DNA of 49,718 nt. Origin: a virus. Positions 1 through 49,718 of this stretch are shown here, piece after piece (within the stretch, counting starts at the first letter, position 1; each line of letters begins with the position of its first letter). A program made the position numbers and the translations under genes. The stretch covers positions 1 to 49,718 of IMG/VR virus record IMGVR_UViG_3300031749_000453; one strand, 5' to 3'. The notes under the pieces were generated by a model, which worked only from the letters and a program-made list of their open reading frames with translations, was not told the origin of the DNA and made no database searches.

Positions 1-492
1 TCATCGTTCGGCATTCAGCATGGCGATAAACTCTGCATATGGGAAGCAGGCGCCCGGATCGGTCTTCCCCCATCGTTTTCCCTGCTCAGTGTCCTCGTGT
101 CGGCGGATCGTCTCGGTCGCGGGCGCTAGCCCGTAGTGCCTGAGCCAGGCGGCGACCACGGCAACTCCGGTCTTGATTTGGTAGTCGCTGAACGAGTCGG
201 CCGCCGTTGGCTGGCAGAACTCGATAGACAGCCACCAAAGGTTGTCCTCCTCGGCGTGCCAGGCTTGCAGGTCGTCTGCGACTAGCTGGGCATGCTGGCC
301 CTCCAACACGCCGATGACCCGGTGCGCGCTCACCGTTCCGGGCTGCATCATGTAGTCGACCGTCGCCTGATACTCATCCTCCGGCGCGCATCGCTGCGAG
401 CGCGTCGCATGCAAGATCACCCCTTTCGTACCGGGGCGTGGTCCGCCATGGTTCGGCGACCTGAATACCGCGACCGGCTCGCCGGAGCCCAC
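1..492 (-). CDS. N-acetylmuramoyl-L-alanine amidase (endolysin of element B)
   Basis: This is a 163-residue family-2 (PGRP-like) amidase that should cut the bond between muramic acid and the stem peptide during lysis. The fold signature is visible: LHATR with the first zinc histidine near residue 28, VSAHRVIG near 55-61, IEF near 90-92, a second histidine in RRHED near 132, and TDPGACFP near 144-151, where the third ligand is expected. It is the last gene of the element B late operon, downstream of the glycosidase-like gene. Start: a GTG at 492 is the first usable start. No strong ribosome binding site is seen, so the exact N-terminus is unsure. There is no signal peptide, which fits a holin-dependent endolysin. 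Confidence 0.85.
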   Translation of the reverse strand: MGSGEPVAVFRSPNHGGPRPGTKGVILHATRSQRCAPEDEYQATVDYMMQPGTVSAHRVIGVLEGQHAQLVADDLQAWHAEEDNLWWLSIEFCQPTAADSFSDYQIKTGVAVVAAWLRHYGLAPATETIRRHEDTEQGKRWGKTDPGACFPYAEFIAMLNAER

Positions 493-530
493 GCCATTCC
501 GGCACGGACCGCCTGCCGAGGCTGACGACG

Positions 531-1739
531 CTAGAAAGGGTAGCGCTGGATAGCCCCCTTTAGCTGGTCCAGGGAGGCCTGGGCCTGGTCGGCGAGGAAC
601 TTCAGGTCATCAGCGGTAGGAGGCAAGCTGCCAATGCCAAGCAAGTGCTTGCGGAAATTGTCCTCGATACCGCCCGCGGCGACCCACAACTTGTAGAGTT
701 CGGGAAATTGTGCTGCGAGATCCATTTGATCACTCTCCTTATTGTCCCAAAGTAGATTCCGGTCTGGTGGCTCCAAAGTACGAAGTACGTCCACCGCTGG
801 GAGGTGCCGGTCTGGCTTGAACCAGGCCTGCGACTCCCACGCCGGATTAAAGAAACCCGCGGCGTAGTTGGCAATCAGCCAGAAATTTAGGCCGAAGTAC
901 CAGATTGGCGCCTCGCGCATGTGCTCGACCATCGCCTGGGCGAATTGTGCGTGCATCTCCTCACTGACTGGAGGGAATGTCCGGTCGTCACTATTACCGA
1001 CGCAAGGACCACCCTCCGTCGAGAGAACGGGGATCACCATACCAAGGTGTTCGTGGACGGTTTGCGCAACGAGCTCGTATCCCAGGAAGCTGCAGCGGTA
1101 CTCCGGCGACGCCGGTGGCATCTTGGTATTCAGGCGATAATCGGGAGGATGATTGAGGGTGTAGTTATGGACAGCAACCCAGACGCCACGGCTCCAGATC
1201 GTATCATGACTCTCTGGCTCGATCTCGTCGACCGCGCTCAGGAACTGCTGCAGGTAGTCGAGGTCATCCCAGTTGCCTCCAGGAGAAAGGGCGGGCGTTG
1301 AGGGGTAGCCTCCGAAAGAGATGATTGCTTTTGCCCACGGCACCCATACCCGTGCAAGCTCGGCGGGGTGAGCAATACCAGCACCAATCGGGTTCTCGTC
1401 CACGTTGTTGACCTCGTTGTGCGGGTCCTGCACGTAGCGGCCGCCACCTTCCTGAATGAACATTTGCTGCTGATGCAGCACCTCACCCTCGATTGGACAG
1501 GCACCAGGTCGCTCGATGTAGTACCGGTTGATGGGCTCCAAACCGATACTCAGGGCATATTTCGCCACTTCGACAGACGGGTTGAGGATGGTTACCCACG
1601 TCGCGTGCATCGCTCGCATCTCGGTGGCCCAGTGCTGGAAGAGCGGCAAGTCAGCGCCCTGTGTCGCTGCTGCCGTGTAGTGGAAGCCGATGCCGGTGTC
1701 ACCCGGCGGTCGACGATATGCGGTTAGGTCCACTTTCAT
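531..1739 (-). CDS. Clan GH-A-like glycoside hydrolase (phage tail or lysis enzyme)
   Basis: This protein of about 402 residues has a TIM-barrel glycosidase look. The acid/base site of clan GH-A enzymes is suggested by PHNEVN (Glu near residue 109) and the nucleophile by VLSTEGGP (Glu near 242). Many aromatic residues follow. The C-terminal 80 residues are helical and end in a short coiled-coil-like stretch. I chose the ATG at 1739. The frame stays open to 1811, but the extra residues read HPLSPWERAGVR, which is the translation of an interspersed repeat rather than protein. It lies between a small baseplate-like gene and the amidase, so it may act on the host surface or on peptidoglycan. Its substrate cannot be told from sequence. 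Confidence 0.65.
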   Translation of the reverse strand: MKVDLTAYRRPPGDTGIGFHYTAAATQGADLPLFQHWATEMRAMHATWVTILNPSVEVAKYALSIGLEPINRYYIERPGACPIEGEVLHQQQMFIQEGGGRYVQDPHNEVNNVDENPIGAGIAHPAELARVWVPWAKAIISFGGYPSTPALSPGGNWDDLDYLQQFLSAVDEIEPESHDTIWSRGVWVAVHNYTLNHPPDYRLNTKMPPASPEYRCSFLGYELVAQTVHEHLGMVIPVLSTEGGPCVGNSDDRTFPPVSEEMHAQFAQAMVEHMREAPIWYFGLNFWLIANYAAGFFNPAWESQAWFKPDRHLPAVDVLRTLEPPDRNLLWDNKESDQMDLAAQFPELYKLWVAAGGIEDNFRKHLLGIGSLPPTADDLKFLADQAQASLDQLKGAIQRYPF

Positions 1740-1750
1740 TCCCCTTTCGT

Positions 1751-1822
1751 CCGAGAGGGGGTGGGCCCTCACCCCGGCCCTCTCCCAGGGGGAGAGGGGG
1801 TGGGTCGTCACCCCGGCCCTAG
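1751..1822. repeat. GC-rich interspersed repeat (CCCTCTCCCAGGGGGAGAGGG type)
   Basis: Two copies of a CACCCCGGCCCT-like module flank a CCCTCTCCCAGGGGGAGAGG palindrome. Related copies occur at 47376-47475 and 49603-49718. All lie in element B and none was noticed in element A. The repeat sits at the 5' end of the glycosidase gene and artificially lengthens its open frame. Confidence 0.75.
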
Positions 1823-2034
1823 CCGTACACTGCGATCACGGCCCCATCCTCTGGGTTGGCGGCGTCGAGAAAGGCGACGATGCAGCTTCGGCCGGCGACC
1901 ATCTCGGCGCTGGCGATATTGCGCGCCACCTTCACGCCGCCAAGGTAGGAGGCTAGCGAACCGGTGATCTGCACCGTCGCCGTGTGCGTGCCCGCGTCGT
2001 AGCCCCTCAAGATGCCGTGCTCAAGCACCGTCAC
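1819..2034 (-). CDS. Small baseplate/spike-like beta protein
   Basis: The product is 71 residues, rich in valine, glycine and threonine, with alternating hydrophobics (ATVQITGSL, CIVAFLDA) as in small OB-fold or beta-barrel phage proteins. The GTG start at 2034 has a strong ribosome binding site (AAAGGAGGAGCAA). It follows the hub-like gene across the repeat cluster at 2045-2230 and precedes the glycosidase. I do not recognise a named family. A role at the tail tip is inferred from position only. Confidence 0.6.
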   Translation of the reverse strand: MTVLEHGILRGYDAGTHTATVQITGSLASYLGGVKVARNIASAEMVAGRSCIVAFLDAANPEDGAVIAVYG

Positions 2035-2044
2035 TTGCTCCTCC

Positions 2045-2128
2045 TTTCCTTCTCACCGCGGAGACGCGGAGAGAACGAGGTTCTACTTTCCTTCTCACCA
2101 CGGAGACACGGAGAGAACGAGGTTCCAC
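2045..2128. repeat. Tandem 42-bp repeat, CGGAGACACGGAGAGAAC type
   Basis: Two head-to-tail 42-bp copies (2045-2086 and 2087-2128) differ at only a few positions. A third partial copy starts at 2129. An inverted relative (CTCCGTGCCTCCGTATCTCC) lies at about 2197-2216, so the whole 2040-2230 interval looks like an inserted interspersed repeat with inverted ends. Similar CACGGAGGCACGGAGA sequence recurs at about 4316-4333 and inverted at about 4580-4596. Confidence 0.8.
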
Positions 2129-2230
2129 TTTCCTTTCTTGCCCCTTGTGGACAGGTTCTCAGAGAAGGGGCAAAGCAGCACAAGGAACAAGGAAATCTCC
2201 GTGCCTCCGTATCTCCGTGTTGCACCGAGG

Positions 2231-4291
2231 CTAGTCCGTCGAGGCGAGGGTAAGGTGCTGCTCGTAGATGGCTTTGCTGGTGCGCGAATACTTCGTGGCG
2301 ATCGCCACGATGCGTCTCTTTTGTAGATTCAGCGAGACCTGCGGCGCGGTGATCCGAACACAGTCCCAGACCTGCGCACCGCAGTGGGGCGGGATGCAAA
2401 TGTGGTCGGCCTGGAAGTGGCGGGCTGCGGCGGCGAGCGCCGTGCCGGCCCTGGTGGTGGCATTGGCGCCGCTGGCCTGATTGAGGTCGCGGATCTGGGC
2501 GATCGCGTCGTACACGCGGTTGATCTCCGACCAGTGGAAAGTCTCGCCGAAGACGCCGTCGCCGAAAACCTGGGTCCGGTTGGGTGCGAAAGACCGCTGG
2601 GTGTAACGCCCTTCGTAGATGGGGTGGTCGGTGCCAAGCGTGTAGGTCGAGGCATCGGTCGGCGCTGGTCTCGTGACATACGCGCGACCGCCGGCGAAGA
2701 ACAGCTCGTCGGGGACCATCGCCAGCAGGCTCTGCACCGCCGCCTTGGCCGACTCGCCGGGATGGATGGTGAAGGCTGGCTGCCAGGCCATCAGCTCGGA
2801 CGACGTCGCGCCGGTCGTGAGGCAGTCGATCCCGGCACGGGCGACAACGAAGCGCAGCATCTCCCAGATCGTGAGCGTCCCCGCCGGCCAGGAGAACTGG
2901 CGCCGGGCTACCCAGCGCTCGAGGAGCGCCCACCCGTCGACGCCGTGGACCACCAGCCGGCAATCGCCCGCCGTGACTCGCCATTCGAAGTGGTCCACCC
3001 AGAAGGTCGGACCGGCGGCCGCCTCCGCGCCGGCGGCGGTGCAATAGCCGAGGGAGACCGCGATCTGCGCCCCGCGCTGTAGGTCGCTGAGGCCAGCCGC
3101 CCCAGGGACATTATACTGGCCTTCGTGGTTCGGCAGGTGGATCTCCACCCCACCACTGTCCTGCGCTTCGGTCATCTCCAGCGCCACGACGTCGGCAGAT
3201 AGGTCGGTCCCCACCACGGAGTGGATCTCGGCCTGCCAAACGCCGGAGGGGGCTGTAAGATAGGCCAGGTTGCCGACGGCGGTGGCGGCCAGACCGAAGG
3301 GTGCGCTGATCGGCACTACCGGATTGGGCGGGTAGTTGAAGGGCACTGGCTCCCGCCAGATGCCTTCCTGATACGTGGCGCTCGGCATCGCATGCGTCCA
3401 GAACGGGCGGTTGTAGGGTTGAGCGCCAGCATATGATTCGGCGAAGATCAGGCGGTAGACGTCGGCCTTCACCGCGAAGGGATAGGCATAAGCGACGCCG
3501 GACGAGGCGCTGGCGGCAGTGACTTCCTTGAGGTCGGACCAGGTGTTCGTCGCCGGGGCGTACTGCACGGTCCAGACCTTGGGGTTGCCCGCCGGCTCGG
3601 TTCCGGCGAGGACGATGGGGTACTGTTCGACATTGCCGCCCCAGAAGACGTGCAGGCCGGTAATGCTGCCAAAGGCGGAAGGGCAAGCGAAGGGACCAAA
3701 GCTGGCGAGGGCCGCGTACGACCAAAAGCAGACCTTGAGCGTATTGCCCCCCTCGGAGTAGACCGCCAGCCGGTAGCCGGTGGAGGGGACAGGGGCGGCG
3801 TCGGCGCTGTCGACGATGCTGCAGTGCCCCGGCGTCGCGGTCGGCAGCAGGGCCAGGTCCCACGGGCCGGTCCAGGTGGCGCCGTAGTCGGTCGATTGCA
3901 TGCCCACTAGGCGGTCGCCGCCCCCATTGAAGAAGGCCAGCCAGATGTCGCCGGGACGGTACGGCGAAGCGTTCATCCCGACGTTGGTGTTCAGATAGGC
4001 GTCGGTGTGGATGGCGACCCAAGCGCCGAAGGGCGCGCCCATTCCCGGCACCGCCACGCGATTGCCCCAGACCGTGGACCGGCTAGCCTCATTGGTAACC
4101 CGGACGCGGGTCAACGAGCCATCCGCAGCACAGGCCGCCGCATGATGAGCATCCGGCTCGGCGCCAACGTAGATCCGCACCCAGTCGAGACGCCGTACAT
4201 TGGTGATCTGCCGCGACACGTTGACCCTGACGTACGGCGTGCGCACCGCCGCCTGCTGCGCCGCGACAAGCGTAGGACTCAACCCAATCAT
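2231..4291 (-). CDS. Tail hub/receptor-binding protein with Asp-box propeller
   Basis: This is a 686-residue protein. The N-terminal two thirds contain an Asp-box (STDYGATWTG) and repeated beta segments, as in BNR/sialidase-type propellers. The C-terminal third contains a hub-like stretch (VHGVDGWALLERW, then a long helix) that resembles element A's hub at 14701-15936, which has a matching AVDGFAVL segment. A fusion of tail hub and receptor-binding propeller is therefore likely. The ATG at 4291 has a good ribosome binding site (GGGAGGGGAA). Between this gene and the connector gene a siphovirus normally has tail-tube, chaperone and tape-measure genes. Here there is only a 328-bp repeat-rich gap, so those genes appear to be missing. 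Confidence 0.6.
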   Translation of the reverse strand: MIGLSPTLVAAQQAAVRTPYVRVNVSRQITNVRRLDWVRIYVGAEPDAHHAAACAADGSLTRVRVTNEASRSTVWGNRVAVPGMGAPFGAWVAIHTDAYLNTNVGMNASPYRPGDIWLAFFNGGGDRLVGMQSTDYGATWTGPWDLALLPTATPGHCSIVDSADAAPVPSTGYRLAVYSEGGNTLKVCFWSYAALASFGPFACPSAFGSITGLHVFWGGNVEQYPIVLAGTEPAGNPKVWTVQYAPATNTWSDLKEVTAASASSGVAYAYPFAVKADVYRLIFAESYAGAQPYNRPFWTHAMPSATYQEGIWREPVPFNYPPNPVVPISAPFGLAATAVGNLAYLTAPSGVWQAEIHSVVGTDLSADVVALEMTEAQDSGGVEIHLPNHEGQYNVPGAAGLSDLQRGAQIAVSLGYCTAAGAEAAAGPTFWVDHFEWRVTAGDCRLVVHGVDGWALLERWVARRQFSWPAGTLTIWEMLRFVVARAGIDCLTTGATSSELMAWQPAFTIHPGESAKAAVQSLLAMVPDELFFAGGRAYVTRPAPTDASTYTLGTDHPIYEGRYTQRSFAPNRTQVFGDGVFGETFHWSEINRVYDAIAQIRDLNQASGANATTRAGTALAAAARHFQADHICIPPHCGAQVWDCVRITAPQVSLNLQKRRIVAIATKYSRTSKAIYEQHLTLASTD

Positions 4292-4619
4292 TTCCCCTCC
4301 CGAGATCTAACTCGCCACGGAGGCACGGAGACGGGGCCTTCCGGATGTCTTTTGGTCGCCGCCGTGTCCGGGCCCACGTAGGTTTCGGACATGGTGCCAA
4401 GCCTTCGTGGTATACGGTCCGGAACCTATGCCGGACCTTGCCGCGCTGGTGGCACCCCCGTTCATGAACGGGGGTGCGCCCCTGCGGGGCGAGGGCAGTT
4501 CGCGAACCGCTCCTACAATGCATCGCCTCTGCGGACGGTGGTGCCGCCTGCCCCGTGTTGAAGACCCATAGGCCTAGTCCTCTCCGTGCCTCCTGTCTGG
4601 GTGTTAGACCGTATCTTCG
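4292..4619. other. Repeat-rich intergenic gap of element B
   Basis: No convincing gene is seen. The gap is bounded by inverted copies of a CACGGAGGCACGGAGA sequence (about 4316-4333 and 4580-4596). It also holds a perfect 26-bp palindrome (4452-4477), a CGCCCC-TGC-GGGGCG hairpin (4478-4492) and a GTTCGCGAACCGC palindrome fragment (about 4498-4512). It lies where tail tube and tape-measure genes would be expected. A deletion scar later colonised by repeats is a reasonable reading. Confidence 0.6.
4452..4477. repeat. Perfect 26-bp palindrome
   Basis: The sequence starts GCACCCCCGTTCA and its second 13 bases are the exact reverse complement. It is followed at once by a second short hairpin (4478-4492). 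It could fold as a stable RNA hairpin but has no T-run on either strand, so it is more like a REP-type element than a terminator. Confidence 0.85.
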
Positions 4620-5246
4620 TTACGGCCCGTAGTCGGTGGCCTTGGAGACCGTGAGCGCGTAGGGGCTGTATAGGCGGGCGGTTCTCAGCTTCGCGCCTAG
4701 GCCTCTGAGCTGCCGCCGGAACTCCACCAGCCAGAGCTGGCCGAGGCGCTGGAAATCCAGGTCGGCATCCCCGCCGACATTCAGGCGGTCGGTGTTGTAG
4801 ATCGCCTGCTCCAAGGCGGCGAAGCCGGCGGCGCCGGTGGCGATGACCGCCTCATGGGCGGTCGGGATGGTCGAAGTGCTCTCGTCGAGGGTATGGGCAC
4901 AGCCCCAGTAGACCTTGCAGTTGGTGCCGTCGGGCACCTCTTCGCCGAGGAAGGTCAGCGTCGCCTGCCAGACGGCAAAGCGCTGGTAGGCCGGCGGGAA
5001 CTGCCCGAGCCTCCACTCCGCAGCGTAGACCTTGATCAGCCCGGCCAGCGAGGCCAGCGAGAGATCGCGGCTGCCGGCTGTCGTCGCCAGCGTCGTTACC
5101 TGCTCCAGCGGGGCGGCCAGCGAGTAGTCCTGCACCGCTCTGGCGATGTGCCGGTCCAGCACCGCATCAGTCCACCGGTAGCTCCCGGCCACCTCGTCGT
5201 GCAGGTCCTGCCGCACCGCCGCCCGGATTGTCGTCAAAGTGCTCAT
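4620..5246 (-). CDS. Head-tail connector/adaptor-like protein (element B)
   Basis: This 208-residue protein starts STLTTIRAAVRQDLHDE, followed by YRWTDAVLDRHIARAVQDY, a pattern typical of phage connector proteins encoded just after the capsid gene. The start codon directly abuts the capsid stop (TAGATG), so translation is likely coupled. Mostly alpha-helical with aromatic-rich segments. I assign it by position and the N-terminal pattern. Confidence 0.65.
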   Translation of the reverse strand: MSTLTTIRAAVRQDLHDEVAGSYRWTDAVLDRHIARAVQDYSLAAPLEQVTTLATTAGSRDLSLASLAGLIKVYAAEWRLGQFPPAYQRFAVWQATLTFLGEEVPDGTNCKVYWGCAHTLDESTSTIPTAHEAVIATGAAGFAALEQAIYNTDRLNVGGDADLDFQRLGQLWLVEFRRQLRGLGAKLRTARLYSPYALTVSKATDYGP

Positions 5247-6140
5247 CTAGTCTCTCACGCCCGTAAGCTTGGCCAGGGCCTTGGTGGAGAAGAGCGCCAG
5301 GGAGACGTAGGCCTTGATCCGCGTGCGGTCGGCGTCCTTGGTCTCTAGGGGCCCGAGGCGCTGGATCTGGATAATCTGGTTCGGCGGCGCGCCACCGACG
5401 AGTCCGGCCAGGGCATCCTCGCCCATCCGAAAGGCATAGATCGTCGAGCAGTCGCTACTCGTCCCCACCGTCTTATTGTCGGAAATCCAATCGCTGACGG
5501 CGATCTGAATCCCGTCGTAGAAAGTGACCATCTCGCCGAATTGGTTGCGGTCGGTTTCGAGGATGTTGCCGCTGGAGGCCCGCAGTTGCTTCAGCTTCCG
5601 GCGGCTGCGCTTGCTCATCAGCAACAGGTCGGGCTTGCCGCCCTCCACTTGGTCGATGAGCTGGTCGAGAAAGGCCGTGGTCAGCGTGGCCCCATTGGCA
5701 CCGCTGCTGACGGTCTGGCCGGCGGCGCAGAGAAGGTCGATCCCGACGAACGAGTTAGACGTGCCGTCGCCGTTGATCAGGGTGTCTTCGAGCTTGTTCC
5801 GGACGGCCTTCGCCTTGAGTTGAATAATCGCCGCCTCGATATCCTGAACGTTCGAGCGGGTCTTGCGGATATACTCGTCGACGTCGGCATCGCCGCCCAG
5901 GATGGTCAGGGTGGCCGTGATCTGGGTGAAGGTGGGCGTGGACTCGGTCCAGGTGTCGCCCACTGCGTAGAAGGCCGCGGTCGCCGCGGCATTCTCGCGG
6001 TTGTAGGTTAGGGCGTTGCCGTTGATCTCGATCCATGGCAGCCTCTGCATCAAGGGGGAATCATAGATGATCTCCTCCATAACCCCCTTGACCACCAAGT
6101 CATTAGATAGTCTCGCCGCATCCGCTATGGTCAGTGCCAT
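5247..6140 (-). CDS. Major capsid protein (element B)
   Basis: A 297-residue HK97-fold-type capsid protein is predicted. Supporting features are the N-terminal ALTIADAARLSND, the YNRENAAATAAFYAVGDTW segment, the DVDEYIRKTRSNVQDIEAA spine-like helix, and the C-terminal LGPLETKDADRTRIKAYVSL, which matches the end of many phage capsid proteins. The ATG at 6140 has a strong AGGAGGTTCAGGTC ribosome binding site. It follows the scaffold gene and precedes the connector, the normal order for head genes. Confidence 0.85.
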   Translation of the reverse strand: MALTIADAARLSNDLVVKGVMEEIIYDSPLMQRLPWIEINGNALTYNRENAAATAAFYAVGDTWTESTPTFTQITATLTILGGDADVDEYIRKTRSNVQDIEAAIIQLKAKAVRNKLEDTLINGDGTSNSFVGIDLLCAAGQTVSSGANGATLTTAFLDQLIDQVEGGKPDLLLMSKRSRRKLKQLRASSGNILETDRNQFGEMVTFYDGIQIAVSDWISDNKTVGTSSDCSTIYAFRMGEDALAGLVGGAPPNQIIQIQRLGPLETKDADRTRIKAYVSLALFSTKALAKLTGVRD

Positions 6141-6196
6141 GACCTGAACCTCCTCAATTATTCTAGCCGTCAGCTCTCAGCCGTCAGTAGGCCTCA

Positions 6197-6261
6197 TCAT
6201 TCCGGCGAGGGCTGCAATCCAACCCCCCGCGAGGCCTGGACCCCGCCTTTCGCCGGCATGA
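6197..6261. repeat. Inverted-repeat element between scaffold and capsid genes of B
   Basis: TCATTCCGGCG (6197-6207) and CGCCGGCATGA (6251-6261) are nearly perfect inverted copies. They surround a GC-rich core that includes CCCGCCTTTCGCCGGC. This resembles the widespread bacterial 'CGCGGGAATGACG' repeat class. No gene is seen here, and the element breaks the otherwise tight head operon. Confidence 0.65.
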
Positions 6262-6279
6262 CGGGGGCCCTCCTGCCAG

Positions 6280-6792
6280 CTACCCTTGCGCCAGGCCCGC
6301 CATGATCTTTTCCCTTGGCGACAGCATACTTAGGTCGGGCTGCAAGCGACCGGGGGCGCCGGGTGGGACGCGGTGGTCGGCGGTCTCCGCCGCAAGTTGA
6401 TGGCGCACCTTCGCCACCACCTCCTTGGCGATGGCCACGGCGCGGTCGAGTTCCTCGACGCTGTTGCCGACCACCAGCTCGGCCGGCAGGTCGGGCGAGG
6501 CCTGCAGCAGGGCTTGCCGATACTTCGGCACGGTGGCATTCAGCTTCTCTCGCAGGCCGTCGATTTCCGCCTGATACCGCCCCACGGCGGCTTCCAGTTC
6601 CCCGACGCGATGCCGCAGGCCACCTACGTCTGGCGGCTGGCCGGCAGCGGGTTGTTCTTCGGTGGCCTGCCCTGCGGCGTCCTGCGACGCCGCGTCCGCC
6701 GTGCTCTGCGCGTGAGTGGGGTCGAGAGGGCCTCCGGCGTCGGCCAGGGGCGCCTCCGGCGTGATGTTCGCCTCTTGTTGGACAGTGTCCAT
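6280..6792 (-). CDS. Capsid scaffold-like protein (element B)
   Basis: This 170-residue protein lies directly between portal and capsid, the usual place for the scaffold. The first 60 residues are Ala/Glu/Gln/Pro-rich and probably disordered. They are followed by a heptad-like coiled coil (RHRVGELEAAVGRYQAEIDG) and a helical tail ending SPREKIMAGLAQG. The ATG at 6792 has a perfect ribosome binding site (AAAGGAGGAACG). A scaffold would guide shell assembly and then leave or be degraded. Confidence 0.75.
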   Translation of the reverse strand: MDTVQQEANITPEAPLADAGGPLDPTHAQSTADAASQDAAGQATEEQPAAGQPPDVGGLRHRVGELEAAVGRYQAEIDGLREKLNATVPKYRQALLQASPDLPAELVVGNSVEELDRAVAIAKEVVAKVRHQLAAETADHRVPPGAPGRLQPDLSMLSPREKIMAGLAQG

Positions 6793-6818
6793 CGTTCCTC
6801 CTTTCTGGAATGCAGACT

Positions 6819-7400
6819 TCAGCCTTTCTTCCCCGAGTTGATCCCGCGAATCTTTTCTTCCTCCGCCGTCCATTCGGCGAAGGTCTGCTGGGGGTCGCGG
6901 ACGCCGAGGCTATCGGCGGCCAGGCGGCGGGAGTGGATGCCGGCGTTGACCAGCCTGACCTCGTCGATGATGGCGCGCGATTGGTCGCTGGGCAGCACAG
7001 GGCCCCAGACCGGTCGCGAGGACGGCGCCGCTAGGCGCAGCTTGGTGAACTGCTCCATCAGCCGGAAGACCATCTCGTTGCGCTGTCGGAAGACGGCGCT
7101 CCGGATCAGCCGCTTGCGGCGGACCTTCTGCAGCAGCGGGTGGAGCTCCATCTCCAAGGCCACCCCCGAAAGGGCCTTCTGGTTATCGCCGAACGCTGTG
7201 CGGGGCGTTTCGGCGAGGTCGTGCAAGGTGCGATAGAGCAGGTTGATGTAGTCGACGTGCAGCTCCACCCCACCGCCAGAGAGCAGGTCCAGCAGGTAGG
7301 CCTTGGCGTTTTCTGGCAGGGTCCAGACCGACCCCGGGGCGACGGCGATGTCCTCGGCCTCTTGTACATTCTCCAGCACGGCCACCGGATGGCCCGAGAG
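6819..7400 (-). pseudogene. Portal protein, C-terminal half (split by insertion of element A)
   Basis: These 193 residues are the C-terminal half of an SPP1 gp6-like portal. In frame from the core the protein reads LSGHPVAVLENV, then EDIAVAPGSVWTLPENAKA, a wing-to-stem segment typical of that family, and ends in a helical region. The N-terminal half lies at 45124-45879. Joining the two at the CTCG core gives LILE-LSGHPVAV with no frame shift, about 445 residues in total. A stop codon lies just upstream, inside phage A DNA. Any product here would have to start at an internal GTG (7385) and would lack the clip and most of the portal fold. The head operon of B is therefore inactive unless A excises. 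Confidence 0.9.
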
Positions 7401-7430
7401 CTCGCCCTTTACAGATCAATCCGTAACGCT
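7381..7430. other. attL: left junction of prophage A (core CTCG 7401-7404)
   Basis: Portal coding DNA of element B ends and phage A DNA begins at a 4-bp CTCG shared with the right junction (45124-45127). The phage-side half-site is TACAGATCAATCCG (7410-7423). Its reverse complement matches 12 of 14 positions of the phage-side half-site at the right end (45105-45118). The symmetry centre falls between T and C of CTCG, as expected for a serine-integrase crossover dinucleotide. The short core also fits a serine rather than a tyrosine integrase. Confidence 0.85.
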
Positions 7431-7440
7431 AGAGCAGAAG

Positions 7441-7731
7441 ATGCAGTTTCTGGGGACCAGTCAGCTAGCCGAGAAGCTCGGCGTCAGCCGCAGCCGGATC
7501 AGCCGCATGGCACAGGCAGGCGAGATCCCTTCACTGCGGGGTGGCTCGCACTACTACGTCCCCGTGGATGCCGAGCTCCCCAAACGCCACTGCCAATCCT
7601 GCGGCACGGAGCTCGTCAAACCGGCCAACCGCCAGTATTGGTGCGCGGCATGCAGTCGGGAGAAATGTCGGGAGCGGCGCCGCAACTGGTGGCGAGAGAA
7701 GCACGGCAAGGGAGCAGTCCGCGCGAAATGA
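7441..7731 (+). CDS. Excisionase-like HTH plus zinc-ribbon protein at the left end of phage A
   Basis: This 96-residue protein has a MerR/excisionase-type winged helix-turn-helix (FLGTSQLAEKLGVSRSRISR, then a GEIPSLRGGSHYYVP wing, residues about 3-45). A C-terminal CQSCG...CAAC zinc ribbon and a basic tail (RERRRNWWREKHGKG) follow. It should bind DNA and could be the recombination directionality factor. Only 36 bp of phage DNA lies between the att core and its ATG, too little for a normal promoter, and its ribosome binding site is weak. In the excised circle its frame is continuous with the integrase gene with no stop between, so it may be made as an integrase fusion or by coupling. It converges with the lysin gene. 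Confidence 0.7.
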   Translation: MQFLGTSQLAEKLGVSRSRISRMAQAGEIPSLRGGSHYYVPVDAELPKRHCQSCGTELVKPANRQYWCAACSREKCRERRRNWWREKHGKGAVRAK

Positions 7732-7791
7732 AGCGTCGGCGAACGCTGGCTCCGGTTCGGCCGGCTAGCCCAAGGAGGAAAGAGAGGATAG

Positions 7792-7887
7792 ATGAACATC
7801 AACGTGGGGGTGGGAGCCTCACCTCGATATCCAGCGACTCCTTTAATTGCTCGGCCCGCCGTTAACAGATCGGGTCGATTTCGTTAA
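7792..7887 (+). CDS. Possible 31-residue peptide
   Basis: An ATG at 7792 lies behind AAGGAGG and a closer GAGG. It opens a 31-codon frame beginning NINVGVGASPRYPATP. It follows the HTH gene by 60 bp on the same strand. The peptide has no recognisable domain and may be chance. The ribosome-binding-like sequence is the only positive sign. Confidence 0.2.
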   Translation: MNINVGVGASPRYPATPLIARPAVNRSGRFR

Positions 7888-7916
7888 TTGCCCGGGCACT
7901 CCTTCATGCCCTGCCT

Positions 7917-9659
7917 TTATAGCTGCCCGGCGAGAATACGGTCAACCTCGGCCTTCGTATCGTCCATTGCCTGCCTGAGCGCCGTCGCGTTCTGTTCGTT
8001 GACCTTCATCGCCTGCTCCATGTCACTGAGCATGTCCCTCACTTTGGTGTAGTTTCTGCCCCAAGCATCCGCGACGCCCCGCGTCACGATATAGGCGTCC
8101 TTCCAACTGAAGATCTGGCGCCCCTCCCCATCGGGATCACCGAGTTCTTCGCGAACCTTGGCTAGTTCCGCGTCTTCCGGCATCTCAGCCTCCTCTCGAT
8201 AGACATTCAGGTCAACGTTCTTGCCGGCTAGGATCTGGCTATCATACTGTTTCATCACGCATCGCGTCCACCCGCCGTATTGGGTGAAGTCGTCCAGCGT
8301 TGCCTGTCTGTTGGGATTCGCATCCCAAAGCGGGAGATGGGCAAAGGCCGTTGTGTTGCCCGTCCACTGCTTCCACCAACCGGCGCGGGTGTAGATGCCA
8401 ACGTGCTGGGGTTGTAGTGCTATCACGGCTCGGTCAATCCACCGAGCGGCTTCAATCCCTGCTGGCTCTTCCTCGCAGTCTAGCCAGTATCGACCAATCG
8501 GATAGTCGCCATAGACCGATAATACGCGTTGCATCTGGGCCTCTGGCGGCTCGTCGGCCCCTCGCAGGTATAACCACACATAACCGTCTAATGCGAACCC
8601 ACCGGTAAGAACAGCCTCGATTTGCTGCTTGGCGGTGGTGATCTTGGCCTCGTCTTCGGTTGAGAGTCGAACGACGACACGCCTGGCGCCAGCGGCACGG
8701 AAGGCGGACAGTGCCTCCTCGGTCAGCTCGCCGTCGTAGTTGTCGATGTCCACGGCGAGAGATGATGCAGCCGACACGGGTAGTCCCTCCTCTGGTGGCT
8801 CTTCCGGTTCTGCGAGGTATGCCAGCATTGCCACGGCCACTGGCCGATACGCGCCGCCGGGCTCGAAATGGCGGTTCGCGTCAAACGACGGATCTTGCCC
8901 TGGATTACCAGGAATATTTCCAATCCACTGAGCCACCGCGACGATCTGGGGATCGTTTTGCACCCAGAGCTTGAACCAACGCACGGTCTCTGTGCCCCGA
9001 ATCTCCTGATTGTCAGCACAAATCGCAGACTCGGTGATGATGATCGGTTTGCCCTGCGACCAGTTCTTGTACTGGATAACCCTACCGCCGCGCCATGGAT
9101 CATCAACCTCGCCAGTTGCGGCGTAGACGTGCAAGAGCATGTAGTCGCATTGGGCTAGCAACGGCTGGCAATATTCCAGGTAAGTCCGGCGCCCTGGTTC
9201 CTCGATGATCGGCAGATCTTGATTGCCAGGCGCCATCGGCGTAAACCCGAAGCGCATCTCGGCACCTTTTGCCTGCCCCCTCAGCCAGTCATGCCCCCAT
9301 TGCCACGTCTCATAGAATCGCTTGATGTCATCCCCGCTCTGTCCGAACCCCTCGTAGGCGAATTGTGGTTCGTTGAACAACTGGATGATTACCTGTTTAG
9401 CCGGGTAGTATTCGCTGATTAGTAGATAGAGAGAATACGTCGAGGCGAAATAGCCCTCCATGTCCTCCCAGTGTTGGTAGACCGAGCGTGCGACGATGAT
9501 CGCCTCGGGGAAGTTCTGGTATACCCAGGCCACGTCTTCTCGATTGGCATTCTCGGTAAACACGATGACGGTTGGGTCCATTGCTTGCATATACCGTTTC
9601 GTCCACTCGTCAATCGGACAACGGTTATCCAGGTGTAACCCAACTTTTTTCTTATTCAC
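7917..9659 (-). CDS. Two-domain glycosidase lysin (GH-A-like plus GH25-like)
   Basis: This is a 580-residue protein. Residues 1-285 form a clan GH-A-like barrel with IIQLFNEPQF (acid/base Glu near 97) and PIIITESAIC (nucleophile Glu near 210). Residues about 297-495 look like a GH25-type lysozyme or related barrel: SLAVDIDNYDGELTEEAL, YWLDCEEEPAG, HVGIYTRAGWWKQW, and MKQYDSQILAGKNVDLNVY. A proline-rich linker (PEEPPEEGLP) joins them. The C-terminal 80 residues are helical. The GTG start at 9659 has a GGGGGAGAAGC ribosome binding site and overlaps the preceding gene. As the last gene of the late operon it is the best endolysin candidate for phage A, though a tail-associated role is possible. 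Confidence 0.7.
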   Translation of the reverse strand: MNKKKVGLHLDNRCPIDEWTKRYMQAMDPTVIVFTENANREDVAWVYQNFPEAIIVARSVYQHWEDMEGYFASTYSLYLLISEYYPAKQVIIQLFNEPQFAYEGFGQSGDDIKRFYETWQWGHDWLRGQAKGAEMRFGFTPMAPGNQDLPIIEEPGRRTYLEYCQPLLAQCDYMLLHVYAATGEVDDPWRGGRVIQYKNWSQGKPIIITESAICADNQEIRGTETVRWFKLWVQNDPQIVAVAQWIGNIPGNPGQDPSFDANRHFEPGGAYRPVAVAMLAYLAEPEEPPEEGLPVSAASSLAVDIDNYDGELTEEALSAFRAAGARRVVVRLSTEDEAKITTAKQQIEAVLTGGFALDGYVWLYLRGADEPPEAQMQRVLSVYGDYPIGRYWLDCEEEPAGIEAARWIDRAVIALQPQHVGIYTRAGWWKQWTGNTTAFAHLPLWDANPNRQATLDDFTQYGGWTRCVMKQYDSQILAGKNVDLNVYREEAEMPEDAELAKVREELGDPDGEGRQIFSWKDAYIVTRGVADAWGRNYTKVRDMLSDMEQAMKVNEQNATALRQAMDDTKAEVDRILAGQL

Positions 9660-9861
9660 CACGCTTCTCCCCCTCGGGTCGGCTGATCTTCCGGCAGACT
9701 GCCTGTAGTTCGTCATAGAGAGCCCACCGGTCCGAGTCGAGCGTCGTGAGCGCCTGTTGTGCGCGCAAAAGTCCGGACAGGATGCGTATCTGCTCCCGCG
9801 TCGCCGTCAGCATCGCCCCCATCCGTTTGCAATAAGTGCAGGGCTCAATACATTCAGGCAT
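9652..9861 (-). CDS. Small CxxC protein before the lysin
   Basis: This 69-residue protein begins MPECIEPCTYCKRMGAM. Its clustered cysteines suggest metal binding or a disulfide. The rest is a predicted helix pair (REQIRILSGLLRAQQAL, DRWALYDELQAVCRKI). The ATG at 9861 has AAAGGGGGTGGC upstream. Its last codons overlap the lysin start, so the two are coupled. I do not recognise the family. A lysis-accessory role is inferred from position. Confidence 0.55.
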   Translation of the reverse strand: MPECIEPCTYCKRMGAMLTATREQIRILSGLLRAQQALTTLDSDRWALYDELQAVCRKISRPEGEKRGE

Positions 9862-9871
9862 GCCACCCCCT

Positions 9872-9931
9872 TTATTTCGTGAGCAAGTAGACTACCATCG
9901 CCCCGACGATCACCACGATCTCACTCACCAC
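9872..9931 (-). CDS. Possible 19-residue transmembrane peptide
   Basis: A GTG at 9931 with GAGGA eight bases upstream opens a very short frame whose product is almost wholly hydrophobic (SEIVVIVGAMVVYLLTK). It lies just before the lysin cassette. Tiny membrane peptides occur in phage lysis cassettes, but at this length the call is weak. Confidence 0.3.
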   Translation of the reverse strand: MVSEIVVIVGAMVVYLLTK

Positions 9932-9962
9932 GTTTCAATTCCTCATAGGTAGGCTCGGGACC
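9931..9962. repeat. 32-bp exact repeat, inverted copy of 43532-43563
   Basis: This segment is the exact reverse complement of 43532-43563 over 32 bp. Both copies read GPEPTYEELKR in one frame of their own strand. The other copy codes the C-terminus of the ImmA-like protein. Here the frame ends after KRGE and has no evident start, so it looks like a duplicated gene fragment. Confidence 0.85.
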
Positions 9963-10003
9963 GGTGGATGCTGGCCATTGGGCATGGAGGCATCTCCGCA
10001 AAA

Positions 10004-10165
10004 CTAGTTCTCCGGCATTTTCTCTGATGTCGTTTCCGGTTGCAGCAGCGCCGTGAGCTCAGCGATGGCGCCATTCATCGCCGCCAGATCCTGATTCGCC
10101 TTAATCACAAATTCATCGCGCATTTTCGTTAGTTCCGCAATGCGCGCCCTGAGTCGCTCTTCCAT
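10004..10165 (-). CDS. 53-residue coiled-coil protein
   Basis: An ATG at 10165 preceded by a perfect AGGAGGAATC ribosome binding site opens a frame for a 53-residue helical protein. It begins MEERLRARIAELTKMRDEF and ends ETTSEKMPEN. The spacing of Leu, Ile and Met suggests a short coiled coil. It lies between the S74 tail fibre and the lysis genes. No named family is recognised. It could be a fibre accessory or chaperone. Confidence 0.6.
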   Translation of the reverse strand: MEERLRARIAELTKMRDEFVIKANQDLAAMNGAIAELTALLQPETTSEKMPEN

Positions 10166-10173
10166 GATTCCTC

Positions 10174-10279
10174 CTATGGTCTCCAGTAGAGAGCTTCGAT
10201 GCAGATTCCCCCGCGGAACTCGAGCGACCAGTACCCACCACCGGCGCCCGCTACGACGATGTTTCCGGGAGCCGTCGGT
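10174..10279 (-). other. Start-less peptide-like frame overlapping the fibre 3' end
   Basis: A frame that ends at 10174 reads TAPGNIVVAGAGGGYWSLEF and then GGICIEALYWRP, which looks like real protein, but it has no ATG, GTG or TTG start. It overlaps the last codons of the fibre gene. It may be the remnant of a small gene or the alternative end of the fibre reached by frameshift. Confidence 0.2.
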
Positions 10280-13200
10280 CTAACTCCTTAATCGCTTCGA
10301 CCAGTATAGGGACCAGGCGCTCGTAGCAGACTGCCTTAGCGTCCGTGATCTCGTCGTCTAGCTTCCAGGTCGAGACCAGTTCGGGCAAGACGGTCTCTAG
10401 TTCCTGAGCGATGAGGCCGTAGGTCGGTTTGCCGAGCTTGTAACCATCGCGGACGCGGTTCACGCGTTCGTTCCATTCGAAGCGCACACCACGGAGACGC
10501 CTGACCAGAGCCAGCGCGTTGCCTATCGGCTCGATCTTCGTCTTGAGACGGACATCTGAGGAAGCTGCGAGACTCGTGTAGTGGATGGTGCCGTTCACGT
10601 CGAGCTTGTACCCTGAGTCCGTCGCCGTGCCGATGAGGACGTTGCCACCAATGCTTACCTTCCCCCAAGCAAACTCAATCCACGACAGATTGTTGTATGA
10701 ATGGTCTTGGGGGTAGTCGCCTGGCACGACCGTCGCAGCTAAGCGAGTCCACGCATCCCACCAGTTATCTGCATTAACCTCTCGCCTGTTATAAACGTGC
10801 AGACCCCTTGGGTATCCGCTGACGTTACCGAGTATGTTTAAGAGGTTCCCCGAATAGCTACCCGCCGCTGTACCTATTAGGCTATCGTCCCGCGCCGCTA
10901 CAACACCGTAGTAGCTGCTGGCGGCGGCCATCAACGCATCGAAAAAACCAGTACCTGCAGGTGCCCCCGTGGCATTGCCGACGTTGAGGCCGCCATCAAC
11001 TTTCGTCGGACCACTGAGCCACACATAGTCTTTGTCAACCCTCAGCCATGGTGTGTAGAGAGCACCAGTGGAATCAAAGGTGTGGATGGTCACCTGCGGC
11101 GCACTCTCAACCCCGCCGTTGTGGCGGGCATACAATGAGAGGAAGTTGGCATACGGGCTGCTACCACCGTTCACCCCAGCCACATTTGCCCCGCCCACGT
11201 CGATCCACTTAATGGCACACGTGTTAGTTCCGAAGGTGCCCTGCTGGTACTGTGTATAGAGAGTTTCGCCATTCACGTCCAGGACAACCGCTCCGCCGCC
11301 CGCGCATAGCTTCCCATTTGTCGCGTTCGCATACCACTGTTCTACGCCCCCGCCGACACCCCGAAGTTTGTTCGCGCTAGCCAAGAACTGGAGGTAGTTG
11401 TTGCCGTCATAGGCGAAACGGAAGTCGCCACTACTGTTCAGGAAGGTTTTCCACGCCGAACCATCGTGGTACCCCATATAGTCCGAGCCGAGATAGAGGC
11501 CAGCACCATCCACCACCACGGGGGACCCTCCCTTGATTGCCGCCGCCCCTTTCAGGTTCAGCATGTGCGCCGAGTTGTCCCACCAGAGGCCCTTCTGACT
11601 GGCGGGGCTGCTGTGCCAGTAGGTGCCGATCACCACGTCGCCGGCGTCGAGATTCGGCAGGGTCGGGTCATCGGCAAAGACCGCACCGAAAACACTGGTA
11701 TCCGTCCCCCAAGTGCCCGAGCTAATCAGCAAGCCCTCGTCCCGAACTAACCGTGTCTTGGGAATCCCCGCGTCATACAGCGTCAGGTCCACGTTCCAGA
11801 GCCGCACGCCATTCGTACGATCTACCGCGACTGCTCTTAGAGTCGTGTCTGCGGCAGGGTCCTTGGTCAGGTCGTCGCCCACCGCAAAGCCATAGACTGC
11901 ACCATAGCCGAGGAAGCTATCGAGGTTTCCCATAGCGACGGTCGGCTTGGCGTCATTCCAATTCGTCGTGCCGGTGCGCGTGTAGATGGTGAGGTTCGGA
12001 CCGAGGTGCTGGAGGCGCGTCGCCGTGCTGGTTAGCTCCAGCCAGCCGGTGTTTGCCGCGTACTGCAGACTCGTGCAGGAGTCGCCCTTGTCCCAAGCCT
12101 TCGCCCCGGTGCCCTGTAGATTGCGGGTGACATTGTAGCGATAGCCGCCCGGGATCACCGTTGGCTCTTCGTCCGCGGTCTTCATCACCTCATACTGCGC
12201 GGAGAATGACCCGCCGTCCCAACCGAAGCCCTCGAACAGCAGGTACATGCCGGTATAGGGACCGCTGCCGCTGTGGAGGTTGTTGTACTTCACGTCAATT
12301 GCGGTGTCTGCCGTCCCCACATTGGCAATCAGACTGGTGGACGGTGAGACGACGATCCGCCCGCCGATGGTCGCCATTACGTCCTGAGCAACCAGCGTTT
12401 CAAGATACATTTCCTGAGCGAAGAGGGTTCGCCATTTCCGGTTGTAGTATCCGAGGTCATCCTCAATGCTCCCTCCAGGCAGCACCCGACCATTGCCCCC
12501 ATTCACCGGGTCGAGTACCAGATGCCCAATGGCGCTGACGGTCAGCATCCCCTCGGCACCGAGGGTAAATTTGGCGTACTTTGCCGGATCACTGGCGTAG
12601 ATCAGACGTAATTGCTCGGTGTCGTAAGCGATCCCCACTTTGGCGACCGGGCTTTCGGTGCCAACCCCGAGCGAGCCCGCAAGGTAGTGCTTGCCCGTCG
12701 CCCCGGCGCTGTAGAGGTTCCAGTTCGTGCCGCCAAGGGACTGCTCGTCAATATAGAGGCCGTAGCAGGTCCCAATGCTCGTGGCCCCGCTCTTATATCC
12801 CCCAGTCAGGTGCAGACCGTACAGCGTTGTGACAGCGATCGTCCCCGCGCTGGCGCTGAAACTGGGGTAGACCTCGATCCCCTTGACCGTGGTCGCCGTT
12901 GCGGAGGGTGAGCCAGAACCGGAGACGACAGTGCTGGGGCTAAAATACCCGGCCCACACGGTGGTAGCCGCAGCCTGCCCGCTGTCGTACGCCGTGAGAC
13001 TGGCCAGGGCCTCTACGCCATAGACCACCGAAGCGGTAGCCACGCTAGAGGCGTTCCGGCCGGTAGCGTTTCCCCTCGCGCTAAGGCCCTTGACCCGCCA
13101 GGCCGCTCTGGACGTGCCTGTGGAGACATCGATGTAGCCCGAGAAGAAGCCGCCTCCGTTCACGCCGGAGTGGTCTGGCCCATCGAAGTCGTTATAGGCG

Positions 13201-13916
13201 GTGCCCTGCACGCCGATGCAGCTAGCATCCTGCCCACCCCTGGCCAGGCCCGTGAGACCACACGCGCCGCCCCACAAAGTCGACGGGTTGTCGGGTAGCG
13301 TAACCTCCCCATAGACACCTTGGTAGCTGCCATCCCCGGTTGGGGGCGTCACGACGCCGACCACCCCCTGGTAAAGGCCGACGCCCTTTACACCTATTCC
13401 CCAGTCATCGGCCTGCAGGCATTCGCCGTAAACGCCAATGCGGTTGTTGCCAGATCCAGTCCGGTTAAGGTTCACACCAGAGACAACGCCTAGGGAACCA
13501 TCAGTTACGTCCGCGGCAGCATCCACCGGCACCGTGGGTGCCTTGCCGAGCCCCAGCCGCACCAGTTGGAGATACCCATTGTCATCGGTTCGTAGAATAC
13601 CCGCCGCCGCGCCGGGGTTGTAACTCGGCGTGAGCAGGCCCAGGTGGTCCGGGGACGTGACCCCGACAAGTTGGTACTGTGAACCCGTGACGGAATGGTC
13701 GGAGCCGTCGACCGTGTGGACCTGATCATGATGTTGGTTGGCGGTGATGTTGGTCAAGACGTTGTGCGAGACCAAGCCGCCCTGCAGGGTGGACGCGTGG
13801 TTATGATTGACCAGGGTAGACGGGTCACCGCCGCCCGAACCCGTCTTCATCAACTCCGGCCAGCCGACGACAATGCTACGTAGCGCTCTGGCTAGCTCAG
13901 TGATCCTGTCGGACAC
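10251..13916 (-). CDS. Tail fibre with C-terminal S74 self-cleaving chaperone domain
   Basis: This is a 1221-residue fibre. The first 45 residues are helical. Next come a GDPSTLVNHNHAS histidine-rich collar and long Gly/Ser/Thr/Asn-rich beta repeats. The last 105 residues are an intramolecular chaperone auto-processing (Peptidase_S74) domain: SSDVRLKTKIEPIGNALALV, RGVRFEWNE, YGLIAQELETVLPEL, and a closing helix (VPILVEAIKELDRRL). In this family the chaperone trimerises the fibre and then cuts itself off at a serine just before the DVRLKT motif. Several histidines in the collar (NQHHDQVH) may bind metal, as in other phage fibres. The start overlaps the upstream small gene by 20 bp. It is the likely receptor-binding fibre. 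Confidence 0.85.
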   Translation of the reverse strand: MSDRITELARALRSIVVGWPELMKTGSGGGDPSTLVNHNHASTLQGGLVSHNVLTNITANQHHDQVHTVDGSDHSVTGSQYQLVGVTSPDHLGLLTPSYNPGAAAGILRTDDNGYLQLVRLGLGKAPTVPVDAAADVTDGSLGVVSGVNLNRTGSGNNRIGVYGECLQADDWGIGVKGVGLYQGVVGVVTPPTGDGSYQGVYGEVTLPDNPSTLWGGACGLTGLARGGQDASCIGVQGTAYNDFDGPDHSGVNGGGFFSGYIDVSTGTSRAAWRVKGLSARGNATGRNASSVATASVVYGVEALASLTAYDSGQAAATTVWAGYFSPSTVVSGSGSPSATATTVKGIEVYPSFSASAGTIAVTTLYGLHLTGGYKSGATSIGTCYGLYIDEQSLGGTNWNLYSAGATGKHYLAGSLGVGTESPVAKVGIAYDTEQLRLIYASDPAKYAKFTLGAEGMLTVSAIGHLVLDPVNGGNGRVLPGGSIEDDLGYYNRKWRTLFAQEMYLETLVAQDVMATIGGRIVVSPSTSLIANVGTADTAIDVKYNNLHSGSGPYTGMYLLFEGFGWDGGSFSAQYEVMKTADEEPTVIPGGYRYNVTRNLQGTGAKAWDKGDSCTSLQYAANTGWLELTSTATRLQHLGPNLTIYTRTGTTNWNDAKPTVAMGNLDSFLGYGAVYGFAVGDDLTKDPAADTTLRAVAVDRTNGVRLWNVDLTLYDAGIPKTRLVRDEGLLISSGTWGTDTSVFGAVFADDPTLPNLDAGDVVIGTYWHSSPASQKGLWWDNSAHMLNLKGAAAIKGGSPVVVDGAGLYLGSDYMGYHDGSAWKTFLNSSGDFRFAYDGNNYLQFLASANKLRGVGGGVEQWYANATNGKLCAGGGAVVLDVNGETLYTQYQQGTFGTNTCAIKWIDVGGANVAGVNGGSSPYANFLSLYARHNGGVESAPQVTIHTFDSTGALYTPWLRVDKDYVWLSGPTKVDGGLNVGNATGAPAGTGFFDALMAAASSYYGVVAARDDSLIGTAAGSYSGNLLNILGNVSGYPRGLHVYNRREVNADNWWDAWTRLAATVVPGDYPQDHSYNNLSWIEFAWGKVSIGGNVLIGTATDSGYKLDVNGTIHYTSLAASSDVRLKTKIEPIGNALALVRRLRGVRFEWNERVNRVRDGYKLGKPTYGLIAQELETVLPELVSTWKLDDEITDAKAVCYERLVPILVEAIKELDRRLPETSS

Positions 13917-14103
13917 TCTCGTCCCTCAGCTTGATCGTCATGGTCTCGTCGTCCAGTTCGGCCATCTCATCGCCCGAGATCCCGTGCACTGCTAACACCC
14001 CAGTGAGGAGAGCCGCAATCTCCCTGTCGATCTGCTCGCGGGCGTGCAGCAGGGTTCGAAGTCGTGGGCGAATTAAGCCAGGCACTTCAATATCTTTCAT
14101 CAT
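13897..14103 (-). CDS. Small protein between fibre genes
   Basis: This 68-residue helical protein begins MMKDIEVPGLIRPRLRTLLH and has an acidic second half (DEMAELDDETMTIKL). Its start directly follows the stop of the preceding gene (TAGATG), and its end overlaps the large fibre start. Tight coupling suggests a fibre-assembly or attachment role. The family is unknown to me. Confidence 0.5.
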   Translation of the reverse strand: MMKDIEVPGLIRPRLRTLLHAREQIDREIAALLTGVLAVHGISGDEMAELDDETMTIKLRDESVRQDH

Positions 14104-14685
14104 CTAGTCATTTCCCACTGCGATCCAGAGGACCGTACAGTCATCGACATTGCCATTTGTAATTCTAACTCCGGTGGGTGAGAGGTTGGTGTAGTCGCAT
14201 GAACCATGATTCGAACCCAATGTTACAGCAGGGTTTGAGGCAAAAGGATTCGTGAACGTGATATCTGTGTAGCTACCATGAACTACTGCTATCGATCCCC
14301 ATTCGATGTGGGGAACTGTCGAGTATGGGTGACGCATGACTCGCATCCACGTTCCTGTCGCATCCCTGAGACGTATACCATTGGCCGCGTCATAGATGAA
14401 ATAGTCTACTCCACCGATAGTGAAATGGAACTGGTTATTTATACGGTCGAACGACACGTAATCGTTAGCATCATAAACTAGCCAAGGTGAGTTCGCATCT
14501 GCGAACCCCATATAGAAGTTCGTCCCCACACCCAGGTTCTTTGCCGCGTTGATAAATACATTTTGAAGGTCCGTCCCATCCAGTACAGCCTTGAGATATG
14601 TTAGATTGTCACGGATTTGTTCATTGAAATCTGATGACAAGAGTGTCTCATTCGTGACCCAGGTTTTAGGTGTGTTCCAAGCCAT
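14104..14685 (-). CDS. Tail fibre/receptor-binding protein (short)
   Basis: The product is 193 residues. The N-terminal WNTPKTWVTNETLLSSDFNEQ with IRDNLTYLK is a segment found at the start of many siphoviral tail-tip fibres. The remainder is beta-rich with many Asn, Thr and aromatic residues and a closing VLWIAVGN strand. The ATG at 14685 has GGGGGGAATC upstream. It lies between the hub gene and the long fibre. The local DNA is AT-richer than its neighbours, as is common for exchangeable receptor-binding genes. Confidence 0.65.
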   Translation of the reverse strand: MAWNTPKTWVTNETLLSSDFNEQIRDNLTYLKAVLDGTDLQNVFINAAKNLGVGTNFYMGFADANSPWLVYDANDYVSFDRINNQFHFTIGGVDYFIYDAANGIRLRDATGTWMRVMRHPYSTVPHIEWGSIAVVHGSYTDITFTNPFASNPAVTLGSNHGSCDYTNLSPTGVRITNGNVDDCTVLWIAVGND

Positions 14686-14700
14686 GATTCCCCCCTAGTA

Positions 14701-15936
14701 CTAGTATGCCAGCGCACCGGCATCCAACGACGAGATGTCCAGCTGCGCATAATTCATCAGACTCCCAACAGAGCAACGAAAAGTGTATCGCCAACGCGCT
14801 GGGTCAATATCAATTTCTATCCCCTCAATAAAGCCAACCTGGTCGATCGGACTGATGGTACCAGTTGGCCGCTTGATCACCCGAATACAGTCACCTAGTT
14901 CCCGCGCCAGAACCTGGTGCCAGAACTGCGGGTTACTGTAGCTTTGTGGCTCAATGGTCACTTCTCGAATTTTCAATCGAGCATCTTTATAGCGCCACAG
15001 GAACCACTCGGCGCGTGCCTGCGCTTCCCACTCGGAATTGCGCGCGATAAGCAGGTTCTTCCTCTCCAGTGTCCGTGTGAAATAATGGCCTTGACTGGTT
15101 GCATCAACTGCAATGTGGTCTTGCCCGCCCTCCATAGAGATGATTATCTCGTTCCAGACATCCTTGATATCGTAAGCGAACTTCAAGTCAACAAACGGGA
15201 GTTCGGCACCATCACCAAAGACCACCGTTGGTGCCTGGCTGGCGTAGTGGCGCAAGCGATTGTGGAAAGCTACTGCTCCATCCTTGCTGATAAACACCAT
15301 GCCATTTTCCACCTCCTGAGCCTCTTGTAAATGCTCTAATGCATATCGCCCTTCCAAGCTAACGCTCTGAATTCGCGATACGGAGCGATCGAGAGAGCGA
15401 TCTCCCCCTGGGCCCAGTCGAAATCCGGCGTCTAGGGTGGCAATATTCAGGATAGCCACGTCGCCCGTGGTCCAAGAGGCGTCATCCAGCACCATGCCGA
15501 TACGCTCGTCTACCCGCTGCTCAGGGTAATCGGCGGTGACCTTCGTCCCGGCTAGTACGGCGAACCCGTCCACCGCTCTCACCTTTACCACTACGTCTCG
15601 ATTCACGGGCCATTCCTGACCCCAGTCTTCAATGAATCCGCGAAAGACATCGTAGGTAATCCCTTCCCACGTGGCACGTATGCGCAACGGGCGCATGGGA
15701 AGGAGTACACCGTAGTAAGGCCCGGCCGTGTAGGTCGGATCGAATCGTCGGTCCTGATTGTCCAAGGTCACTTGAGCTGTGCCCGCTTCAATCCTACTCA
15801 TTTCGCTCTCGCGTCCTCGAGTGATACTAGTTTTGCGTACCCTGCTTGTTATATCCTGCCATACCGGAGTGAGCTTCGGATCAGTGAAAGAGACCTCCAC
15901 GGAATAGGTCGGACGGTTGAGAATGCTGGGCTCCAT
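14701..15936 (-). CDS. Tail hub/distal tail protein
   Basis: This 411-residue protein follows the tape measure directly, where the tail hub is normally encoded. The N-terminal part holds beta strands typical of distal tail proteins (TLDNQDRRFDPTYTAGPYY, then LRIRATWEG). A second domain has VRAVDGFAVLAGTKV. The C-terminus reads GFIEGIEIDIDPARWRYTF. The start overlaps the tape-measure stop (TGATG), so the genes are coupled. The middle region is similar in layout to the hub part of element B's protein at 2231-4291. I saw no peptidoglycan-hydrolase motif. Confidence 0.65.
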   Translation of the reverse strand: MEPSILNRPTYSVEVSFTDPKLTPVWQDITSRVRKTSITRGRESEMSRIEAGTAQVTLDNQDRRFDPTYTAGPYYGVLLPMRPLRIRATWEGITYDVFRGFIEDWGQEWPVNRDVVVKVRAVDGFAVLAGTKVTADYPEQRVDERIGMVLDDASWTTGDVAILNIATLDAGFRLGPGGDRSLDRSVSRIQSVSLEGRYALEHLQEAQEVENGMVFISKDGAVAFHNRLRHYASQAPTVVFGDGAELPFVDLKFAYDIKDVWNEIIISMEGGQDHIAVDATSQGHYFTRTLERKNLLIARNSEWEAQARAEWFLWRYKDARLKIREVTIEPQSYSNPQFWHQVLARELGDCIRVIKRPTGTISPIDQVGFIEGIEIDIDPARWRYTFRCSVGSLMNYAQLDISSLDAGALAY

Positions 15937-18900
15937 CAGTATGCCGCTCCCCACTGTGTGTTGCGTGAAATACCGACGTTCTGCCGGCCGATGTCCTCCA
16001 GCGCATCGCGGATCATCTGGACCAGATCGCGGTCGGAGCGAACAGAGCCCTCCACATTGACGTTCCCATTCCAGACCAAACCATTGCCGCCAACAGCTGG
16101 GATGGGCGGATTAAACTCGGGAAGCTCTGGTACAGCAGGCCCCTCCCACGGACCAAGTTGCGGTGATGGTAGGTTTGTCCACCGCAACTCCGCAATCGTG
16201 CCGAACTTTTGACCTCCTGGCAACGACCCGACCGTTCGGTTCCAGGCTTCAATCAGGCTGTTGACTGCCCGGATCACAGTATTCATGATGCCAACTACGG
16301 TCTCACCAAGCTTATTGAAAATCTCGGTCGCTCCTTGGAGCAACACATTGAACCAACCGAGAATGCCGTTCACCAGGTCCGGAATGATACTGTGGCCGAC
16401 GAGGGCATTCCAGAGACGGACGAACAGGTCCCCGATCGCCTTAACGGCGCCCCAAACCAGGCCAACAATCCAGGCCATCACCGTCACGAATGCTGACCAG
16501 ATAACGTTGAGCATGCGTAGCATCAGCTCCCCGTACGCCAACATCGAACCGTTGTTGCGCAGGTCATCCCAGGCCTTGCCCAGGTCATCGACAGCCTGCT
16601 GCAAGCTTCTCATCGGACCCTCGACCCAGGTCAGCGCCTCACTGAAACTCTGCAGGGTAGTGATCGGAATGGCAAAGGTTAGCGTCTGCGCGAGGCCCGT
16701 GACCCAGGTCAGCAGTTGAATCAGGAAGGCCAGTCCGCCGCCCGCGCCCCCACCCCCACCATTCACCCGGCCGATGGCATCGCCGAAGTCGTTCATCGCT
16801 TGCGTGAGTGCCGCCAGATTGCCTATGCCGGTCTCTTGAAAATCTCTTAGCCAGCCCTTCTTCTCCGTCCCAGCCCCCTCGTCCAGCCCTAGGTTGGTCC
16901 GTAGGCTCTTGACCACCTTGTCCGCCCCTTCCAGTTGGGACTTGAAGTTCTCTAAGGCGGTTTGCAAATCTTCAAAGAAGGGTTTTATCCGTTCTTCCAG
17001 GCTGGCCTTGAACGAATCCATGGAAGTCTTCCAATCCTCATACTTGCGTTTGGTCTCCGCTAACTGCTCGTCCAGGTCTGCCAACTGGTTACCTGATTCG
17101 CCCCACCCAGTCGCCGCATTCTTGGCCGCCGCCTCATTCGTTTTCTGGAGCTGCTCGGCCTTGCTGGCAATCTGGTCCAGGGCGCTGCCCCAATCACCGA
17201 GCTTGCCCTTGACGTCGTTGTAGGCACCCTGCAGGTCACCCAGCCGCTTCTGCTCGTCCTTGAACTGCTTCTGGAGGGCTTGGTACTTCGTCTGCAGTTC
17301 CTTCATTGCCGCGCTGTAGGCACTGGCGCTCTTCGCCGCACCGTGGAAGCCGGCCGACATCTCGTCGAGGGCCGCCCGTTGCGCCTTGAGGGTTTCCTGG
17401 GCGATGGTCAGGGCCGACTCCGCCCCCGTCAGTTGGGGTTGTAAACTGGCGATTTGCGCCTGAGCTGCTTTCACCCCAGCCACAATCTGGTCAAAGGGCA
17501 ATTCCTCCATCGGGTTCGCTAGTTGCTCGACCTGCCGGCGCAAGGGACCTAGTTGCAGCTGCTCGTCCAGTTGAACATTCTGGGCCTGTAGTTGCAGGTC
17601 CTCCAGGCGATCCTCCAGTTCCTTCATGGCTGCCGCAGGGGCATGAGCACGTTTGAGGTCGTTGAGTCGTCGCTGAACGCCGGCGATCTGCTGATTTAGC
17701 TCGAAGGCCCTGTCGGAAAAGGCCTTGGTCCCCTGAATCGGCGTCTGGGCAAACCGTTGCAGGCTGTTCTGCGCTTCAGTCAGGGCGTTCTGCAGGTCGC
17801 TGACCTGCGCCTGTGCCCGCTCTACGGCGTCTTCAAAGGGTTTCAACATGCGGCTGGTATCAAGGGCACTGGAGGCAAATCCGCTGCTGGCACTGCTGGC
17901 GTCCTCCTCCTGGTCTCGCAGCTCGTCCATCTGGTCATTGAGGTTTTCCATCTCCCCGCGAATGCCATCGACCACCGCCTGTTGCGCGTCGATGGCGTCA
18001 GAGAGGTTCAGTAGCTCGGCTTCTAGGCCCTGCACTGCCTCGGTCGCCGCTTGAAACGCGGCCGGCACGTCGACCCCGAAGACCGTCAGCGCTTTCATCT
18101 GCGTGGCCATGGTCGAGGCGTCGACCGCGGCCAGCCCCATGCGGACGGTATCGGCGAACATGCGCATGGCGTTGCTCGTGGTCATCAGGGGGCCGGTAAC
18201 CAACTCCATCTGCCCGTACTTGGCGACGATGCGGTCCACGCCCCAGTCCACCGACTCGACCAGCGAGGGCGAGTGCGTGGCGAAGGGGTTGAGATAGCTC
18301 AATGCTTCATAGATCATGCCCCCGATGGTCGTGACGATGGAGAGAACGATCGGCAGGTAGGTCATGAACGCCGAGGCAACCATCCTGATACCGTCGACCG
18401 CCAACGACGAAACGGCCGCCACCTTGGCCGCCCACTGCATGAACTGGTCAGAGGAGACGAAGGCGGCGATGGCCTGCGCGAGCTCCGAGAGGGCGGCGAA
18501 GAACGGCTGGAAGGCGGTCGAAACGCCGATCTTCAACGAGTCCCAGATGGTGCTCATCGCTCCCGAGAACGTCTTGGCCTGGTTAGCCATCATGCCGCCG
18601 TAGTTCTGTTGCACGAACGTACGGAAGGCAGCCATGAAGGTATCGGCCGATAGCTGACCTTTGTCTTGGAGATTCTGCAGCTCGCCAACCGCCTTGCCGG
18701 TCTGCGCGGCCATGGTCTCATAGACCTTGCCCAGGTTGACACCGGCTTCGGCAAGGACCATGGTGTCCTCTGCGGTGACCTTGCCCTTGGCCTGCATCTG
18801 ACCAAGCTGATAGATCATGCGCGTGATACCTTCGGAGCCGAGGCCGAGTGCCGCTGCCGCGTCGCCAATGTCCGTCAGGATAGGGATCACGTCCTTGGCG

Positions 18901-19274
18901 GCGAAGCCGAAGCCCATGAGCATGCGGGCGCCCTGCTCCACGCCCTCGAACTCAAACGGTGTCTTTGCGGCGAACTGCTGTAACTCGAACATCATCAGCT
19001 TAGCGTTCTCGCCACCACCCAGGAAGACCGACCATGCCATCTCTGACTGCTCTAGCTTGGCATTGAAGCCGATCACTGCGTCTTTGGCGGCGTCGAAGGC
19101 CCTACTGATCAGGGAGACGCCGGCATTGCCTAGAGCGAAGCCCCCCGCGGTGCTGAGCGTATTCCTGATGAAGCCCGCCATGCGCGAGACTGAGGACTCG
19201 ACGTTGCGGGTCTCCTGATGGAATCCCTGGGCGTCAAGCCTCAGCTTTGCCTCCAGGGTCGCGATCGTGCTCAC
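15936..19274 (-). CDS. Tape measure protein
   Basis: This 1112-residue protein sets tail length. The N-terminal third carries the tape-measure domain seen in lambda-like phages (MISQ-free form): FEFEGVEQGARMLMGFGF, then ALGLGSEGITRMIYQLGQMQ and the AEAGVNLGKVYETMAAQTGK block. The middle (about 420-800) is a long coiled coil rich in Glu, Gln and Leu. The C-terminal third has several membrane-like helices (LVWGAVKAIGDLFVRLW, VNGILGWFNVLLQG). A GTG at 19274, inside the T gene, is the likely start. At about 1.5 angstroms per residue the tail would be near 165 nm. Confidence 0.9.
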   Translation of the reverse strand: MSTIATLEAKLRLDAQGFHQETRNVESSVSRMAGFIRNTLSTAGGFALGNAGVSLISRAFDAAKDAVIGFNAKLEQSEMAWSVFLGGGENAKLMMFELQQFAAKTPFEFEGVEQGARMLMGFGFAAKDVIPILTDIGDAAAALGLGSEGITRMIYQLGQMQAKGKVTAEDTMVLAEAGVNLGKVYETMAAQTGKAVGELQNLQDKGQLSADTFMAAFRTFVQQNYGGMMANQAKTFSGAMSTIWDSLKIGVSTAFQPFFAALSELAQAIAAFVSSDQFMQWAAKVAAVSSLAVDGIRMVASAFMTYLPIVLSIVTTIGGMIYEALSYLNPFATHSPSLVESVDWGVDRIVAKYGQMELVTGPLMTTSNAMRMFADTVRMGLAAVDASTMATQMKALTVFGVDVPAAFQAATEAVQGLEAELLNLSDAIDAQQAVVDGIRGEMENLNDQMDELRDQEEDASSASSGFASSALDTSRMLKPFEDAVERAQAQVSDLQNALTEAQNSLQRFAQTPIQGTKAFSDRAFELNQQIAGVQRRLNDLKRAHAPAAAMKELEDRLEDLQLQAQNVQLDEQLQLGPLRRQVEQLANPMEELPFDQIVAGVKAAQAQIASLQPQLTGAESALTIAQETLKAQRAALDEMSAGFHGAAKSASAYSAAMKELQTKYQALQKQFKDEQKRLGDLQGAYNDVKGKLGDWGSALDQIASKAEQLQKTNEAAAKNAATGWGESGNQLADLDEQLAETKRKYEDWKTSMDSFKASLEERIKPFFEDLQTALENFKSQLEGADKVVKSLRTNLGLDEGAGTEKKGWLRDFQETGIGNLAALTQAMNDFGDAIGRVNGGGGGAGGGLAFLIQLLTWVTGLAQTLTFAIPITTLQSFSEALTWVEGPMRSLQQAVDDLGKAWDDLRNNGSMLAYGELMLRMLNVIWSAFVTVMAWIVGLVWGAVKAIGDLFVRLWNALVGHSIIPDLVNGILGWFNVLLQGATEIFNKLGETVVGIMNTVIRAVNSLIEAWNRTVGSLPGGQKFGTIAELRWTNLPSPQLGPWEGPAVPELPEFNPPIPAVGGNGLVWNGNVNVEGSVRSDRDLVQMIRDALEDIGRQNVGISRNTQWGAAY

Positions 19275-19563
19275 TTCTCTGCACCTCGCTGCCCCCGAGA
19301 GCGGCATTCAACATCTGGACGATGGCTAGCTGCTGTTGCCACGACTGCGTTTCCTTTTCTGGCTCTCCGCCGAACTTGGGCATGAACTGCGCGGGCTGGA
19401 AGGCCCTCTGCTTCTTCGACCGGTTGACATTCGCGATGGTCGCGGCGATGATGCCTGCCCTTAGGTCGGCCCGTTCCTCGCCAAAAGGCTCCAGTTCATA
19501 GTAGGCCATCCATTCGGAGAGCTCCCGGCTGCTGATGCGGCTCAGCAGCTCGGCGACGGTCAT
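19234..19563 (-). CDS. Tail assembly chaperone, T part
   Basis: The 109-residue frame has the signature of T-type chaperones (TVAELLSRISSRELSEWMAYY then LEPFGEERADL). Its first ATG is at 19563. The same frame stays open upstream of that ATG and reads AFRLALALG, the segment that usually precedes this motif in GT fusion proteins. It is therefore probably made mainly by a -1 frameshift from the G gene. The C-terminus overlaps the tape-measure start. Confidence 0.7.
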   Translation of the reverse strand: MTVAELLSRISSRELSEWMAYYELEPFGEERADLRAGIIAATIANVNRSKKQRAFQPAQFMPKFGGEPEKETQSWQQQLAIVQMLNAALGGSEVQRSEHDRDPGGKAEA

Positions 19564-19600
19564 CCCCAGGGCGAGTGCTAACCGAAAGGCAAACCTTCGC
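19564..19600 (-). promoter_or_regulatory. Candidate -1 programmed frameshift site (G to G-T)
   Basis: Near its stop, gene G reads TTG-CCT-TTC-GGT-TAG. Slipping back one base lets the Phe tRNA move from TTC to TTT and continue as TTT-CGG-TTA into the T frame, which is open on both sides. It is not a classic XXXYYYZ heptamer, so the exact slip site is unsure. The gene order and open frame are what lambda G/GT frameshifting requires. Confidence 0.5.
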
Positions 19601-19988
19601 CCTGGGTTGTGGCGGAGTTTCCCGCCAGTTCCTCCACGTCCTCGTTGGACAAGCCAGAGAGGCGCTGGGCGACCTCGAAGATGCGCTGCAGGGCAGCGGC
19701 AGATTTCTTGCCCAGCGCTTCGGCATCATGGTCCGAAAAGAGACGTTTCCCATCCGGCCCAATCACCGTCTTCGCCACCAGCTTGGCGCGGATGTTCGCC
19801 AGATTGACCTCCCGGCTCTTGCCCCGCTTCTCGACCATGGAGGCCTCGAAGGCGTCACGCTCGGCGCCGTTCATCCCGCGTACGATGACGTAGCCGTTCC
19901 ACTCGGCGATGAAGACCTCCTCCTGCTGCAGATCGGAAACGTTTAGGATCGCCTCGCGAGATAGGAATACTCTTTCCGCGGTAGACAT
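19578..19988 (-). CDS. Tail assembly chaperone, G part
   Basis: This 136-residue protein sits between the tail tube and tape measure. Typical features are FIAEWNGYVIVRGMNGAERDA near the N-terminus, a helical middle, and LSGLSNEDVEELAGN near the end, which is a common ending of siphoviral G chaperones. The ATG at 19988 follows GAGGAGAAGC. It should coat the tape measure together with the G-T frameshift product before tube assembly. Confidence 0.75.
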   Translation of the reverse strand: MSTAERVFLSREAILNVSDLQQEEVFIAEWNGYVIVRGMNGAERDAFEASMVEKRGKSREVNLANIRAKLVAKTVIGPDGKRLFSDHDAEALGKKSAAALQRIFEVAQRLSGLSNEDVEELAGNSATTQGEGLPFG

Positions 19989-20047
19989 GCTTCTCCTCTC
20001 TTCCTCCCTCCCTGTGAATATCAAGTGCAGATGGCCCAGCCACTCTA

Positions 20048-20482
20048 CTAGCCGGCCAGGGTCGGCGCTTCCACGATCTTCAGGGTCACGTCGGCGCTCA
20101 GCTGAGCGTCCACCGGCGCCTTCGGCTCGAATTTGGTCACCAGCGCCGTGAAGGCCCAGGTCGTGGCTCCCACGTCGGGGAAGACAAGTTGAAAGTGGCG
20201 GCGGGTGCGGTTGTACCAGTCCTTGATCAGACCGGTGGTGTAGCTCTGCGTGGCGTTCGTCGGGATGAAGTTCATCGAGAAGCTTACCTCACCCGCATCC
20301 AGCAGACTCCCCAGGTACTCTTTGAACGCGTTCGTCGTCGAGTGACTGGTTACTTCCATCGTGTCCATGGACAGGCTGGGCCCACTGATGTCCGTCACCT
20401 CCGCGACGGTGGTGAAGGTCTCGGGGCTGCCACCGTCGCCGATCTTCAGCAACGTGCCGATTGCGGCAATCGCGTTTGACAT
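20048..20482 (-). CDS. Major tail tube protein
   Basis: This 144-residue protein belongs to the lambda V-like tube family by pattern: a VAEVTDISGPSLSMDTMEVT segment, SHSTTNAFKEYLGSL, an EVSFSMNFIPT strand, and a closing DVTLKIVEAPTL strand. It is the usual length for this family. The ATG at 20482 has AAAGGAGC upstream. It precedes the G/T chaperones and tape measure, the canonical tail order. Confidence 0.85.
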   Translation of the reverse strand: MSNAIAAIGTLLKIGDGGSPETFTTVAEVTDISGPSLSMDTMEVTSHSTTNAFKEYLGSLLDAGEVSFSMNFIPTNATQSYTTGLIKDWYNRTRRHFQLVFPDVGATTWAFTALVTKFEPKAPVDAQLSADVTLKIVEAPTLAG

Positions 20483-20497
20483 GGTGCTTGCTCCTTT

Positions 20498-20869
20498 CTA
20501 GTCGGGCAGTCGTAACACCGCGAAGTACACGTCGGCAGCGCTCGCGGCGAACGACAGCTTGCCACTGCTTTGCATCCAGCCGGTCTGCTGGAACTGGGGA
20601 AAAACGGCGTACTCTCCAGCGCCAATCGAGTAGGCCGTGATGTTGCCCGTCCGGTTGTACGGGTCGGCCACACTGTTGATCGTCACCGTCTGCGCTACCG
20701 CATTGTCGTTGCGTACCAACAGGATCTCCTTCCCGGTGAGCGGGAACTGGGCGCCGTCTGCAAATGCCGCCCCCGCCGCTGTCCATGTGAAGTCAAGTCC
20801 ATTGGCGGCAATGGGCAGGCTAGGATACTTCGCGCTAATGGTCTGAACCGGCACGTCAAGCACGGCCAT
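20498..20869 (-). CDS. Beta-rich virion accessory protein
   Basis: This is a 123-residue protein with mostly beta composition (FTWTAAGAAFADG, EILLVRNDNAVAQTVTINSV, AGEYAVFPQF), resembling small decoration or fibre-like proteins. The ATG at 20869 has a GGAGGTATAAGCC ribosome binding site. It lies between the zinc-finger mini-gene and the tail tube gene. I would call it a capsid or tail decoration protein with modest confidence. Confidence 0.5.
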   Translation of the reverse strand: MAVLDVPVQTISAKYPSLPIAANGLDFTWTAAGAAFADGAQFPLTGKEILLVRNDNAVAQTVTINSVADPYNRTGNITAYSIGAGEYAVFPQFQQTGWMQSSGKLSFAASAADVYFAVLRLPD

Positions 20870-20872
20870 GGC

Positions 20873-21100
20873 TTATACCTCCCTCTCTTCGATCAGATTG
20901 CCGTAGCGGTCATACAAAGGCACCTTGAGTGGTACCCGTTCCGGCGCCGGCGCATGGCGCTCCATAATATGTTGGAGCATCGCCGCTTCTCCCTCCAGCG
21001 TGTCCCACGAGCAGAGCTTGCACTGCCAACGTGGCAACTTGTTCCAGGTCCCCGCCTCGTACGGCAAATCTGGTTGTTGCGGTTCAGGTTTCTTCGGCAT
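20873..21100 (-). CDS. C2H2-like zinc-finger small protein
   Basis: In this 75-residue protein a single finger-like motif is clear: WQCKLCSWDTL then MLQHIMERH, giving C-x2-C about residues 27-30 and H-x4-H near 44-49. The flanks are proline-rich and charged (PKKPEPQQPDL, APAPERVP). The ATG at 21100 has GAGGAGGGGGCCC upstream. Such mini-proteins occur between neck and tail genes of phages from GC-rich hosts. The role is unknown, and DNA or protein contact during head-tail joining is possible. Confidence 0.6.
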   Translation of the reverse strand: MPKKPEPQQPDLPYEAGTWNKLPRWQCKLCSWDTLEGEAAMLQHIMERHAPAPERVPLKVPLYDRYGNLIEEREV

Positions 21101-21112
21101 GGGCCCCCTCCT

Positions 21113-21490
21113 CTATTCGCTATGCCAGATGATATAGTCAGCGTTAATCCGCCAGCGCCCCGTCTCCGCCTCGTAGTCGTCTATCTCGTTCTCCGAGAGC
21201 GCCGCCCCGCCGGGTGTCAGCTTGAATCCGTCCAGCGCCAGTCGCAGGACCCGCGTGACATTTGCGGCTTCGGCGTAGCTGTCTGCCCAGCAGGCGAACT
21301 GGAACCGCGGGTGCGCCAGTCCCGAAGGGCCGCTGTGCGAGCGGACTCGCAGGGTACTAATGCGCTGGTAGGTCATGGCCGGCAGCGCGACGTTCTGCGG
21401 CAGCACCAGTGGGTAGACCCGGTTCCCGACGAGTGCTGCCAGTGCCGGGTAGCCGGTGAGCCTAGCAACCAATAGCTCTTCGATGGTCAT
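21113..21490 (-). CDS. Tail completion protein (DUF3168-like)
   Basis: This 125-residue protein has the DUF3168/gp17-type layout: LLVARLTGYPALAALVGNRV at the start, a PAMTYQRIS strand, FQFACWADSYAEA, and a C-terminal strand pair ending NADYIIWH. It follows the HK97 gp10-like gene. The start overlaps its stop region (TGAGATG). The family caps the tail tube before head joining. Confidence 0.75.
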   Translation of the reverse strand: MTIEELLVARLTGYPALAALVGNRVYPLVLPQNVALPAMTYQRISTLRVRSHSGPSGLAHPRFQFACWADSYAEAANVTRVLRLALDGFKLTPGGAALSENEIDDYEAETGRWRINADYIIWHSE

Positions 21491-21491
21491 C

Positions 21492-22001
21492 TCAAATCGC
21501 CCTCAGCAGGTCGGCTAAGGCCTCTTTCACTTCCCGAATCACATTCTCGCGCTGCTCATCGAACGCCGGACGGAGATATGGCCGTGCCGGCTGGGTCACG
21601 GACTTCACCTTGTGCCAGGCACCATCGTAGGTTTTGAAGACCAGATACGGCGCGTTCTTCGCCACGATGGTTCCCCCGAATTCTCTTTGGGCCGCGTACT
21701 CGACGTTGGTGCCTACCAGCACTTCAGCGAACTCGGACCCGGAGACCTTGCCGCCGATATCGGTTCCCGTGGTCGGTTGTTCTAGGCCACCCTTGACCCC
21801 TTCACCGCCGACGTGAATGGACCGTCGGAGATTCCCGGTCTTCCAGGGCGCCTTCTCCTTGGCGGCGTTCGCCACCAACAGGGCCCCGCTAACTAGGGCC
21901 CGTTCCAAGGTCTGCCCCCTGGTCGCGTCCGACAACCGGTTGAGCTTGCTTTTTAGCTCTGGCAGGCCAGTGAGCGTGATGCTGATATCAGTCTTGCCCA
22001 T
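21492..22001 (-). CDS. HK97 gp10-like neck/tail protein
   Basis: This 169-residue protein has the gp10 pattern: ISITLTGLPELKSKLNRL, VANAAKEKAPWKTGNLRRSI, EVLVGTNVEYAAQREFGG, and a final RPYLRPAFDEQRENVIREV. These blocks recur in order in this family of head-tail joining proteins. It sits between the holin and the DUF3168 gene. Its ribosome binding site is weaker than those of its neighbours. Confidence 0.85.
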   Translation of the reverse strand: MGKTDISITLTGLPELKSKLNRLSDATRGQTLERALVSGALLVANAAKEKAPWKTGNLRRSIHVGGEGVKGGLEQPTTGTDIGGKVSGSEFAEVLVGTNVEYAAQREFGGTIVAKNAPYLVFKTYDGAWHKVKSVTQPARPYLRPAFDEQRENVIREVKEALADLLRAI

Positions 22002-22008
22002 CGGACCA

Positions 22009-22404
22009 CTAGCCCTTTTCCGGGCTGATCTTCGCCAGCGTCTGCCGCAGAATCTCCGGCACTGGCAGCCCGGCGTTAGTCGCGTTCTCCAAGATACTCA
22101 GAACCTCCCCTGCACAGTAGAAGCCGGCCACCGCTGTCTGCAACGGCAAGTTGCCAACGAGATCCGCAGCATAATGCTGAATCACCCCTGCCATGGCCAC
22201 CATGAGCAGCGACATCGCCTTGCGCGTCATGCCCTTCCACGCCACGTCGCTGGATAGCCGCCGCTCCTGTATGGCCACCACTACGCCGGAGACAATGTCG
22301 ATGAGGATCAGAATCAGCAGTAGCTGCACCAGCGGAATGAGCCCGGCCCAGATGGCGATCAGCGCCCCCGCCACGATTTTTACCACGAGTTCTATCTTTT
22401 CCAC
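22009..22404 (-). CDS. Phage holin family protein
   Basis: This 131-residue membrane protein has two N-terminal membrane segments (IVAGALIAIWAGLIPLV and LLLILILIDIVSGVVVAI). These are followed by a basic loop (QERRLSSDVAWKGMTRKAM) and a third segment (SLLMVAMAGVIQHYAADLV). The DIVSG motif is typical of the toxin-secretion/phage-lysis holin family. Its place inside the connector cluster, 13 kb upstream of the lysin, is unusual. It would release the endolysin to the wall. Confidence 0.75.
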   Translation of the reverse strand: MEKIELVVKIVAGALIAIWAGLIPLVQLLLILILIDIVSGVVVAIQERRLSSDVAWKGMTRKAMSLLMVAMAGVIQHYAADLVGNLPLQTAVAGFYCAGEVLSILENATNAGLPVPEILRQTLAKISPEKG

Positions 22405-22405
22405 C

Positions 22406-22771
22406 CTAGGCTACCCTTTCCAGTAATAGACTAGTTATCACCCTTTGACTATCCGTCACGACCCCTACGATGTCATAGTTAAGGCCTTCACTAACCAGCC
22501 TCATCGCTGTGGTGATACTCGCGAAGACCCCCTGCAGGTTCGCCCGGTGCGTGGCGACCGTGATCGTACCATCCGCTCGCTTGACTTCCTGCTGGGTCTT
22601 CGTCGGGTAGATGCCGCACGGAATATCCACGTGCCCGGCGAGGTTCGCCCAGGCCGCGATGGGTTGACCGTAGGCGTCCTGTGCGGGAGTGTTGGTTTGC
22701 ACCGTGCAGGTCGCAGAGAAGAAACTCCCGAGGCGGTCGAGTAGAAATGGGTGAATCAGCGGGCTAGCCAT
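22406..22771 (-). CDS. Head-tail stopper-like protein
   Basis: This 121-residue protein is beta-rich (ATCTVQTNTPAQDAYGQP, HVDIPCGIYPTK, ATHRANLQGVF) and resembles head-closure or stopper proteins encoded after the connector. The start overlaps the connector's stop by 8 bp. Assignment rests on position and the TPAQDAYGQPI-type loop common in these proteins. Confidence 0.6.
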   Translation of the reverse strand: MASPLIHPFLLDRLGSFFSATCTVQTNTPAQDAYGQPIAAWANLAGHVDIPCGIYPTKTQQEVKRADGTITVATHRANLQGVFASITTAMRLVSEGLNYDIVGVVTDSQRVITSLLLERVA

Positions 22772-23153
22772 TCCGCAGCGCCTCCCCGTAGACCCGTTCC
22801 CGTACCGCGAAATTCGTCACGGTCCATTCGGCAATGTCGAAGGCCCCGCTATCCGTCTCTGCTTCCTCGGCATCGGCCTGGGCCCGAAGCTGTACCGCGC
22901 GGGCCAGGAGTGCCTTGGCCGTCTGGGCACCGTCGGTCTTCAGGTCGCCTAAGCTGATCACCTTGAGGACAAGCGCCTGATCGCTCGCCGCCGTCTCCAG
23001 TGCCAGCGCGGCCGCCCGTTTGATGTTGTCGCTCTCGGCCGTGAGAAAATAGGTGATCTCGTCATCCTCGAAGAGATGGCCGGTATCGGTCTTGTCGTTG
23101 CAGAGTAACCGAACCTTGCCGGCGTTCGTGGCGATGTTGTAGGTGAAAACCAT
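22764..23153 (-). CDS. Head-tail connector protein
   Basis: This 129-residue helical protein has the opening KVRLLCNDKTD, then LFEDDEITYFLTAESDNIKRAAA and a long helix. This is the usual layout of gp6/gp15-like connector proteins that bind the portal. The ATG at 23153 lies inside the upstream small gene. It is followed by the stopper. Confidence 0.7.
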   Translation of the reverse strand: MVFTYNIATNAGKVRLLCNDKTDTGHLFEDDEITYFLTAESDNIKRAAALALETAASDQALVLKVISLGDLKTDGAQTAKALLARAVQLRAQADAEEAETDSGAFDIAEWTVTNFAVRERVYGEALRNG

Positions 23154-23370
23154 TCGACACCTCGTGGTTGCACGTGGTCTCTCCGAAGAAGGACCGCCCG
23201 GCTATTTCTTCCGCTTGTTCGCCTAGGGTGGAACCGGCAGGCTCTCGTAGCTCGACTACCTGACTCTGTGCCGGGCGCCCGGCCAGCTCTGCCCGTAGCG
23301 CCTTCAGCTCGTCGAGAATCGCCGCCAGATAGGCGTGCTCTACAGTCACCGGTCGGGGTAGCTCGGGCAT
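23062..23370 (-). CDS. Small protein after the capsid gene, overlapping the connector
   Basis: This 102-residue frame starts at an ATG (23370) with a good AAGGAGAGGACTCT ribosome binding site. The first 60 residues are a helix with coiled-coil character (AYLAAILDELKALRAEL). The last 30 codons overlap the connector gene in another frame and look non-native, so the true C-terminus may lie earlier or the gene may have been extended by frameshift. The function is unknown. Confidence 0.5.
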   Translation of the reverse strand: MPELPRPVTVEHAYLAAILDELKALRAELAGRPAQSQVVELREPAGSTLGEQAEEIAGRSFFGETTCNHEVSNGFHLQHRHERRQGSVTLQRQDRYRPSLRG

Positions 23371-23450
23371 AGAGTCCTCTCCTTGGTGTGGTCTGGCTGG
23401 CGCATCCCGGAGCACGCGCCAGCCACAAGCAACGTCGCTAACGTGCCGGG

Positions 23451-24626
23451 TTATGGACCAACTTGGGCATAACAGGCTCTCGGATCAAGCCTTGCGCCCC
23501 CGTGGACGCATCTCACCCGGTACTGGATGTCGTCATCCAAAAACGCCCCGCTGAACGGCGACATAGGTGCTCCGGTAACCGAAACCTTGTCGGAAGACCG
23601 CATCACGATCTCCGGGTTCTCGTAGCCGCGTAGGTAGTCGAGCTGAATCGCGGCGATGCGGCTAGGTTCAGCGAACAGGTACCAAGTTGTGTTCACGTTG
23701 CCCGAAACGTCGATCACCGGGAGAAGCGGATCGACGTGTAGCTGTAGCCCCATCTGCGGCAGGATGTTCGCGGTGGGCACCGGCACACCGCCCCCTGCAC
23801 CTACTTCTGTCCACTGCTTGAGCGTACTGGTCAGAATCGCCCGGGCCGTCAGCTCGAGAGCGGGCGGTACGACGAGGTGCGCGGCGCGGATGCCCAGCGG
23901 CTTGCCCTGTACGTCCTGCTGCTGGGCCATCAGGGTGATTGTAGTCTCTAGATTGCCAATAGTCAGCGGCAAGACGCCAAGGTTCGTGACGTTCGCTCCG
24001 TCAGCGGCGTCCACCACCGGTGCGCCGAAGAGGAGCGGGTTGGGGCCGGCGGCCGCAGCGTAGAGGGCCGTCACATTGTAGGCTTCGGTGTAGACCACCG
24101 CATCGGCAAAGCGCTGCGGCACATCCTGGAAGGCGCTTTGCACGTCGTTGACCATCGCCTCCCACGAGATGTCGAATTGTCCGCCGTACTTAAACAGCTG
24201 CCGGTGATAGTGCCCGTTGGCCACCACCTGAATCGGGTACGGCGCCCGTTCGGGAACGGCCGCCAAGAGTCCATCGTTGCCGACCACCTTATGTAGCTCG
24301 GCGACGTTGAAATTCGGTAGCGTCCCAACTTTGGTGTAGGCTCGCCACTCGGGGACGACCGCTTGGTAGCGCGCCAGCACGTCTCGCTCCAGGGTGAAAC
24401 CGAACAGGCTAGGGAAGTCGCTGCTGACCACCGACTCCCGTAGTTGAGCGGGCGGTTCACCGTGGACCCAGGCGCGGATAATCGCCTCCTGCTTCCAGCC
24501 GGGTAGGCGATAGCGGTTGCTCATCAAGTCAACCAAGACGCCCGAGGCCTCCAGCAAAGCGGTATTGGGTTTGGGCATGGACCGGTAGCCGGTCCAGTCA
24601 TCTATGGTGCGCAGTAGCTCTTTCAT
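23451..24626 (-). CDS. Major capsid protein (phage A)
   Basis: This 391-residue protein resembles the Mu-type/HK97-fold major head proteins: LLEASGVLVDLMSNRYRLPG near the start, FSLFGFT-like VSSDFPSLFGFTLERDVL, then KVVGNDGLLAAVPERAPYP and KYGGQFDISWEAMVNDV, and a C-terminal IAAIQLDYLRGYENPEIVM. It lies between the DUF2190-like gene and the connectors. Length suits a capsid without a fused protease. Start at 24626. Confidence 0.8.
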   Translation of the reverse strand: MKELLRTIDDWTGYRSMPKPNTALLEASGVLVDLMSNRYRLPGWKQEAIIRAWVHGEPPAQLRESVVSSDFPSLFGFTLERDVLARYQAVVPEWRAYTKVGTLPNFNVAELHKVVGNDGLLAAVPERAPYPIQVVANGHYHRQLFKYGGQFDISWEAMVNDVQSAFQDVPQRFADAVVYTEAYNVTALYAAAAGPNPLLFGAPVVDAADGANVTNLGVLPLTIGNLETTITLMAQQQDVQGKPLGIRAAHLVVPPALELTARAILTSTLKQWTEVGAGGGVPVPTANILPQMGLQLHVDPLLPVIDVSGNVNTTWYLFAEPSRIAAIQLDYLRGYENPEIVMRSSDKVSVTGAPMSPFSGAFLDDDIQYRVRCVHGGARLDPRACYAQVGP

Positions 24627-24663
24627 TTTGTCGTCAATCTCCTATTTCTCGTTGGTGTCTGAC

Positions 24664-25524
24664 CTAGGTCTTGTCGATCCAGATGATGACCAGCTGGTTG
24701 TTTGTCTCATCCGTCCCGGCCGCTTTCGTCAACACACCAGCGCCCGCGGCATACTCAGCGGTCCGGTCTGCTACCGAGGCAATCGCCGCGGCGGTAGTGA
24801 ACGAAAGCACACTGACGATTTCGTCGCCCGCGGCCATTGCCGCGAGATTTACGTTCACGCCTATCCCTGTGCCTGCGGCCAGGTTAACCTTGAGGAAGCC
24901 CGTCGCGAGCTTGGCACCGGTCCAGATGCCATCTGCGAATTTCCCACGGCTGTCTGCATCTGCGGCGAAACCATTGGCGGCGATGATCGCATCGAGGTTG
25001 GCATTGGTAAGTGAATTAACAGCAAACTTTGCCAAGACAGTTGCGGCGTCGAAGAAGTTCGCCGCGACCTTTCCTCGCCCGGCGGCGTCTGCGCTGAGGA
25101 TGCCGTTGGCAAGATGGGCGGTGGCAATCGTTCCCGGACCAACCGTCCCGGCGCCCACACCAAAATCGTGCAGCACGCGAATGGTTGCCGTGAGTCCGGC
25201 GCCGACCGGCTCAAGGGCGATACCGAAGTAGACGCCGGAGGAATCGTTTTTGACCGTCGCGGGCGCGCCATCTATCAGAAAAAGGGTGTCACCCACGGCG
25301 ATGCCGCCGCCCACAGAGTCGGTGACCGGCAGGTCCCAGACGGAGATACCGAAATCGACGGTGCAGTGGCCGGCCGAGTTGCCGCCTTCGCCCTCGCGGG
25401 TGAGGGCCACGCCAGTTAGATTGCCGAGACGAACGGGTCCGCCGACAGCCGGCACCGCCGGCGAGGTGCAGGCGATCTCCGGCTGCTCGATGGACCAGAA
25501 CCGGTAAACCTCATTGGTAGGCAT
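24664..25524 (-). CDS. DUF2190-like capsid decoration protein with extended C-terminus
   Basis: This 286-residue protein sits just upstream of the major capsid gene. Residues about 20-120 have the DUF2190 pattern (GNLTGVALTREGEGG, TVDFGISVWDLPV, AVGDTLFLIDG). The C-terminal half has Ala/Gly-rich repeats of the form TIATAHLANGILSADAAGRGK and AKFADGIWTGAKLATGFLK, which resemble head-fibre or trimeric fibre modules. It probably decorates the capsid surface. Confidence 0.65.
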   Translation of the reverse strand: MPTNEVYRFWSIEQPEIACTSPAVPAVGGPVRLGNLTGVALTREGEGGNSAGHCTVDFGISVWDLPVTDSVGGGIAVGDTLFLIDGAPATVKNDSSGVYFGIALEPVGAGLTATIRVLHDFGVGAGTVGPGTIATAHLANGILSADAAGRGKVAANFFDAATVLAKFAVNSLTNANLDAIIAANGFAADADSRGKFADGIWTGAKLATGFLKVNLAAGTGIGVNVNLAAMAAGDEIVSVLSFTTAAAIASVADRTAEYAAGAGVLTKAAGTDETNNQLVIIWIDKT

Positions 25525-25550
25525 TTACTGTTTTCTCCCTTCTGATTTCT

Positions 25551-27143
25551 CTAGGACCCAGCAGCTAGCTCGGCCAGGCGCTCCGCTTCTGCCTCGGACA
25601 TGCCTTGCGCGCGGTAGAGGATCTTGTAGGACTCCCTAAGCCGGCTTACCGCGACCTGCCCATCTGCCGGGCGGGACGCCGTCCCCATGCCGCGGATCTG
25701 GCCCTGCCCGGTGACTTTGGCGAGGTATTCCGCCTCGGCATTGGCCGCCTCCTGAATCGCCGTGGCGTAGGCCTCCCTGTCGATCTGACCGTCCTTGACC
25801 ACCGGCTTGGCGGCGAGGCTTTCGGCCAGCCGGGTCTTGGTCAGGTCAGGGAGATTCTCGACCTTCGCCAGTTCGGCGCCGACAAAGTCGCGCGCCTCTC
25901 GCAATAGGAGCGCTTCCCGCAAGCGAGCATTTTCGCCGGTGAGCACGGCACGCGCTTCGGTTAGCTCGTTGACTTTGGCCTCCGCGGCGGCTAACGCCTC
26001 ACGAAGGGCCTTCTCTTCTTGATCAGTCACTTGCTGATCCTCCTTTGTATTTTTGTAGGCTTGCCCGCCGCGGGCCGCCTCGAAGAGCTGGAGCACTTCG
26101 CCGCCGCGTCCGGCTTGCGTCACGAAATCGACCGAGCGGACGGACTCGATGCCGGTGATGATTCGCGTCTTCTTCCCCTCCGCCTCACCATTCTGGTACC
26201 TACCCGTAGCGCGGATCGACATGCCGATGTGGGGAGCCAATTCCTGCACGGCTTGGCGGTAGGGCTCGAAGACCTGCACATCCGCGTAGATGCCGGGACC
26301 GGCCGGGCCGTTGGCTTCCCACGCAGGGGTACCGACGATTTTGCCGGCCAGATCACGCAGGCTGCGCTCCGGACGTTCGGCCTCCTCGCTCGCCGTGGGG
26401 TGATCCCAAAAGGTCTGCACATTGGCAAACAGGGGAGCGGCTTTCTGGAGAACTTCGCCCGGGTAGTAGCCCGAAGTGCCTTGGCCGGGGGAAATTATCC
26501 TGACTCTGGCAATTCCGTCCTTGTTGACCGCCTTGGCTTCGACCAGCGGGATCACATCGCCGATCAGCTCGACCGGCCCGCCATTGGACTCCTTGATGCC
26601 CGAAGGCATCAAGGAGTCCTCTTTGTTTGGGTTGGCTTTACGCCAAGCGGCCCGCACCTTGGCCTTCACCGCTGCTAGGTCGGCAGCGGGTATGTCCACT
26701 TTCTGGCCACGGAAACCTGGCCCGAGAGCGGCCGCTGCGGCACCCACGATACCGGCGTCAGGTGAACCGCCCGGTTCGGCGGTCAGCCTCAACTTCCAAG
26801 TGGAGGGCTTTTCCGGGTCGGGTACGTAGGCGAAATCGCTGGCCGGGAACTGCTTCCCGTCTTCGGTCTTGTAGGTCTTCTTTGCCTCCCCCACATTGGC
26901 CGGCGTGCCGAGGGTGACCTGTCCGTTACCGGGTTGGCAGTGGAGCGAAGCTCTGATGGCGTCCCGGACCGCACGCTCCTTGTCGCTAAACGACAGTTCG
27001 GCAGCCTCGTAGAGCAGACGGCGGGCTTCGGTCGCGTCCTCGGTGGCAGTTAGGATCTCCTGCAAGGCCTCCATCGCCGCCTGGATCTTCGCGCGGTTCG
27101 CGGCCGAGAGCTTCTTGCCGATCTCGACTAGGTTTAGATCCAT
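25551..27143 (-). CDS. Prohead protease plus scaffold fusion
   Basis: This 530-residue protein has three parts. Residues about 1-150 include FAYVPDPEKPSTWKLRL and a helix KAKVRAAWRKANP, a module seen next to phage proteases. Residues 160-340 look like the protease core (ELIGDVIPLVEAKAVNKDGI, FWDHPTASEE, HIGMSIRATGRY, RSVDFVTQAGRGG). The last 150 residues are a coiled coil typical of a scaffold (EEKALREALAAAEAKVNEL). ATG at 27143 has GGAGGTGCCC upstream. It lies between the MuF-like protein and capsid, as expected. Catalytic residues cannot be named with certainty. Confidence 0.65.
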   Translation of the reverse strand: MDLNLVEIGKKLSAANRAKIQAAMEALQEILTATEDATEARRLLYEAAELSFSDKERAVRDAIRASLHCQPGNGQVTLGTPANVGEAKKTYKTEDGKQFPASDFAYVPDPEKPSTWKLRLTAEPGGSPDAGIVGAAAAALGPGFRGQKVDIPAADLAAVKAKVRAAWRKANPNKEDSLMPSGIKESNGGPVELIGDVIPLVEAKAVNKDGIARVRIISPGQGTSGYYPGEVLQKAAPLFANVQTFWDHPTASEEAERPERSLRDLAGKIVGTPAWEANGPAGPGIYADVQVFEPYRQAVQELAPHIGMSIRATGRYQNGEAEGKKTRIITGIESVRSVDFVTQAGRGGEVLQLFEAARGGQAYKNTKEDQQVTDQEEKALREALAAAEAKVNELTEARAVLTGENARLREALLLREARDFVGAELAKVENLPDLTKTRLAESLAAKPVVKDGQIDREAYATAIQEAANAEAEYLAKVTGQGQIRGMGTASRPADGQVAVSRLRESYKILYRAQGMSEAEAERLAELAAGS

Positions 27144-27281
27144 GGGCACCTCCTTGGACAATAGAAAAAGCGCCAGTTCGCCTGATCCTGTCAGGTCCAA
27201 ACTGGCGCTCTAGTCGCTCGGCGTTTGGCTCACCGGCCCGGCGCTCTGGGCGCTCTCCCGGTGGACGATTATTCGATTGCC

Positions 27282-27467
27282 TCAATACATGCTTATCTTA
27301 ACACGATCTGGCGAATTGTCAAGCCCTTGACTATCCTCGCGGTAACGGGTTAAGTCCACGATGACGGGCAAGCGGCGACTGACAATCTCGATCAGGTCTC
27401 GCTGGGGATCGAAACGAAACAACAGCTTACCGGTGGTAGGCTCGCGGACTTCGCGAAACCCCTGCAT
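27282..27467 (-). CDS. 61-residue small protein of the head operon
   Basis: The protein starts MQGFREVREPTTGKLLFRFD and continues PQRDLIEIVSRRLPVIVDLTRY. It looks like a small beta-alpha domain and is plausibly real. The ATG at 27467 has GGAG at good spacing. It is the first gene after the intergenic RNA candidate and precedes the protease gene. No family name is recognised. Confidence 0.6.
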   Translation of the reverse strand: MQGFREVREPTTGKLLFRFDPQRDLIEIVSRRLPVIVDLTRYREDSQGLDNSPDRVKISMY

Positions 27468-27495
27468 TCACATCTCCTCAGGTTGACTTCTGTCA

Positions 27496-27524
27496 TTGAC
27501 AGATCACTGCCAGCGTGCTAGACT
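27496..27524 (+). promoter_or_regulatory. Plus-strand sigma70-type promoter TTGACA-N17-TAGACT
   Basis: A consensus -35 (27496-27501) and a fair -10 (27519-27524) with 17-bp spacing face rightward, against the direction of the late operon. No plus-strand gene follows. A strong terminator comes about 105 bp after the predicted start near 27531. Confidence 0.55.
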
Positions 27525-27530
27525 AGAATC

Positions 27531-27651
27531 GGTTCTGAGGTGGGAAGCCGCTACCCACGTAACCCTTCCGCTCGTCGGATTGAACAACGAGATGCCGGAG
27601 TCGCGCACGGTGGACGGGACCGCAGAAAGCCAGCCTACGGGCCGGTTTTTT
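27531..27651 (+). ncRNA. Candidate small RNA in the late operon (plus strand)
   Basis: Between the promoter at 27496-27524 and the terminator at 27630-27651 lies a transcript of about 120 nt with no convincing reading frame. Two further hairpins are visible: GTGGG...CCCAC (about 27541-27559) and CTCGT...ACGAG (about 27573-27593). Its 3' end is antisense to the last codons of the MuF-like gene. It could regulate late mRNA or be a decoy. No known RNA family is recognised. Confidence 0.45.
27630..27651 (+). terminator. Rho-independent terminator, usable in both directions
   Basis: CCAGCC-TACG-GGCCGG with one mismatch is followed by six T residues on the plus strand. The stem can be lengthened by the AAA/TTT flanks. 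On the minus strand the same hairpin spans the stop codon of the MuF-like gene, with a poorer T-tail (CTTTCT). Confidence 0.7.
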
Positions 27652-29008
27652 GTTGGCCGACATCGATCCACTTGTCCTTCAGTCGTCCATCCGCGCGAAA
27701 CAGGTCTCTGTGCGCTGCAGGGTACATCGTCAGGACCTGATGAGCTTTCTTTGCTCCACGCGTGGTAGGGTGTGCCAGGCTCAGTACAACGACGTAGTAC
27801 CTGTTTGGCTCCGATGCAACCCTCACAGCTCTTGCCTGCGACCAGCGACCCATTACCGGCTTGTGCTCCAGATGACGAGAAACGAACTCGGGCTTCTCCA
27901 CGGCCTTCCGCGCCAAGTCCGAATGCTGACTCAGCCAGGCCACTCTTTTGGGGTGCCCCTTGCTGATGTGCTCTTTTCCAATCGGAGTGAGAAAGGCTTC
28001 AAGGCGCTTCAAGTCTTTTCTCCCGGGTTCGTTCTTGGGATACAGATGCCTTGTATCAGCCGCCTCGCCCAGCGACTGCAGTGTAGGTGAGGCAAAGTCA
28101 ATCCTAGAAGGACGCTTTGGCCCCGTCCTCGCAAACCTACCCTTCCTATCTCGTGGCTGCTTCCGGCTCCATTCGAGCAGCGCTGCTTCGCTCACTCCCC
28201 GCTTCCGGCTGAGACAGGTGCACCGGCAGGCATAGTGCGCCAAGGGGTGCATGTGCCCGGACTGAAACGGCTGATCGGCGGGAATCCAGCCCTGTCCTTC
28301 GTTGGCAGCGCATTCCGGTTCTACCCTCTCATCCTTGACCGTGAGCCAGGCGTGCTCCATCTCCAGCCCCGCATCCATCAAGTCATCGACGACGGCCCGG
28401 CCGCCGACCTCGTAGGCCATCCCCGATTCGTACACGGCGATACCCGTGGCGCGGTTGGCGATGTGAAGCTGGGGTCTCGGCTCGGCGTACTCGGCGTACT
28501 TGGCGATGATCGCCTTGGCGGTCTTGTTGTACGACCAGCCCTCTTCCACCGCCTGCGTCACGATCCGCCCGATGTCCGCCTTGGTCGTCGCATTGATGCT
28601 CTTGGCGGCTTCGAGGGCGTGGCCTTTGAGGTAGCGGACGGCGGCCGGGTGGTCCAAATCGAACGAGATGCCGGCCCGCAGCTCCGCAATCGCTACTCTG
28701 GCACCAATCATGAGCGCCTGGGCGATCCAAAGGTCGATTGGCTCGATGAAGGCCTCGATGCTGGCCAAGGCAAGGGCGTCGAAGAGCGGCTCCCAGTCGT
28801 CCCACTTGCGGGTGCCCTCCTGCACCGGGTAGGTACCCTTGGCGCTCGCCAGTCTCTTGACGAACGCCTTGCCCTGCGTGGTGAAGGCCGCTGCCATGGC
28901 CGAGGCCAGGCCTTTGCGGCATCTGGCCAGCCGGCGGTTCTTGGAGGCAATGGCAGTCGATTCCAGGAATGTATCGACGGCCCGCAGCAGGTCAACCGCC
29001 AATGACAC
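27635..29008 (-). CDS. MuF-like minor head protein with C-terminal nuclease-like domain
   Basis: This is a 457-residue protein. The body is the Mu gpF-like head morphogenesis domain, ending in the hallmark cysteine/histidine segment: ECAANEGQGWIPAD, then HPLAHYACRCTCL near residues 260-300. After a basic linker (RKQPRDRKGRFARTGPKRP) comes a separate domain of about 140 residues: LEAFLTPIGKEHISKGHPKR, SRHLEHKPVMG, YYVVVLSLAHPTTRGAKKAH and DLFRADGRLKDKWI. That layout resembles the PBECR-type (barnase/EndoU/colicin/RelE-like) nuclease domains known to be fused to MuF proteins. The GTG at 29008 overlaps the portal end. The extra domain could be injected with the DNA. Confidence 0.75.
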   Translation of the reverse strand: MSLAVDLLRAVDTFLESTAIASKNRRLARCRKGLASAMAAAFTTQGKAFVKRLASAKGTYPVQEGTRKWDDWEPLFDALALASIEAFIEPIDLWIAQALMIGARVAIAELRAGISFDLDHPAAVRYLKGHALEAAKSINATTKADIGRIVTQAVEEGWSYNKTAKAIIAKYAEYAEPRPQLHIANRATGIAVYESGMAYEVGGRAVVDDLMDAGLEMEHAWLTVKDERVEPECAANEGQGWIPADQPFQSGHMHPLAHYACRCTCLSRKRGVSEAALLEWSRKQPRDRKGRFARTGPKRPSRIDFASPTLQSLGEAADTRHLYPKNEPGRKDLKRLEAFLTPIGKEHISKGHPKRVAWLSQHSDLARKAVEKPEFVSRHLEHKPVMGRWSQARAVRVASEPNRYYVVVLSLAHPTTRGAKKAHQVLTMYPAAHRDLFRADGRLKDKWIDVGQQKTGP

Positions 29009-30641
29009 GTTGCACCGCCTCTCGTAGCTCCCTGAGCGCCTCGGTGAACGCCTCCTGCTGTTGCCCCTGCTCGTCTGGCGGCTCATCCCCGTTCTGGCTC
29101 TTCGGCTGCGCCATCTTGGGTTGCGCGCCAGCAATCTCCTGTGCCCGCTGGGCATTCTGGTTGCGGAGCTGCGCCATCGTGCCCTCGCCGTCCTCCGGCG
29201 CGATCTTGTCCAGTAACTCGTCAATTTGGTCCACCCCCAGGGCCTGCAGAAGCAACCGTACCAGCGTTCGGTCGTCGAGCGTTCCAGCCGACTGCTTGCC
29301 GTCGAGCGTGGCCGCTGAGACAATCGCCTTGATGAGGCCATCGGTGTCGTGCTCCAGAATGGACGGGAAAGTGATCTCCACTTTGAGGTCGGCGTTGGTA
29401 GCCAGCTTGTGCGCCCGGACCTTTTGCTGCAACATGAACTGAATGATGTTCTGGAAGATATCAGCCCAGAGAGACTGCCGTTCCCGGAATTTCAATTCCG
29501 TCGGCCGGTCCAGACTCTTCGCCGTGGCTAGGTTCCCGGTCGAGACATCGGAGAAGAAGGTTTCCGGCACCCCGAACGATGCCGCGACCATCAGCAGGAA
29601 CCGCCGTCCTTCCTCCGGGTTGATCGTCGCCCCTGCCACCTTCACCGGATCGAGGTCCGCGCCAGTGGTTGACCGAATGAACGTCGAGCCCGTCACCGGT
29701 GCCGGGTTGGTCTCCGTCGTGCTGCTGCCTATCGTCGTCGCTAGTTTCGTCTTCGCCGCCGCGACGCCGGCCTTGCCCCCTGGCGTGGTTACCTTGAAGG
29801 CAAAGCGTGACAGCGCCCGGCTGATCGTCGCCCGGTCTGAGAGAAATTCCTTGTAGGCCTGGCCCCAGTCGAGCGCCTGATAGGTCTCGGGGACGCCGAA
29901 TTTCGCGTCCGACAGACAACCGACCTTGACGTGGTACACCGGCACGTCTTCGACCAGCGCGTTAACCGGCCGGACAGCATCGCGGGGGATGCCCCAGTCG
30001 GGATAGTAGGCTACCCGGATCGAGGGCCGGCCGTTGACGTCGGTCTCTGTCCACTCTCGCCGGTACCACCAAGGGTCTTTGCTGTCCTCCGGGTTGAAGA
30101 TGATCTCGGTGATCTCCTCTGGCGGAATCGTGCGCACCCGGGTAGTACCGTCCGCTGGGTTGACGAAGAAGGTAAAAAACAGGTTGCCGGTAACCTGTAG
30201 GTCCACCTCCTTGAGAAAGCGGGCCTGGTGGCCGGTTAGTTCGGCTTGGTTCGCCGGGTCATCCCAAAAAGCCTGCACCATCTCGTTGACCCTTTTGTCG
30301 GCGGCCTGCACGTTGACGCCCTGGGCGAACACGTAAAGGGCCTGCACGTTGACGCCCCGATTGATGAGGGGGTCCCGGAGATAGGCGCGCCGGGAACGGG
30401 TGATGACCTTGCCCAGCACCTCCCGCGGCATGTCGCGGGCGCCCTGTCCCGGTCTTTCCCAACCCACATCCTCGGCGGCAAGCACCAGCTCCGCATCTAG
30501 TGTCGCTTCTCTGAGCAGGTCTAAATTCGCCTCCTGACGGCTGACCAGGTCGCGTAACTCCTCCACCTGCTGGAGGGTATCCGATCCTGCCCTGTCATTG
30601 TGACCGTTGAGCCGCTCGCGCAGACTAGCAATCATGCCCAT
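28992..30641 (-). CDS. Portal protein (phage A)
   Basis: This 549-residue protein forms the DNA-entry ring. Typical portal segments are RSRRAYLRDPLINRGVNVQA, QARFLKEVDLQVTGNLFF, EITEIIFNPEDSKDPWWYRR, and the clip/wing block FLLMVAASFGVPETFFSDV. The N-terminal 60 residues are helical. The C-terminus is Gln/Glu-rich and helical. It is unrelated in detail to the split portal of element B. It follows the large terminase by 4 bp and overlaps the MuF-like gene by 17 bp. Confidence 0.85.
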   Translation of the reverse strand: MGMIASLRERLNGHNDRAGSDTLQQVEELRDLVSRQEANLDLLREATLDAELVLAAEDVGWERPGQGARDMPREVLGKVITRSRRAYLRDPLINRGVNVQALYVFAQGVNVQAADKRVNEMVQAFWDDPANQAELTGHQARFLKEVDLQVTGNLFFTFFVNPADGTTRVRTIPPEEITEIIFNPEDSKDPWWYRREWTETDVNGRPSIRVAYYPDWGIPRDAVRPVNALVEDVPVYHVKVGCLSDAKFGVPETYQALDWGQAYKEFLSDRATISRALSRFAFKVTTPGGKAGVAAAKTKLATTIGSSTTETNPAPVTGSTFIRSTTGADLDPVKVAGATINPEEGRRFLLMVAASFGVPETFFSDVSTGNLATAKSLDRPTELKFRERQSLWADIFQNIIQFMLQQKVRAHKLATNADLKVEITFPSILEHDTDGLIKAIVSAATLDGKQSAGTLDDRTLVRLLLQALGVDQIDELLDKIAPEDGEGTMAQLRNQNAQRAQEIAGAQPKMAQPKSQNGDEPPDEQGQQQEAFTEALRELREAVQRVIGG

Positions 30642-30645
30642 GTCC

Positions 30646-32355
30646 TCACCATCTCCCGTAGTCGCTGATTTGGCGGCGGTCCTCGTAGACCTCGACCTGC
30701 TCCTGCTGCCCGAGGAAGACGTAGTCCGGCGTCACCGCCAGGGCAAAGCCGTCGCCGTCGTCGGGAGAGCGGCCGACCCGCTGCTTGAACTGGTCCTTCG
30801 ACTCTAGCTTCTTGACCTGCACGCCGCGGAAGTTCGCCCAGCCGTAGATGCGCTCGCAGAGGTCCGTCTCCAGTTCGTCCGGCGGGTTCAGGAGGGCTAG
30901 CCCCTTTAGTGCCTCTCCGGCGGCGGCGTACATCTCCGTCGCCAGTTCGGCGTAGGCCTCCCACTCGTAGGGCGCGCCGTTGAAGTGGACCTCTAGCACG
31001 CTGAACTGGACGAAGGCCTGCACCAGAGCCAGGTCGTGGACCAACTGGTCGATCACCCCGCCGCCGAAGCCTCCGCCGCCGTCAACCCGGATCTGGATGG
31101 TCTCCACGCCCTGCTGGCGGAGCTGGAGGGCTTGCTGCTTGATCGTCAGGTAGTAGGCGAAGGTATCGAGTTGGGCGAACTGGGCGGCACGCCAGACCCG
31201 GCCGTTCCAGCGGACGTAGAGCGTGCCGAGGTCCTTGCCGTAGCGTGCGACGTCAACGCCCATGCTTGCTACCGCTGGGTTCTCCTTCAGGGGCAAGCGC
31301 TTGGTCGCCGCCTCATAGCGGCCAACCGGGATCATCGTGTTGTCGGCGATGTTCAGGGGCGCCACGCCCAGCACCCGGAACATGAACTCCGCATTGGGCT
31401 TGTAGATCACCCCCGGTCGCCAGAAGACCTCGAAGGTCTGGTCATCGGCACTGTGGTCGGATACCATTTCACAGTGCTTCTCGATCATCTCGTCCACGTA
31501 CTGGCGCTTCACCGCGCCCGGGATTACCTCCTGGCCCTCGATCACGTTAGGGTGCCAGAGGCAGGAGATGTGGAAATTTCTCACCGTCGAGAGTTCTCGT
31601 GTCTTGTGGAAACGGCTCGTGCGGGTCCGCGGGTTAGCCAGCATCAGGACGATGGAAATACCGCCCGAAGTCATGCCGTCCACGGCGTTGTAGACGAAAT
31701 CAGCCACGCCTTCCGCCTCGTCAAGAACAAACATCAGGTATCTCCCGTGCTGGCCCTGAATGCGTTCTGTGCCGCTCCCACCGGCGTTATTAGTCGCCCG
31801 GCCCTTGGCGAAATGGTTTGGCCCACGGTCAAGGGCCAGGTCGAGAATCCGCCCCGGCAATCCCTTGTCCAGGCGGTCGGCCTTGATCTCTTTCCAGAGC
31901 AGGTCATGGATCTGCTCCCATGAGGGCGCGAAGGTATAGATGATGCTCGGCACGAAGCAATCGAAAAAGTGGTTGACCAGACCGGCGGCGCATTTCGATT
32001 TGCCTACCGTGTGCCCCGACTCAACCCGGATGCGATTCTTGATCGTCTGGCCGGGCCGCCAGCAGGTGAGGTCCGCTTCGCTCAGCTCGCCCGCTTCATA
32101 GGCCGCCCGCTCGTGCTGCTGCCGGAGGGCGAGCACGTAAGCGTCGATGATTTCGGCCTGGCCTGGCCGCTCTGCACCATTACCACGCCAGGGTTCCCAG
32201 CCAAGCTTTTCCCGCATGTAGGCGATAGGGTCGTAGCGATAGACAGCTAGAGGATCTTGGTTACCCAATCCCCGCCGCCGCCGCTCTAATTCGGCTCGCG
32301 CTCTAAGCTGGATCAGCTCGCGCGCTGAGAAGGACCTTGATTGGGTCATCACCAT
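30646..32355 (-). CDS. terL: Terminase large subunit (phage A)
   Basis: This 569-residue packaging ATPase/nuclease has a variant Walker A, VESGHTVGKSK (residues about 111-121). Walker B is YLMFVLDEAEGV, and the coupling motif region is IVLMLANP. The nuclease domain shows SMGVDVARYGKD, IRVDGGGGFG and PDDGDGFALAV, three acidic sites of the RNase H fold. The start overlaps the small subunit gene by 53 bp. It cuts and pumps concatemeric DNA into the prohead at the portal. Confidence 0.9.
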   Translation of the reverse strand: MVMTQSRSFSARELIQLRARAELERRRRGLGNQDPLAVYRYDPIAYMREKLGWEPWRGNGAERPGQAEIIDAYVLALRQQHERAAYEAGELSEADLTCWRPGQTIKNRIRVESGHTVGKSKCAAGLVNHFFDCFVPSIIYTFAPSWEQIHDLLWKEIKADRLDKGLPGRILDLALDRGPNHFAKGRATNNAGGSGTERIQGQHGRYLMFVLDEAEGVADFVYNAVDGMTSGGISIVLMLANPRTRTSRFHKTRELSTVRNFHISCLWHPNVIEGQEVIPGAVKRQYVDEMIEKHCEMVSDHSADDQTFEVFWRPGVIYKPNAEFMFRVLGVAPLNIADNTMIPVGRYEAATKRLPLKENPAVASMGVDVARYGKDLGTLYVRWNGRVWRAAQFAQLDTFAYYLTIKQQALQLRQQGVETIQIRVDGGGGFGGGVIDQLVHDLALVQAFVQFSVLEVHFNGAPYEWEAYAELATEMYAAAGEALKGLALLNPPDELETDLCERIYGWANFRGVQVKKLESKDQFKQRVGRSPDDGDGFALAVTPDYVFLGQQEQVEVYEDRRQISDYGRW

Positions 32356-32704
32356 TGGCTAACCTCACCAACTGGTCGTTTGTCAGCTTCGTTAGGTCGA
32401 TCTGCTGGCCCGAGCTATTAACCTCCTGTCGTTCGACGTAGCCGCGGTCCTTGCCGAGCGTCTTGAGCACAAGCGCAACCGCCCACGGCTCGCCGTTGAG
32501 CACGGCGGCCCGCAGTTTCAGCTCGGACAGGTCGATTAGCTCGCCACGGCTATCCTCAATGGCCTGGCGAATGGCCACACAGGATTTAGCCCGCGTGTAG
32601 ATCGTCTTTGGCGTGCATCCCACCTGCCGCGCAGCCAGATAGACCAGGCCATTGGTAGCCTTGAGGGCCGCTATGATCTTGTCGGTCGAGTAACGCTCAA
32701 CCAT
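32303..32704 (-). CDS. Terminase small subunit-like HTH protein
   Basis: This 133-residue protein has an N-terminal helix-turn-helix (IIAALKATNGLVYLAARQVG, then CTPKTIYTRAK), a helical middle and a C-terminal tail. This is the usual organisation of small terminases that recognise pac or cos. It lies between the methylase and TerL and overlaps both, so the three are translationally linked. Confidence 0.7.
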   Translation of the reverse strand: MVERYSTDKIIAALKATNGLVYLAARQVGCTPKTIYTRAKSCVAIRQAIEDSRGELIDLSELKLRAAVLNGEPWAVALVLKTLGKDRGYVERQEVNSSGQQIDLTKLTNDQLVRLANGDDPIKVLLSARADPA

Positions 32705-34019
32705 CGCTCAACCTCGGCTCCAACCCCATGTCTGCCATTCGCTGCAAACAGACTGCCACATACTTAGGCTCTATTTCCATGCCGTAGCAGACACGCCCAG
32801 TCTGCTCAGCGGCGACCATCGTCGTGCCGGAGCCGAGGAAAGGATCGTATATTAGTTCCCCAGCGAGGCTGGAGTTGCAAATCAGCCGCTCGATCAGAGC
32901 GACCGGTTTCATCGTCGGATGCATAGCCGAGACCTGCGGCCTATCGAATTCGAGCACGCTTGTTTGGAATCCCCCATAGAACTTATGACCCCCGTCCTTC
33001 CACGCGTACAGAATCGGCTCATGTTTGTAGGCATAATCCACACGGCCGAGAACGTGATTGTTCTTCAGCCATATCAGCTCATGGCGGGGCTCAATGCCAG
33101 CTCCCATCATCATCATCATCATCTGGTCACCGCCCTGCGGCATGAAACAGTACACTGCCGCGCCTGCATCCATAACTGCCGCCATTTCGTGGAATGCCAA
33201 CCTCCAGAGCGTCTGTACGCCCTCCTTCGTTCCGTGGTCTCCTGCTATCGGACTCTGAATACGATTGCCCGGGGCAATCGTATTCAGGAAGGCATTCTTA
33301 TCGGCGTACTCCACTCCATACGGAGGATCGGTGACCACCAATCGCGCCAACTTTCCGCCCATCAGCCGCGCCACGTCCTCAGCAGTCGTGCTATCCCCGC
33401 ACATCAGCCTATGCGCCTGTCCCGGCACCGTTTTGCTCGGTATCTCCCACAACTGCCCACGCTCGGTCTGCCATTTCTGCCGCAACTCCTCAGCCCGATC
33501 AACCTGCGGCCCGAGGTCCTCTGGCGCCTGTGCCTTGCCATACTCAAGCCCACTTTTCTCCGCCAGTTCCGCCAGCATCGTCTGGACCGCCTCATCGCCA
33601 GTCGAGACCTCGCGCAACAGTTCATCCAGCTTCCGACCATCCGCCGTGGCCATCGCTCCGATGGGATCAAGCGTTGCCAGTATCAGTTTTTCCTCGGCCT
33701 CCGACAGGTCAACCTGCATGTACGGCACCGGGGTGTCGTCCCCCTCCCTGAACGCCAGCTCCACCCGAAGATGGCCAACAATCAGGTTGCCAGTCCGGAC
33801 ATTCTCCACGACCTGCTGCACCCACCCGACCTCGGCCAGTACGCCGGTCAGCGCCTGCTGCTGCGCCTTCGCGTGTATCCGCCAGTTATTGGGGTTGGCC
33901 AGGAACTCAGACGCTGGCTTTACCCCATGGCCGACTATCCGGTTGCGCCAGGATGGCTCAGTTTGATTGCGTCGTTTGCGCCTCTGTAATTCTGTAATCT
34001 GAGACATTGTCATTCCCAT
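32697..34019 (-). CDS. ParB-like plus N4/N6 DNA methyltransferase fusion
   Basis: This is a protein of about 440 residues. The N-terminal 140 residues are ParB/Srx-like (NWRIHAKAQQQALTGVL, NLIVGHLRVELA). The methylase has VVTDPPYGVEY (catalytic motif IV), then YDPFLGSGTTMVAAEQTG (SAM-binding motif I), which is the order of the beta class. A run of six methionines lies between them. It should methylate phage or host DNA to evade restriction. It is the first gene after the late promoter/leader. The start is uncertain among ATGs at 34019, 34013 and 34007. Confidence 0.85.
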   Translation of the reverse strand: MGMTMSQITELQRRKRRNQTEPSWRNRIVGHGVKPASEFLANPNNWRIHAKAQQQALTGVLAEVGWVQQVVENVRTGNLIVGHLRVELAFREGDDTPVPYMQVDLSEAEEKLILATLDPIGAMATADGRKLDELLREVSTGDEAVQTMLAELAEKSGLEYGKAQAPEDLGPQVDRAEELRQKWQTERGQLWEIPSKTVPGQAHRLMCGDSTTAEDVARLMGGKLARLVVTDPPYGVEYADKNAFLNTIAPGNRIQSPIAGDHGTKEGVQTLWRLAFHEMAAVMDAGAAVYCFMPQGGDQMMMMMMGAGIEPRHELIWLKNNHVLGRVDYAYKHEPILYAWKDGGHKFYGGFQTSVLEFDRPQVSAMHPTMKPVALIERLICNSSLAGELIYDPFLGSGTTMVAAEQTGRVCYGMEIEPKYVAVCLQRMADMGLEPRLSDG

Positions 34020-34068
34020 TTTTTCCGGGTGTCCACACTGCCCCACACCGCTCGCAGCGGATTTTCAT
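33958..34068 (-). CDS. Possible 36-residue Com-like zinc-ribbon peptide
   Basis: An ATG at 34068 opens a short frame that begins MKIRCERCGAVWTPGKNGND and overlaps the methylase start in another frame. MKxIRCxxC is how the Mu Com protein begins, and Com activates translation of the Mu mom modification gene. Only half of a zinc site is present and the ribosome binding site is weak, so this may be chance or a remnant. Confidence 0.25.
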   Translation of the reverse strand: MKIRCERCGAVWTPGKNGNDNVSDYRITEAQTTQSN

Positions 34069-34079
34069 CGCATCCCAAA

Positions 34080-34166
34080 CAAAAAGCCGCCAACACATCC
34101 CGCACGGTCTCGGAACGTCGGCGGCCTAGGTGACGGTTTCCCGCCAGATCAGCCAGGTTTTTTGTA
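34080..34166 (-). ncRNA. Structured late leader RNA (GNRA hairpin then terminator)
   Basis: From the predicted start near 34166, a leader of about 87 nt runs to the T-tract at 34081-34085. It contains a 6-bp stem capped by a GAAA tetraloop (TGGCGG-GAAA-CCGTCA, 34131-34146), then the terminator stem. No reading frame of use lies in it. Its arrangement suits an antitermination or attenuation element controlling the late operon. Confidence 0.55.
34081..34125 (-). terminator. Rho-independent terminator in the late leader
   Basis: On the minus strand GCCGCCGACGT pairs with GTGTTGGCGGC (11 bp including three G-U pairs, loop of 18 nt) and is followed directly by TTTTTG. It lies before the methylase gene, so full late expression would need read-through. 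Confidence 0.7.
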
Positions 34167-34172
34167 GGCTCA

Positions 34173-34201
34173 AGTATACCACTAACTAGACACGCTATCA
34201 A
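34173..34201 (-). promoter_or_regulatory. Late promoter TTGATA-N17-TATACT
   Basis: A near-consensus -35 (34196-34201) and -10 (34173-34178) at 17-bp spacing point leftward, into the methylase-terminase-head-tail-lysis operon. It is the only good promoter noticed at the head of the 26-kb late block. Confidence 0.65.
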
Positions 34202-34237
34202 GCCTCCGCCCTCTCCAACTGATGGAACTGTGAACAG

Positions 34238-34426
34238 TTACGCCCTCTCTGCCTCCTTCCGGCTATCGAACGCCTGCACCGAAATGGTACCGTGTTCGAC
34301 GACAATTGCCAGCCAGCGGTTGCAGCGGCAATGCAATAGCCGCCCATCGGAGCCCGGCCGGTACTCGCCGGCTAGGCGTCCGCACGATGGACAATGCACC
34401 TCGATGCGGCGTTCGATGCTAGTCAA
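34238..34426 (-). CDS. Zinc-ribbon small protein
   Basis: This 62-residue protein has two half-sites: EVHCPSCGRLAGEY and LLHCRCNRWL, i.e. C-x2-C and C-x-C. The layout suits a Com-like or general zinc ribbon. It starts with TTG at 34426 behind AAGGGGGCTCA, directly after the nuclease gene. It ends just upstream of the late promoter. The role is unknown. A regulator of the late methylase, as Com is of mom, is possible. Confidence 0.55.
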   Translation of the reverse strand: MTSIERRIEVHCPSCGRLAGEYRPGSDGRLLHCRCNRWLAIVVEHGTISVQAFDSRKEAERA

Positions 34427-34438
34427 TGAGCCCCCTTC

Positions 34439-34744
34439 TCATGGTCTCTCCAGTCTGGTTTCGGTAGGCTCGGGAGCCACGGGAAGTGCCCCGATTGCTC
34501 GAAGCGCTTCATCGACCGTTCTAACCACAGTTCCACTGCCGCGCCACTCTTGCCACCAGGCCCACTCGTCAGTGGTGAGCCTGCCTTTGGCGGTCTTGAT
34601 TTCCAGGACGTACGTTTGACCGCGGAAGCCCACGAGGAGATCGGGGCATCCGTGGCCAACCTCATAGAGCATGATCACTGAGGCCCCCACTTGTCGCAGC
34701 GCGGCGACGATCTCGCGCTGGTTGGTGTCTACCCGCTTAGGCAC
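34439..34744 (-). CDS. VRR-NUC domain nuclease
   Basis: This 101-residue protein matches stand-alone phage VRR-NUC proteins. REIVAALRQVGASVIMLYEV is followed by the active-site series GCPDLLVGF (Asp) and TYVLEIK (Glu-x-Lys), with a C-terminal helix WAWWQEWRG. The family cleaves branched DNA such as Holliday junctions, which helps prepare replicated DNA for packaging. Its start overlaps the preceding gene by 8 bp. Confidence 0.85.
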   Translation of the reverse strand: MPKRVDTNQREIVAALRQVGASVIMLYEVGHGCPDLLVGFRGQTYVLEIKTAKGRLTTDEWAWWQEWRGSGTVVRTVDEALRAIGALPVAPEPTETRLERP

Positions 34745-34979
34745 GGGCCAGTTCGCTCAGAGCGTTCTGAAGTGCCTCCAGCACCGTCGCCGCCTTGAAC
34801 ATCACCAACACCTCTTTTCTCTCCTGCGCATCGGCAATGATCTGTCCAACCGGCCCACCTCGCCAGAGCCGCTTCGTGCCAGTGCCCCACTTGCCGGGCA
34901 TTTTGAACACTACCACGGCATCAGAGCCGAGCAACGCGATTTGCCGTCTACAATGTTCGGCCATTGCCGCGAGCGTCAT
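34737..34979 (-). CDS. 80-residue early protein of unknown function
   Basis: The protein starts MTLAAMAEHCRRQIALLGSD and continues with a beta segment (AVVVFKMPGKWG), a basic loop and a C-terminal helix. The ATG at 34979 has a perfect AGGAGGAACTAAG ribosome binding site. It is the first gene after the repeat cluster at 35037-35166 and overlaps the VRR-NUC gene. No family is recognised. Confidence 0.6.
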   Translation of the reverse strand: MTLAAMAEHCRRQIALLGSDAVVVFKMPGKWGTGTKRLWRGGPVGQIIADAQERKEVLVMFKAATVLEALQNALSELARA

Positions 34980-35036
34980 CTTAGTTCCTCCTATACCTAG
35001 CCTTCACAAGTCGAAGGTGGATCGTCATCTGTTCTC

Positions 35037-35166
35037 CCCGAGTATGTGCAACGACATTAAAAGAGTTTCCGCTACCCGAGTATGTAAAACGACACTAAAA
35101 GAGTTTCCGCTACCCGAGTATGTAAAACGACATTAATAATTACTATATATGTCGTTTTACATACTC
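35037..35166. repeat. Iteron-like repeat cluster with AT-rich centre (candidate replication origin)
   Basis: A 38-bp unit (CCCGAGTATGTAAAACGACA, then TTAAAAGAGTTTCCGCTA with small changes) occurs at 35037-35074 and 35075-35112. A third copy, shortened to its first 24 bp, starts at 35113. An inverted copy of GAGTATGTAAAACGACAT lies at 35149-35166. Copy three and the inverted copy make an 18-bp perfect inverted repeat around 15 AT-only-but-one bases (35134-35148). The helicase stop codon lies inside the inverted copy. Direct and inverted iterons beside an AT-rich stretch, next to helicase and primase genes, suit an origin or a multi-site operator. Confidence 0.7.
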
Positions 35167-37211
35167 CCTTGACCCCGCCTCGGAACGATGCCTTTCGCCG
35201 GTTTCCCTTCTCCCCGAATCGGCAGAATATGAGCATCATCCGGCCATTGCCAGCGCTCCGGCTGGCTGTTCACCAAGTGAGAAAGATATTTGATTGCCGA
35301 GGGTCGACTTATCCCCAGCTCTCTCACAAGGTCTGCAGAGTAGAGCGGCAGTCGCTCTTGCAGGTAGAGCTCCGCCAGCGCCTCGACCTGTTCCCACTGA
35401 AACACATCTACACCCAAGGGCGCCCCCATGACTTCGCGCATTGACAGCAGTTCAGTTAGTGACAAGTCCCAGATCGGCAGGTTCTCCAGCAGCCACACGT
35501 CCACATCCCGAATGTTCAGCCGGGCCCGGTGGGCGGCCTGGATAATCTCGGCCTCTCGCAGCTGCCAAAGCACGGCGCTGAGTTCCGGGTCCGACCAGAA
35601 CCCGGCCATGGGATAGGTGCGGCCCTTTCCGTCCTCGGCAACGTAGTTGTACGACTTCTCGACGGTCGACCACGCCGTAGTGAAGGGTTCCATTCGCTCG
35701 AAGAAGATCATCTTGGCCATCTTTTCTAGCTGGAATAGTGGCGGTTGTGGGCTGCCGGCGACGATTAGCGCGTCCACATCCTCGAACCGGTTGGTACCCC
35801 GCTCGCCGTAGAAATGCCCGACGTCGGCGAACTCTCGGAACGGCGGCTCGGCGGCCTGGTGGGTGATCACTCCGACCCGTTGGTACCCCTGGTCCTGCAC
35901 GATCTTCTTCGCCACCTTGACGAGCTGCGTCAGCTTCGCAGTCGGCGTCGGTTCTCCGTCGGCCTCTTCCCGGAGCAACGTTCCTTTCCCGTTGGCACGG
36001 TCGTGAATCTGGAAGATCCGGCCCTTCATCTCGATCCGCGGGGAGAACACCTCGACGGGCCGGCCGAGAAGCGCCTCGTAGATCCTCTTAGTTCCCGTCC
36101 CGTCCAGCCACATCAAGTGTGTTGTGGCGGTGCGCCGGCTGAGCCGGTGACGCAGCAGGAGCAAGAGCTTGTGCTTCCCGACGACGATCCGGTGGGGGTA
36201 GTCCCGTCCCAAGCAGGCCGCGCATGCCTCTCGATAGAGCAACGGGAGGAACTGCTCCAGGTAGTCGTAGTCGAGGTTCTCCATGTAGTCGAGCTTCTCC
36301 CGGTTCATACGCTCGGGCTCCGTCAGGCTGCTGGCGGCCCCGGGTGCCGCCCACGGCTCAATAATCCGGCGCACCGCGTCAGCCCCGCCGATGACCATGA
36401 GCAACTCGGGCCCCTCCGCTACCGTGGTGCCTGTCTGGGCCAGCTCCTGCAGCCGCGCCAGTAGTGCCCACAGCTCCCGGTGCTCCGGGAAGCGCTTCGA
36501 CGGCAGGATGTGATGAGCAGGAATAACCTGCTCGTGGAGGAACGCCCCGATCGGTACCTCGTCACCGATCACCATGTGGAACGTGAAGGGGTGTGAGAGC
36601 GCCACGTGCTGATGCTGGCCGTAGATGATCGGTTGTGGAACGTGGTACTGCTCCAGGTAGTCGCAGGGCGTGTCAACGTCGCCCGGTCGAAGCCCACAAA
36701 CCCCGAGACAGAACGACGCCCCGTCGAAGCCCCGGGCGAGCCAGGTGGCGATCTGCTGGTGGTACCGGCAGGTGTGCTCGTCCCGCGGCAGCCACTCGTA
36801 GAACCACGCGATCGAATCCGGGTTGATCTTGTCTGCCTCGACTAGCACGTCGTTGTACAGAGCATGCCGCGGTCCCGCGTAGAGGACGCGCCGGCCCGCG
36901 CGCGCCAACTGGATCGCCAGGCGCACTGCGGCGTGGGTCTTGCCGATCCCGGGCGGTACCGTGGGGACTAAGGCGTAAATTGGTTGCGCCTCGTTCGCGT
37001 AGGCTAGCATCCTATGCCACAACTCCCTTCGGGCCTCGTCGACCGTGAGGCTCGGTTCCCGACTCCGGTCGGGCAGGTCGCAAATCCCTAGCCGTCGCCA
37101 GAGCGCCGATCTCTGCCAATCCGGCGGCTCCTCCGGCGTTCCCTCCGGGAGCGATAGATCCCCCCGCGGGCGCTCGAAGTGTCGCAATACATCCTCGAAC
37201 CCATCACGCAC
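35157..37211 (-). CDS. SF2-like helicase/ATPase
   Basis: This is a 684-residue protein. Walker A is LVPTVPPGIGKTHAAVRLA (residues about 82-100). A probable motif II is HMVIGDEVPIG (DEVP in place of DEAD). Motif VI-like IIQAAHRARLNIRD lies near residue 565. The C-terminus carries a helix-turn-helix-like segment (YSADLVRELGISRPSAIKYL). Cysteines around CRYHQQ and CGLRPGDVDTPC may bind metal. It overlaps the primase gene by 8 bp, so the two act together in phage replication. The variant motif II makes the exact family uncertain. Confidence 0.7.
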   Translation of the reverse strand: MRDGFEDVLRHFERPRGDLSLPEGTPEEPPDWQRSALWRRLGICDLPDRSREPSLTVDEARRELWHRMLAYANEAQPIYALVPTVPPGIGKTHAAVRLAIQLARAGRRVLYAGPRHALYNDVLVEADKINPDSIAWFYEWLPRDEHTCRYHQQIATWLARGFDGASFCLGVCGLRPGDVDTPCDYLEQYHVPQPIIYGQHQHVALSHPFTFHMVIGDEVPIGAFLHEQVIPAHHILPSKRFPEHRELWALLARLQELAQTGTTVAEGPELLMVIGGADAVRRIIEPWAAPGAASSLTEPERMNREKLDYMENLDYDYLEQFLPLLYREACAACLGRDYPHRIVVGKHKLLLLLRHRLSRRTATTHLMWLDGTGTKRIYEALLGRPVEVFSPRIEMKGRIFQIHDRANGKGTLLREEADGEPTPTAKLTQLVKVAKKIVQDQGYQRVGVITHQAAEPPFREFADVGHFYGERGTNRFEDVDALIVAGSPQPPLFQLEKMAKMIFFERMEPFTTAWSTVEKSYNYVAEDGKGRTYPMAGFWSDPELSAVLWQLREAEIIQAAHRARLNIRDVDVWLLENLPIWDLSLTELLSMREVMGAPLGVDVFQWEQVEALAELYLQERLPLYSADLVRELGISRPSAIKYLSHLVNSQPERWQWPDDAHILPIRGEGKPAKGIVPRRGQGSM

Positions 37212-38088
37212 TTTTCGCCTTCGTCGTCACTGCGTCGGCGAGATCGGCCTTCATTGGCGTTCCCGCGGGCCAACGGTAGAGCGTCACGTGGAGACCTGCG
37301 GTCAGCAGGTCGTTGGTGACCTTCACTCCGTTGGCCAGTCCCGCGTCGTCGTGGTCATAGACCACCAAGACCTGTTTGGGTTTCACCGCGGCGATCCTCT
37401 CGGTCCACCCTGGCAGCCACGTCGACGCCCCCTGCGAGCTCGCCACGGCGGGAATGTCCGGCCGGCGTTGCATCCAGAGCATCGCCGAGAACGGCGCTTC
37501 CGTGACGATCAGGCTGCAGCCACGGGTTAGCATTTCGGCGCCGAAGAGCGCGGGTTTGGATCCGGCCGACTGCAGCCACTTGGCGTCCGTGTCCTGCGGC
37601 AACACCGCTCGGCCCTTGAGCCCGACCAGCCGACCGTTCTCGTACACCGGGAGAATGATCCGCGGCAGGCGACACCGCGAAGCCGGCAGGACCCCATAGC
37701 CGATCCGCCAGCGGTCGATGGTGTCGCCGACGAAGCCGCGGTCCAGCAGGTAGTCCCAGGCGAAAGGCGGAATCGGCTGGAAACAGCGCGGGATCGACCG
37801 ATCCTGCTGCCAGCGAAACGAGAGGGCTGGCTTGGGCGACTTTGGTTTCGGCAGATCCCGGCCGTATCCGTCAATCAGTCTGAGGTGTTGGGCCAAACGC
37901 CTCAGACTGCCCTTCGCATCACAGGCAAAACACGCGAATCCGCGTTCCGAGAAGGAGAACGAACCGATGTGCCGGTCATCATGGTACGGGCACTGACACC
38001 AATACTCCCCCCGTCGGTCCGGCCAGAGCCGTGGGCTGATGGTTCGCTCGCGCTCGAAGTGGCGGATGATAGCGTCGAGCAGGTTCAT
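37204..38088 (-). CDS. DnaG-like primase (CHC2 zinc finger plus Toprim)
   Basis: This 294-residue protein is a short phage primase. The zinc finger is CQCPYHDD (residues 31-38) with GFACFACDAKG (50-60). The Toprim metal sites are LIVTEAPFSAM (Glu) and LVVYDHDDAG (Asp-x-Asp). PRIILPVYENGRLVGLKGRA matches the region before Toprim in DnaG-type enzymes. There is no helicase-binding C-terminal domain, so it probably relies on the neighbouring helicase. ATG at 38088. Confidence 0.9.
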   Translation of the reverse strand: MNLLDAIIRHFERERTISPRLWPDRRGEYWCQCPYHDDRHIGSFSFSERGFACFACDAKGSLRRLAQHLRLIDGYGRDLPKPKSPKPALSFRWQQDRSIPRCFQPIPPFAWDYLLDRGFVGDTIDRWRIGYGVLPASRCRLPRIILPVYENGRLVGLKGRAVLPQDTDAKWLQSAGSKPALFGAEMLTRGCSLIVTEAPFSAMLWMQRRPDIPAVASSQGASTWLPGWTERIAAVKPKQVLVVYDHDDAGLANGVKVTNDLLTAGLHVTLYRWPAGTPMKADLADAVTTKAKSA

Positions 38089-38092
38089 GGTG

Positions 38093-38161
38093 CTACCTCG
38101 TCTCGGTTCGGGATGAGGCTGCCCCGTTAAGCTCGTCCATCTGGCTTTCCGATACTGACAT
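38093..38161 (-). CDS. Possible 22-residue leader peptide before the primase
   Basis: An ATG at 38161 with GAGAGAGGGGGCAACC upstream opens a 22-codon frame (SVSESQMDELNGAASSRT) that ends five bases before the primase ATG. Good spacing and position suggest translational coupling, but the peptide is too short to judge. Confidence 0.3.
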   Translation of the reverse strand: MSVSESQMDELNGAASSRTETR

Positions 38162-38266
38162 GGTTGCCCCCTCTCTCGCAGCTATGATCGAACCCATCCA
38201 TCCAGCAGAACTCACAGACACCGTCATAGGTGATCCGCCGGCCACACTCAAAAGGGCAGATCGTCG
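38127..38266 (-). other. Cysteine-rich frame with no clear start
   Basis: A frame overlapping the end of the coiled-coil gene reads CPFECGRRITYDGVCEFCW and continues MDGFDHSCERGGNH, a possible zinc site (C-x3-C, C-x2-C). It lacks an ATG or GTG start. The nearest option is a TTG inside the upstream gene. It may be a real small gene using a rare start, or a remnant. Confidence 0.3.
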
Positions 38267-38745
38267 TTGAACTCTGGCTCGACCTTTTCCCCGGCCGCCA
38301 TCGCAACCTCCACCGCCTTTCGCAATACCCGCTGGTCTGTCGCGTCGTCGAAGGCGTTGTCGTCGGTCGCGTCGTGGTGGTCAGTCTGGACGCCAGAGCG
38401 GTCTAGCGCCTCGGCGAGTGCGGCCCTGATCCGCCATTCCTCAGCCCGCCGCTCGTCCTTGGCGTCCTCAAGGTCTGCCTCGACGGCAAGACAATCGGCT
38501 TCCATGTCCCGGACGTTCTTCAGCGCGTGCTGGTATTCGTCGTCGCAGGCGAGCGCCAACGTCAGTGCTCGCTGTCGGGTTTCAGTATTGCTGCCCAGGC
38601 CCTTGTCACCGCCGGCAGCTTCGGTAACTCGCGCCTCTGCCCTGGCCCTCGCCGTTTCCAACTCATCCCGGGCCATCTGCAGATTGATCCGCGCGCTCAC
38701 CACCTGATGCCGTAGATCCCTGATCCGCTTAAGCAACCTTTCCAT
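38248..38745 (-). CDS. Coiled-coil replication-associated protein with SSB-like acidic tip
   Basis: This 165-residue protein is almost wholly helical (LLKRIRDLRHQVVSARINLQ, then long Ala/Glu/Arg-rich helices). It ends in an acidic tail finishing EPEFNDDLPF. The last five residues mimic the conserved DDLPF-type C-terminal tip of bacterial SSB, which recruits primase, RecQ-family helicases and other partners. No OB fold is visible. ATG at 38745, AAGGAG ten bases upstream, inside the end of the ATPase gene. It lies between the RecA-fold ATPase and the primase. Confidence 0.6.
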   Translation of the reverse strand: MERLLKRIRDLRHQVVSARINLQMARDELETARARAEARVTEAAGGDKGLGSNTETRQRALTLALACDDEYQHALKNVRDMEADCLAVEADLEDAKDERRAEEWRIRAALAEALDRSGVQTDHHDATDDNAFDDATDQRVLRKAVEVAMAAGEKVEPEFNDDLPF

Positions 38746-39862
38746 CGGCCGCCTTCTCCTTGTCGTCGATTTTCCCCTTGAGGTAGTCGCTGAACTTCTC
38801 CAGTGTTTCTCTCGGGGCGTTTCCCAAAGGGGCGCTGTAGCTGAACTTGGCTGCCAGAGCCCTCTGGATCCAGTCATCCGAGACCCCAAGCCTTTTCTGG
38901 TAGCCGGCAATGAGGTCGAGGTAGTACTTGCGCTTCGCGTTCCCCATGATGTTCTCTGACTTTTTGTCGTCGACTTTCCCCTTCAGGTAGTCGTCGAACC
39001 GCACCAGCTCGGCATCAGACATTTCGTTGAGATCGGTTGGTACTCCTAATAGGTATGCGGTAGCATCGCTCATCCATTTGTCAGAGACGCCCCACTGCTT
39101 CTGGTTCTGGGCGATGCGGTCTAGGAGCTTCTGGCGCTCTGGGCTAATGAGCGGGTTGTTGGTGGCTGCCGGCGCTGCGCTAAGCCAGCCAAGGAGAATT
39201 TGCGCCAGATCCTTGCCCGGCTTGGGGATGACCTTGTCCGCAAGCGCGGGGCAACGCGTCTTGGAGATGACCATGTTGTGGTCGAGATCCATCTCACCCA
39301 CCACGTCATGCTCGTACTCTCCACCCTCCCGGGTGATTGGATTCATGCCGACCTTCTTGATGACCGTGTACCCGTTCTTGTCGATGGTCTGGATGTAGTC
39401 CATCTTCGAGCGGTACGTCACGAAGATGTGCATGTCGGCCTGGTGAATCGCCTCGATGAAGGCGTTGTGGAGGGGTGTCACGTCGGACCACGCTGCCCAG
39501 TTGTTCCCAGCCTTGTTCTTCTTCGCGAAGACGTCCAGCAGTTCCAAGCAGCCATTGTGCCCGGACCACTCGTGAGATGCCGAGTCGATGATCAGCCCGT
39601 CATAGCCTGCCATCTGGGCGCTCTTGATTGCTCCGATGTAGTTTTCCGGGTGAAAGTCGTTCAGCTCCAGGGTGTCGAAGTGGAATTGGTCGGCGTATTT
39701 GCTTAGCGAGCCGTGCTCCGTGTCGATCGCGGCGATCTTCTTGCACATCGCCGAGGCCAATGTGAGCGCCGTCCATGACTTGCCCGAGCCAGAGGGCCCC
39801 GAGATTGCCATCCGCAGCTTGGCGGCCGCCTTAGTTGCCTTGGTGAATTGGAAGTCAGCCAT
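38729..39862 (-). CDS. RecA-fold AAA ATPase (phage recombination/replication)
   Basis: This 377-residue protein has Walker A SGPSGSGKSWTAL (residues 21-33), IAAIDTEHGSLSKYAD after the first strand and Walker B GYDGLIIDSASHEWSG near 90. A RecA-like sensor region follows (MHIFVTYRSKMDY). This is the AAA_24-type phage ATPase often found beside recombination genes. The C-terminal 140 residues contain two related helical units, each ending in a SDYLKGKIDDK- or DDYLKGKVDDK-like sequence, an internal duplication. It probably loads or anneals single-stranded DNA. Confidence 0.75.
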   Translation of the reverse strand: MADFQFTKATKAAAKLRMAISGPSGSGKSWTALTLASAMCKKIAAIDTEHGSLSKYADQFHFDTLELNDFHPENYIGAIKSAQMAGYDGLIIDSASHEWSGHNGCLELLDVFAKKNKAGNNWAAWSDVTPLHNAFIEAIHQADMHIFVTYRSKMDYIQTIDKNGYTVIKKVGMNPITREGGEYEHDVVGEMDLDHNMVISKTRCPALADKVIPKPGKDLAQILLGWLSAAPAATNNPLISPERQKLLDRIAQNQKQWGVSDKWMSDATAYLLGVPTDLNEMSDAELVRFDDYLKGKVDDKKSENIMGNAKRKYYLDLIAGYQKRLGVSDDWIQRALAAKFSYSAPLGNAPRETLEKFSDYLKGKIDDKEKAADGKVA

Positions 39863-39968
39863 CGCTAAATGTCCTTTCCGACGTACATGCTAACGATCAG
39901 AGGCCTTGCCGTGTGCCTCGATGATGATCTTGACCTTGATGTCGTTGTTCACGGTATTCTGCCGTCAA

Positions 39969-40235
39969 TCAGGAATCAGCCCGGCGAGAAAAGGGCAACC
40001 GAACAGAATCGCCGCGAACACCAGCCCGGCTAGTATCTCCCGCCGGATCAGCCGTCGCCGCTTCTCCCGCTGGTACGATTCGTATTCCCAACAGTGCGAA
40101 CGCCGCATGAATCTCCTTTCTCATCTCGGCCATCTCCCGCGCTTGCCGCTGCTGCGCGAGCTCCATCCGGATGATCGCCTTACAAACCAGATCCAATGCG
40201 TCCTCGTCCACCCGAACCCGCCTCTCGCCATTCAT
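39969..40235 (-). CDS. Small helical protein
   Basis: An 88-residue protein starts MNGERRVRVDEDALDLVCKA and contains a coiled-coil helix (IIRMELAQQRQAREMAEMRK). Its N-terminus overlaps the preceding small gene by 56 bp in another frame. No family is recognised. The position is early operon, upstream of the ATPase. Confidence 0.5.
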   Translation of the reverse strand: MNGERRVRVDEDALDLVCKAIIRMELAQQRQAREMAEMRKEIHAAFALLGIRIVPAGEAATADPAGDTSRAGVRGDSVRLPFSRRADS

Positions 40236-40365
40236 TGGGGCCTACCAGATCCAACTCGCCCACGTTCAGCCCGACCCCCCAAGAGCAATCATGGGCACCG
40301 ACGTAGACTCGCGTTCCTCGCCACACGTTCTTCACTGTCTGATTCGCTCCCCCTGAATAACCCAT
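40180..40365 (-). CDS. 61-residue small protein
   Basis: The frame begins MGYSGGANQTVKNVWRGTRV and continues YVGAHDCSWGVGLNVGELDL. The composition (aromatics, Gly, beta-prone) looks protein-like. The last 18 codons overlap the next gene. Either this frame or the overlapping one may end sooner in reality. The function is unknown. Confidence 0.45.
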   Translation of the reverse strand: MGYSGGANQTVKNVWRGTRVYVGAHDCSWGVGLNVGELDLVGPNEWREAGSGGRGRIGSGL

Positions 40366-40447
40366 ATGGGTAGCCGGCCTATCGTGCGCCCGGCAACCCG
40401 CTTGAGATGTGCAAAATACCGCAGTCCGCCACGGCCGGCGACTGCGG

Positions 40448-40630
40448 TTAGATGCTACGTCGTTTGGCCAGCACTCGCCTGCTGTCCTGGTTCCGCCAGT
40501 AGATCCGGGCCAGGTCCCACGTGCGCTGGCGGTCGCCGTTCCAACGAGAGGCGACGATCTGTCCGACGATCACGCGCGAGATGACCCGGTACACGTAGTG
40601 ACGCTGGAGCAATTTCTGCCGCTCGGTCAT
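40448..40630 (-). CDS. 60-residue basic helical protein
   Basis: The protein begins MTERQKLLQRHYVYRVISRV and is strongly basic (13 or so Arg/Lys). It could bind nucleic acid. Its ATG overlaps the stop of the preceding gene as ATGA, so it is translated by coupling. Confidence 0.55.
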   Translation of the reverse strand: MTERQKLLQRHYVYRVISRVIVGQIVASRWNGDRQRTWDLARIYWRNQDSRRVLAKRRSI

Positions 40631-40836
40631 GCCGTCACCCCTTGGACTCGATAGACGATCGCGATCTGCGTGCCTACCGAGTCGTACCATGCCTGCACGG
40701 TCGCCGGTCGGCCTAGCGCCTCTGCATAAGCAATAGCCTTCTGCTTGTCCCGGAATCCCCGCTCGTACCATGGGGCGTACACAACGTACTTGAATACGTG
40801 TCGCGTTGGATCTGCATTCACTCGTGGGTCGTTCAT
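40627..40836 (-). CDS. 69-residue early protein
   Basis: The ATG at 40836 has a strong AAGGAGG upstream and overlaps the stop of the 46-residue gene (ATGA). The protein contains FKYVVYAPWYERGFRDKQKA, AIAYAEALG and a strand TQIAIVYRVQ. It resembles a small alpha/beta domain. No family name is recognised. The frame is open further upstream to 40980, but that stretch reads as shadow of the preceding gene. Confidence 0.55.
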   Translation of the reverse strand: MNDPRVNADPTRHVFKYVVYAPWYERGFRDKQKAIAYAEALGRPATVQAWYDSVGTQIAIVYRVQGVTA

Positions 40837-40973
40837 GAGGCCTTTTCCTCCTTTCTCTCCTGTTCTTCCGTCCGCATGGGCCGCGTCAGGAGACGGTAGA
40901 GCGCCTCTACGCAGGCATCCATGTCGGGCTCGTATTCGATGTGGATCACCAATGGCTTGTCGCGCCTGGGCAT
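40833..40973 (-). CDS. 46-residue early protein
   Basis: A short frame starts at an ATG (40973) with GGGGAGAGGTGCATC upstream. It reads MPRRDKPLVIHIEYEPDMDA and ends in a charged tail. Its stop overlaps the next start as ATGA. This makes it the first of three coupled small genes behind the Cro-like gene. The function is unknown. Confidence 0.5.
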   Translation of the reverse strand: MPRRDKPLVIHIEYEPDMDACVEALYRLLTRPMRTEEQERKEEKAS

Positions 40974-40992
40974 GATGCACCTCTCCCCTTCC

Positions 40993-41253
40993 TCAAGCTA
41001 TCTTGTCCTCTTGGGCAAGGCCTACGTGTCTTAGCGTAGGCCCCGGTGGCCTATTTGGGGCCAACAAAAAAGCGGCAAGGTCAAGTGCCAACTCGGGGAA
41101 CCTCACCTGAATCCGTTTGGCCATATCTAATGTGATCCGTCGTTCGCCAGCGTAGATCTTGCTCAGATAGGACTGGGTGATCCCCAGTTCGGCGGCGAAC
41201 TCGGTCTGGGATTTCTCGCCTTGCTTCTCTTTGAGCTTCTCGATAATGTCCAT
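40993..41253 (-). CDS. Cro-like XRE family regulator
   Basis: This 86-residue protein has a clear XRE helix-turn-helix (SQTEFAAELGITQSYLSKIY, residues 15-34), followed by AGERRITLDMAKRIQVRFPE. It is the first gene of the leftward early operon and diverges from the repressor, the normal place for Cro. I chose the ATG at 41253. The frame is open far upstream, but the promoter lies at 41293-41322, so longer forms are unlikely. It would repress the repressor promoter and favour lytic growth. Confidence 0.8.
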   Translation of the reverse strand: MDIIEKLKEKQGEKSQTEFAAELGITQSYLSKIYAGERRITLDMAKRIQVRFPELALDLAAFLLAPNRPPGPTLRHVGLAQEDKIA

Positions 41254-41292
41254 CGTTCCGACTTTCTCTGGCCCCATAGTCCAACCCGTCAT

Positions 41293-41322
41293 AGTATAGC
41301 CCTTGGTGTACTGACTTGTCAA
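41293..41322 (-). promoter_or_regulatory. Leftward early promoter TTGACA-N18-TATACT
   Basis: A perfect -35 (41317-41322) and near-consensus -10 (41293-41298) drive the Cro-like operon. A TGACTTGTCA near-palindrome (41312-41321) covers the -35. A CGTCATAG motif (41287-41294) overlaps the -10 and recurs at 41361-41368 near the repressor promoter. Confidence 0.75.
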
Positions 41323-41340
41323 GCCCCTTTTCCACCAATT

Positions 41341-41357
41341 TGGCAACGAATATGCCA
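41341..41357. promoter_or_regulatory. Candidate operator TGGCA-N7-TGCCA
   Basis: A 17-bp inverted repeat lies between the two divergent promoters, at about the -35 position of the rightward repressor promoter. A size and symmetry suiting an XRE dimer make it a good site for autoregulation by the repressor or Cro-like protein. Confidence 0.5.
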
Positions 41358-41373
41358 TGGCGTCATAGGTCAA

Positions 41374-41382
41374 TGATATAAT
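41374..41382 (+). promoter_or_regulatory. Rightward repressor promoter with extended -10 (TGATATAAT)
   Basis: A perfect TATAAT (41377-41382) is preceded by TGN, the extended -10 motif, while the -35 region is poor. Transcription would start near 41389, only about 12 bases before the ATG at 41401 and close to a GTG at 41392, so the repressor mRNA may be nearly leaderless. Confidence 0.65.
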
Positions 41383-41400
41383 CGCTGCAGGGTGCTTGTC

Positions 41401-41862
41401 ATGAGTGAAGTTAGAATCAACCGTATCAATCTGAGGGCGCAACGTGAAGCGCAAGGCTTGACCCAAGGCCAGCTGGCAGTCAAGGCCGGAGTTAATCAAT
41501 CCTACATCTCCAAGCTGGAGAAGGGAGAACGCAAGACTGCCAGCCTAGCGGCCGTGGGCAAGCTGGCCGCTGCGTTGCGGGTACCAGTCGCAGAGTTGCT
41601 AGTCCAGACCCGTCCAGGGAAGCCAAACGAGTTGCCCGAGTTCCACGCCTACATCAGCCGCAAGTTCCCCGACGACCCTCGCCTGCGGCAAGCGCTCGCG
41701 TCTGTCTACGATGCCATCAAGAGCGTCGAGGAGGAGGAGGAGAGTCTCGACCGAGAACGGGAAGAGCGACGACAACGGGAAGCCGAGGACAGAGAGCAAA
41801 GACGGCAGGCGCAACAGCAAGCACCCGATTCGGGAACAGAACAGTCAGAACCCCACGGCTAA
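41401..41862 (+). CDS. XRE family repressor (CI/ImmR-like)
   Basis: This 153-residue protein has an N-terminal helix-turn-helix (REAQGLTQGQLAVKAGVNQS, then YISKLEKGERKTASL, residues 16-55). A helical linker and a very charged coiled-coil tail follow (EEEEESLDREREERRQREAE). There is no LexA-type S24 peptidase domain, so RecA-driven self-cleavage is not expected. Instead an ImmA-like protease encoded 1.1 kb downstream could inactivate it. It starts the plus-strand lysogeny operon that ends with the integrase. Confidence 0.85.
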   Translation: MSEVRINRINLRAQREAQGLTQGQLAVKAGVNQSYISKLEKGERKTASLAAVGKLAAALRVPVAELLVQTRPGKPNELPEFHAYISRKFPDDPRLRQALASVYDAIKSVEEEEESLDREREERRQREAEDREQRRQAQQQAPDSGTEQSEPHG

Positions 41863-41913
41863 AGCCGGAAGTATCCAGCGCGGGACGCTTGATGATTAGG
41901 AGGTGACTGACGA

Positions 41914-42558
41914 GTGGACAAACGGGCCCTCTTAGCGATTGGCGGGCTCGGTGGGTTGATTGCCCTTCTTTGTCTCTGCGGTATAATCGTCAACGCGGTG
42001 AGTCCAACCAAGAGCCCGAAGGTTGAAGGCGCGCTGGTGCTTATGACCGCAACAGCGCCGGTACAGGGCCCGGGCTTGCCGACAGTAACGCCCAAACCAA
42101 TGGCGACCGAGAGGCCGACTGCGACGCCGAAACCGACCGAGATTCCAGTCCCTACAGCCACGCCAGTTCCCGGGGTAGGTGAAACCCAAACCATTGGGGA
42201 CTTGGCCGTGACCTTCGACAAAGCTGTCCGTCAGACCAGATTACAGGATAATGTCTGGAACTACCAGGCAAAGGGCGTGTTTGTCTTGGTCTACCTGACG
42301 TTGATGAATAATGGCAAGGAGACGATCTCCCTTCATGATAGAGATTGCCACTTGATGCTACCTGATGAAACCAGATATAACGCTGGTTGGGTCATGATGC
42401 AACGCTACCAAGGATACGAAATCCTGTACCTCTATGAGAATGCTCCGCCTAAATTGCCGGCGAAGGTGCTGGTCATATTCGATGTGCCGACGGACGCTAC
42501 CGGTTTCACGTTCACGGTCGGGCAGAAGGCACCGATAAGTTTCGCCGTGCCGGACTAG
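41914..42558 (+). CDS. Membrane-anchored DUF4352-like protein (lysogenic conversion candidate)
   Basis: This is a 214-residue protein. Residues 6-30 are a membrane anchor or signal (LLAIGGLGGLIALLCLCGII). Residues 45-85 are a Pro/Thr-rich linker (TVTPKPMATERPTATPKPTE). The C-terminal 125 residues form an Ig-like/telokin-like domain (AVTFDKAVRQTRL, GVFVLVYLTLMNNGKETISL, LVIFDVPTDATGFTF), as in DUF4352 proteins of Gram-positive and related bacteria. GTG start at 41914 with AGGAGGTGACTGACGA. It lies in the lysogeny operon and is probably expressed from the prophage at the cell surface. It has no known phage structural role. Confidence 0.7.
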   Translation: MDKRALLAIGGLGGLIALLCLCGIIVNAVSPTKSPKVEGALVLMTATAPVQGPGLPTVTPKPMATERPTATPKPTEIPVPTATPVPGVGETQTIGDLAVTFDKAVRQTRLQDNVWNYQAKGVFVLVYLTLMNNGKETISLHDRDCHLMLPDETRYNAGWVMMQRYQGYEILYLYENAPPKLPAKVLVIFDVPTDATGFTFTVGQKAPISFAVPD

Positions 42559-42586
42559 AAGCGGATGCCAAGGAGGGGCTAGTGGG

Positions 42587-42784
42587 ATGCAAGTTCTTAC
42601 GTTGACCTGCCCAAGCGGCGGCAAACTGGAAGTCGACGACGAGATGGAGCGTTTCACTTGTGGCTACTGCGGAACAGAGCAGATCGTCATCCGCAAAGAT
42701 GTGCCCTACAAACGATTCCGCGTGCTGCCGCCTGATCCGCACGGCTTTGACAGCGATCACGATGGGATGGGCTGCGAAAGCTAG
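42587..42784 (+). CDS. Zinc-ribbon plus Excalibur-like mini-protein
   Basis: A 65-residue protein combines a ribbon-like N-terminus (LTCPSGGKLEVDDEMERFTC, then GYCGTEQIV) with a calcium-loop tail DPHGFDSDHDGMGCES. The tail matches the Excalibur motif D-x-D-x-D-G-x-x-C-E. Excalibur domains usually sit at the C-terminus of secreted proteins, so finding one on an unexported-looking mini-protein is odd. ATG at 42587, GGAGGGGC-like sequence about ten bases upstream. Confidence 0.55.
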   Translation: MQVLTLTCPSGGKLEVDDEMERFTCGYCGTEQIVIRKDVPYKRFRVLPPDPHGFDSDHDGMGCES

Positions 42785-42942
42785 GAATCAGGAGACTTGG
42801 TTCACGAACTGGCAGGCATTTCTCGGGGCCGCGTCTGGCCCGAGGGCAAAGGAGGGTCTCGTTGTCAAGAGACATGGCGGGCATCTCAGGCGAAATGTGA
42901 TCAACTCATCCCCCTTCCCTCTAGAACAGGCGTGCGGTTATG

Positions 42943-42951
42943 TGGTATAAT
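42943..42951 (+). promoter_or_regulatory. Extended -10 promoter for immA-int (TGGTATAAT)
   Basis: A perfect TATAAT (42946-42951) with a TGN extension lies about 45 bp before the ImmA-like start, with a poor -35. Because it is independent of the repressor promoter, the protease and integrase may be expressed on their own. Confidence 0.6.
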
Positions 42952-42994
42952 GCCAGCCGAGCACGGGGACGCATGTAAGGGGAGGAAGAGGATC

Positions 42995-43585
42995 TTGGAT
43001 GAAACCGTCGCCGCGATGGGAGACCTCGAACGTTTGGAGCGCATCATCGACCATCTGTTAAACGGAGCTGGCATCATCAGTCCACCGGTGCCAATCAACA
43101 TCGTGGCCCTTATTGATCCCAGTATGCCAGTCCGCATCGTTGAACGGCAGCTCCAGGTGTACAGGGCAGCGCTTAAGCCTAGCGCTGGCCGTTGGTTGAT
43201 CATCGTCAATCAAAGCCTGCCGCGGGCAGCCCAGCGCTTTAGCATTGCCCACGAAGCCTTTCATATCCTGCAACGCAACGGGTTCGCTACCTCCAAGGAT
43301 CATGTCTCGCCATACGTCGAATGGCTGGCCAACCAGTTCGCCGCCCGGGTGCTGATGCCCCGCCGCTGGGTGGTGGAGTTGGCGCCAAAGGCTCGCAACG
43401 CCCGTCACCTCGCCGGTATCTTCTACGTGTCCGAGAAGGCGATGAGTCGTCGGCTAGGGGAGCTCAACTTGAAGTTTGGGGGGCGACACGATGTTGATCA
43501 ACAGCCAACGTCTGCGAGAGTCGCACCAGAGGGTCCCGAGCCTACCTATGAGGAATTGAAACGAGAACGGTCGCCGGCCTGGTGA
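42995..43585 (+). CDS. ImmA/IrrE-type metalloprotease
   Basis: This 196-residue protein has the zinc site IAHEAFHILQR (H86-E-x-x-H90) and a downstream VEWLANQFAARVLMPRRWV helix, whose Glu/Asn-Gln-Phe-Ala region is typical of the family. ImmA proteins cleave the phage or ICE repressor on a host signal. It shares an operon with the integrase. I chose the TTG at 42995, which has AAGGGGAGG nine bases upstream. A longer frame to 42797 overlaps the promoter. The C-terminus ends in GPEPTYEELKRERSPAW, part of which is duplicated at 9931-9962. Confidence 0.85.
   Translation: MDETVAAMGDLERLERIIDHLLNGAGIISPPVPINIVALIDPSMPVRIVERQLQVYRAALKPSAGRWLIIVNQSLPRAAQRFSIAHEAFHILQRNGFATSKDHVSPYVEWLANQFAARVLMPRRWVVELAPKARNARHLAGIFYVSEKAMSRRLGELNLKFGGRHDVDQQPTSARVAPEGPEPTYEELKRERSPAW
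43532..43563. repeat. 32-bp exact repeat, inverted copy of 9931-9962
   Basis: This copy codes for GPEPTYEELKR near the C-terminus of the ImmA-like protein. In the circular phage the two inverted copies would flank a segment of about 4.1 kb carrying integrase, attP, the HTH gene and the lysin. Confidence 0.85.
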
Positions 43586-43636
43586 ACTAGTGGTTGATCC
43601 CCAGATAGAGCAGCAGATTTTGGGGGTGGTGCGCCG

Positions 43637-45238
43637 ATGACCACTGAGCGCGTGGCGGTCTACGTAAGGGTCTCCAGTGAAGACCAGAAGGAAGCGGGAA
43701 CCATTGAGAACCAGATCGACTTCGCCCGCCGCTACTGCGACCTGCACGACTTACCCGTCCACCAGGTCTATGCCGATGATGGGGTCAGCGGCACGGTGGC
43801 CGTGAGTGAGAGACCGGGCGGCCGGCGGCTGCTCAGCGATGCCAAGGCGGGGAAGTTTCAAGTCGTCCTGGTTCTGAAGATCGACCGGCTGGCCCGCTCT
43901 CTCTGGCACCTGCTGAACGTCTACAACGAGCTGTCCGAATGCGACGTCGGCATTTGCTCCATGACCGAGCCCCTCGATACCAGCTCGCCGATCGGGCGGT
44001 TCGTCTTCCAGCTCCTAGGCAGCATCGCCGAGCTGGAGAGAGCGACCATCATGGAACGGACCGCCTTGGGGCGGCTAAGGGCAGCCAGGTCCGGACGTTG
44101 GGCCGGCGGTCAGCCTCCGTTCGGCTACCGGCTCGAAGACAAGCGCCTCGTGGTAGATGACGCCGAAGCCGCCGTCGTCCGGCGCATCTTCCACCTCTGC
44201 GTCGACGAGGATATGGGGATCATCCCCATTGCCGAGCTCTTCAACGCCGAGGGTGTGCCAACGGTCTTTACCCACCGGGGGGTCAAGACGAGCCGCTGGC
44301 CAACCCAGGAGCACCGCTGGGACAACAGCGTGATCTCTCGCATGCTGGGCAATCCGATCTATACCGGAAGGTATGTCCTCGGCAAGAGCAGAGGTAAGGC
44401 CCTCGTCGAATGCGAAGCGCCAGCGATCGTCGACGCCGCGACCTTCGACGCCGCGCGCCGGCTGCTCAAAGAGCGCACCACCGAGGCCTCCCGCAATGCC
44501 CGGCGCCTCTACCTCCTACGCGGCCTAGTGAAGTGCCACTGTGGCCGGGCGATCGTGGGCAACGGCAACCACAAGCGCCATGCCTTCGAGTACGTCTGTC
44601 CGACGTGGAAGCACTTTCGCCTGCGGGCCGAGGTTCTCGAAGGGGCGGTCTGGGCCCATCTCGACGCGTGGGGCCGCAACCCCGGCCCGGCGATCGCCGA
44701 GCTGCATGAGCGACTTCGCGCCGAGGCGAAGGAACACATCGACGTTTCGCAGGAACTCGCGGACCTATCCGAGCAGATCGCCGCCAAGAAGGCCGAGCAG
44801 GACACCGTGATCACCCTCTTCCGCAAGGCGCGAATCACTGAGGCGCAGCTCGACAATCAGCTTGATGCACTCAACGTGGAACTCCGAGCCTTGGAGGCGC
44901 ACCAGAAGAGCCTGCTCGAGCGACAGGCCATCGCGCAGATGCAGGAGACGGCTCTCATCTCGGCAGAGGCGATCCTGATGCGGCTAGGGGAACGGTTAGA
45001 CGAGGCGCGAGACAGCCCTGAGCTGCAACGAGAGCTGATCAAGTGCCTCATCGCCAGCATGACGGTAGACCAAGACGGTTCTATCCACATCCGGTTTCGC
45101 TTCGCGGATTCCTCTGTAGAAACCTCGAGAATCAGGGAAAGGGTCGACAGCGCCCGGTTCAGCTCGCGTGCGGGCTCGAGGATCGGCGCCAGGTCGGAGA
45201 CGCCCCAGAACTGCTTGGGCTCCCGCAGGTTGGGGTAG
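43637..45238 (+). CDS. Large serine integrase, 3' end exchanged by integration
   Basis: This 533-residue enzyme has an N-terminal catalytic domain (AVYVRVSSEDQKEAGTIENQ with the active serine near residue 13, LKIDRLARSL near 75-84). Next are the recombinase domain (GGQPPFGYRL onward), a zinc ribbon (GLVKCHCGRAIVGNG, YVCPTW) and a coiled coil (about 370-450). It performs attP x attB recombination. Phage DNA ends at codon 497 (45127). The last 36 codons are antisense portal sequence of element B. In the excised circle codon 497 would be followed by the frame of the HTH gene at 7405-7731, giving 605 residues. ATG at 43637, GGGGGTGG seven bases upstream. Confidence 0.9.
   Translation: MTTERVAVYVRVSSEDQKEAGTIENQIDFARRYCDLHDLPVHQVYADDGVSGTVAVSERPGGRRLLSDAKAGKFQVVLVLKIDRLARSLWHLLNVYNELSECDVGICSMTEPLDTSSPIGRFVFQLLGSIAELERATIMERTALGRLRAARSGRWAGGQPPFGYRLEDKRLVVDDAEAAVVRRIFHLCVDEDMGIIPIAELFNAEGVPTVFTHRGVKTSRWPTQEHRWDNSVISRMLGNPIYTGRYVLGKSRGKALVECEAPAIVDAATFDAARRLLKERTTEASRNARRLYLLRGLVKCHCGRAIVGNGNHKRHAFEYVCPTWKHFRLRAEVLEGAVWAHLDAWGRNPGPAIAELHERLRAEAKEHIDVSQELADLSEQIAAKKAEQDTVITLFRKARITEAQLDNQLDALNVELRALEAHQKSLLERQAIAQMQETALISAEAILMRLGERLDEARDSPELQRELIKCLIASMTVDQDGSIHIRFRFADSSVETSRIRERVDSARFSSRAGSRIGARSETPQNCLGSRRLG
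45100..45150. other. attR: right junction of prophage A (core CTCG 45124-45127)
   Basis: Phage DNA ends and portal DNA resumes at CTCG. The phage-side half-site is CGGATTCCTCTGTA (45105-45118). With the half-site at 7410-7423 it rebuilds attP as an imperfect palindrome centred on the core. Integrase coding continues straight across the junction. Confidence 0.85.
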
Positions 45239-45879
45239 ACGACGAACGGGATGAAGCCGTAGGGATTGCGCCGCTGCCAGATCAGGTCGGGGCCGGCCCA
45301 TAGCTCGAACCGCTGCGCCGTCCAGCCCTCGGTGATCGTCACGTTGTCGGCCGTCGTTCGGTAGCGGTAGAGGCGTAGCGCCTCGTCCCTGTCCACCTGG
45401 TACCGCGAGGCCAGTTTCACCATCCGGCCGATGTCGTCACCGGCCCACCAGACGAAGATGCCCTGCATATCCGGCGCGGTAATGCGCACGCGCTTCTCCT
45501 CGGTATCCCAGATCACCTTGTAGCAGCCGTCCCCCAGCACCGCAGTGTCGATCTCGTTATCCAGGTCTAGTTGCGCCAGATTGTTTGCCTCGGCCACCTC
45601 GTAGAGGATGGCTTCGGCCTGTTGAGCGTCGGCACGTTCTAACGTTTGAACGTTGGAACGTTCTAACGGCACATCGACCGCCCAATTAACATCGGCCATC
45701 ACGTAGGAAGTCACCTTGTCGATCATGATCTTGGCGTAGTTGAAGGTGATCCGGCGCTCCCGCCGGCCCTGCCGCCCCGTCCACTGCGCACCTTTGTAGA
45801 AGTCCAGGTACTCGCGATAGCGCCGGAGCCGCCCGATATCCCGGTTTGCCACCTCTTCCGGCAACGTCTTGGCGTTCAA
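45124..45879 (-). pseudogene. Portal protein, N-terminal half (split by element A)
   Basis: These 252 codons are the N-terminal part of an SPP1 gp6-like portal: RYREYLDFYKGAQWTGRQGR, KIMIDKVTSYVMADVNWAVD, ILYEVAEANNLAQLDLDNEI, RRNPYGFIPFVVYPNLREPK and the last native residues LSTLSLILE. After that the frame reads about 85 nonsense codons antisense to the integrase. The TTG start at 45879 has a strong AAGGAGGG ribosome binding site. The C-terminal half is at 6819-7400. An expressed truncated portal could poison assembly of other phages, but this is speculation. Confidence 0.9.
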
Positions 45880-45951
45880 TGTGTATCCCTCCTTCCGCGA
45901 GGATTTAGGACCTCGGTCCTTCGCCTTGGTTTCTCCGTCCTAGCTTCTCTG

Positions 45952-47364
45952 TCACCGGTCCCAGGTCCGCGGCCCCAGGTCTCCGGGCAGCCCACCACTC
46001 CAGCCCTTGGCAAAGCGCGGGTGCATGCTGGCGGTGGCCTCGGCGACTAGGGCGAGGCTGGTCAGGAAATCGTCGTGGCCTTCCTGCGGGTCGACGTAAA
46101 AGTTCAGCGTCTGGTTGGGGCGGGTCTGGCTCTTGGCCCGGCGGCACTGGAACCAGAACTCGCGGTGCTCTTCGGAGCCGTCGTCGGCGTACATCTTCAG
46201 CCGGCCGCCGTTGAGCGCCGCCAGTAGCCCGAAGGCGAGCTTGCTCTTGCTCTGCTGGGTGAAGACATAGGGCACGACGGCCGACCCGAGCGCCTGCCGC
46301 AAGACCGAGGCGCAGGGGGCGCCGACGCCGGTAGCGTCGACGTAGACCCGCTTCACCCGCCAAACGTTCTTCAGCACGTCGATTAGTTGGGCGTAGAGCG
46401 CCGGGTGAGGCACGCCGGTGCGGTAGTAGTGGTCGACGATGCGCGCCCGTGGCGTGTTGACGATCGGGTCGGGCGGGTACTCCAACGCGGCGATGGTCAG
46501 CACCGTAGAGTCCTGCTGTGGCTTGGCCGACCGCAGGAGGGCGTCCTCCAGTTCTTCGTCCTCCCCCGCGAGGTCGAGGCCGGCTACATAGACCGTGTGG
46601 TCGTCGCCCGGCTGAAACTGGCGCGGGTGGTCGCCCCGTAGCTGCGCCAGTTGTTGTGCGGAAAGGAAGCCTCCGCCGCTGTGCAGGGGTTTCAGCTCGT
46701 ACTGGGTGGTGAAGAGCGGGTGGTCTGGCCCGAGCCGCTGCCGCTCGGCCTCCACATAGGCGGCATAGGCCGGGTTGTACTTGGCGACTTCCTGCCAGTC
46801 GTACTGGAAGTGGCGGCGGATGCCGTCCTTTCGCTCCAGTTCGAGGTTGAGTTGCTTTTGCTCTTCCAGCAGCGTCGAGTCGTCCCACGCCGTGCCGTAC
46901 ATCACCGTCGTGCAGTTGGTGGCGGAGCCCATCGGTCGGAAGTCCTTGCTGTACTTGTCCCTCCCCACATCTTGAGCCTCGTCCACCTCCAGAAGGATGT
47001 GTGCCGTGGCCCCCACGACGCTCGCCGTCGCGTCTGCAGAGAAGAAGACCGCCCGCGCCTTGCCCAGGCGGACCATGTAGCCCAGTTCTGCCCCCCAAAG
47101 CTTTCGGAGGCCGGCGTCGTTCAGCCGCTCCTTCAGCCGCAGCAGCGAGTTGACCGTCTGCGGTTTGAAGGTCGGCGAGCACTTCACGATATTCCCGCCC
47201 TTGAGCATGTGCGCGACCAGCAAGAAGACCTCCAATTGGGCGCTCAGCTCGTTCTTGCCCCCCTGCCGGCTGATCTCCACCGTGAAGGTGTGCCCTTGCC
47301 GCTGCCACACCGATTCGACAATCGCCCGCGCCACCGCCACCTGATAGGGCCTCAACTCGATCAT
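45952..47364 (-). CDS. terL: Terminase large subunit (element B)
   Basis: This 470-residue protein is a different terminase from that of phage A. Walker A-like VEISRQGGKNELSA (residues 30-43) is the SRQxGK(N/S)E form, and Walker B is HILLEVDEAQDVG. The nuclease sites are VYVAGLDLAGEDEE, RVYVDATGVGAP and EGHDDFLTSLAL. I chose the ATG at 47364. The open frame extends to 47445, but the extra residues read DPHPGPLFGREREKGSG, the translation of the upstream repeat. It precedes the split portal. Confidence 0.9.
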   Translation of the reverse strand: MIELRPYQVAVARAIVESVWQRQGHTFTVEISRQGGKNELSAQLEVFLLVAHMLKGGNIVKCSPTFKPQTVNSLLRLKERLNDAGLRKLWGAELGYMVRLGKARAVFFSADATASVVGATAHILLEVDEAQDVGRDKYSKDFRPMGSATNCTTVMYGTAWDDSTLLEEQKQLNLELERKDGIRRHFQYDWQEVAKYNPAYAAYVEAERQRLGPDHPLFTTQYELKPLHSGGGFLSAQQLAQLRGDHPRQFQPGDDHTVYVAGLDLAGEDEELEDALLRSAKPQQDSTVLTIAALEYPPDPIVNTPRARIVDHYYRTGVPHPALYAQLIDVLKNVWRVKRVYVDATGVGAPCASVLRQALGSAVVPYVFTQQSKSKLAFGLLAALNGGRLKMYADDGSEEHREFWFQCRRAKSQTRPNQTLNFYVDPQEGHDDFLTSLALVAEATASMHPRFAKGWSGGLPGDLGPRTWDR

Positions 47365-47375
47365 TCCCGACCCTT

Positions 47376-47475
47376 TCTCCCTCTCCCTGCCAAAGAGAGG
47401 GCCGGGGTGAGGGTCGAAAGACTGCTGTGACCGACCTACCCTCACCCTAACCCTCTCCCCTCCTGGGGAGAGGGG
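47376..47475. repeat. Inverted GC-rich interspersed repeat
   Basis: CCGGGGTGAGGGT (about 47403-47415) and its inverted relative ACCCTCACCCTAACCCTCTC (about 47438-47457) surround a short spacer, followed by CCCCTCCTGGGGAGAGGGG. It belongs to the class at 1751-1822 and 49603-49718. It separates the terminase gene from the small membrane-protein gene. Confidence 0.7.
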
Positions 47476-47481
47476 ATACTA

Positions 47482-47772
47482 CTAGCCCCGGGACAGCTTC
47501 AGCAGCAGCTCGACGACGATGGCGCCGAGGACAGTGAAGATGAGAGCGTTGACCCGGCCGCGAATCTCGTCTGCCTTGGCCGTCAGGTCCTTTAGGCGTT
47601 CATCCACCACCGCGCCGAAGGCGCACCCTGGCGTCAGAAGGGCTGCAGTCCAGCCGTCAGCTCCTGACGCCTTTGACGCGGGCACTGCAGGGCTGCGATC
47701 GACCTTCTCCGGTGCCGGCCGCCTCCGCCACCCCACGGCTTCCCGCACGACCTCCCCCAATCCGTAGCTCAT
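47482..47772 (-). CDS. Small protein with C-terminal membrane segment (XhlA/holin-like)
   Basis: This 96-residue protein ends in a helix and a membrane anchor (ERLKDLTAKADEIRGRVNAL, then IFTVLGAIVVELLLKL). That is the layout of XhlA-type phage proteins, which assist holins. The N-terminal half is Pro/Ala-rich and probably unstructured. The second ATG (47772) has GGAGG seven bases upstream and is preferred over 47778. Its location before the terminase is unusual for a holin. Confidence 0.45.
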   Translation of the reverse strand: MSYGLGEVVREAVGWRRRPAPEKVDRSPAVPASKASGADGWTAALLTPGCAFGAVVDERLKDLTAKADEIRGRVNALIFTVLGAIVVELLLKLSRG

Positions 47773-47827
47773 TGCCATTCCTCCTTCTCCATTCGTTGCC
47801 TGCCGTGGCGCTTTGCTCCTTTGCAGA

Positions 47828-47845
47828 GGCGGTTCGCGAACCGCC
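47828..47845. repeat. 18-bp palindrome GGCGGTTCGCGAACCGCC
   Basis: The palindrome is perfect and is flanked by AG/CCCT, which extends a host-type interspersed motif. Degenerate relatives occur at about 4498-4512 and about 47887-47910. It lies in a 164-bp gap (47773-47936) in which no gene is seen. Confidence 0.8.
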
Positions 47846-47936
47846 CCTGCGCCGCGATGGCAACTATCCTCTCCGCTGTTCAGGGGTCCCAAACCGCGAA
47901 CCGTCCCCACGGCAGGGCTGAAAGCAGCGCAATCCG

Positions 47937-48248
47937 CTAATCTGCGTCGATCTGCGGTTCAGACGTTTCCAGCATCAGCTGCTGCCCGAACCCCCGCATC
48001 ACTTCGCCCACGCGCTGCTGCCAATCATCCTCGCCCTTCTCAGCGATGCCGTGCTTGGCCTTGACCCCCTTGATCAGTAGGTCCACTCCCTTCAGCAGCA
48101 GCGCCTCATCGGCCACGTGTTTGGCGATCGTCATGCGCAGCAAGGCGATCTCCTGGTCCAAGCCTTCGACCCGCCGCGCCCGTTCGTATTGCTCGCGGTC
48201 CTCGGGCGTCAGGTGGCCGGCGTACAGCTCCTCCTCGTCAGCGTTCAA
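47937..48248 (-). CDS. Helical protein upstream of the terminase (element B)
   Basis: This 103-residue protein has a charged N-terminus (EEELYAGHLTPEDREQYERA) and a helical middle (GLDQEIALLRMTIAKHVADE, ALLLKGVDLLIKGVKAKHG). It lacks a helix-turn-helix but stands where a small terminase is often found. The TTG start at 48248 has GAGGGGG upstream. The family is not recognised with confidence. Confidence 0.5.
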   Translation of the reverse strand: MNADEEELYAGHLTPEDREQYERARRVEGLDQEIALLRMTIAKHVADEALLLKGVDLLIKGVKAKHGIAEKGEDDWQQRVGEVMRGFGQQLMLETSEPQIDAD

Positions 48249-48393
48249 TCTTTTTTACCCCCTCTATTAATATATAATTCAATTTTTGCCCCAAAAAGGA
48301 ACATTCTGGGAGACCAATTTCGCACATTAGTACTAATTGGCTACTCCGCCATGCCCCCTGCGGGGCGTGGTGACGGATTTGTCGGCTGCCGCG
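48249..48393. other. AT-rich intergenic region with possible leftward promoter
   Basis: The stretch 48255-48300 is strikingly AT-rich (TATTAATATATAATTC) in otherwise GC-rich DNA and lies directly upstream of the terminase-operon genes. TATA-like hexamers are present on the minus strand, but no convincing -35 at proper spacing was found. GCCCCCTGCGGGGC (about 48353-48366) makes a short hairpin near the DnaC-like stop. Confidence 0.4.
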
Positions 48394-49293
48394 CTAAGAC
48401 GTTCTCTCCCGCAGATTGGCCCCGTTGAGCACCAAGGTCGTCGACATGTGCTTGAGGCGCTGGAGGGTTCGCTCGCCGAACTGGGCCTCGAGCCTGGCAT
48501 CGCTGAGGTTCGTCACCACGATCGTTGGCAGTCTATGGGTGTAGCGATAGTTGATCAGGATGAACATCTCCTCGCGCTGCCAGTCGAGTTTGGCCCCGAC
48601 GTCATAGCGATCGGGGTTTCCGAAATCGTCCAGCGCGAGGACGGGGACGGTTTGCGCCACCTCCCGGATCTGGTCTGGACTGGCCCAGGCGATGCCTTCT
48701 ATGGCGTCGGGGCGCGTCTCGGCCATTGTCTTTAGGGCGAAACTATCCCGCAAACGATTCAGGTAGACTTGGGTCTGGACGAAAAGGCAAAGCTCGCCTT
48801 TGGCGGTTAGGGCCTTGACCGTGCCCACGACCAAGCCTGTCTTACCCCTTCCGGGCGGCCCCATCAGGAGCAGGCTATGTTTGTCGGGGTCACGCCTTTC
48901 GACAAAGCGCCGGCAGACCGCCAAGGCATGCTGATCGCCGCGCGCAGGGTAGGTCTCCAGCGACCAGTCTGCGTACATGGCTGGCTCGTCGGTCCAGGTA
49001 AACACCCTTTGGACCCGCCATTCCTCCTGATGCTTTCGCCAGGCCCGCTCCTTCGCCTCGATCTCGCTTTTCTGTTGCTGGCCCAGCTCGCAGTCACAGA
49101 ATTCGCGCCAGCTTAGCTCGCCAAAGAGGGTGCCGATCTGCCCGAAGCCTCCCCGGTCGTGGCACTTCTCGCAGGCCCAGGCAATCCTAGAGGTCCTTGT
49201 ATTTCGGGTCGAGCCATCCGTCCCCGTCAGTTGGGCTTCTTGTGCCGCCCGGATCTTCGCCAGCACCCCGGCCATTTTGACTAATTCGCCCAT
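48394..49293 (-). CDS. DnaC-like helicase loader ATPase (element B)
   Basis: This 299-residue protein is a phage DnaC/DnaI-type loader. The N-terminal zinc site is ACEKCHDRGG with FCDCELG. The AAA+ core has LLLMGPPGRGKTGLVVG (Walker A), PVLALDDFGNP (Walker B) and PTIVVTNLS (sensor I). ATG at 49293 with AGGAGGAAGCAGCG. It overlaps the upstream replication gene by 107 bp. It would load the host replicative helicase at the phage origin. Confidence 0.85.
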   Translation of the reverse strand: MGELVKMAGVLAKIRAAQEAQLTGTDGSTRNTRTSRIAWACEKCHDRGGFGQIGTLFGELSWREFCDCELGQQQKSEIEAKERAWRKHQEEWRVQRVFTWTDEPAMYADWSLETYPARGDQHALAVCRRFVERRDPDKHSLLLMGPPGRGKTGLVVGTVKALTAKGELCLFVQTQVYLNRLRDSFALKTMAETRPDAIEGIAWASPDQIREVAQTVPVLALDDFGNPDRYDVGAKLDWQREEMFILINYRYTHRLPTIVVTNLSDARLEAQFGERTLQRLKHMSTTLVLNGANLRERTS

Positions 49294-49717
49294 CGCTGCT
49301 TCCTCCTCTGTTTGTCTTGACCCCCTCTCGCTCCATCTTGCGGGCGACGGTCAAGATCGACTGGATGTCCGACACGCCCTTGAGGGCCGCCCAGTCGATC
49401 GCCGCCAAGATGTGGGGGAGCCCAATTTGGTTCTCGCCCCGGGCCAAGGCCTCGGCCTGCGCCGCCGTCTGGAAGTGATGCTTGCCGAAAGCTTTCAGGT
49501 AAGCGGCCTGCGCCGGCGAGCGCGCCTTCTTGTCCGAAGCCTTTGCCCGTTCTAACGTTTCAACCTTCGACCGTCTGGCCGAGGGGGAGGGCGCAGCCCC
49601 GGTCCTCTCCCCCTGGGAGAGGGCCGGGGTGACGGCCAACTCCCTCTCCCCCTCCGAGAGAACCGGGGTGACGGCCAACTCCCTCTCCCCCTCCGAGAGA
49701 ACCGGGGTGACGGCCAA
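49187..49717 (-). CDS. Possible replication protein, 5' end at window edge
   Basis: The frame stays open to the edge, so the gene may be partial. Residues about 70-140 (AQAAYLKAFGKHHFQTAAQA, IGLPHILAAIDWAALKGVSD, ILTVARKMEREGV) resemble the C-terminal helical region of phage replication initiators that precede DnaC-like genes. The first 40 residues repeat LAVTPVLSEGERE and are translated from the tandem repeat at 49603-49718, so the true start may lie after them. The long overlap with the DnaC-like gene is unusual. Confidence 0.4.
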   Translation of the reverse strand: MAVTPVLSEGERELAVTPVLSEGERELAVTPALSQGERTGAAPSPSARRSKVETLERAKASDKKARSPAQAAYLKAFGKHHFQTAAQAEALARGENQIGLPHILAAIDWAALKGVSDIQSILTVARKMEREGVKTNRGGSSDGRISQNGRGAGEDPGGTRSPTDGDGWLDPKYKDL

Positions 49718-49718
49718 C
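49603..49718. repeat. Three tandem 38-39-bp repeats at the window edge
   Basis: Units at 49603-49640, 49641-49679 and 49680-49718 share GAGA(G/A)(G/A)(G/A)CCGGGGTGACGGCCAAC. The last two are identical. They continue to the end of the window, so the array may be longer. They match the interspersed repeats at 1751-1822 and 47376-47475. Confidence 0.85.

Follow-up and report, generated by a model that had tools for sequence, protein, structure and literature searches.

A serine integrase reading frame that appears to run through its own attachment site into an HTH domain severed on integration

Integration can alter a gene of the integrating element itself. In the mycobacteriophage BPs and its relatives, attP lies within the repressor gene, and the C-terminal end that is lost carries a degradation tag (PMC4557955). 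The 'suicidal' integrases of SSV1, pTN3 and pT26-2 are tyrosine recombinases whose split parts are thought to be inactive, and self-disruption of this kind has been termed exclusively archaeal in a review (PMC8371274). In SPbeta, sprA and sprB are separate genes, the latter of which has its own promoters and encodes the directionality factor (PMC8270828). Fusions of an integrase to an RDF have been engineered in the laboratory from two phage genes, with the function of the RDF known, and the available text of the work describing them makes no mention of a natural fusion with attP in its linker (PMC5737554). A literature search whose scope excluded most subscription journals returned no description of a large serine integrase (LSR) open reading frame (ORF) that contains attP and an HTH domain; the LSR-attP-HTH architecture is likewise not mentioned in the available text of a large LSR survey (PMC10083194), nor is the related architecture of Paisley and Harrison, described below, in that of two reports on Paenibacillus larvae phages (PMC6070908, PMC11860570).

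Herein we analysed a virus record of 49,718 bases, the whole of which we refer to as the window, and found that it comprises two phages, one nested within the other, and a single copy of an integrase gene. Genes for the terminase, portal, capsid and a DnaC-like protein of the outer phage were identified with Pfam and PHROG close to both ends of the window. The inner phage extends from 7405 to approximately 45123 and encodes a terminase and portal of its own, as well as a head protease, neck, tape-measure and tail-fibre proteins and an endolysin, along with an M78 (ImmA-like) ORF and an LSR whose gene starts at 43637. It is inserted into the portal gene of the outer phage, to which the integrase gene (int) is antisense. 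The 3' part of this portal gene occupies 6819-7404 on the minus strand (phrog_64 and SPP1_portal matches) and the 5' part 45124-45879 on the same strand (phrog_64), both assignments being supported by the rejoined portal described below; a head gene of one phage is thus disrupted by a second, complete-looking phage.

Several repeats were also noted in the window. A CRISPR-repeat-like sequence of 32 nt is found in an intergenic position at 9931-9962 on the plus strand, with an inverted copy at 43532-43563 within the terminal part of the ImmA-like ORF, and its first 25 bases occur twice in the phage contig L031 (at 5293 and 5360), 67 bp apart, in a pair that resembles a phage-borne mini-array. 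At 35034-35166, 2.6 copies of a 38-bp tandem repeat precede an inverted copy whose arms are 23 nt long, and this region is a possible origin or regulatory site. The outer phage contains dispersed repeats of 37-39 nt of the CTCTCCCCC type at 49604-49718, 47382-47418 and 1753-1820, and those at the right end of the record form a tandem array.

The junctions of the inner phage were placed using the interrupted portal. Intact portals from four relatives read ELNRA-x-SQLS-x-ILELSGNPIAVLEN at the joint, and the portal of the window reads ELNRALSTLSLILE from the right side and ELSGHPVAVLEN from the left; this comparison places the joint within one GAG codon and gives CTCG as the core, present on the plus strand at 7401-7404 (attL) and 45124-45127 (attR). 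When rejoined at CTCG, the portal is 445 aa long with no internal stops, and it aligns near full length with four of five relatives at 51-55% identity with one to three gaps, none of them at the joint. The fifth relative, L047, is uninformative on the joint, at 22% identity with 14 gaps. Rejoining the inner ends of the phage yields the attP sequence CGGATT-2-TCTGTA-5-CTCG-5-TACAGA-2-AATCCG, whose arms, identified by mirror symmetry about the core, lie at 45105-45118 (left; CGGATT, 2 nt, TCTGTA) and 7410-7423 (right; TACAGA, 2 nt, AATCCG), both given on the plus strand. Symmetry about CTCG extends to 16 of 25 positions, compared to a mean of 6.5, and is as high at 0.02% of window positions; attB is symmetric at 7 of 25 positions and differs from attP outside the shared 4-bp core, as is typical of LSR sites. 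Two other cores suggested by base identity and inspection by eye, ACAG and GA, were rejected on the grounds that the portal sequence, restored by CTCG, is broken or made worse by them. Because the portal frame is restored and attP is symmetric about the core, we take the inner phage to represent a true LSR integration. The junctions could instead be an assembly artefact, or reflect no real integration, a reading to which the single virus record and its single integrase copy would lend themselves; set against the restored portal, the symmetry of attP and the presence of an LSR gene at one end of the insertion, it is highly improbable.

The phage-encoded part of the integrase, including the core, spans 43637-45127 on the plus strand and was delimited using Pfam, PHROG and an alignment of relatives. 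Its Resolvase (124.9 bits), Recombinase (55 bits) and zinc ribbon (Zn_ribbon_recom; 25.4 bits) domains occur in the order characteristic of LSRs, with the zinc ribbon barely over its cut-off of 25.3 here and barely under it, at 23.9, in the rejoined protein. In the prophage, this frame continues into antisense portal DNA for 36 codons and a stop (45128-45238, plus strand), as judged from the ORF list and the portal rejoining. The prophage form of the integrase thus retains all three LSR domains by Pfam, and the portal-derived tail stands where the circle has a tail with an HTH domain. This last arrangement became apparent from the in silico circle, where the int frame runs through the core into the HTH frame without a stop, reading ...FADSSVETSPFTDQSVTLEQKMQFLGTSQLAEKLGV... 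across the core, to form a single 605-codon ORF that encodes Resolvase, Recombinase, zinc ribbon and HTH_17 domains.

The continuity of these two frames was overlooked in a preliminary description of this DNA, which had presented the HTH frame as a separate excisionase-like gene left without a promoter by integration. The junction anatomy bears out much of that account: integration parts the HTH frame from int and places it behind antisense portal DNA, its use should depend on the state of integration, and the position is an atypical one for an excisionase. The claim of a separate gene is the part that most likely does not hold, the HTH frame being better read as the 3' end of the int ORF. For the window considered by itself, the probability of an open shared frame arising by chance is about 0.24, because 12-codon stretches drawn at random from the inner phage are free of stops in about 70% of cases. 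The open frame alone is therefore weak evidence, and it is the relatives described below that carry the case for a fusion. As judged from the rejoined frame, attP lies inside the gene of the integrase that acts on it, as in suicidal integrases, and the ORF that contains it is that of the predicted integrase-HTH protein rather than a repressor gene as in BPs. By in silico rejoining, the circle of the window fits a class that we define here as LSR-attP-HTH split integrases, in which an LSR has an in-frame HTH tail past an internal attP; L100, a relative described below, fits this class as well.

The predicted severed C-terminal tail comprises 108 codons and a stop at 7405-7731 on the plus strand, as delimited by the in silico rejoining and by the homologous fused tail of L100. 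The HTH domain is real: residues 512-552 of the rejoined protein (7447-7569, plus strand) match Pfam HTH_17 at E=1.5e-8, over the curated cut-off. A CxxC...CxxC motif at 7591-7653 on the same strand is zinc-ribbon-like by eye, in a stretch where Pfam gives no match. Searches with the HTH part gave weak matches: a single locus in viral contigs, L003, that is an XRE repressor by eye, and 11 phage records, the best at E=0.1. A sequence search of the PDB returned nothing under E=0.19. A predicted structure of the tail was discarded for its mean pLDDT of 54.7. The label 'excisionase-like' derives from the generic HTH_17 fold; of the 412 positions of the profile phrog_66 (excisionase and transcriptional regulator), 42 are matched, at E=5.6e-5.

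The gene start proposed previously, an ATG at 7441-7443 (plus strand), lies 36 bp from the core, as had been stated, and would be superfluous in a fusion. Its ribosome binding site, described as weak, indeed scores only -2.2 kcal/mol, a value that 62% of random sites attain, as do 17 of the 18 inner-phage starts hand-picked from the ORF list; the site of int scores -9.7 kcal/mol. This poor site fits a reading in which the HTH frame has no start of its own. A TTG at 7303, located in the antisense portal DNA in the same frame as the HTH domain, has a better site (-6.5), and the HTH frame could be translated from it in the prophage. No sigma-70-like sites were detected in 6800-7800, where shuffling predicts 0.0, and the scan is therefore uninformative. 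We considered whether ATG 7441 opens the gene of a separate small regulator that shares its frame with int by accident, is expressed in the circle by transcription from int, and is silent in the prophage. The HTH domain begins directly after this ATG, the chance probability given above leaves room for an accident of frame, and in one LSR locus, L091, an unfused XRE-like ORF (by eye) is located approximately 80 bp past the LSR stop. Weighed against a ribosome site no better than random, a homologous tail encoded within one ORF in L100, and a second lineage in which the fusion persists across LSRs that are 49-82% identical, a separate regulator is improbable.

The first of these relatives, L100, encodes an LSR with 38-41% identity to that of the window and an HTH tail in one ORF. 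Its tail is homologous to that of the window (alignment score 61; mean 22.8 and maximum 40 in 500 shuffles), with no Pfam HTH match at E<=0.001. A palindrome symmetric at 16 of 30 positions lies inside the ORF between the LSR and HTH parts; it was placed by scanning, in which position 6432 ranked higher. L100 is the sole relative of the HTH_17 type that we found. When TerL relatives were used to seek close phages, one of 26 records, L032, contained an LSR (PF07508), and of the eight records with an HTH_17 match, two loci were inspected by eye, where an integrase was not seen. In L032 (299-1813, minus strand), the C-terminus of the LSR is read from an antisense-tRNA-like stretch (by eye), another instance of an integrase tail derived from the target.

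The second lineage is defined by fused LSR-XRE ORFs near 690 aa, which are found in Paenibacillus phage Paisley, a group of contigs exemplified by L056, and two further cases, L077 and L105. The Paisley ORF is 695 aa and has an inverted repeat with 20-nt arms between its LSR and HTH domains, whose symmetry is equalled at 2 of 7,434 positions of the locus; the tail of Harrison is identical to that of Paisley. Two prophage contigs, L048 and L049, match the Paisley LSR at 100% until residue 542 and then diverge, at a point about 4 bp from the centre of the repeat, and show the LSR end only. Paisley is thus like the window in that one ORF encodes both an LSR and an HTH domain and is severed in prophages at an inverted repeat lying within it, and unlike it in that the tail consists of two XRE-type HTH domains rather than HTH_17 and a CxxC pair. 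Within the L056 group, L056, L058, L059 and L060 encode fused ORFs of 685 codons, and three other contigs (L061, L062 and L065) align with the group as far as the core, beyond which they differ or end.

The tail is not present in every LSR. Our survey of 60 loci comprised L002, of which L050 is a duplicate, and 59 of 80 matches, the 21 short or broken ones being excluded; 28 of these loci run to the contig end, where a tail could not be revealed, and among them L053 seemingly begins one before it is cut. An HTH tail was called by eye in 7 of the 32 LSR ORFs with sequence past the stop, four of which form one close group, and Pfam was used for L056, L058, L059, L060, L077 and L105. In a second set of 80 loci, 21 were viewed, namely L099 and 20 that were new; one of them, L160, has an HTH_3 tail that is truncated where the contig ends. 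Three LSR ORFs (L064 at 6605, L089 at 4372 and L091 at 6581) contain a palindrome that is probably attP, followed 25-35 codons on by a stop, with no HTH domain. Symmetry scans over ORF ends often chose terminators or chance palindromes, and the symmetry of attP sites with a CA core is weak in L056, L060 and the genome G205, being matched by 5%, 2% and 2% of background positions, respectively; in the genome G174 the figure is 0.6%. When the tails were compared to the other ORFs of their own loci, XRE-type ORFs proved weakly similar in L056, L105 and Paisley, and also in L059, for which the L056 tail was the query; no similarity was seen in L077 or L100; as these similarities are weak or absent, we make no claim that the tail copies a phage repressor.

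To the chromosomal prophages of this lineage we turned with the tail of L056 as query. A search of 398 genomes, all from one phylum, gave 24 with a match at E<=1e-12, of which six reached E<1e-44; in these six the tail lies in frames of 162-267 aa and is therefore not fused to an LSR there. The LSR, sought in eight tail-matching genomes, was found in seven at E<=1e-40, with none in G159; in G239 the LSR was found only at 41% and on a different contig. The five prophages analysed were those of G205, G329, G255, G413 and G174, with G352 outside the set. In the first four, the severed LSR and the tail are on one contig and the same strand, spanning approximately 40, 71, 50 and 78 kb, respectively; in G174 they are on separate contigs. 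The cores are CA in G205 and G174, TGCCCGTG in G329, CCCTGTCCGTGC in G255 and TGTCC in G413. Cores initially ranked by symmetry in G205, G255 and G174 were wrong, and we replaced them by aligning to L056 and taking the longest core that is shared. For G205 and G174, whose 2-bp cores were a manual choice, the empty site served as a check, and ComM is open through the joint there.

Rejoining the inner flanks gave an in-frame LSR-HTH ORF in all five prophages. When the outer flanks were rejoined at the same cores, each of the five yielded an open ComM frame, 466-542 codons long, in which the joint carries the motif NPCxCG, and the cores were therefore checked independently of the integrase frame. 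The comM gene and int share a strand in G329, G255 and G413 and are on opposite strands in G205 and G174. In G413 both prophage frames are open, such that a reciprocal in-frame exchange with ComM is predicted: one chimera (L230:411-2507) joins the LSR to the C-terminal half of ComM over 698 codons, and the other (L229:1-1638) joins the N-terminal half of ComM to the phage HTH tail over at least 545 codons, with domains confirmed by Pfam. The path through attP in G413 is in a frame unlike that of the other members by eye, and is open throughout.

We next asked how the tail evolves, using five fused sequences (three contigs and two rejoined prophages; 10 pairs). Ka/Ks for the LSR is 0.034-0.054 in 7 of the 10 pairs, the others being saturated, and for the HTH part 0.08-0.16 in 9, the remaining one being saturated; the 26-codon linker gives 0.23-0.50 in the four pairs that include G205 and 0-0.06 in the others. 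These ratios indicate that, in the XRE lineage, the tail is under purifying selection and is maintained as protein. They bear on whether the tail is passive baggage, the product of an adjoining gene that fell in frame with int and was tolerated. In favour of this, several LSRs of the clade are without a tail; a low Ka/Ks and the persistence of the fusion over deep divergence speak the other way, and we consider this quite doubtful.

Collectively, these data suggest, with a probability that we put at approximately 80%, that the 'stranded gene' is the C-terminal HTH domain of the integrase, whole in the circle and severed on integration. Among the points against a fusion are the chance probability of about 0.24 for the window, the possible start at TTG 7303, a single HTH_17-type relative, a tail that is not universal among LSRs, the weak attP symmetry at CA cores and the higher linker Ka/Ks in the pairs with G205. 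The core, the symmetry of attP, the open frame, the fused and severed relatives and, in the XRE lineage, the selection on the tail are read directly from sequence, and we infer from them that the circle of the window really produces an Int-HTH fusion.

In the mechanism that we propose, attP would sit inside one long ORF for a serine integrase that has an HTH domain in its C-terminal part, and the enzyme would be made as Int-HTH from the circle. Integration would split the ORF at the core, leaving the prophage integrase with its catalytic and DNA-binding domains and a short tail from the target gene, and the HTH part some 38 kb away without the promoter and start codon of int; excision would rebuild the fusion. 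The infecting phage would make the fused form, which must then be able to integrate, and the lysogen the severed form. In the lysogens seen, the severed tail is found behind antisense portal DNA in the window, and G413 is the only one of the five prophages in which it is joined to ComM; because these share no common route of expression, the tail probably works in the circle.

Among the functions that the HTH domain might have, the one we lean towards, at slightly under even odds, is DNA binding confined to the stage before integration. The domain may tie the integrase to control sites of the phage, such as its own promoter or lysis/lysogeny operators, with integration turning this regulation off. 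That the domain aids synapsis or targeting during integration, or has no function, appears distinctly less likely. Slightly behind this, and unlikely overall, is the possibility that the tail is a fused RDF that favours attL x attR, weakens attP x attB and limits the re-integration of induced circles. This would be a functional sub-case of the Int-HTH explanation and agrees with the idea in the preliminary description of a factor that blocks re-integration. The weak PHROG match to an excisionase/regulator family is in keeping with it, as are the engineered Int-RDF fusions, which promote attL x attR and in most assays lower attP x attB (PMC5737554). However, an infecting phage would make the fusion and must integrate, the tail is missing from the severed state, which has to excise, and the tails fall into two HTH classes. 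Returning to the Int-HTH explanation as a whole, we give an even chance to the broader proposal that integration acts as a protein-domain switch between Int-HTH in the circle, Int with a target-gene tail in the lysogen and, in some hosts such as G413, ComM-HTH. The enzyme would thereby record its own success, with the form that can be encoded setting regulation before integration, or directionality.

Serine integrases are an enzyme class used in genome engineering, and an enzyme that occurs naturally with and without its HTH domain would make directionality directly testable. By inference, LSR proteins derived from prophages of such lineages would be cut forms with tails from the target, and the natural full-length enzyme would escape surveys that draw on integrated elements; the tail could also be used as a probe for the second end of a prophage. 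As judged from the described parts of the systems introduced above, the locus is like the integration-dependent immunity of BPs in that attP lies in a regulatory ORF, the C-terminus would be shortened, and the forms in lysogen and virus would differ; it is unlike BPs in that an integrase frame holds attP and what is lost is an HTH domain (PMC4557955). As in SPbeta, an integrase and a small factor are found at opposite ends of the prophage and flank attP in the circle, here probably as one fused ORF rather than two genes (PMC8270828), and as in the engineered Int-RDF proteins, a serine integrase would carry a small protein at its C-terminus (PMC5737554). With the archaeal suicidal integrases it shares a recombinase gene split by integration and restored by excision, whereas here the enzyme is a serine integrase that appears to keep its catalytic part and lose an accessory domain (PMC8371274). 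If this reading is true, serine integrases gain a self-editing switch with a logic comparable to that of BPs immunity and of the archaeal suicidal integrases.

Follow-up and report, generated by a model that had tools for sequence, protein, structure and literature searches.

In the iteron origins of plasmids and lambdoid phages, the initiator gene is close to repeats that adjoin an AT-rich stretch. The solved DinG, CasDinG and XPD helicases among the structural matches listed in this work act in repair, transcription and CRISPR, and to our knowledge this helicase class is not known as a replication initiator. In the SaPI rep-ori, and in SCCmec with Cch2 and its putative origin, the initiator helicase uses its C-terminal domain to recognise repeats that immediately follow its own gene; in SCCmec, binding required direct repeats and not inverted repeats (PMC7581432). 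In herpes simplex virus, OriS consists of inverted boxes around an AT-rich spacer and is bound by UL9, an SF2 helicase with a C-terminal DNA-binding domain, and the genome carries three origins (PMC12543377).

The window analysed in this study is the whole stretch of an IMG/VR virus record, 49,718 bases long. On its minus strand an AAA_24/Sak4-like ATPase, a DnaG-like primase and a 684-aa protein are followed by a cluster of repeats (Table 1). Past the repeats come ORFs for an 80-aa protein and a nuclease-like protein, then a methyltransferase that includes a ParB-like stretch, a small ORF resembling HTH proteins, the large terminase (TerL, 30646-32355) and head genes. An Rfam scan at gathering scores and a tRNA search of the window found nothing. 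A 15-codon ORF on the minus strand (34981-35028, ATG at 35028) reaches from the end of the repeats almost to the 80-aa ORF, stopping one base short of its start, and by eye GGAGG lies within its last codons. The methyltransferase ORF contains a perfect palindrome with 16-bp arms and a 1-bp centre (33255-33287). Farther away, in the region 43637-47445, the 3' end of a plus-strand serine recombinase gene overlaps an SPP1-portal-like ORF (44857-45879, minus strand, Pfam match below cut-off), which is adjoined by a terminase-like ORF (45952-47445, minus strand) in addition to the large terminase named above. This region possibly represents two adjacent phages, or a phage that has inserted into the portal gene of another.

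The 17-mer GAGTATGTAAAACGACA is present in the cluster as two direct copies and one inverted copy, all exact, as a sequence-only reading of this DNA had listed them. The copy which that reading took for truncated, GAGTATGTGCAACGACA, is of full length and has two mismatches. These four copies are all of the matches in the window at up to three mismatches, where 0.02 are expected, and 0 of 100 shuffles reached four. The direct copies are held in 38-bp units that begin at 35034, 35072 and 35110; the first and second are 89% alike, and the third agrees with the first at 68% of the 38 bp, its last part being divergent. Direct copy 3 and its inverted counterpart together form an inverted repeat with perfect 18-bp arms, as had been claimed. 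Its 15-bp spacer (35134-35148) had been described as all AT, and 14 of the 15 bases are A or T, with a single C. This is the highest-scoring palindrome of the window (score 18, against a maximum of 15 in 30 Markov randomisations). The AT island does stand out: the maximum AT content per 51 bp is 74.5%, reached by six tied stretches, five at the repeat cluster and one at 48247. Each arm of the palindrome contains ATGT-N6-ACAT or a near form, and the exact form occurs three times in the window, always at the repeat cluster (0.24 expected). The TAA stop codon of the gene for the 684-aa protein falls within the inverted copy. This overlap had been read as a sign of non-coding selection; it is insufficient for that when taken alone, and the case is supplied by the relatives described below.

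Table 1. Coordinates of the features around the repeat cluster in the window and of the palindromes at the helicase stop codon in related records.
Record	Feature	Coordinates	Strand	Remarks
Window	Small nuclease-like ORF	34439..34744	-	PHROG endonuclease / Holliday junction resolvase
Window	80-aa ORF downstream of repeats, no family	34737..34979	-	
Window	Three 38-bp tandem units, third diverging in last part	35034..35147	+	
Window	Direct 17-bp copy 1	35040..35056	+	two mismatches
Window	Direct 17-bp copy 2	35078..35094	+	exact match
Window	Direct 17-bp copy 3, left arm of palindrome	35116..35132	+	exact match
Window	AT-centred palindrome, proposed initiator-binding sites and DNA-unwinding element	35116..35166	.	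same arrangement in 5/5 other distinct records past helicase stop
Window	Inverted 17-bp copy, holds helicase stop codon 35157-35159	35150..35166	-	exact match
Window	DinG/XPD-like SF2 helicase (modelled), 684 aa, Walker A residue 88, C-terminal winged helix	35157..37211	-	model and sequence
Window	Helicase winged-helix core, residues 603-649, proposed arm binder	35265..35405	-	model; presumed binding
Window	DnaG-like primase	37204..38088	-	CHC2 zinc ribbon and DNAG_N below Pfam cut-off; PHROG DNA primase
Window	AAA_24 / Sak4-like ATPase, replication-recombination module	38729..39862	-	
G001	Palindrome at helicase stop	47847-47905		
G002	Palindrome at helicase stop	12415-12473		
G003	Palindrome at helicase stop	18792-18841		21-bp perfect arms
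G014	Palindrome at helicase stop	5703-5762		19-bp perfect arms, 22-bp A/T-rich centre
G016	Palindrome at helicase stop	4969-5019		arms with indel

A scan with the primase led to one distant record, G001, in which a helicase homologue is followed by a palindrome of other letters, and alignment-based scans led to seven more (G002, G003, G004, G005, G014, G015 and G016). The helicases of these IMG/VR relatives are 34-39% identical to that of the window. G015 is a near-copy of G014 (99.996% over 24,001 bases); it was left out of the counts of six and of eight given here and kept in the searches for protein families in nine records. G004 and G005 stop short of the helicase stop codon and were excluded from the palindrome count, which reduces the eight distinct records to six. 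No match was obtained when the window helicase was searched in phages by tblastn, when single helicase sequences were scanned against viral and genome contigs, when the helicase alignment was scanned against genome contigs, or when the AAA_24 protein was scanned against viral contigs.

An AT-centred palindrome lies at the helicase stop codon in all six distinct records that reach past it, the window and five relatives (Table 1). The stop codon is within the palindrome in four of them (window, G003, G014 and G016), the palindrome of G002 begins six bases past the stop, and the helicase reading frame of G001 crosses the palindrome and ends about 20 bases beyond it. The letters of the arms are largely unrelated among the six, with a partial core common to G001 and G003; by eye, CCTATA at the edge of the centre is common to G001, G002, G003 and G016. 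The gene downstream is an 80-aa ORF in the window, a 180-aa ORF in G014 and a ResIII-type helicase in four records. Since this gene differs, the element goes with the helicase. Tandem copies of the arm were seen in none of the five relatives. The direct repeats, which had been put forward as iterons, therefore look like a local 38-bp tandem duplication in the window.

Further palindromes are present in two of the relatives. Those of G001 lie after the primase (45009-45061) and after the capsid gene (24228-24277), the latter with arms that are only partly alike. Those of G002 lie in a gap between divergent genes (44938-44980) and behind an ORF that belongs to no Pfam family (59509-59553), and the palindrome copies within this record have similar arms. 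These extra palindromes may be additional origins; the operator, RNA and mobile-element readings weighed below would account for them too. A third match to the G003 arm, with three mismatches and in apparent coding sequence, was taken as chance. Outer flanks of the palindromes carry a motif similar to GTGTAAAGCG, on both sides in G002 (12.4, 44.9 and 59.5 kb) and on one side in G003 (G003:18770) and G016 (G016:4947); it is perhaps a second binding site. In G004 and G005 the helicase contigs break off no more than roughly 250 bases short of where the palindrome would be expected. The G005 contig opens with a perfect 22-bp inverted repeat (G005:1-55) that resembles an assembly artefact.

Gapped palindromes were scored in 150-bp blocks of each record separately. 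The block at the helicase stop ranked 1 of 330 in the window, 2 of 335 in G001, 2 of 465 in G002, 1 of 322 in G003, 1 of 340 in G014 and 3 of 122 in G016. The block ahead of it in G001 is the sister copy at 45 kb, and the one ahead in G002, at 24.7 kb, holds an inverted repeat of another kind. Two blocks of G016 score higher, at 8.5 and 8.6 kb, and the second of these immediately precedes a GIY-YIG gene. The window had prompted the hypothesis, so the other five records are the cases independent of it; the six helicases are related, and the cases are not fully independent of each other.

Loci related by the terminase were used as a control. The window TerL is more than 50% identical to proteins in 26 viral loci (L014-L039), of which three have methyltransferase matches and one a short TerS match. 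These loci are partial records, and tblastn with the window helicase was used to look for homologues in them. No AT-centred palindrome reached the threshold in the 26 loci (363 kb), compared with 10 in the eight helicase-bearing records (360 kb), under an AT-centre criterion that was fixed only after the first cases had been seen. The base composition of the two sets is similar (AT 0.416 and 0.405, respectively). Strong palindromes with any centre numbered 20 in the terminase-related and 22 in the helicase-bearing set at score 14, and 6 and 9 at score 17. They are thus equally common in both sets, and the contrast rests on the AT centre. The ten AT-centred palindromes comprise five linked to the helicase, three further copies (G001 45009 and 24228; G002 44938) and two others; the ungapped threshold of this control misses the G016 palindrome at the helicase stop as well as one of the copies in G002. 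One of the two others is unexplained (G004:3422). The other lies before a GIY-YIG gene (G014:24935) and is probably of another kind. Palindromes immediately before GIY-YIG/NUMOD3 genes (Pfam) are present at G014:24935-24981 and at G016:8596-8667, and by eye one arm of the former would cover the likely ribosome-binding site. In T4 homing endonucleases, a hairpin arm covers the ribosome-binding site.

These comparisons suggest that replication and packaging modules are exchanged separately, because TerL is widely shared and the window helicase was found in 0 of the 8 records of TerL relatives that were searched whole.

The 684-aa protein gave only sub-threshold matches in Pfam, none in PHROGs to E 0.001 and only weak matches among PDB sequences. 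It was modelled, from six helicase sequences over its whole length (pLDDT 71.8), as a DinG/XPD-type SF2 helicase with a two-lobe motor. The first Foldseek matches of the model were DinG, CasDinG and XPD (E 2.5e-11; TM 0.39-0.42 for the DinG entries, a loose fit), and VIA gave Z 20.9 and rmsd 5.4 over 448 aligned residues at 12% identity. Four cysteines between Walker A and B (C148, C168, C172 and C183) are invariant in 8 of 8 helicases. We take this arrangement to be the iron-sulfur domain of the DinG/XPD family, and we infer that the four cysteines bind an iron-sulfur cluster. The last 100 residues, modelled separately (pLDDT 83), form a predicted winged helix. This fit is modest in Foldseek (best E 0.04, none at E <=0.001), and the best VIA match has Z 8.4 and rmsd 1.7 over 69 residues. 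Among the matches listed are BrxR, CapW, ArsR- and MarR-like regulators, Z-alpha domains and a ribosomal protein, and many of them are ribosomal or Z-DNA/RNA-binding domains. The models thus support both the helicase fold and the winged helix, and the latter could bind the arms of the palindrome.

The other replication genes of these phages were also compared. A DnaG-like primase is present in all six records with a complete helicase, and no match was listed for G004 and G005. A second helicase, of the ResIII type, is present in five of these six and absent from the window. DnaB_C was above cut-off in 0 of 9 records, and its three weak matches lie within the Walker A stretch of the helicase itself. 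DNA_pol_A was found in 0 of 8 records, which may be incomplete.

We lean, with some caution, towards the reading that the palindrome and the two extra direct copies are the cognate replication origin of the candidate initiator helicase whose gene ends there. This reading is favoured because the palindrome is kept at the helicase stop in six of six records and because the helicase carries a modelled winged helix. An origin beside the helicase had been suggested from the direct repeats; it is still the best-supported reading, and its ground is now the conserved AT-centred palindrome. In the mechanism that we infer, dimers of the DinG/XPD-like helicase would bind both arms via their C-terminal winged helices. 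The AT-rich centre would melt, or the palindrome would extrude a hairpin, and the helicase would load onto the opened strands. The phage DnaG-like primase would lay the primers for initiation, and the polymerase would come from the host. Against an origin stand the cumulative GC skew of the window, which has no turn at 35 kb, the further palindromes elsewhere in G001 and G002, the restriction of the tandem copies to the window, the indel and third rank of the G016 palindrome, the modest winged-helix and loose whole-helicase matches, and the SCCmec precedent, where direct repeats were the ones required for binding.

The palindrome could instead act as an RNA hairpin that closes the helicase transcript at its 3' end, with a role in transcript ending, processing or stability. 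Each of the 10 palindromes for which folding was computed would give a stable RNA hairpin (-17.9 to -35.6 kcal/mol), and most of them lie at or just past a stop codon between genes of the same direction. However, no U-tract is present, and a scan of 34700-35500 gave no terminator at the palindrome. Broken arm pairs, of which there are few cases, do not clearly favour sense-strand G-U over A-C, divergent genes flank one of the G002 copies, and an RNA stem would not need an AT-rich centre. We therefore regard a role in RNA as unlikely, although it deserves attention. A role as an operator is a somewhat weaker candidate. Here a phage regulator, perhaps the helicase itself, would bind the arms and control the operon, which would agree with the ATGT-N6-ACAT motif, with the likeness of the arms within G002 and with a good -35/-10 pair seen by eye just downstream of the G001 palindrome. 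However, no sigma-70-like promoter was found at 34700-35500, the element accompanies the helicase whichever gene comes next, and the repressor-like HTH gene at 41 kb has no copy in its vicinity.

It is improbable that the palindrome is a mobile element of the REP/MITE type that settles at gene ends. The extra copies of G001 and G002 at unrelated places would fit such an element, but the palindrome occupies the homologous spot in six of six records with letters that are largely unrelated. A search for the repeat in phages, as had been recommended, returned nothing: blastn had no matches for the window element in phages and plasmids or for the G001 element in phages. The exact arm pattern was matched once each in 9 viral contigs, within the stretch covered, and these matches were treated as chance. 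A loxP-like site for a tyrosine recombinase is highly improbable, although the palindromes of G002, G003 and G016 have inverted arms around an asymmetric spacer of 7-9 bp and two of these three records (G003 and G016) carry a Phage_integrase gene. This gene was found in only 2 of 9 records, which may be incomplete, and not in the window, G001 or G002, and the spacers are 15 bp in the window and 22 bp in G014.

Narrower candidates were also set aside. An intrinsic terminator was rejected for want of a U-tract, the sole terminator-like site in 34700-35500 being at 35410-35423. An operator of the phage repressor near 41 kb was rejected since no other match is present in the window at <=3 mismatches. 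Iterons proper ranked low, as tandem copies occur in the window only.

A wider proposal is possible but more doubtful than the origin reading itself. An iron-sulfur helicase of the DinG/XPD type with a C-terminal winged helix may represent a new kind of initiator. Its origin, palindromic and AT-centred, would be the one in which its own gene ends, and some genomes would have further origins. Gene and origin would then evolve together, with arm letters free to change while the symmetry is kept, a bacterial parallel to UL9 and OriS of herpesviruses. A literature search, mostly outside subscription journals, on inverted-repeat phage origins next to a helicase, UL9-type origins, DinG helicases of phages and DinG initiators with a winged helix listed no description of such an arrangement. 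If the proposal is true, DinG/XPD joins the helicase classes able to act as replication initiators, and a route to the start of replication is suggested for phages whose records showed no DnaB-type helicase. The six diverged pairs of helicase and palindrome would allow DNA specificity to be followed, and a palindrome at the helicase stop codon would be a simple marker of origins in uncultivated phages.

Compared with iteron origins, the window likewise has repeats beside an AT-rich stretch near a candidate initiator gene. However, its three direct copies, 38 bp apart, are present in the window only, and the relatives have just the inverted pair. The inverted arms around an AT-rich spacer in the window and its relatives are like HSV OriS. 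In OriS, Box 3 is inverted to Box 1, whereas the extra copies of the window are direct to the left arm. The host and the C-terminal domain of the window helicase differ from those of UL9, and we claim no homology; UL9 was absent among the listed fold matches, which does not amount to exclusion. With DinG, CasDinG and XPD the window helicase shares the modelled motor fold and the four conserved cysteines between Walker A and B. It differs from them in its C-terminal winged helix and in being linked to a palindrome and to the primase gene of a phage. Like the SaPI rep-ori, the locus has a repeat element at the 3' end of a helicase gene, here as a candidate origin. The helicases of SaPI and SCC are of the DUF927 and Primase_Cterm families and that of the window is DinG/XPD-like; among the matches listed, its best structural matches are DinG/XPD. 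SaPI and SCC have short direct iterons, whereas the conserved element here is an inverted repeat around an AT centre. The principle of an origin at the end of a gene is already known from such systems, and what is new here is a putative origin at the 3' end of a candidate initiator-helicase gene, with a helicase of the DinG/XPD class.

Follow-up and report, generated by a model that had tools for sequence, protein, structure and literature searches.

We propose that an inserted siphophage carries its attachment site (attP) inside its own serine integrase gene, in codons for the linker between the recombinase and a C-terminal HTH domain, that this gene is whole in the circular phage and split in the prophage, and that the HTH domain serves the free-phage state. 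Drawn from comparison of sequences, this is the best overall explanation of the data, and we give it a probability of roughly 0.8. The window (the whole stretch of DNA analysed, 49,718 bases) is a complete IMG/VR virus record and a single metagenomic contig, from which attP and attB were deduced.

One phage interrupting the portal gene of another

The window holds two nested phage genomes: a siphophage is inserted, in antisense orientation, into the gene that encodes the portal of the other. The GC content is 0.602 in the inserted genome versus 0.646 and 0.636 in the flanks. The outer phage encodes, on the minus strand, a helicase loader, a terminase, an SPP1-type portal, a capsid protein, and an SU10-type adaptor. 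The features of the insertion are as follows.

7405..45127, no strand: inserted siphophage, 37,723 bp, with its own portal, terminase, protease (head), tape measure, tail fibre, and endolysin
45128..45879, minus strand: outer phage portal gene (the attB gene), N-terminal half, PF05133
6819..7404, minus strand: outer phage portal gene, C-terminal half, PF05133
7401..7404, no strand: attL core CTCG, the 4-bp repeat restoring the portal
45124..45127, no strand: attR core CTCG, the same 4-bp repeat, restoring portal frame and fold

Joining the flanks at CTCG produces a 445-aa portal in frame, with a single match to SPP1_portal (PF05133) over residues 16-436 (54.8 bits), and the restored protein also aligns with a relative across the junction. 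Two other repeats were considered as cores and rejected. AGCTCGC (7399/45161), the sole other frame-keeping repeat, removes 13 conserved portal residues and gives 46.4 bits in two pieces, and the 5-bp repeat CGAGA (7395/45126) puts the portal out of frame. An in-frame fusion of integrase and HTH results from both frame-keeping cores.

The integrase gene continues across the core

The integrase open reading frame (ORF) occupies 43637-45238 on the plus strand and encodes 533 aa, with matches to Resolvase (PF00239), Recombinase (PF07508), and Zn_ribbon_recom (PF13408), all over the cut-off. These domains, the identical short core at both ends, and the restored target gene identify a large serine integrase (LSR). 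The gene occupies the right end of the inner phage and is directed outward; at the left end is a small HTH_17/zinc-ribbon gene directed inward. The features of this region are as follows.

42797..43585, plus strand: regulator / ImmA-type metalloprotease gene upstream of the integrase gene (phrog_2439, phrog_87)
43637..45127, plus strand: integrase part retained in the prophage, 497 aa, with resolvase, recombinase, zinc ribbon, coiled coil, and last beta strand
45128..45238, plus strand: replacement tail from host DNA, consisting of 36 codons of antisense portal and a stop, RIRERVDSARFSSRAG.. (translation)
7405..7731, plus strand: C-terminal half of the integrase gene, left as an orphan of 108 aa whose frame is in register with int across the core
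7447..7569, plus strand: HTH_17 / excisionase-type DNA-binding domain (PF12728, 2e-8; TIGR01764; phrog_66)
7591..7653, plus strand: CxxC..CxxC zinc-ribbon-like motif, from sequence

The coding sequence reaches residue 497 (..VETS) at 45127, and the alignment of the integrase with its relatives stops at the same place as this 497-aa part. The initial annotation had placed attP inside the integrase gene and had predicted an exchange of C-termini on integration and a 605-aa integrase-HTH protein in the circle, and each of these claims held. The frame crosses the core, and relatives show the same plan; 36 antisense portal codons follow ..VETS in the prophage, and the tails of relatives differ as well. 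In the virtual circle, an open 605-aa frame results when 45127 is connected to 7405 (..ADSSVETS joined to PFTDQSVTLEQKMQFLGTSQLAEK..AVRAK, then a stop); the bridge at 7405-7440 has no stop, and the integrase has none of its own there.

Relatives encode the fusion as a single gene

The nearest integrase (L058), with 38-39% identity to that of the window, is a single stop-to-stop ORF with an HTH_17-like domain at its C-terminus. The virtual fusion from the window aligns with this ORF over residues 3-552, HTH and junction included, with 331 bits; the support from L058 is its fused ORF, and its attP was not located. In the search for close relatives of L058, only L058 itself was found. Likewise no close relative was found for the HTH_17/zinc-ribbon tail of the window. 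With the window HTH as query, tblastn in phages gave no match, and the single match in a viral scan (L165) is an unrelated XRE gene. Cas6 / CRISPR-associated genes (PF10040, PF08798) lie a few kilobases downstream of the fused integrase (L058:14698-16241) and could be phage-borne or part of a host flank.

More distant relatives from Bacillota have a different C-terminus after the core, a double XRE-type HTH of ~155 aa (41-88% identity) that has two HTH_3 matches and resembles cI/Cro-type repressors. Single fused Int-HTH ORFs of this lineage are present in L014, L016-L018, L035, and L063, and in the genome of the isolated phage Paisley, whose 695-aa serine recombinase is an Int-double-HTH fusion; the Harrison record has a match score equal to that of Paisley. 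Another contig (L011/L127), circular with a 115-nt terminal repeat, retains an intact fusion in a 697-aa stop-to-stop frame. Between L014 and L018, dN/dS is ~0.12-0.13 in the HTH tail, at a dS of 0.63, and 0.04 in the integrase part; as measured by these substitution ratios, purifying selection acts on the fused HTH tail in the relatives.

The L014 fusion was modelled structurally (32-row alignment, mean pLDDT 79), and in the model the core codons (around residue 530) fall in a low-confidence linker at 526-557, between the last recombinase strand and two well-modelled HTHs. The placement of the domains relative to one another cannot be derived from the model because the pTM is low (0.36). In L022, L047, L048-L050, and L172 the frame crosses the core and ends 30-40 codons later, with no fused HTH. 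Because L022, L047, and L048-L050 keep only a phage tail of 30-40 aa, the HTH appears not to be essential and can be lost. Two or more large serine recombinase ORFs stand in tandem on the same strand in L059, L061, L062, L064, L067, L079, L081, and L115.

In the integrase tree, the HTH_17 pair (the window and L058) is set apart from the XRE group, a placement that rests on long branches. Given this separation, two acquisitions of an HTH, or one replacement, are possible. Among 400 genomes of Chloroflexi, the phylum of L113, four distant integrases were found, and the C-termini of two of them (L184, L186) are without an evident HTH.

Integrated copies have exchanged the HTH domain for a host tail

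Integrases of integrated prophages end shortly past a conserved [HR]T[DV] motif, in host-variable sequence (comM in the cases tested). In several comM prophages, the integrase stop codon comes from host DNA within a few codons (..HTDKDS, then the stop). Paisley and the P. larvae prophage copies L051/L052 are identical through ..IKVINGTPV, after which Paisley has the HTH domain and the prophages have an 18-aa foreign tail. A search of 40 genomes or records located the HTH domain that these integrases lack: it lies at the other end of the prophage and is encoded on the same strand. The initial annotation had proposed frame conservation across attP in related phages as a check, and many relatives passed it. 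All six pairs with unambiguous cores (8-15 bp) are in register (Paenibacillus sp. A3, P. woosongensis, P. dokdonensis, Heliobacterium mobile, Clostridium ganghwense, and Pelosinus propionicus, the last with its halves on different contigs). Three further cases (P. massiliensis, Hathewaya, and Megamonas) are in register by homologous codons only and stand outside the six. Left out of the count were L100/L125, L118/L120, L089/L129, and L090/L123 (differing contigs or unclear cores), and most far ends of IMG/VR proviruses were trimmed and uninformative.

Four of the prophages (L095/L130, L092/L131, L091/L124, L094/L122) lie antisense in comM at the NPCPCG codons, and joining the host flanks at this motif gives an intact ComM of 506-557 aa in four hosts. 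Of 14 orphan halves, 13 have no Shine-Dalgarno/start pair between the core and the HTH. Taken at the level of reading frames, the integrated copies demonstrate that the gene is split, that it can be restored in frame, and that its tail is swapped. Pelosinus fermentans JBW45 (L107:4977-6757 / L134) has a broken fused-type integrase with an adjoining HTH remnant and a second HTH copy nearby, an arrangement that is probably a decaying duplicate.

Comparison with self-disrupting recombinases

Self-disrupting recombinases are exclusive to archaea, according to a review (PMC8371274). In the archaeal suicidal integrases of the SSV1, pTN3, and pT26-2 types, as here, attP lies inside the integrase gene and integration splits that gene (PMC8371274). 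However, the archaeal enzymes are tyrosine recombinases that are broken and inactivated on integration (PMC8371274), whereas here the enzyme is a serine recombinase, the recombinase part stays whole, and only the C-terminal HTH is removed. Since self-splitting integrases have been described as exclusive to archaeal tyrosine recombinases, the arrangement appears to be a new serine-integrase variant: a bacterial family that splits its own gene yet keeps the enzyme intact, such that recombination edits the recombinase.

A search of openly accessible journal papers returned no description of a serine integrase gene that harbours attP, and absence from that search is not proof. The initial annotation had likewise considered the arrangement undescribed as far as was known to it. 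Public databases already contain related phages whose genes are fused, apparently without any description of this feature. The Paenibacillus phages Paisley and Harrison were published with an ordinary integrase, and in the accessible text of those reports neither the HTH part, nor attP, nor a splitting of the gene is mentioned (PMC6070908, PMC11860570). The comM / Mg-chelatase gene family is given as the target of 12.4% of site-specific integrases in the accessible text of a survey (PMC10083194). The comM-targeting large serine recombinases described there share their target gene with the Bacillota relatives studied here, and that text mentions neither integrase splitting nor a lost HTH. When integrase sequences are taken from prophages of this family, the free-phage domain is missing from them and a host-encoded tail is present.

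Proposed mechanism and alternatives

In the mechanism that we propose, the attP core would lie within the integrase gene, in flexible-linker codons between the complete recombinase and the C-terminal HTH, and the undivided gene of the circle would yield an Int-HTH protein. When strands are exchanged at the core, the gene would be divided, leaving the prophage with the catalytic part, a short tail, and a stop from the target gene. The HTH part would be stranded at the other prophage end, where it is probably not made because it is mostly without a start signal. Excision would rejoin the fused gene. In the free phage, the most likely role of the HTH would be to bind near attP or the int promoter and thereby favour integration or limit Int; its loss would leave a bare integrase, quiet until a recombination directionality factor (RDF) is made. 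We infer two protein forms, Int-HTH in the circle and Int with a host tail in the prophage, that would differ in activity. The initial annotation had suggested a built-in directionality switch, which would be one possible role; rather than being a directionality factor, the HTH would more probably assist the reaction in the attP state, repress the int region, or act as a latch on the excised state. We would give even odds to the broader proposition that, in these bacterial serine integrases, recombination acts as a domain switch, with free-phage Int-HTH and bare Int plus host tail differing in reaction preference or regulation and the gene storing the integration state. The arrangement points to an enzyme with a built-in record of the phage state, free or integrated. 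The control of direction by serine integrases is a long-standing question, and one answer can be put to a direct test with these natural pairs of protein forms, which share their catalytic part and differ in having the HTH or not.

A tentative alternative is that the HTH is a transcriptional regulator, fused for genetic economy, which would act on int or on early genes while the phage is circular and would be removed on integration, with recombination equal in both forms. The double XRE domains do match cI/Cro-type repressors. There is also a precedent in the integration-dependent immunity of mycobacteriophages, in which attP lies inside the repressor gene and integration alters the C-terminus of the protein; there, however, the split gene is the repressor and the integrase is a tyrosine recombinase, whereas here the split gene is the integrase. 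This explanation must also account for the separate XRE regulator genes that many of these loci already have upstream of int.

Less probably, the fused HTH is itself an RDF, such that the circle form, Int-HTH, prevents re-integration and promotes attL x attR, and the truncated prophage Int cannot excise, a latch that stabilises either state. The window HTH, which matches phrog_66, scores 30.3 bits with the excisionase-family model TIGR01764 (cut-off 28.8), but this applies to the window domain only: the XRE-lineage C-terminal domain has no TIGR01764 match and is repressor-like rather than excisionase-like. The well-studied RDFs of serine integrases, phiC31 gp3 and Bxb1 gp47, are not known to be HTH_17 proteins. 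In artificial fusions of serine integrases to RDFs, attL x attR recombination is activated and favoured, with a reduction in attP x attB (PMC5737554). They likewise place a second protein on the integrase C-terminus, although they are engineered and use real RDFs, gp3 and gp47 (PMC5737554), whereas the fusions here are natural, have HTH domains, and are joined at the recombination site itself. The excisionase reading fits poorly with our data because an RDF joined to Int ought to impair integration of the circle, just as happens with the artificial fusions; lysogen formation from the circle would be impeded, and prophage excision would be left without its factor.

It is unlikely that the window fusion is accidental, with attP situated at the 3' end of int and a separate HTH gene that is in frame by luck. 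A stop-free, in-register bridge of 12 codons is expected by chance with a frequency of ~0.24 (24%), so the window by itself is weak evidence; that from the family is strong. In L060 int is followed by a separate HTH_17 gene, and the HTH part of the window could start separately at the ATG at 7441. However, no clear ribosome site precedes this ATG, int is stopless in the circle, L058 has a collinear natural fusion, and the XRE lineage has the same gene plan.

An assembly or boundary artefact, with mis-joined junctions or a core elsewhere, is highly improbable: the window is a single contig and its core just 4 bp (though short cores are usual for serine integrases), but the portal is restored in frame, the family match spans the junction, the fusion arises from either frame-keeping core, and independent isolate genomes have the same plan.

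The outer phage should be disabled until excision, as a complete phage interrupts its portal gene (6819-7404, 45128-45879). The portal gene may be a regular or a secondary target. Finally, one protein of the inner phage (32697-34046) combines ParB-like and DNA methyltransferase matches (phrog_498, phrog_620).
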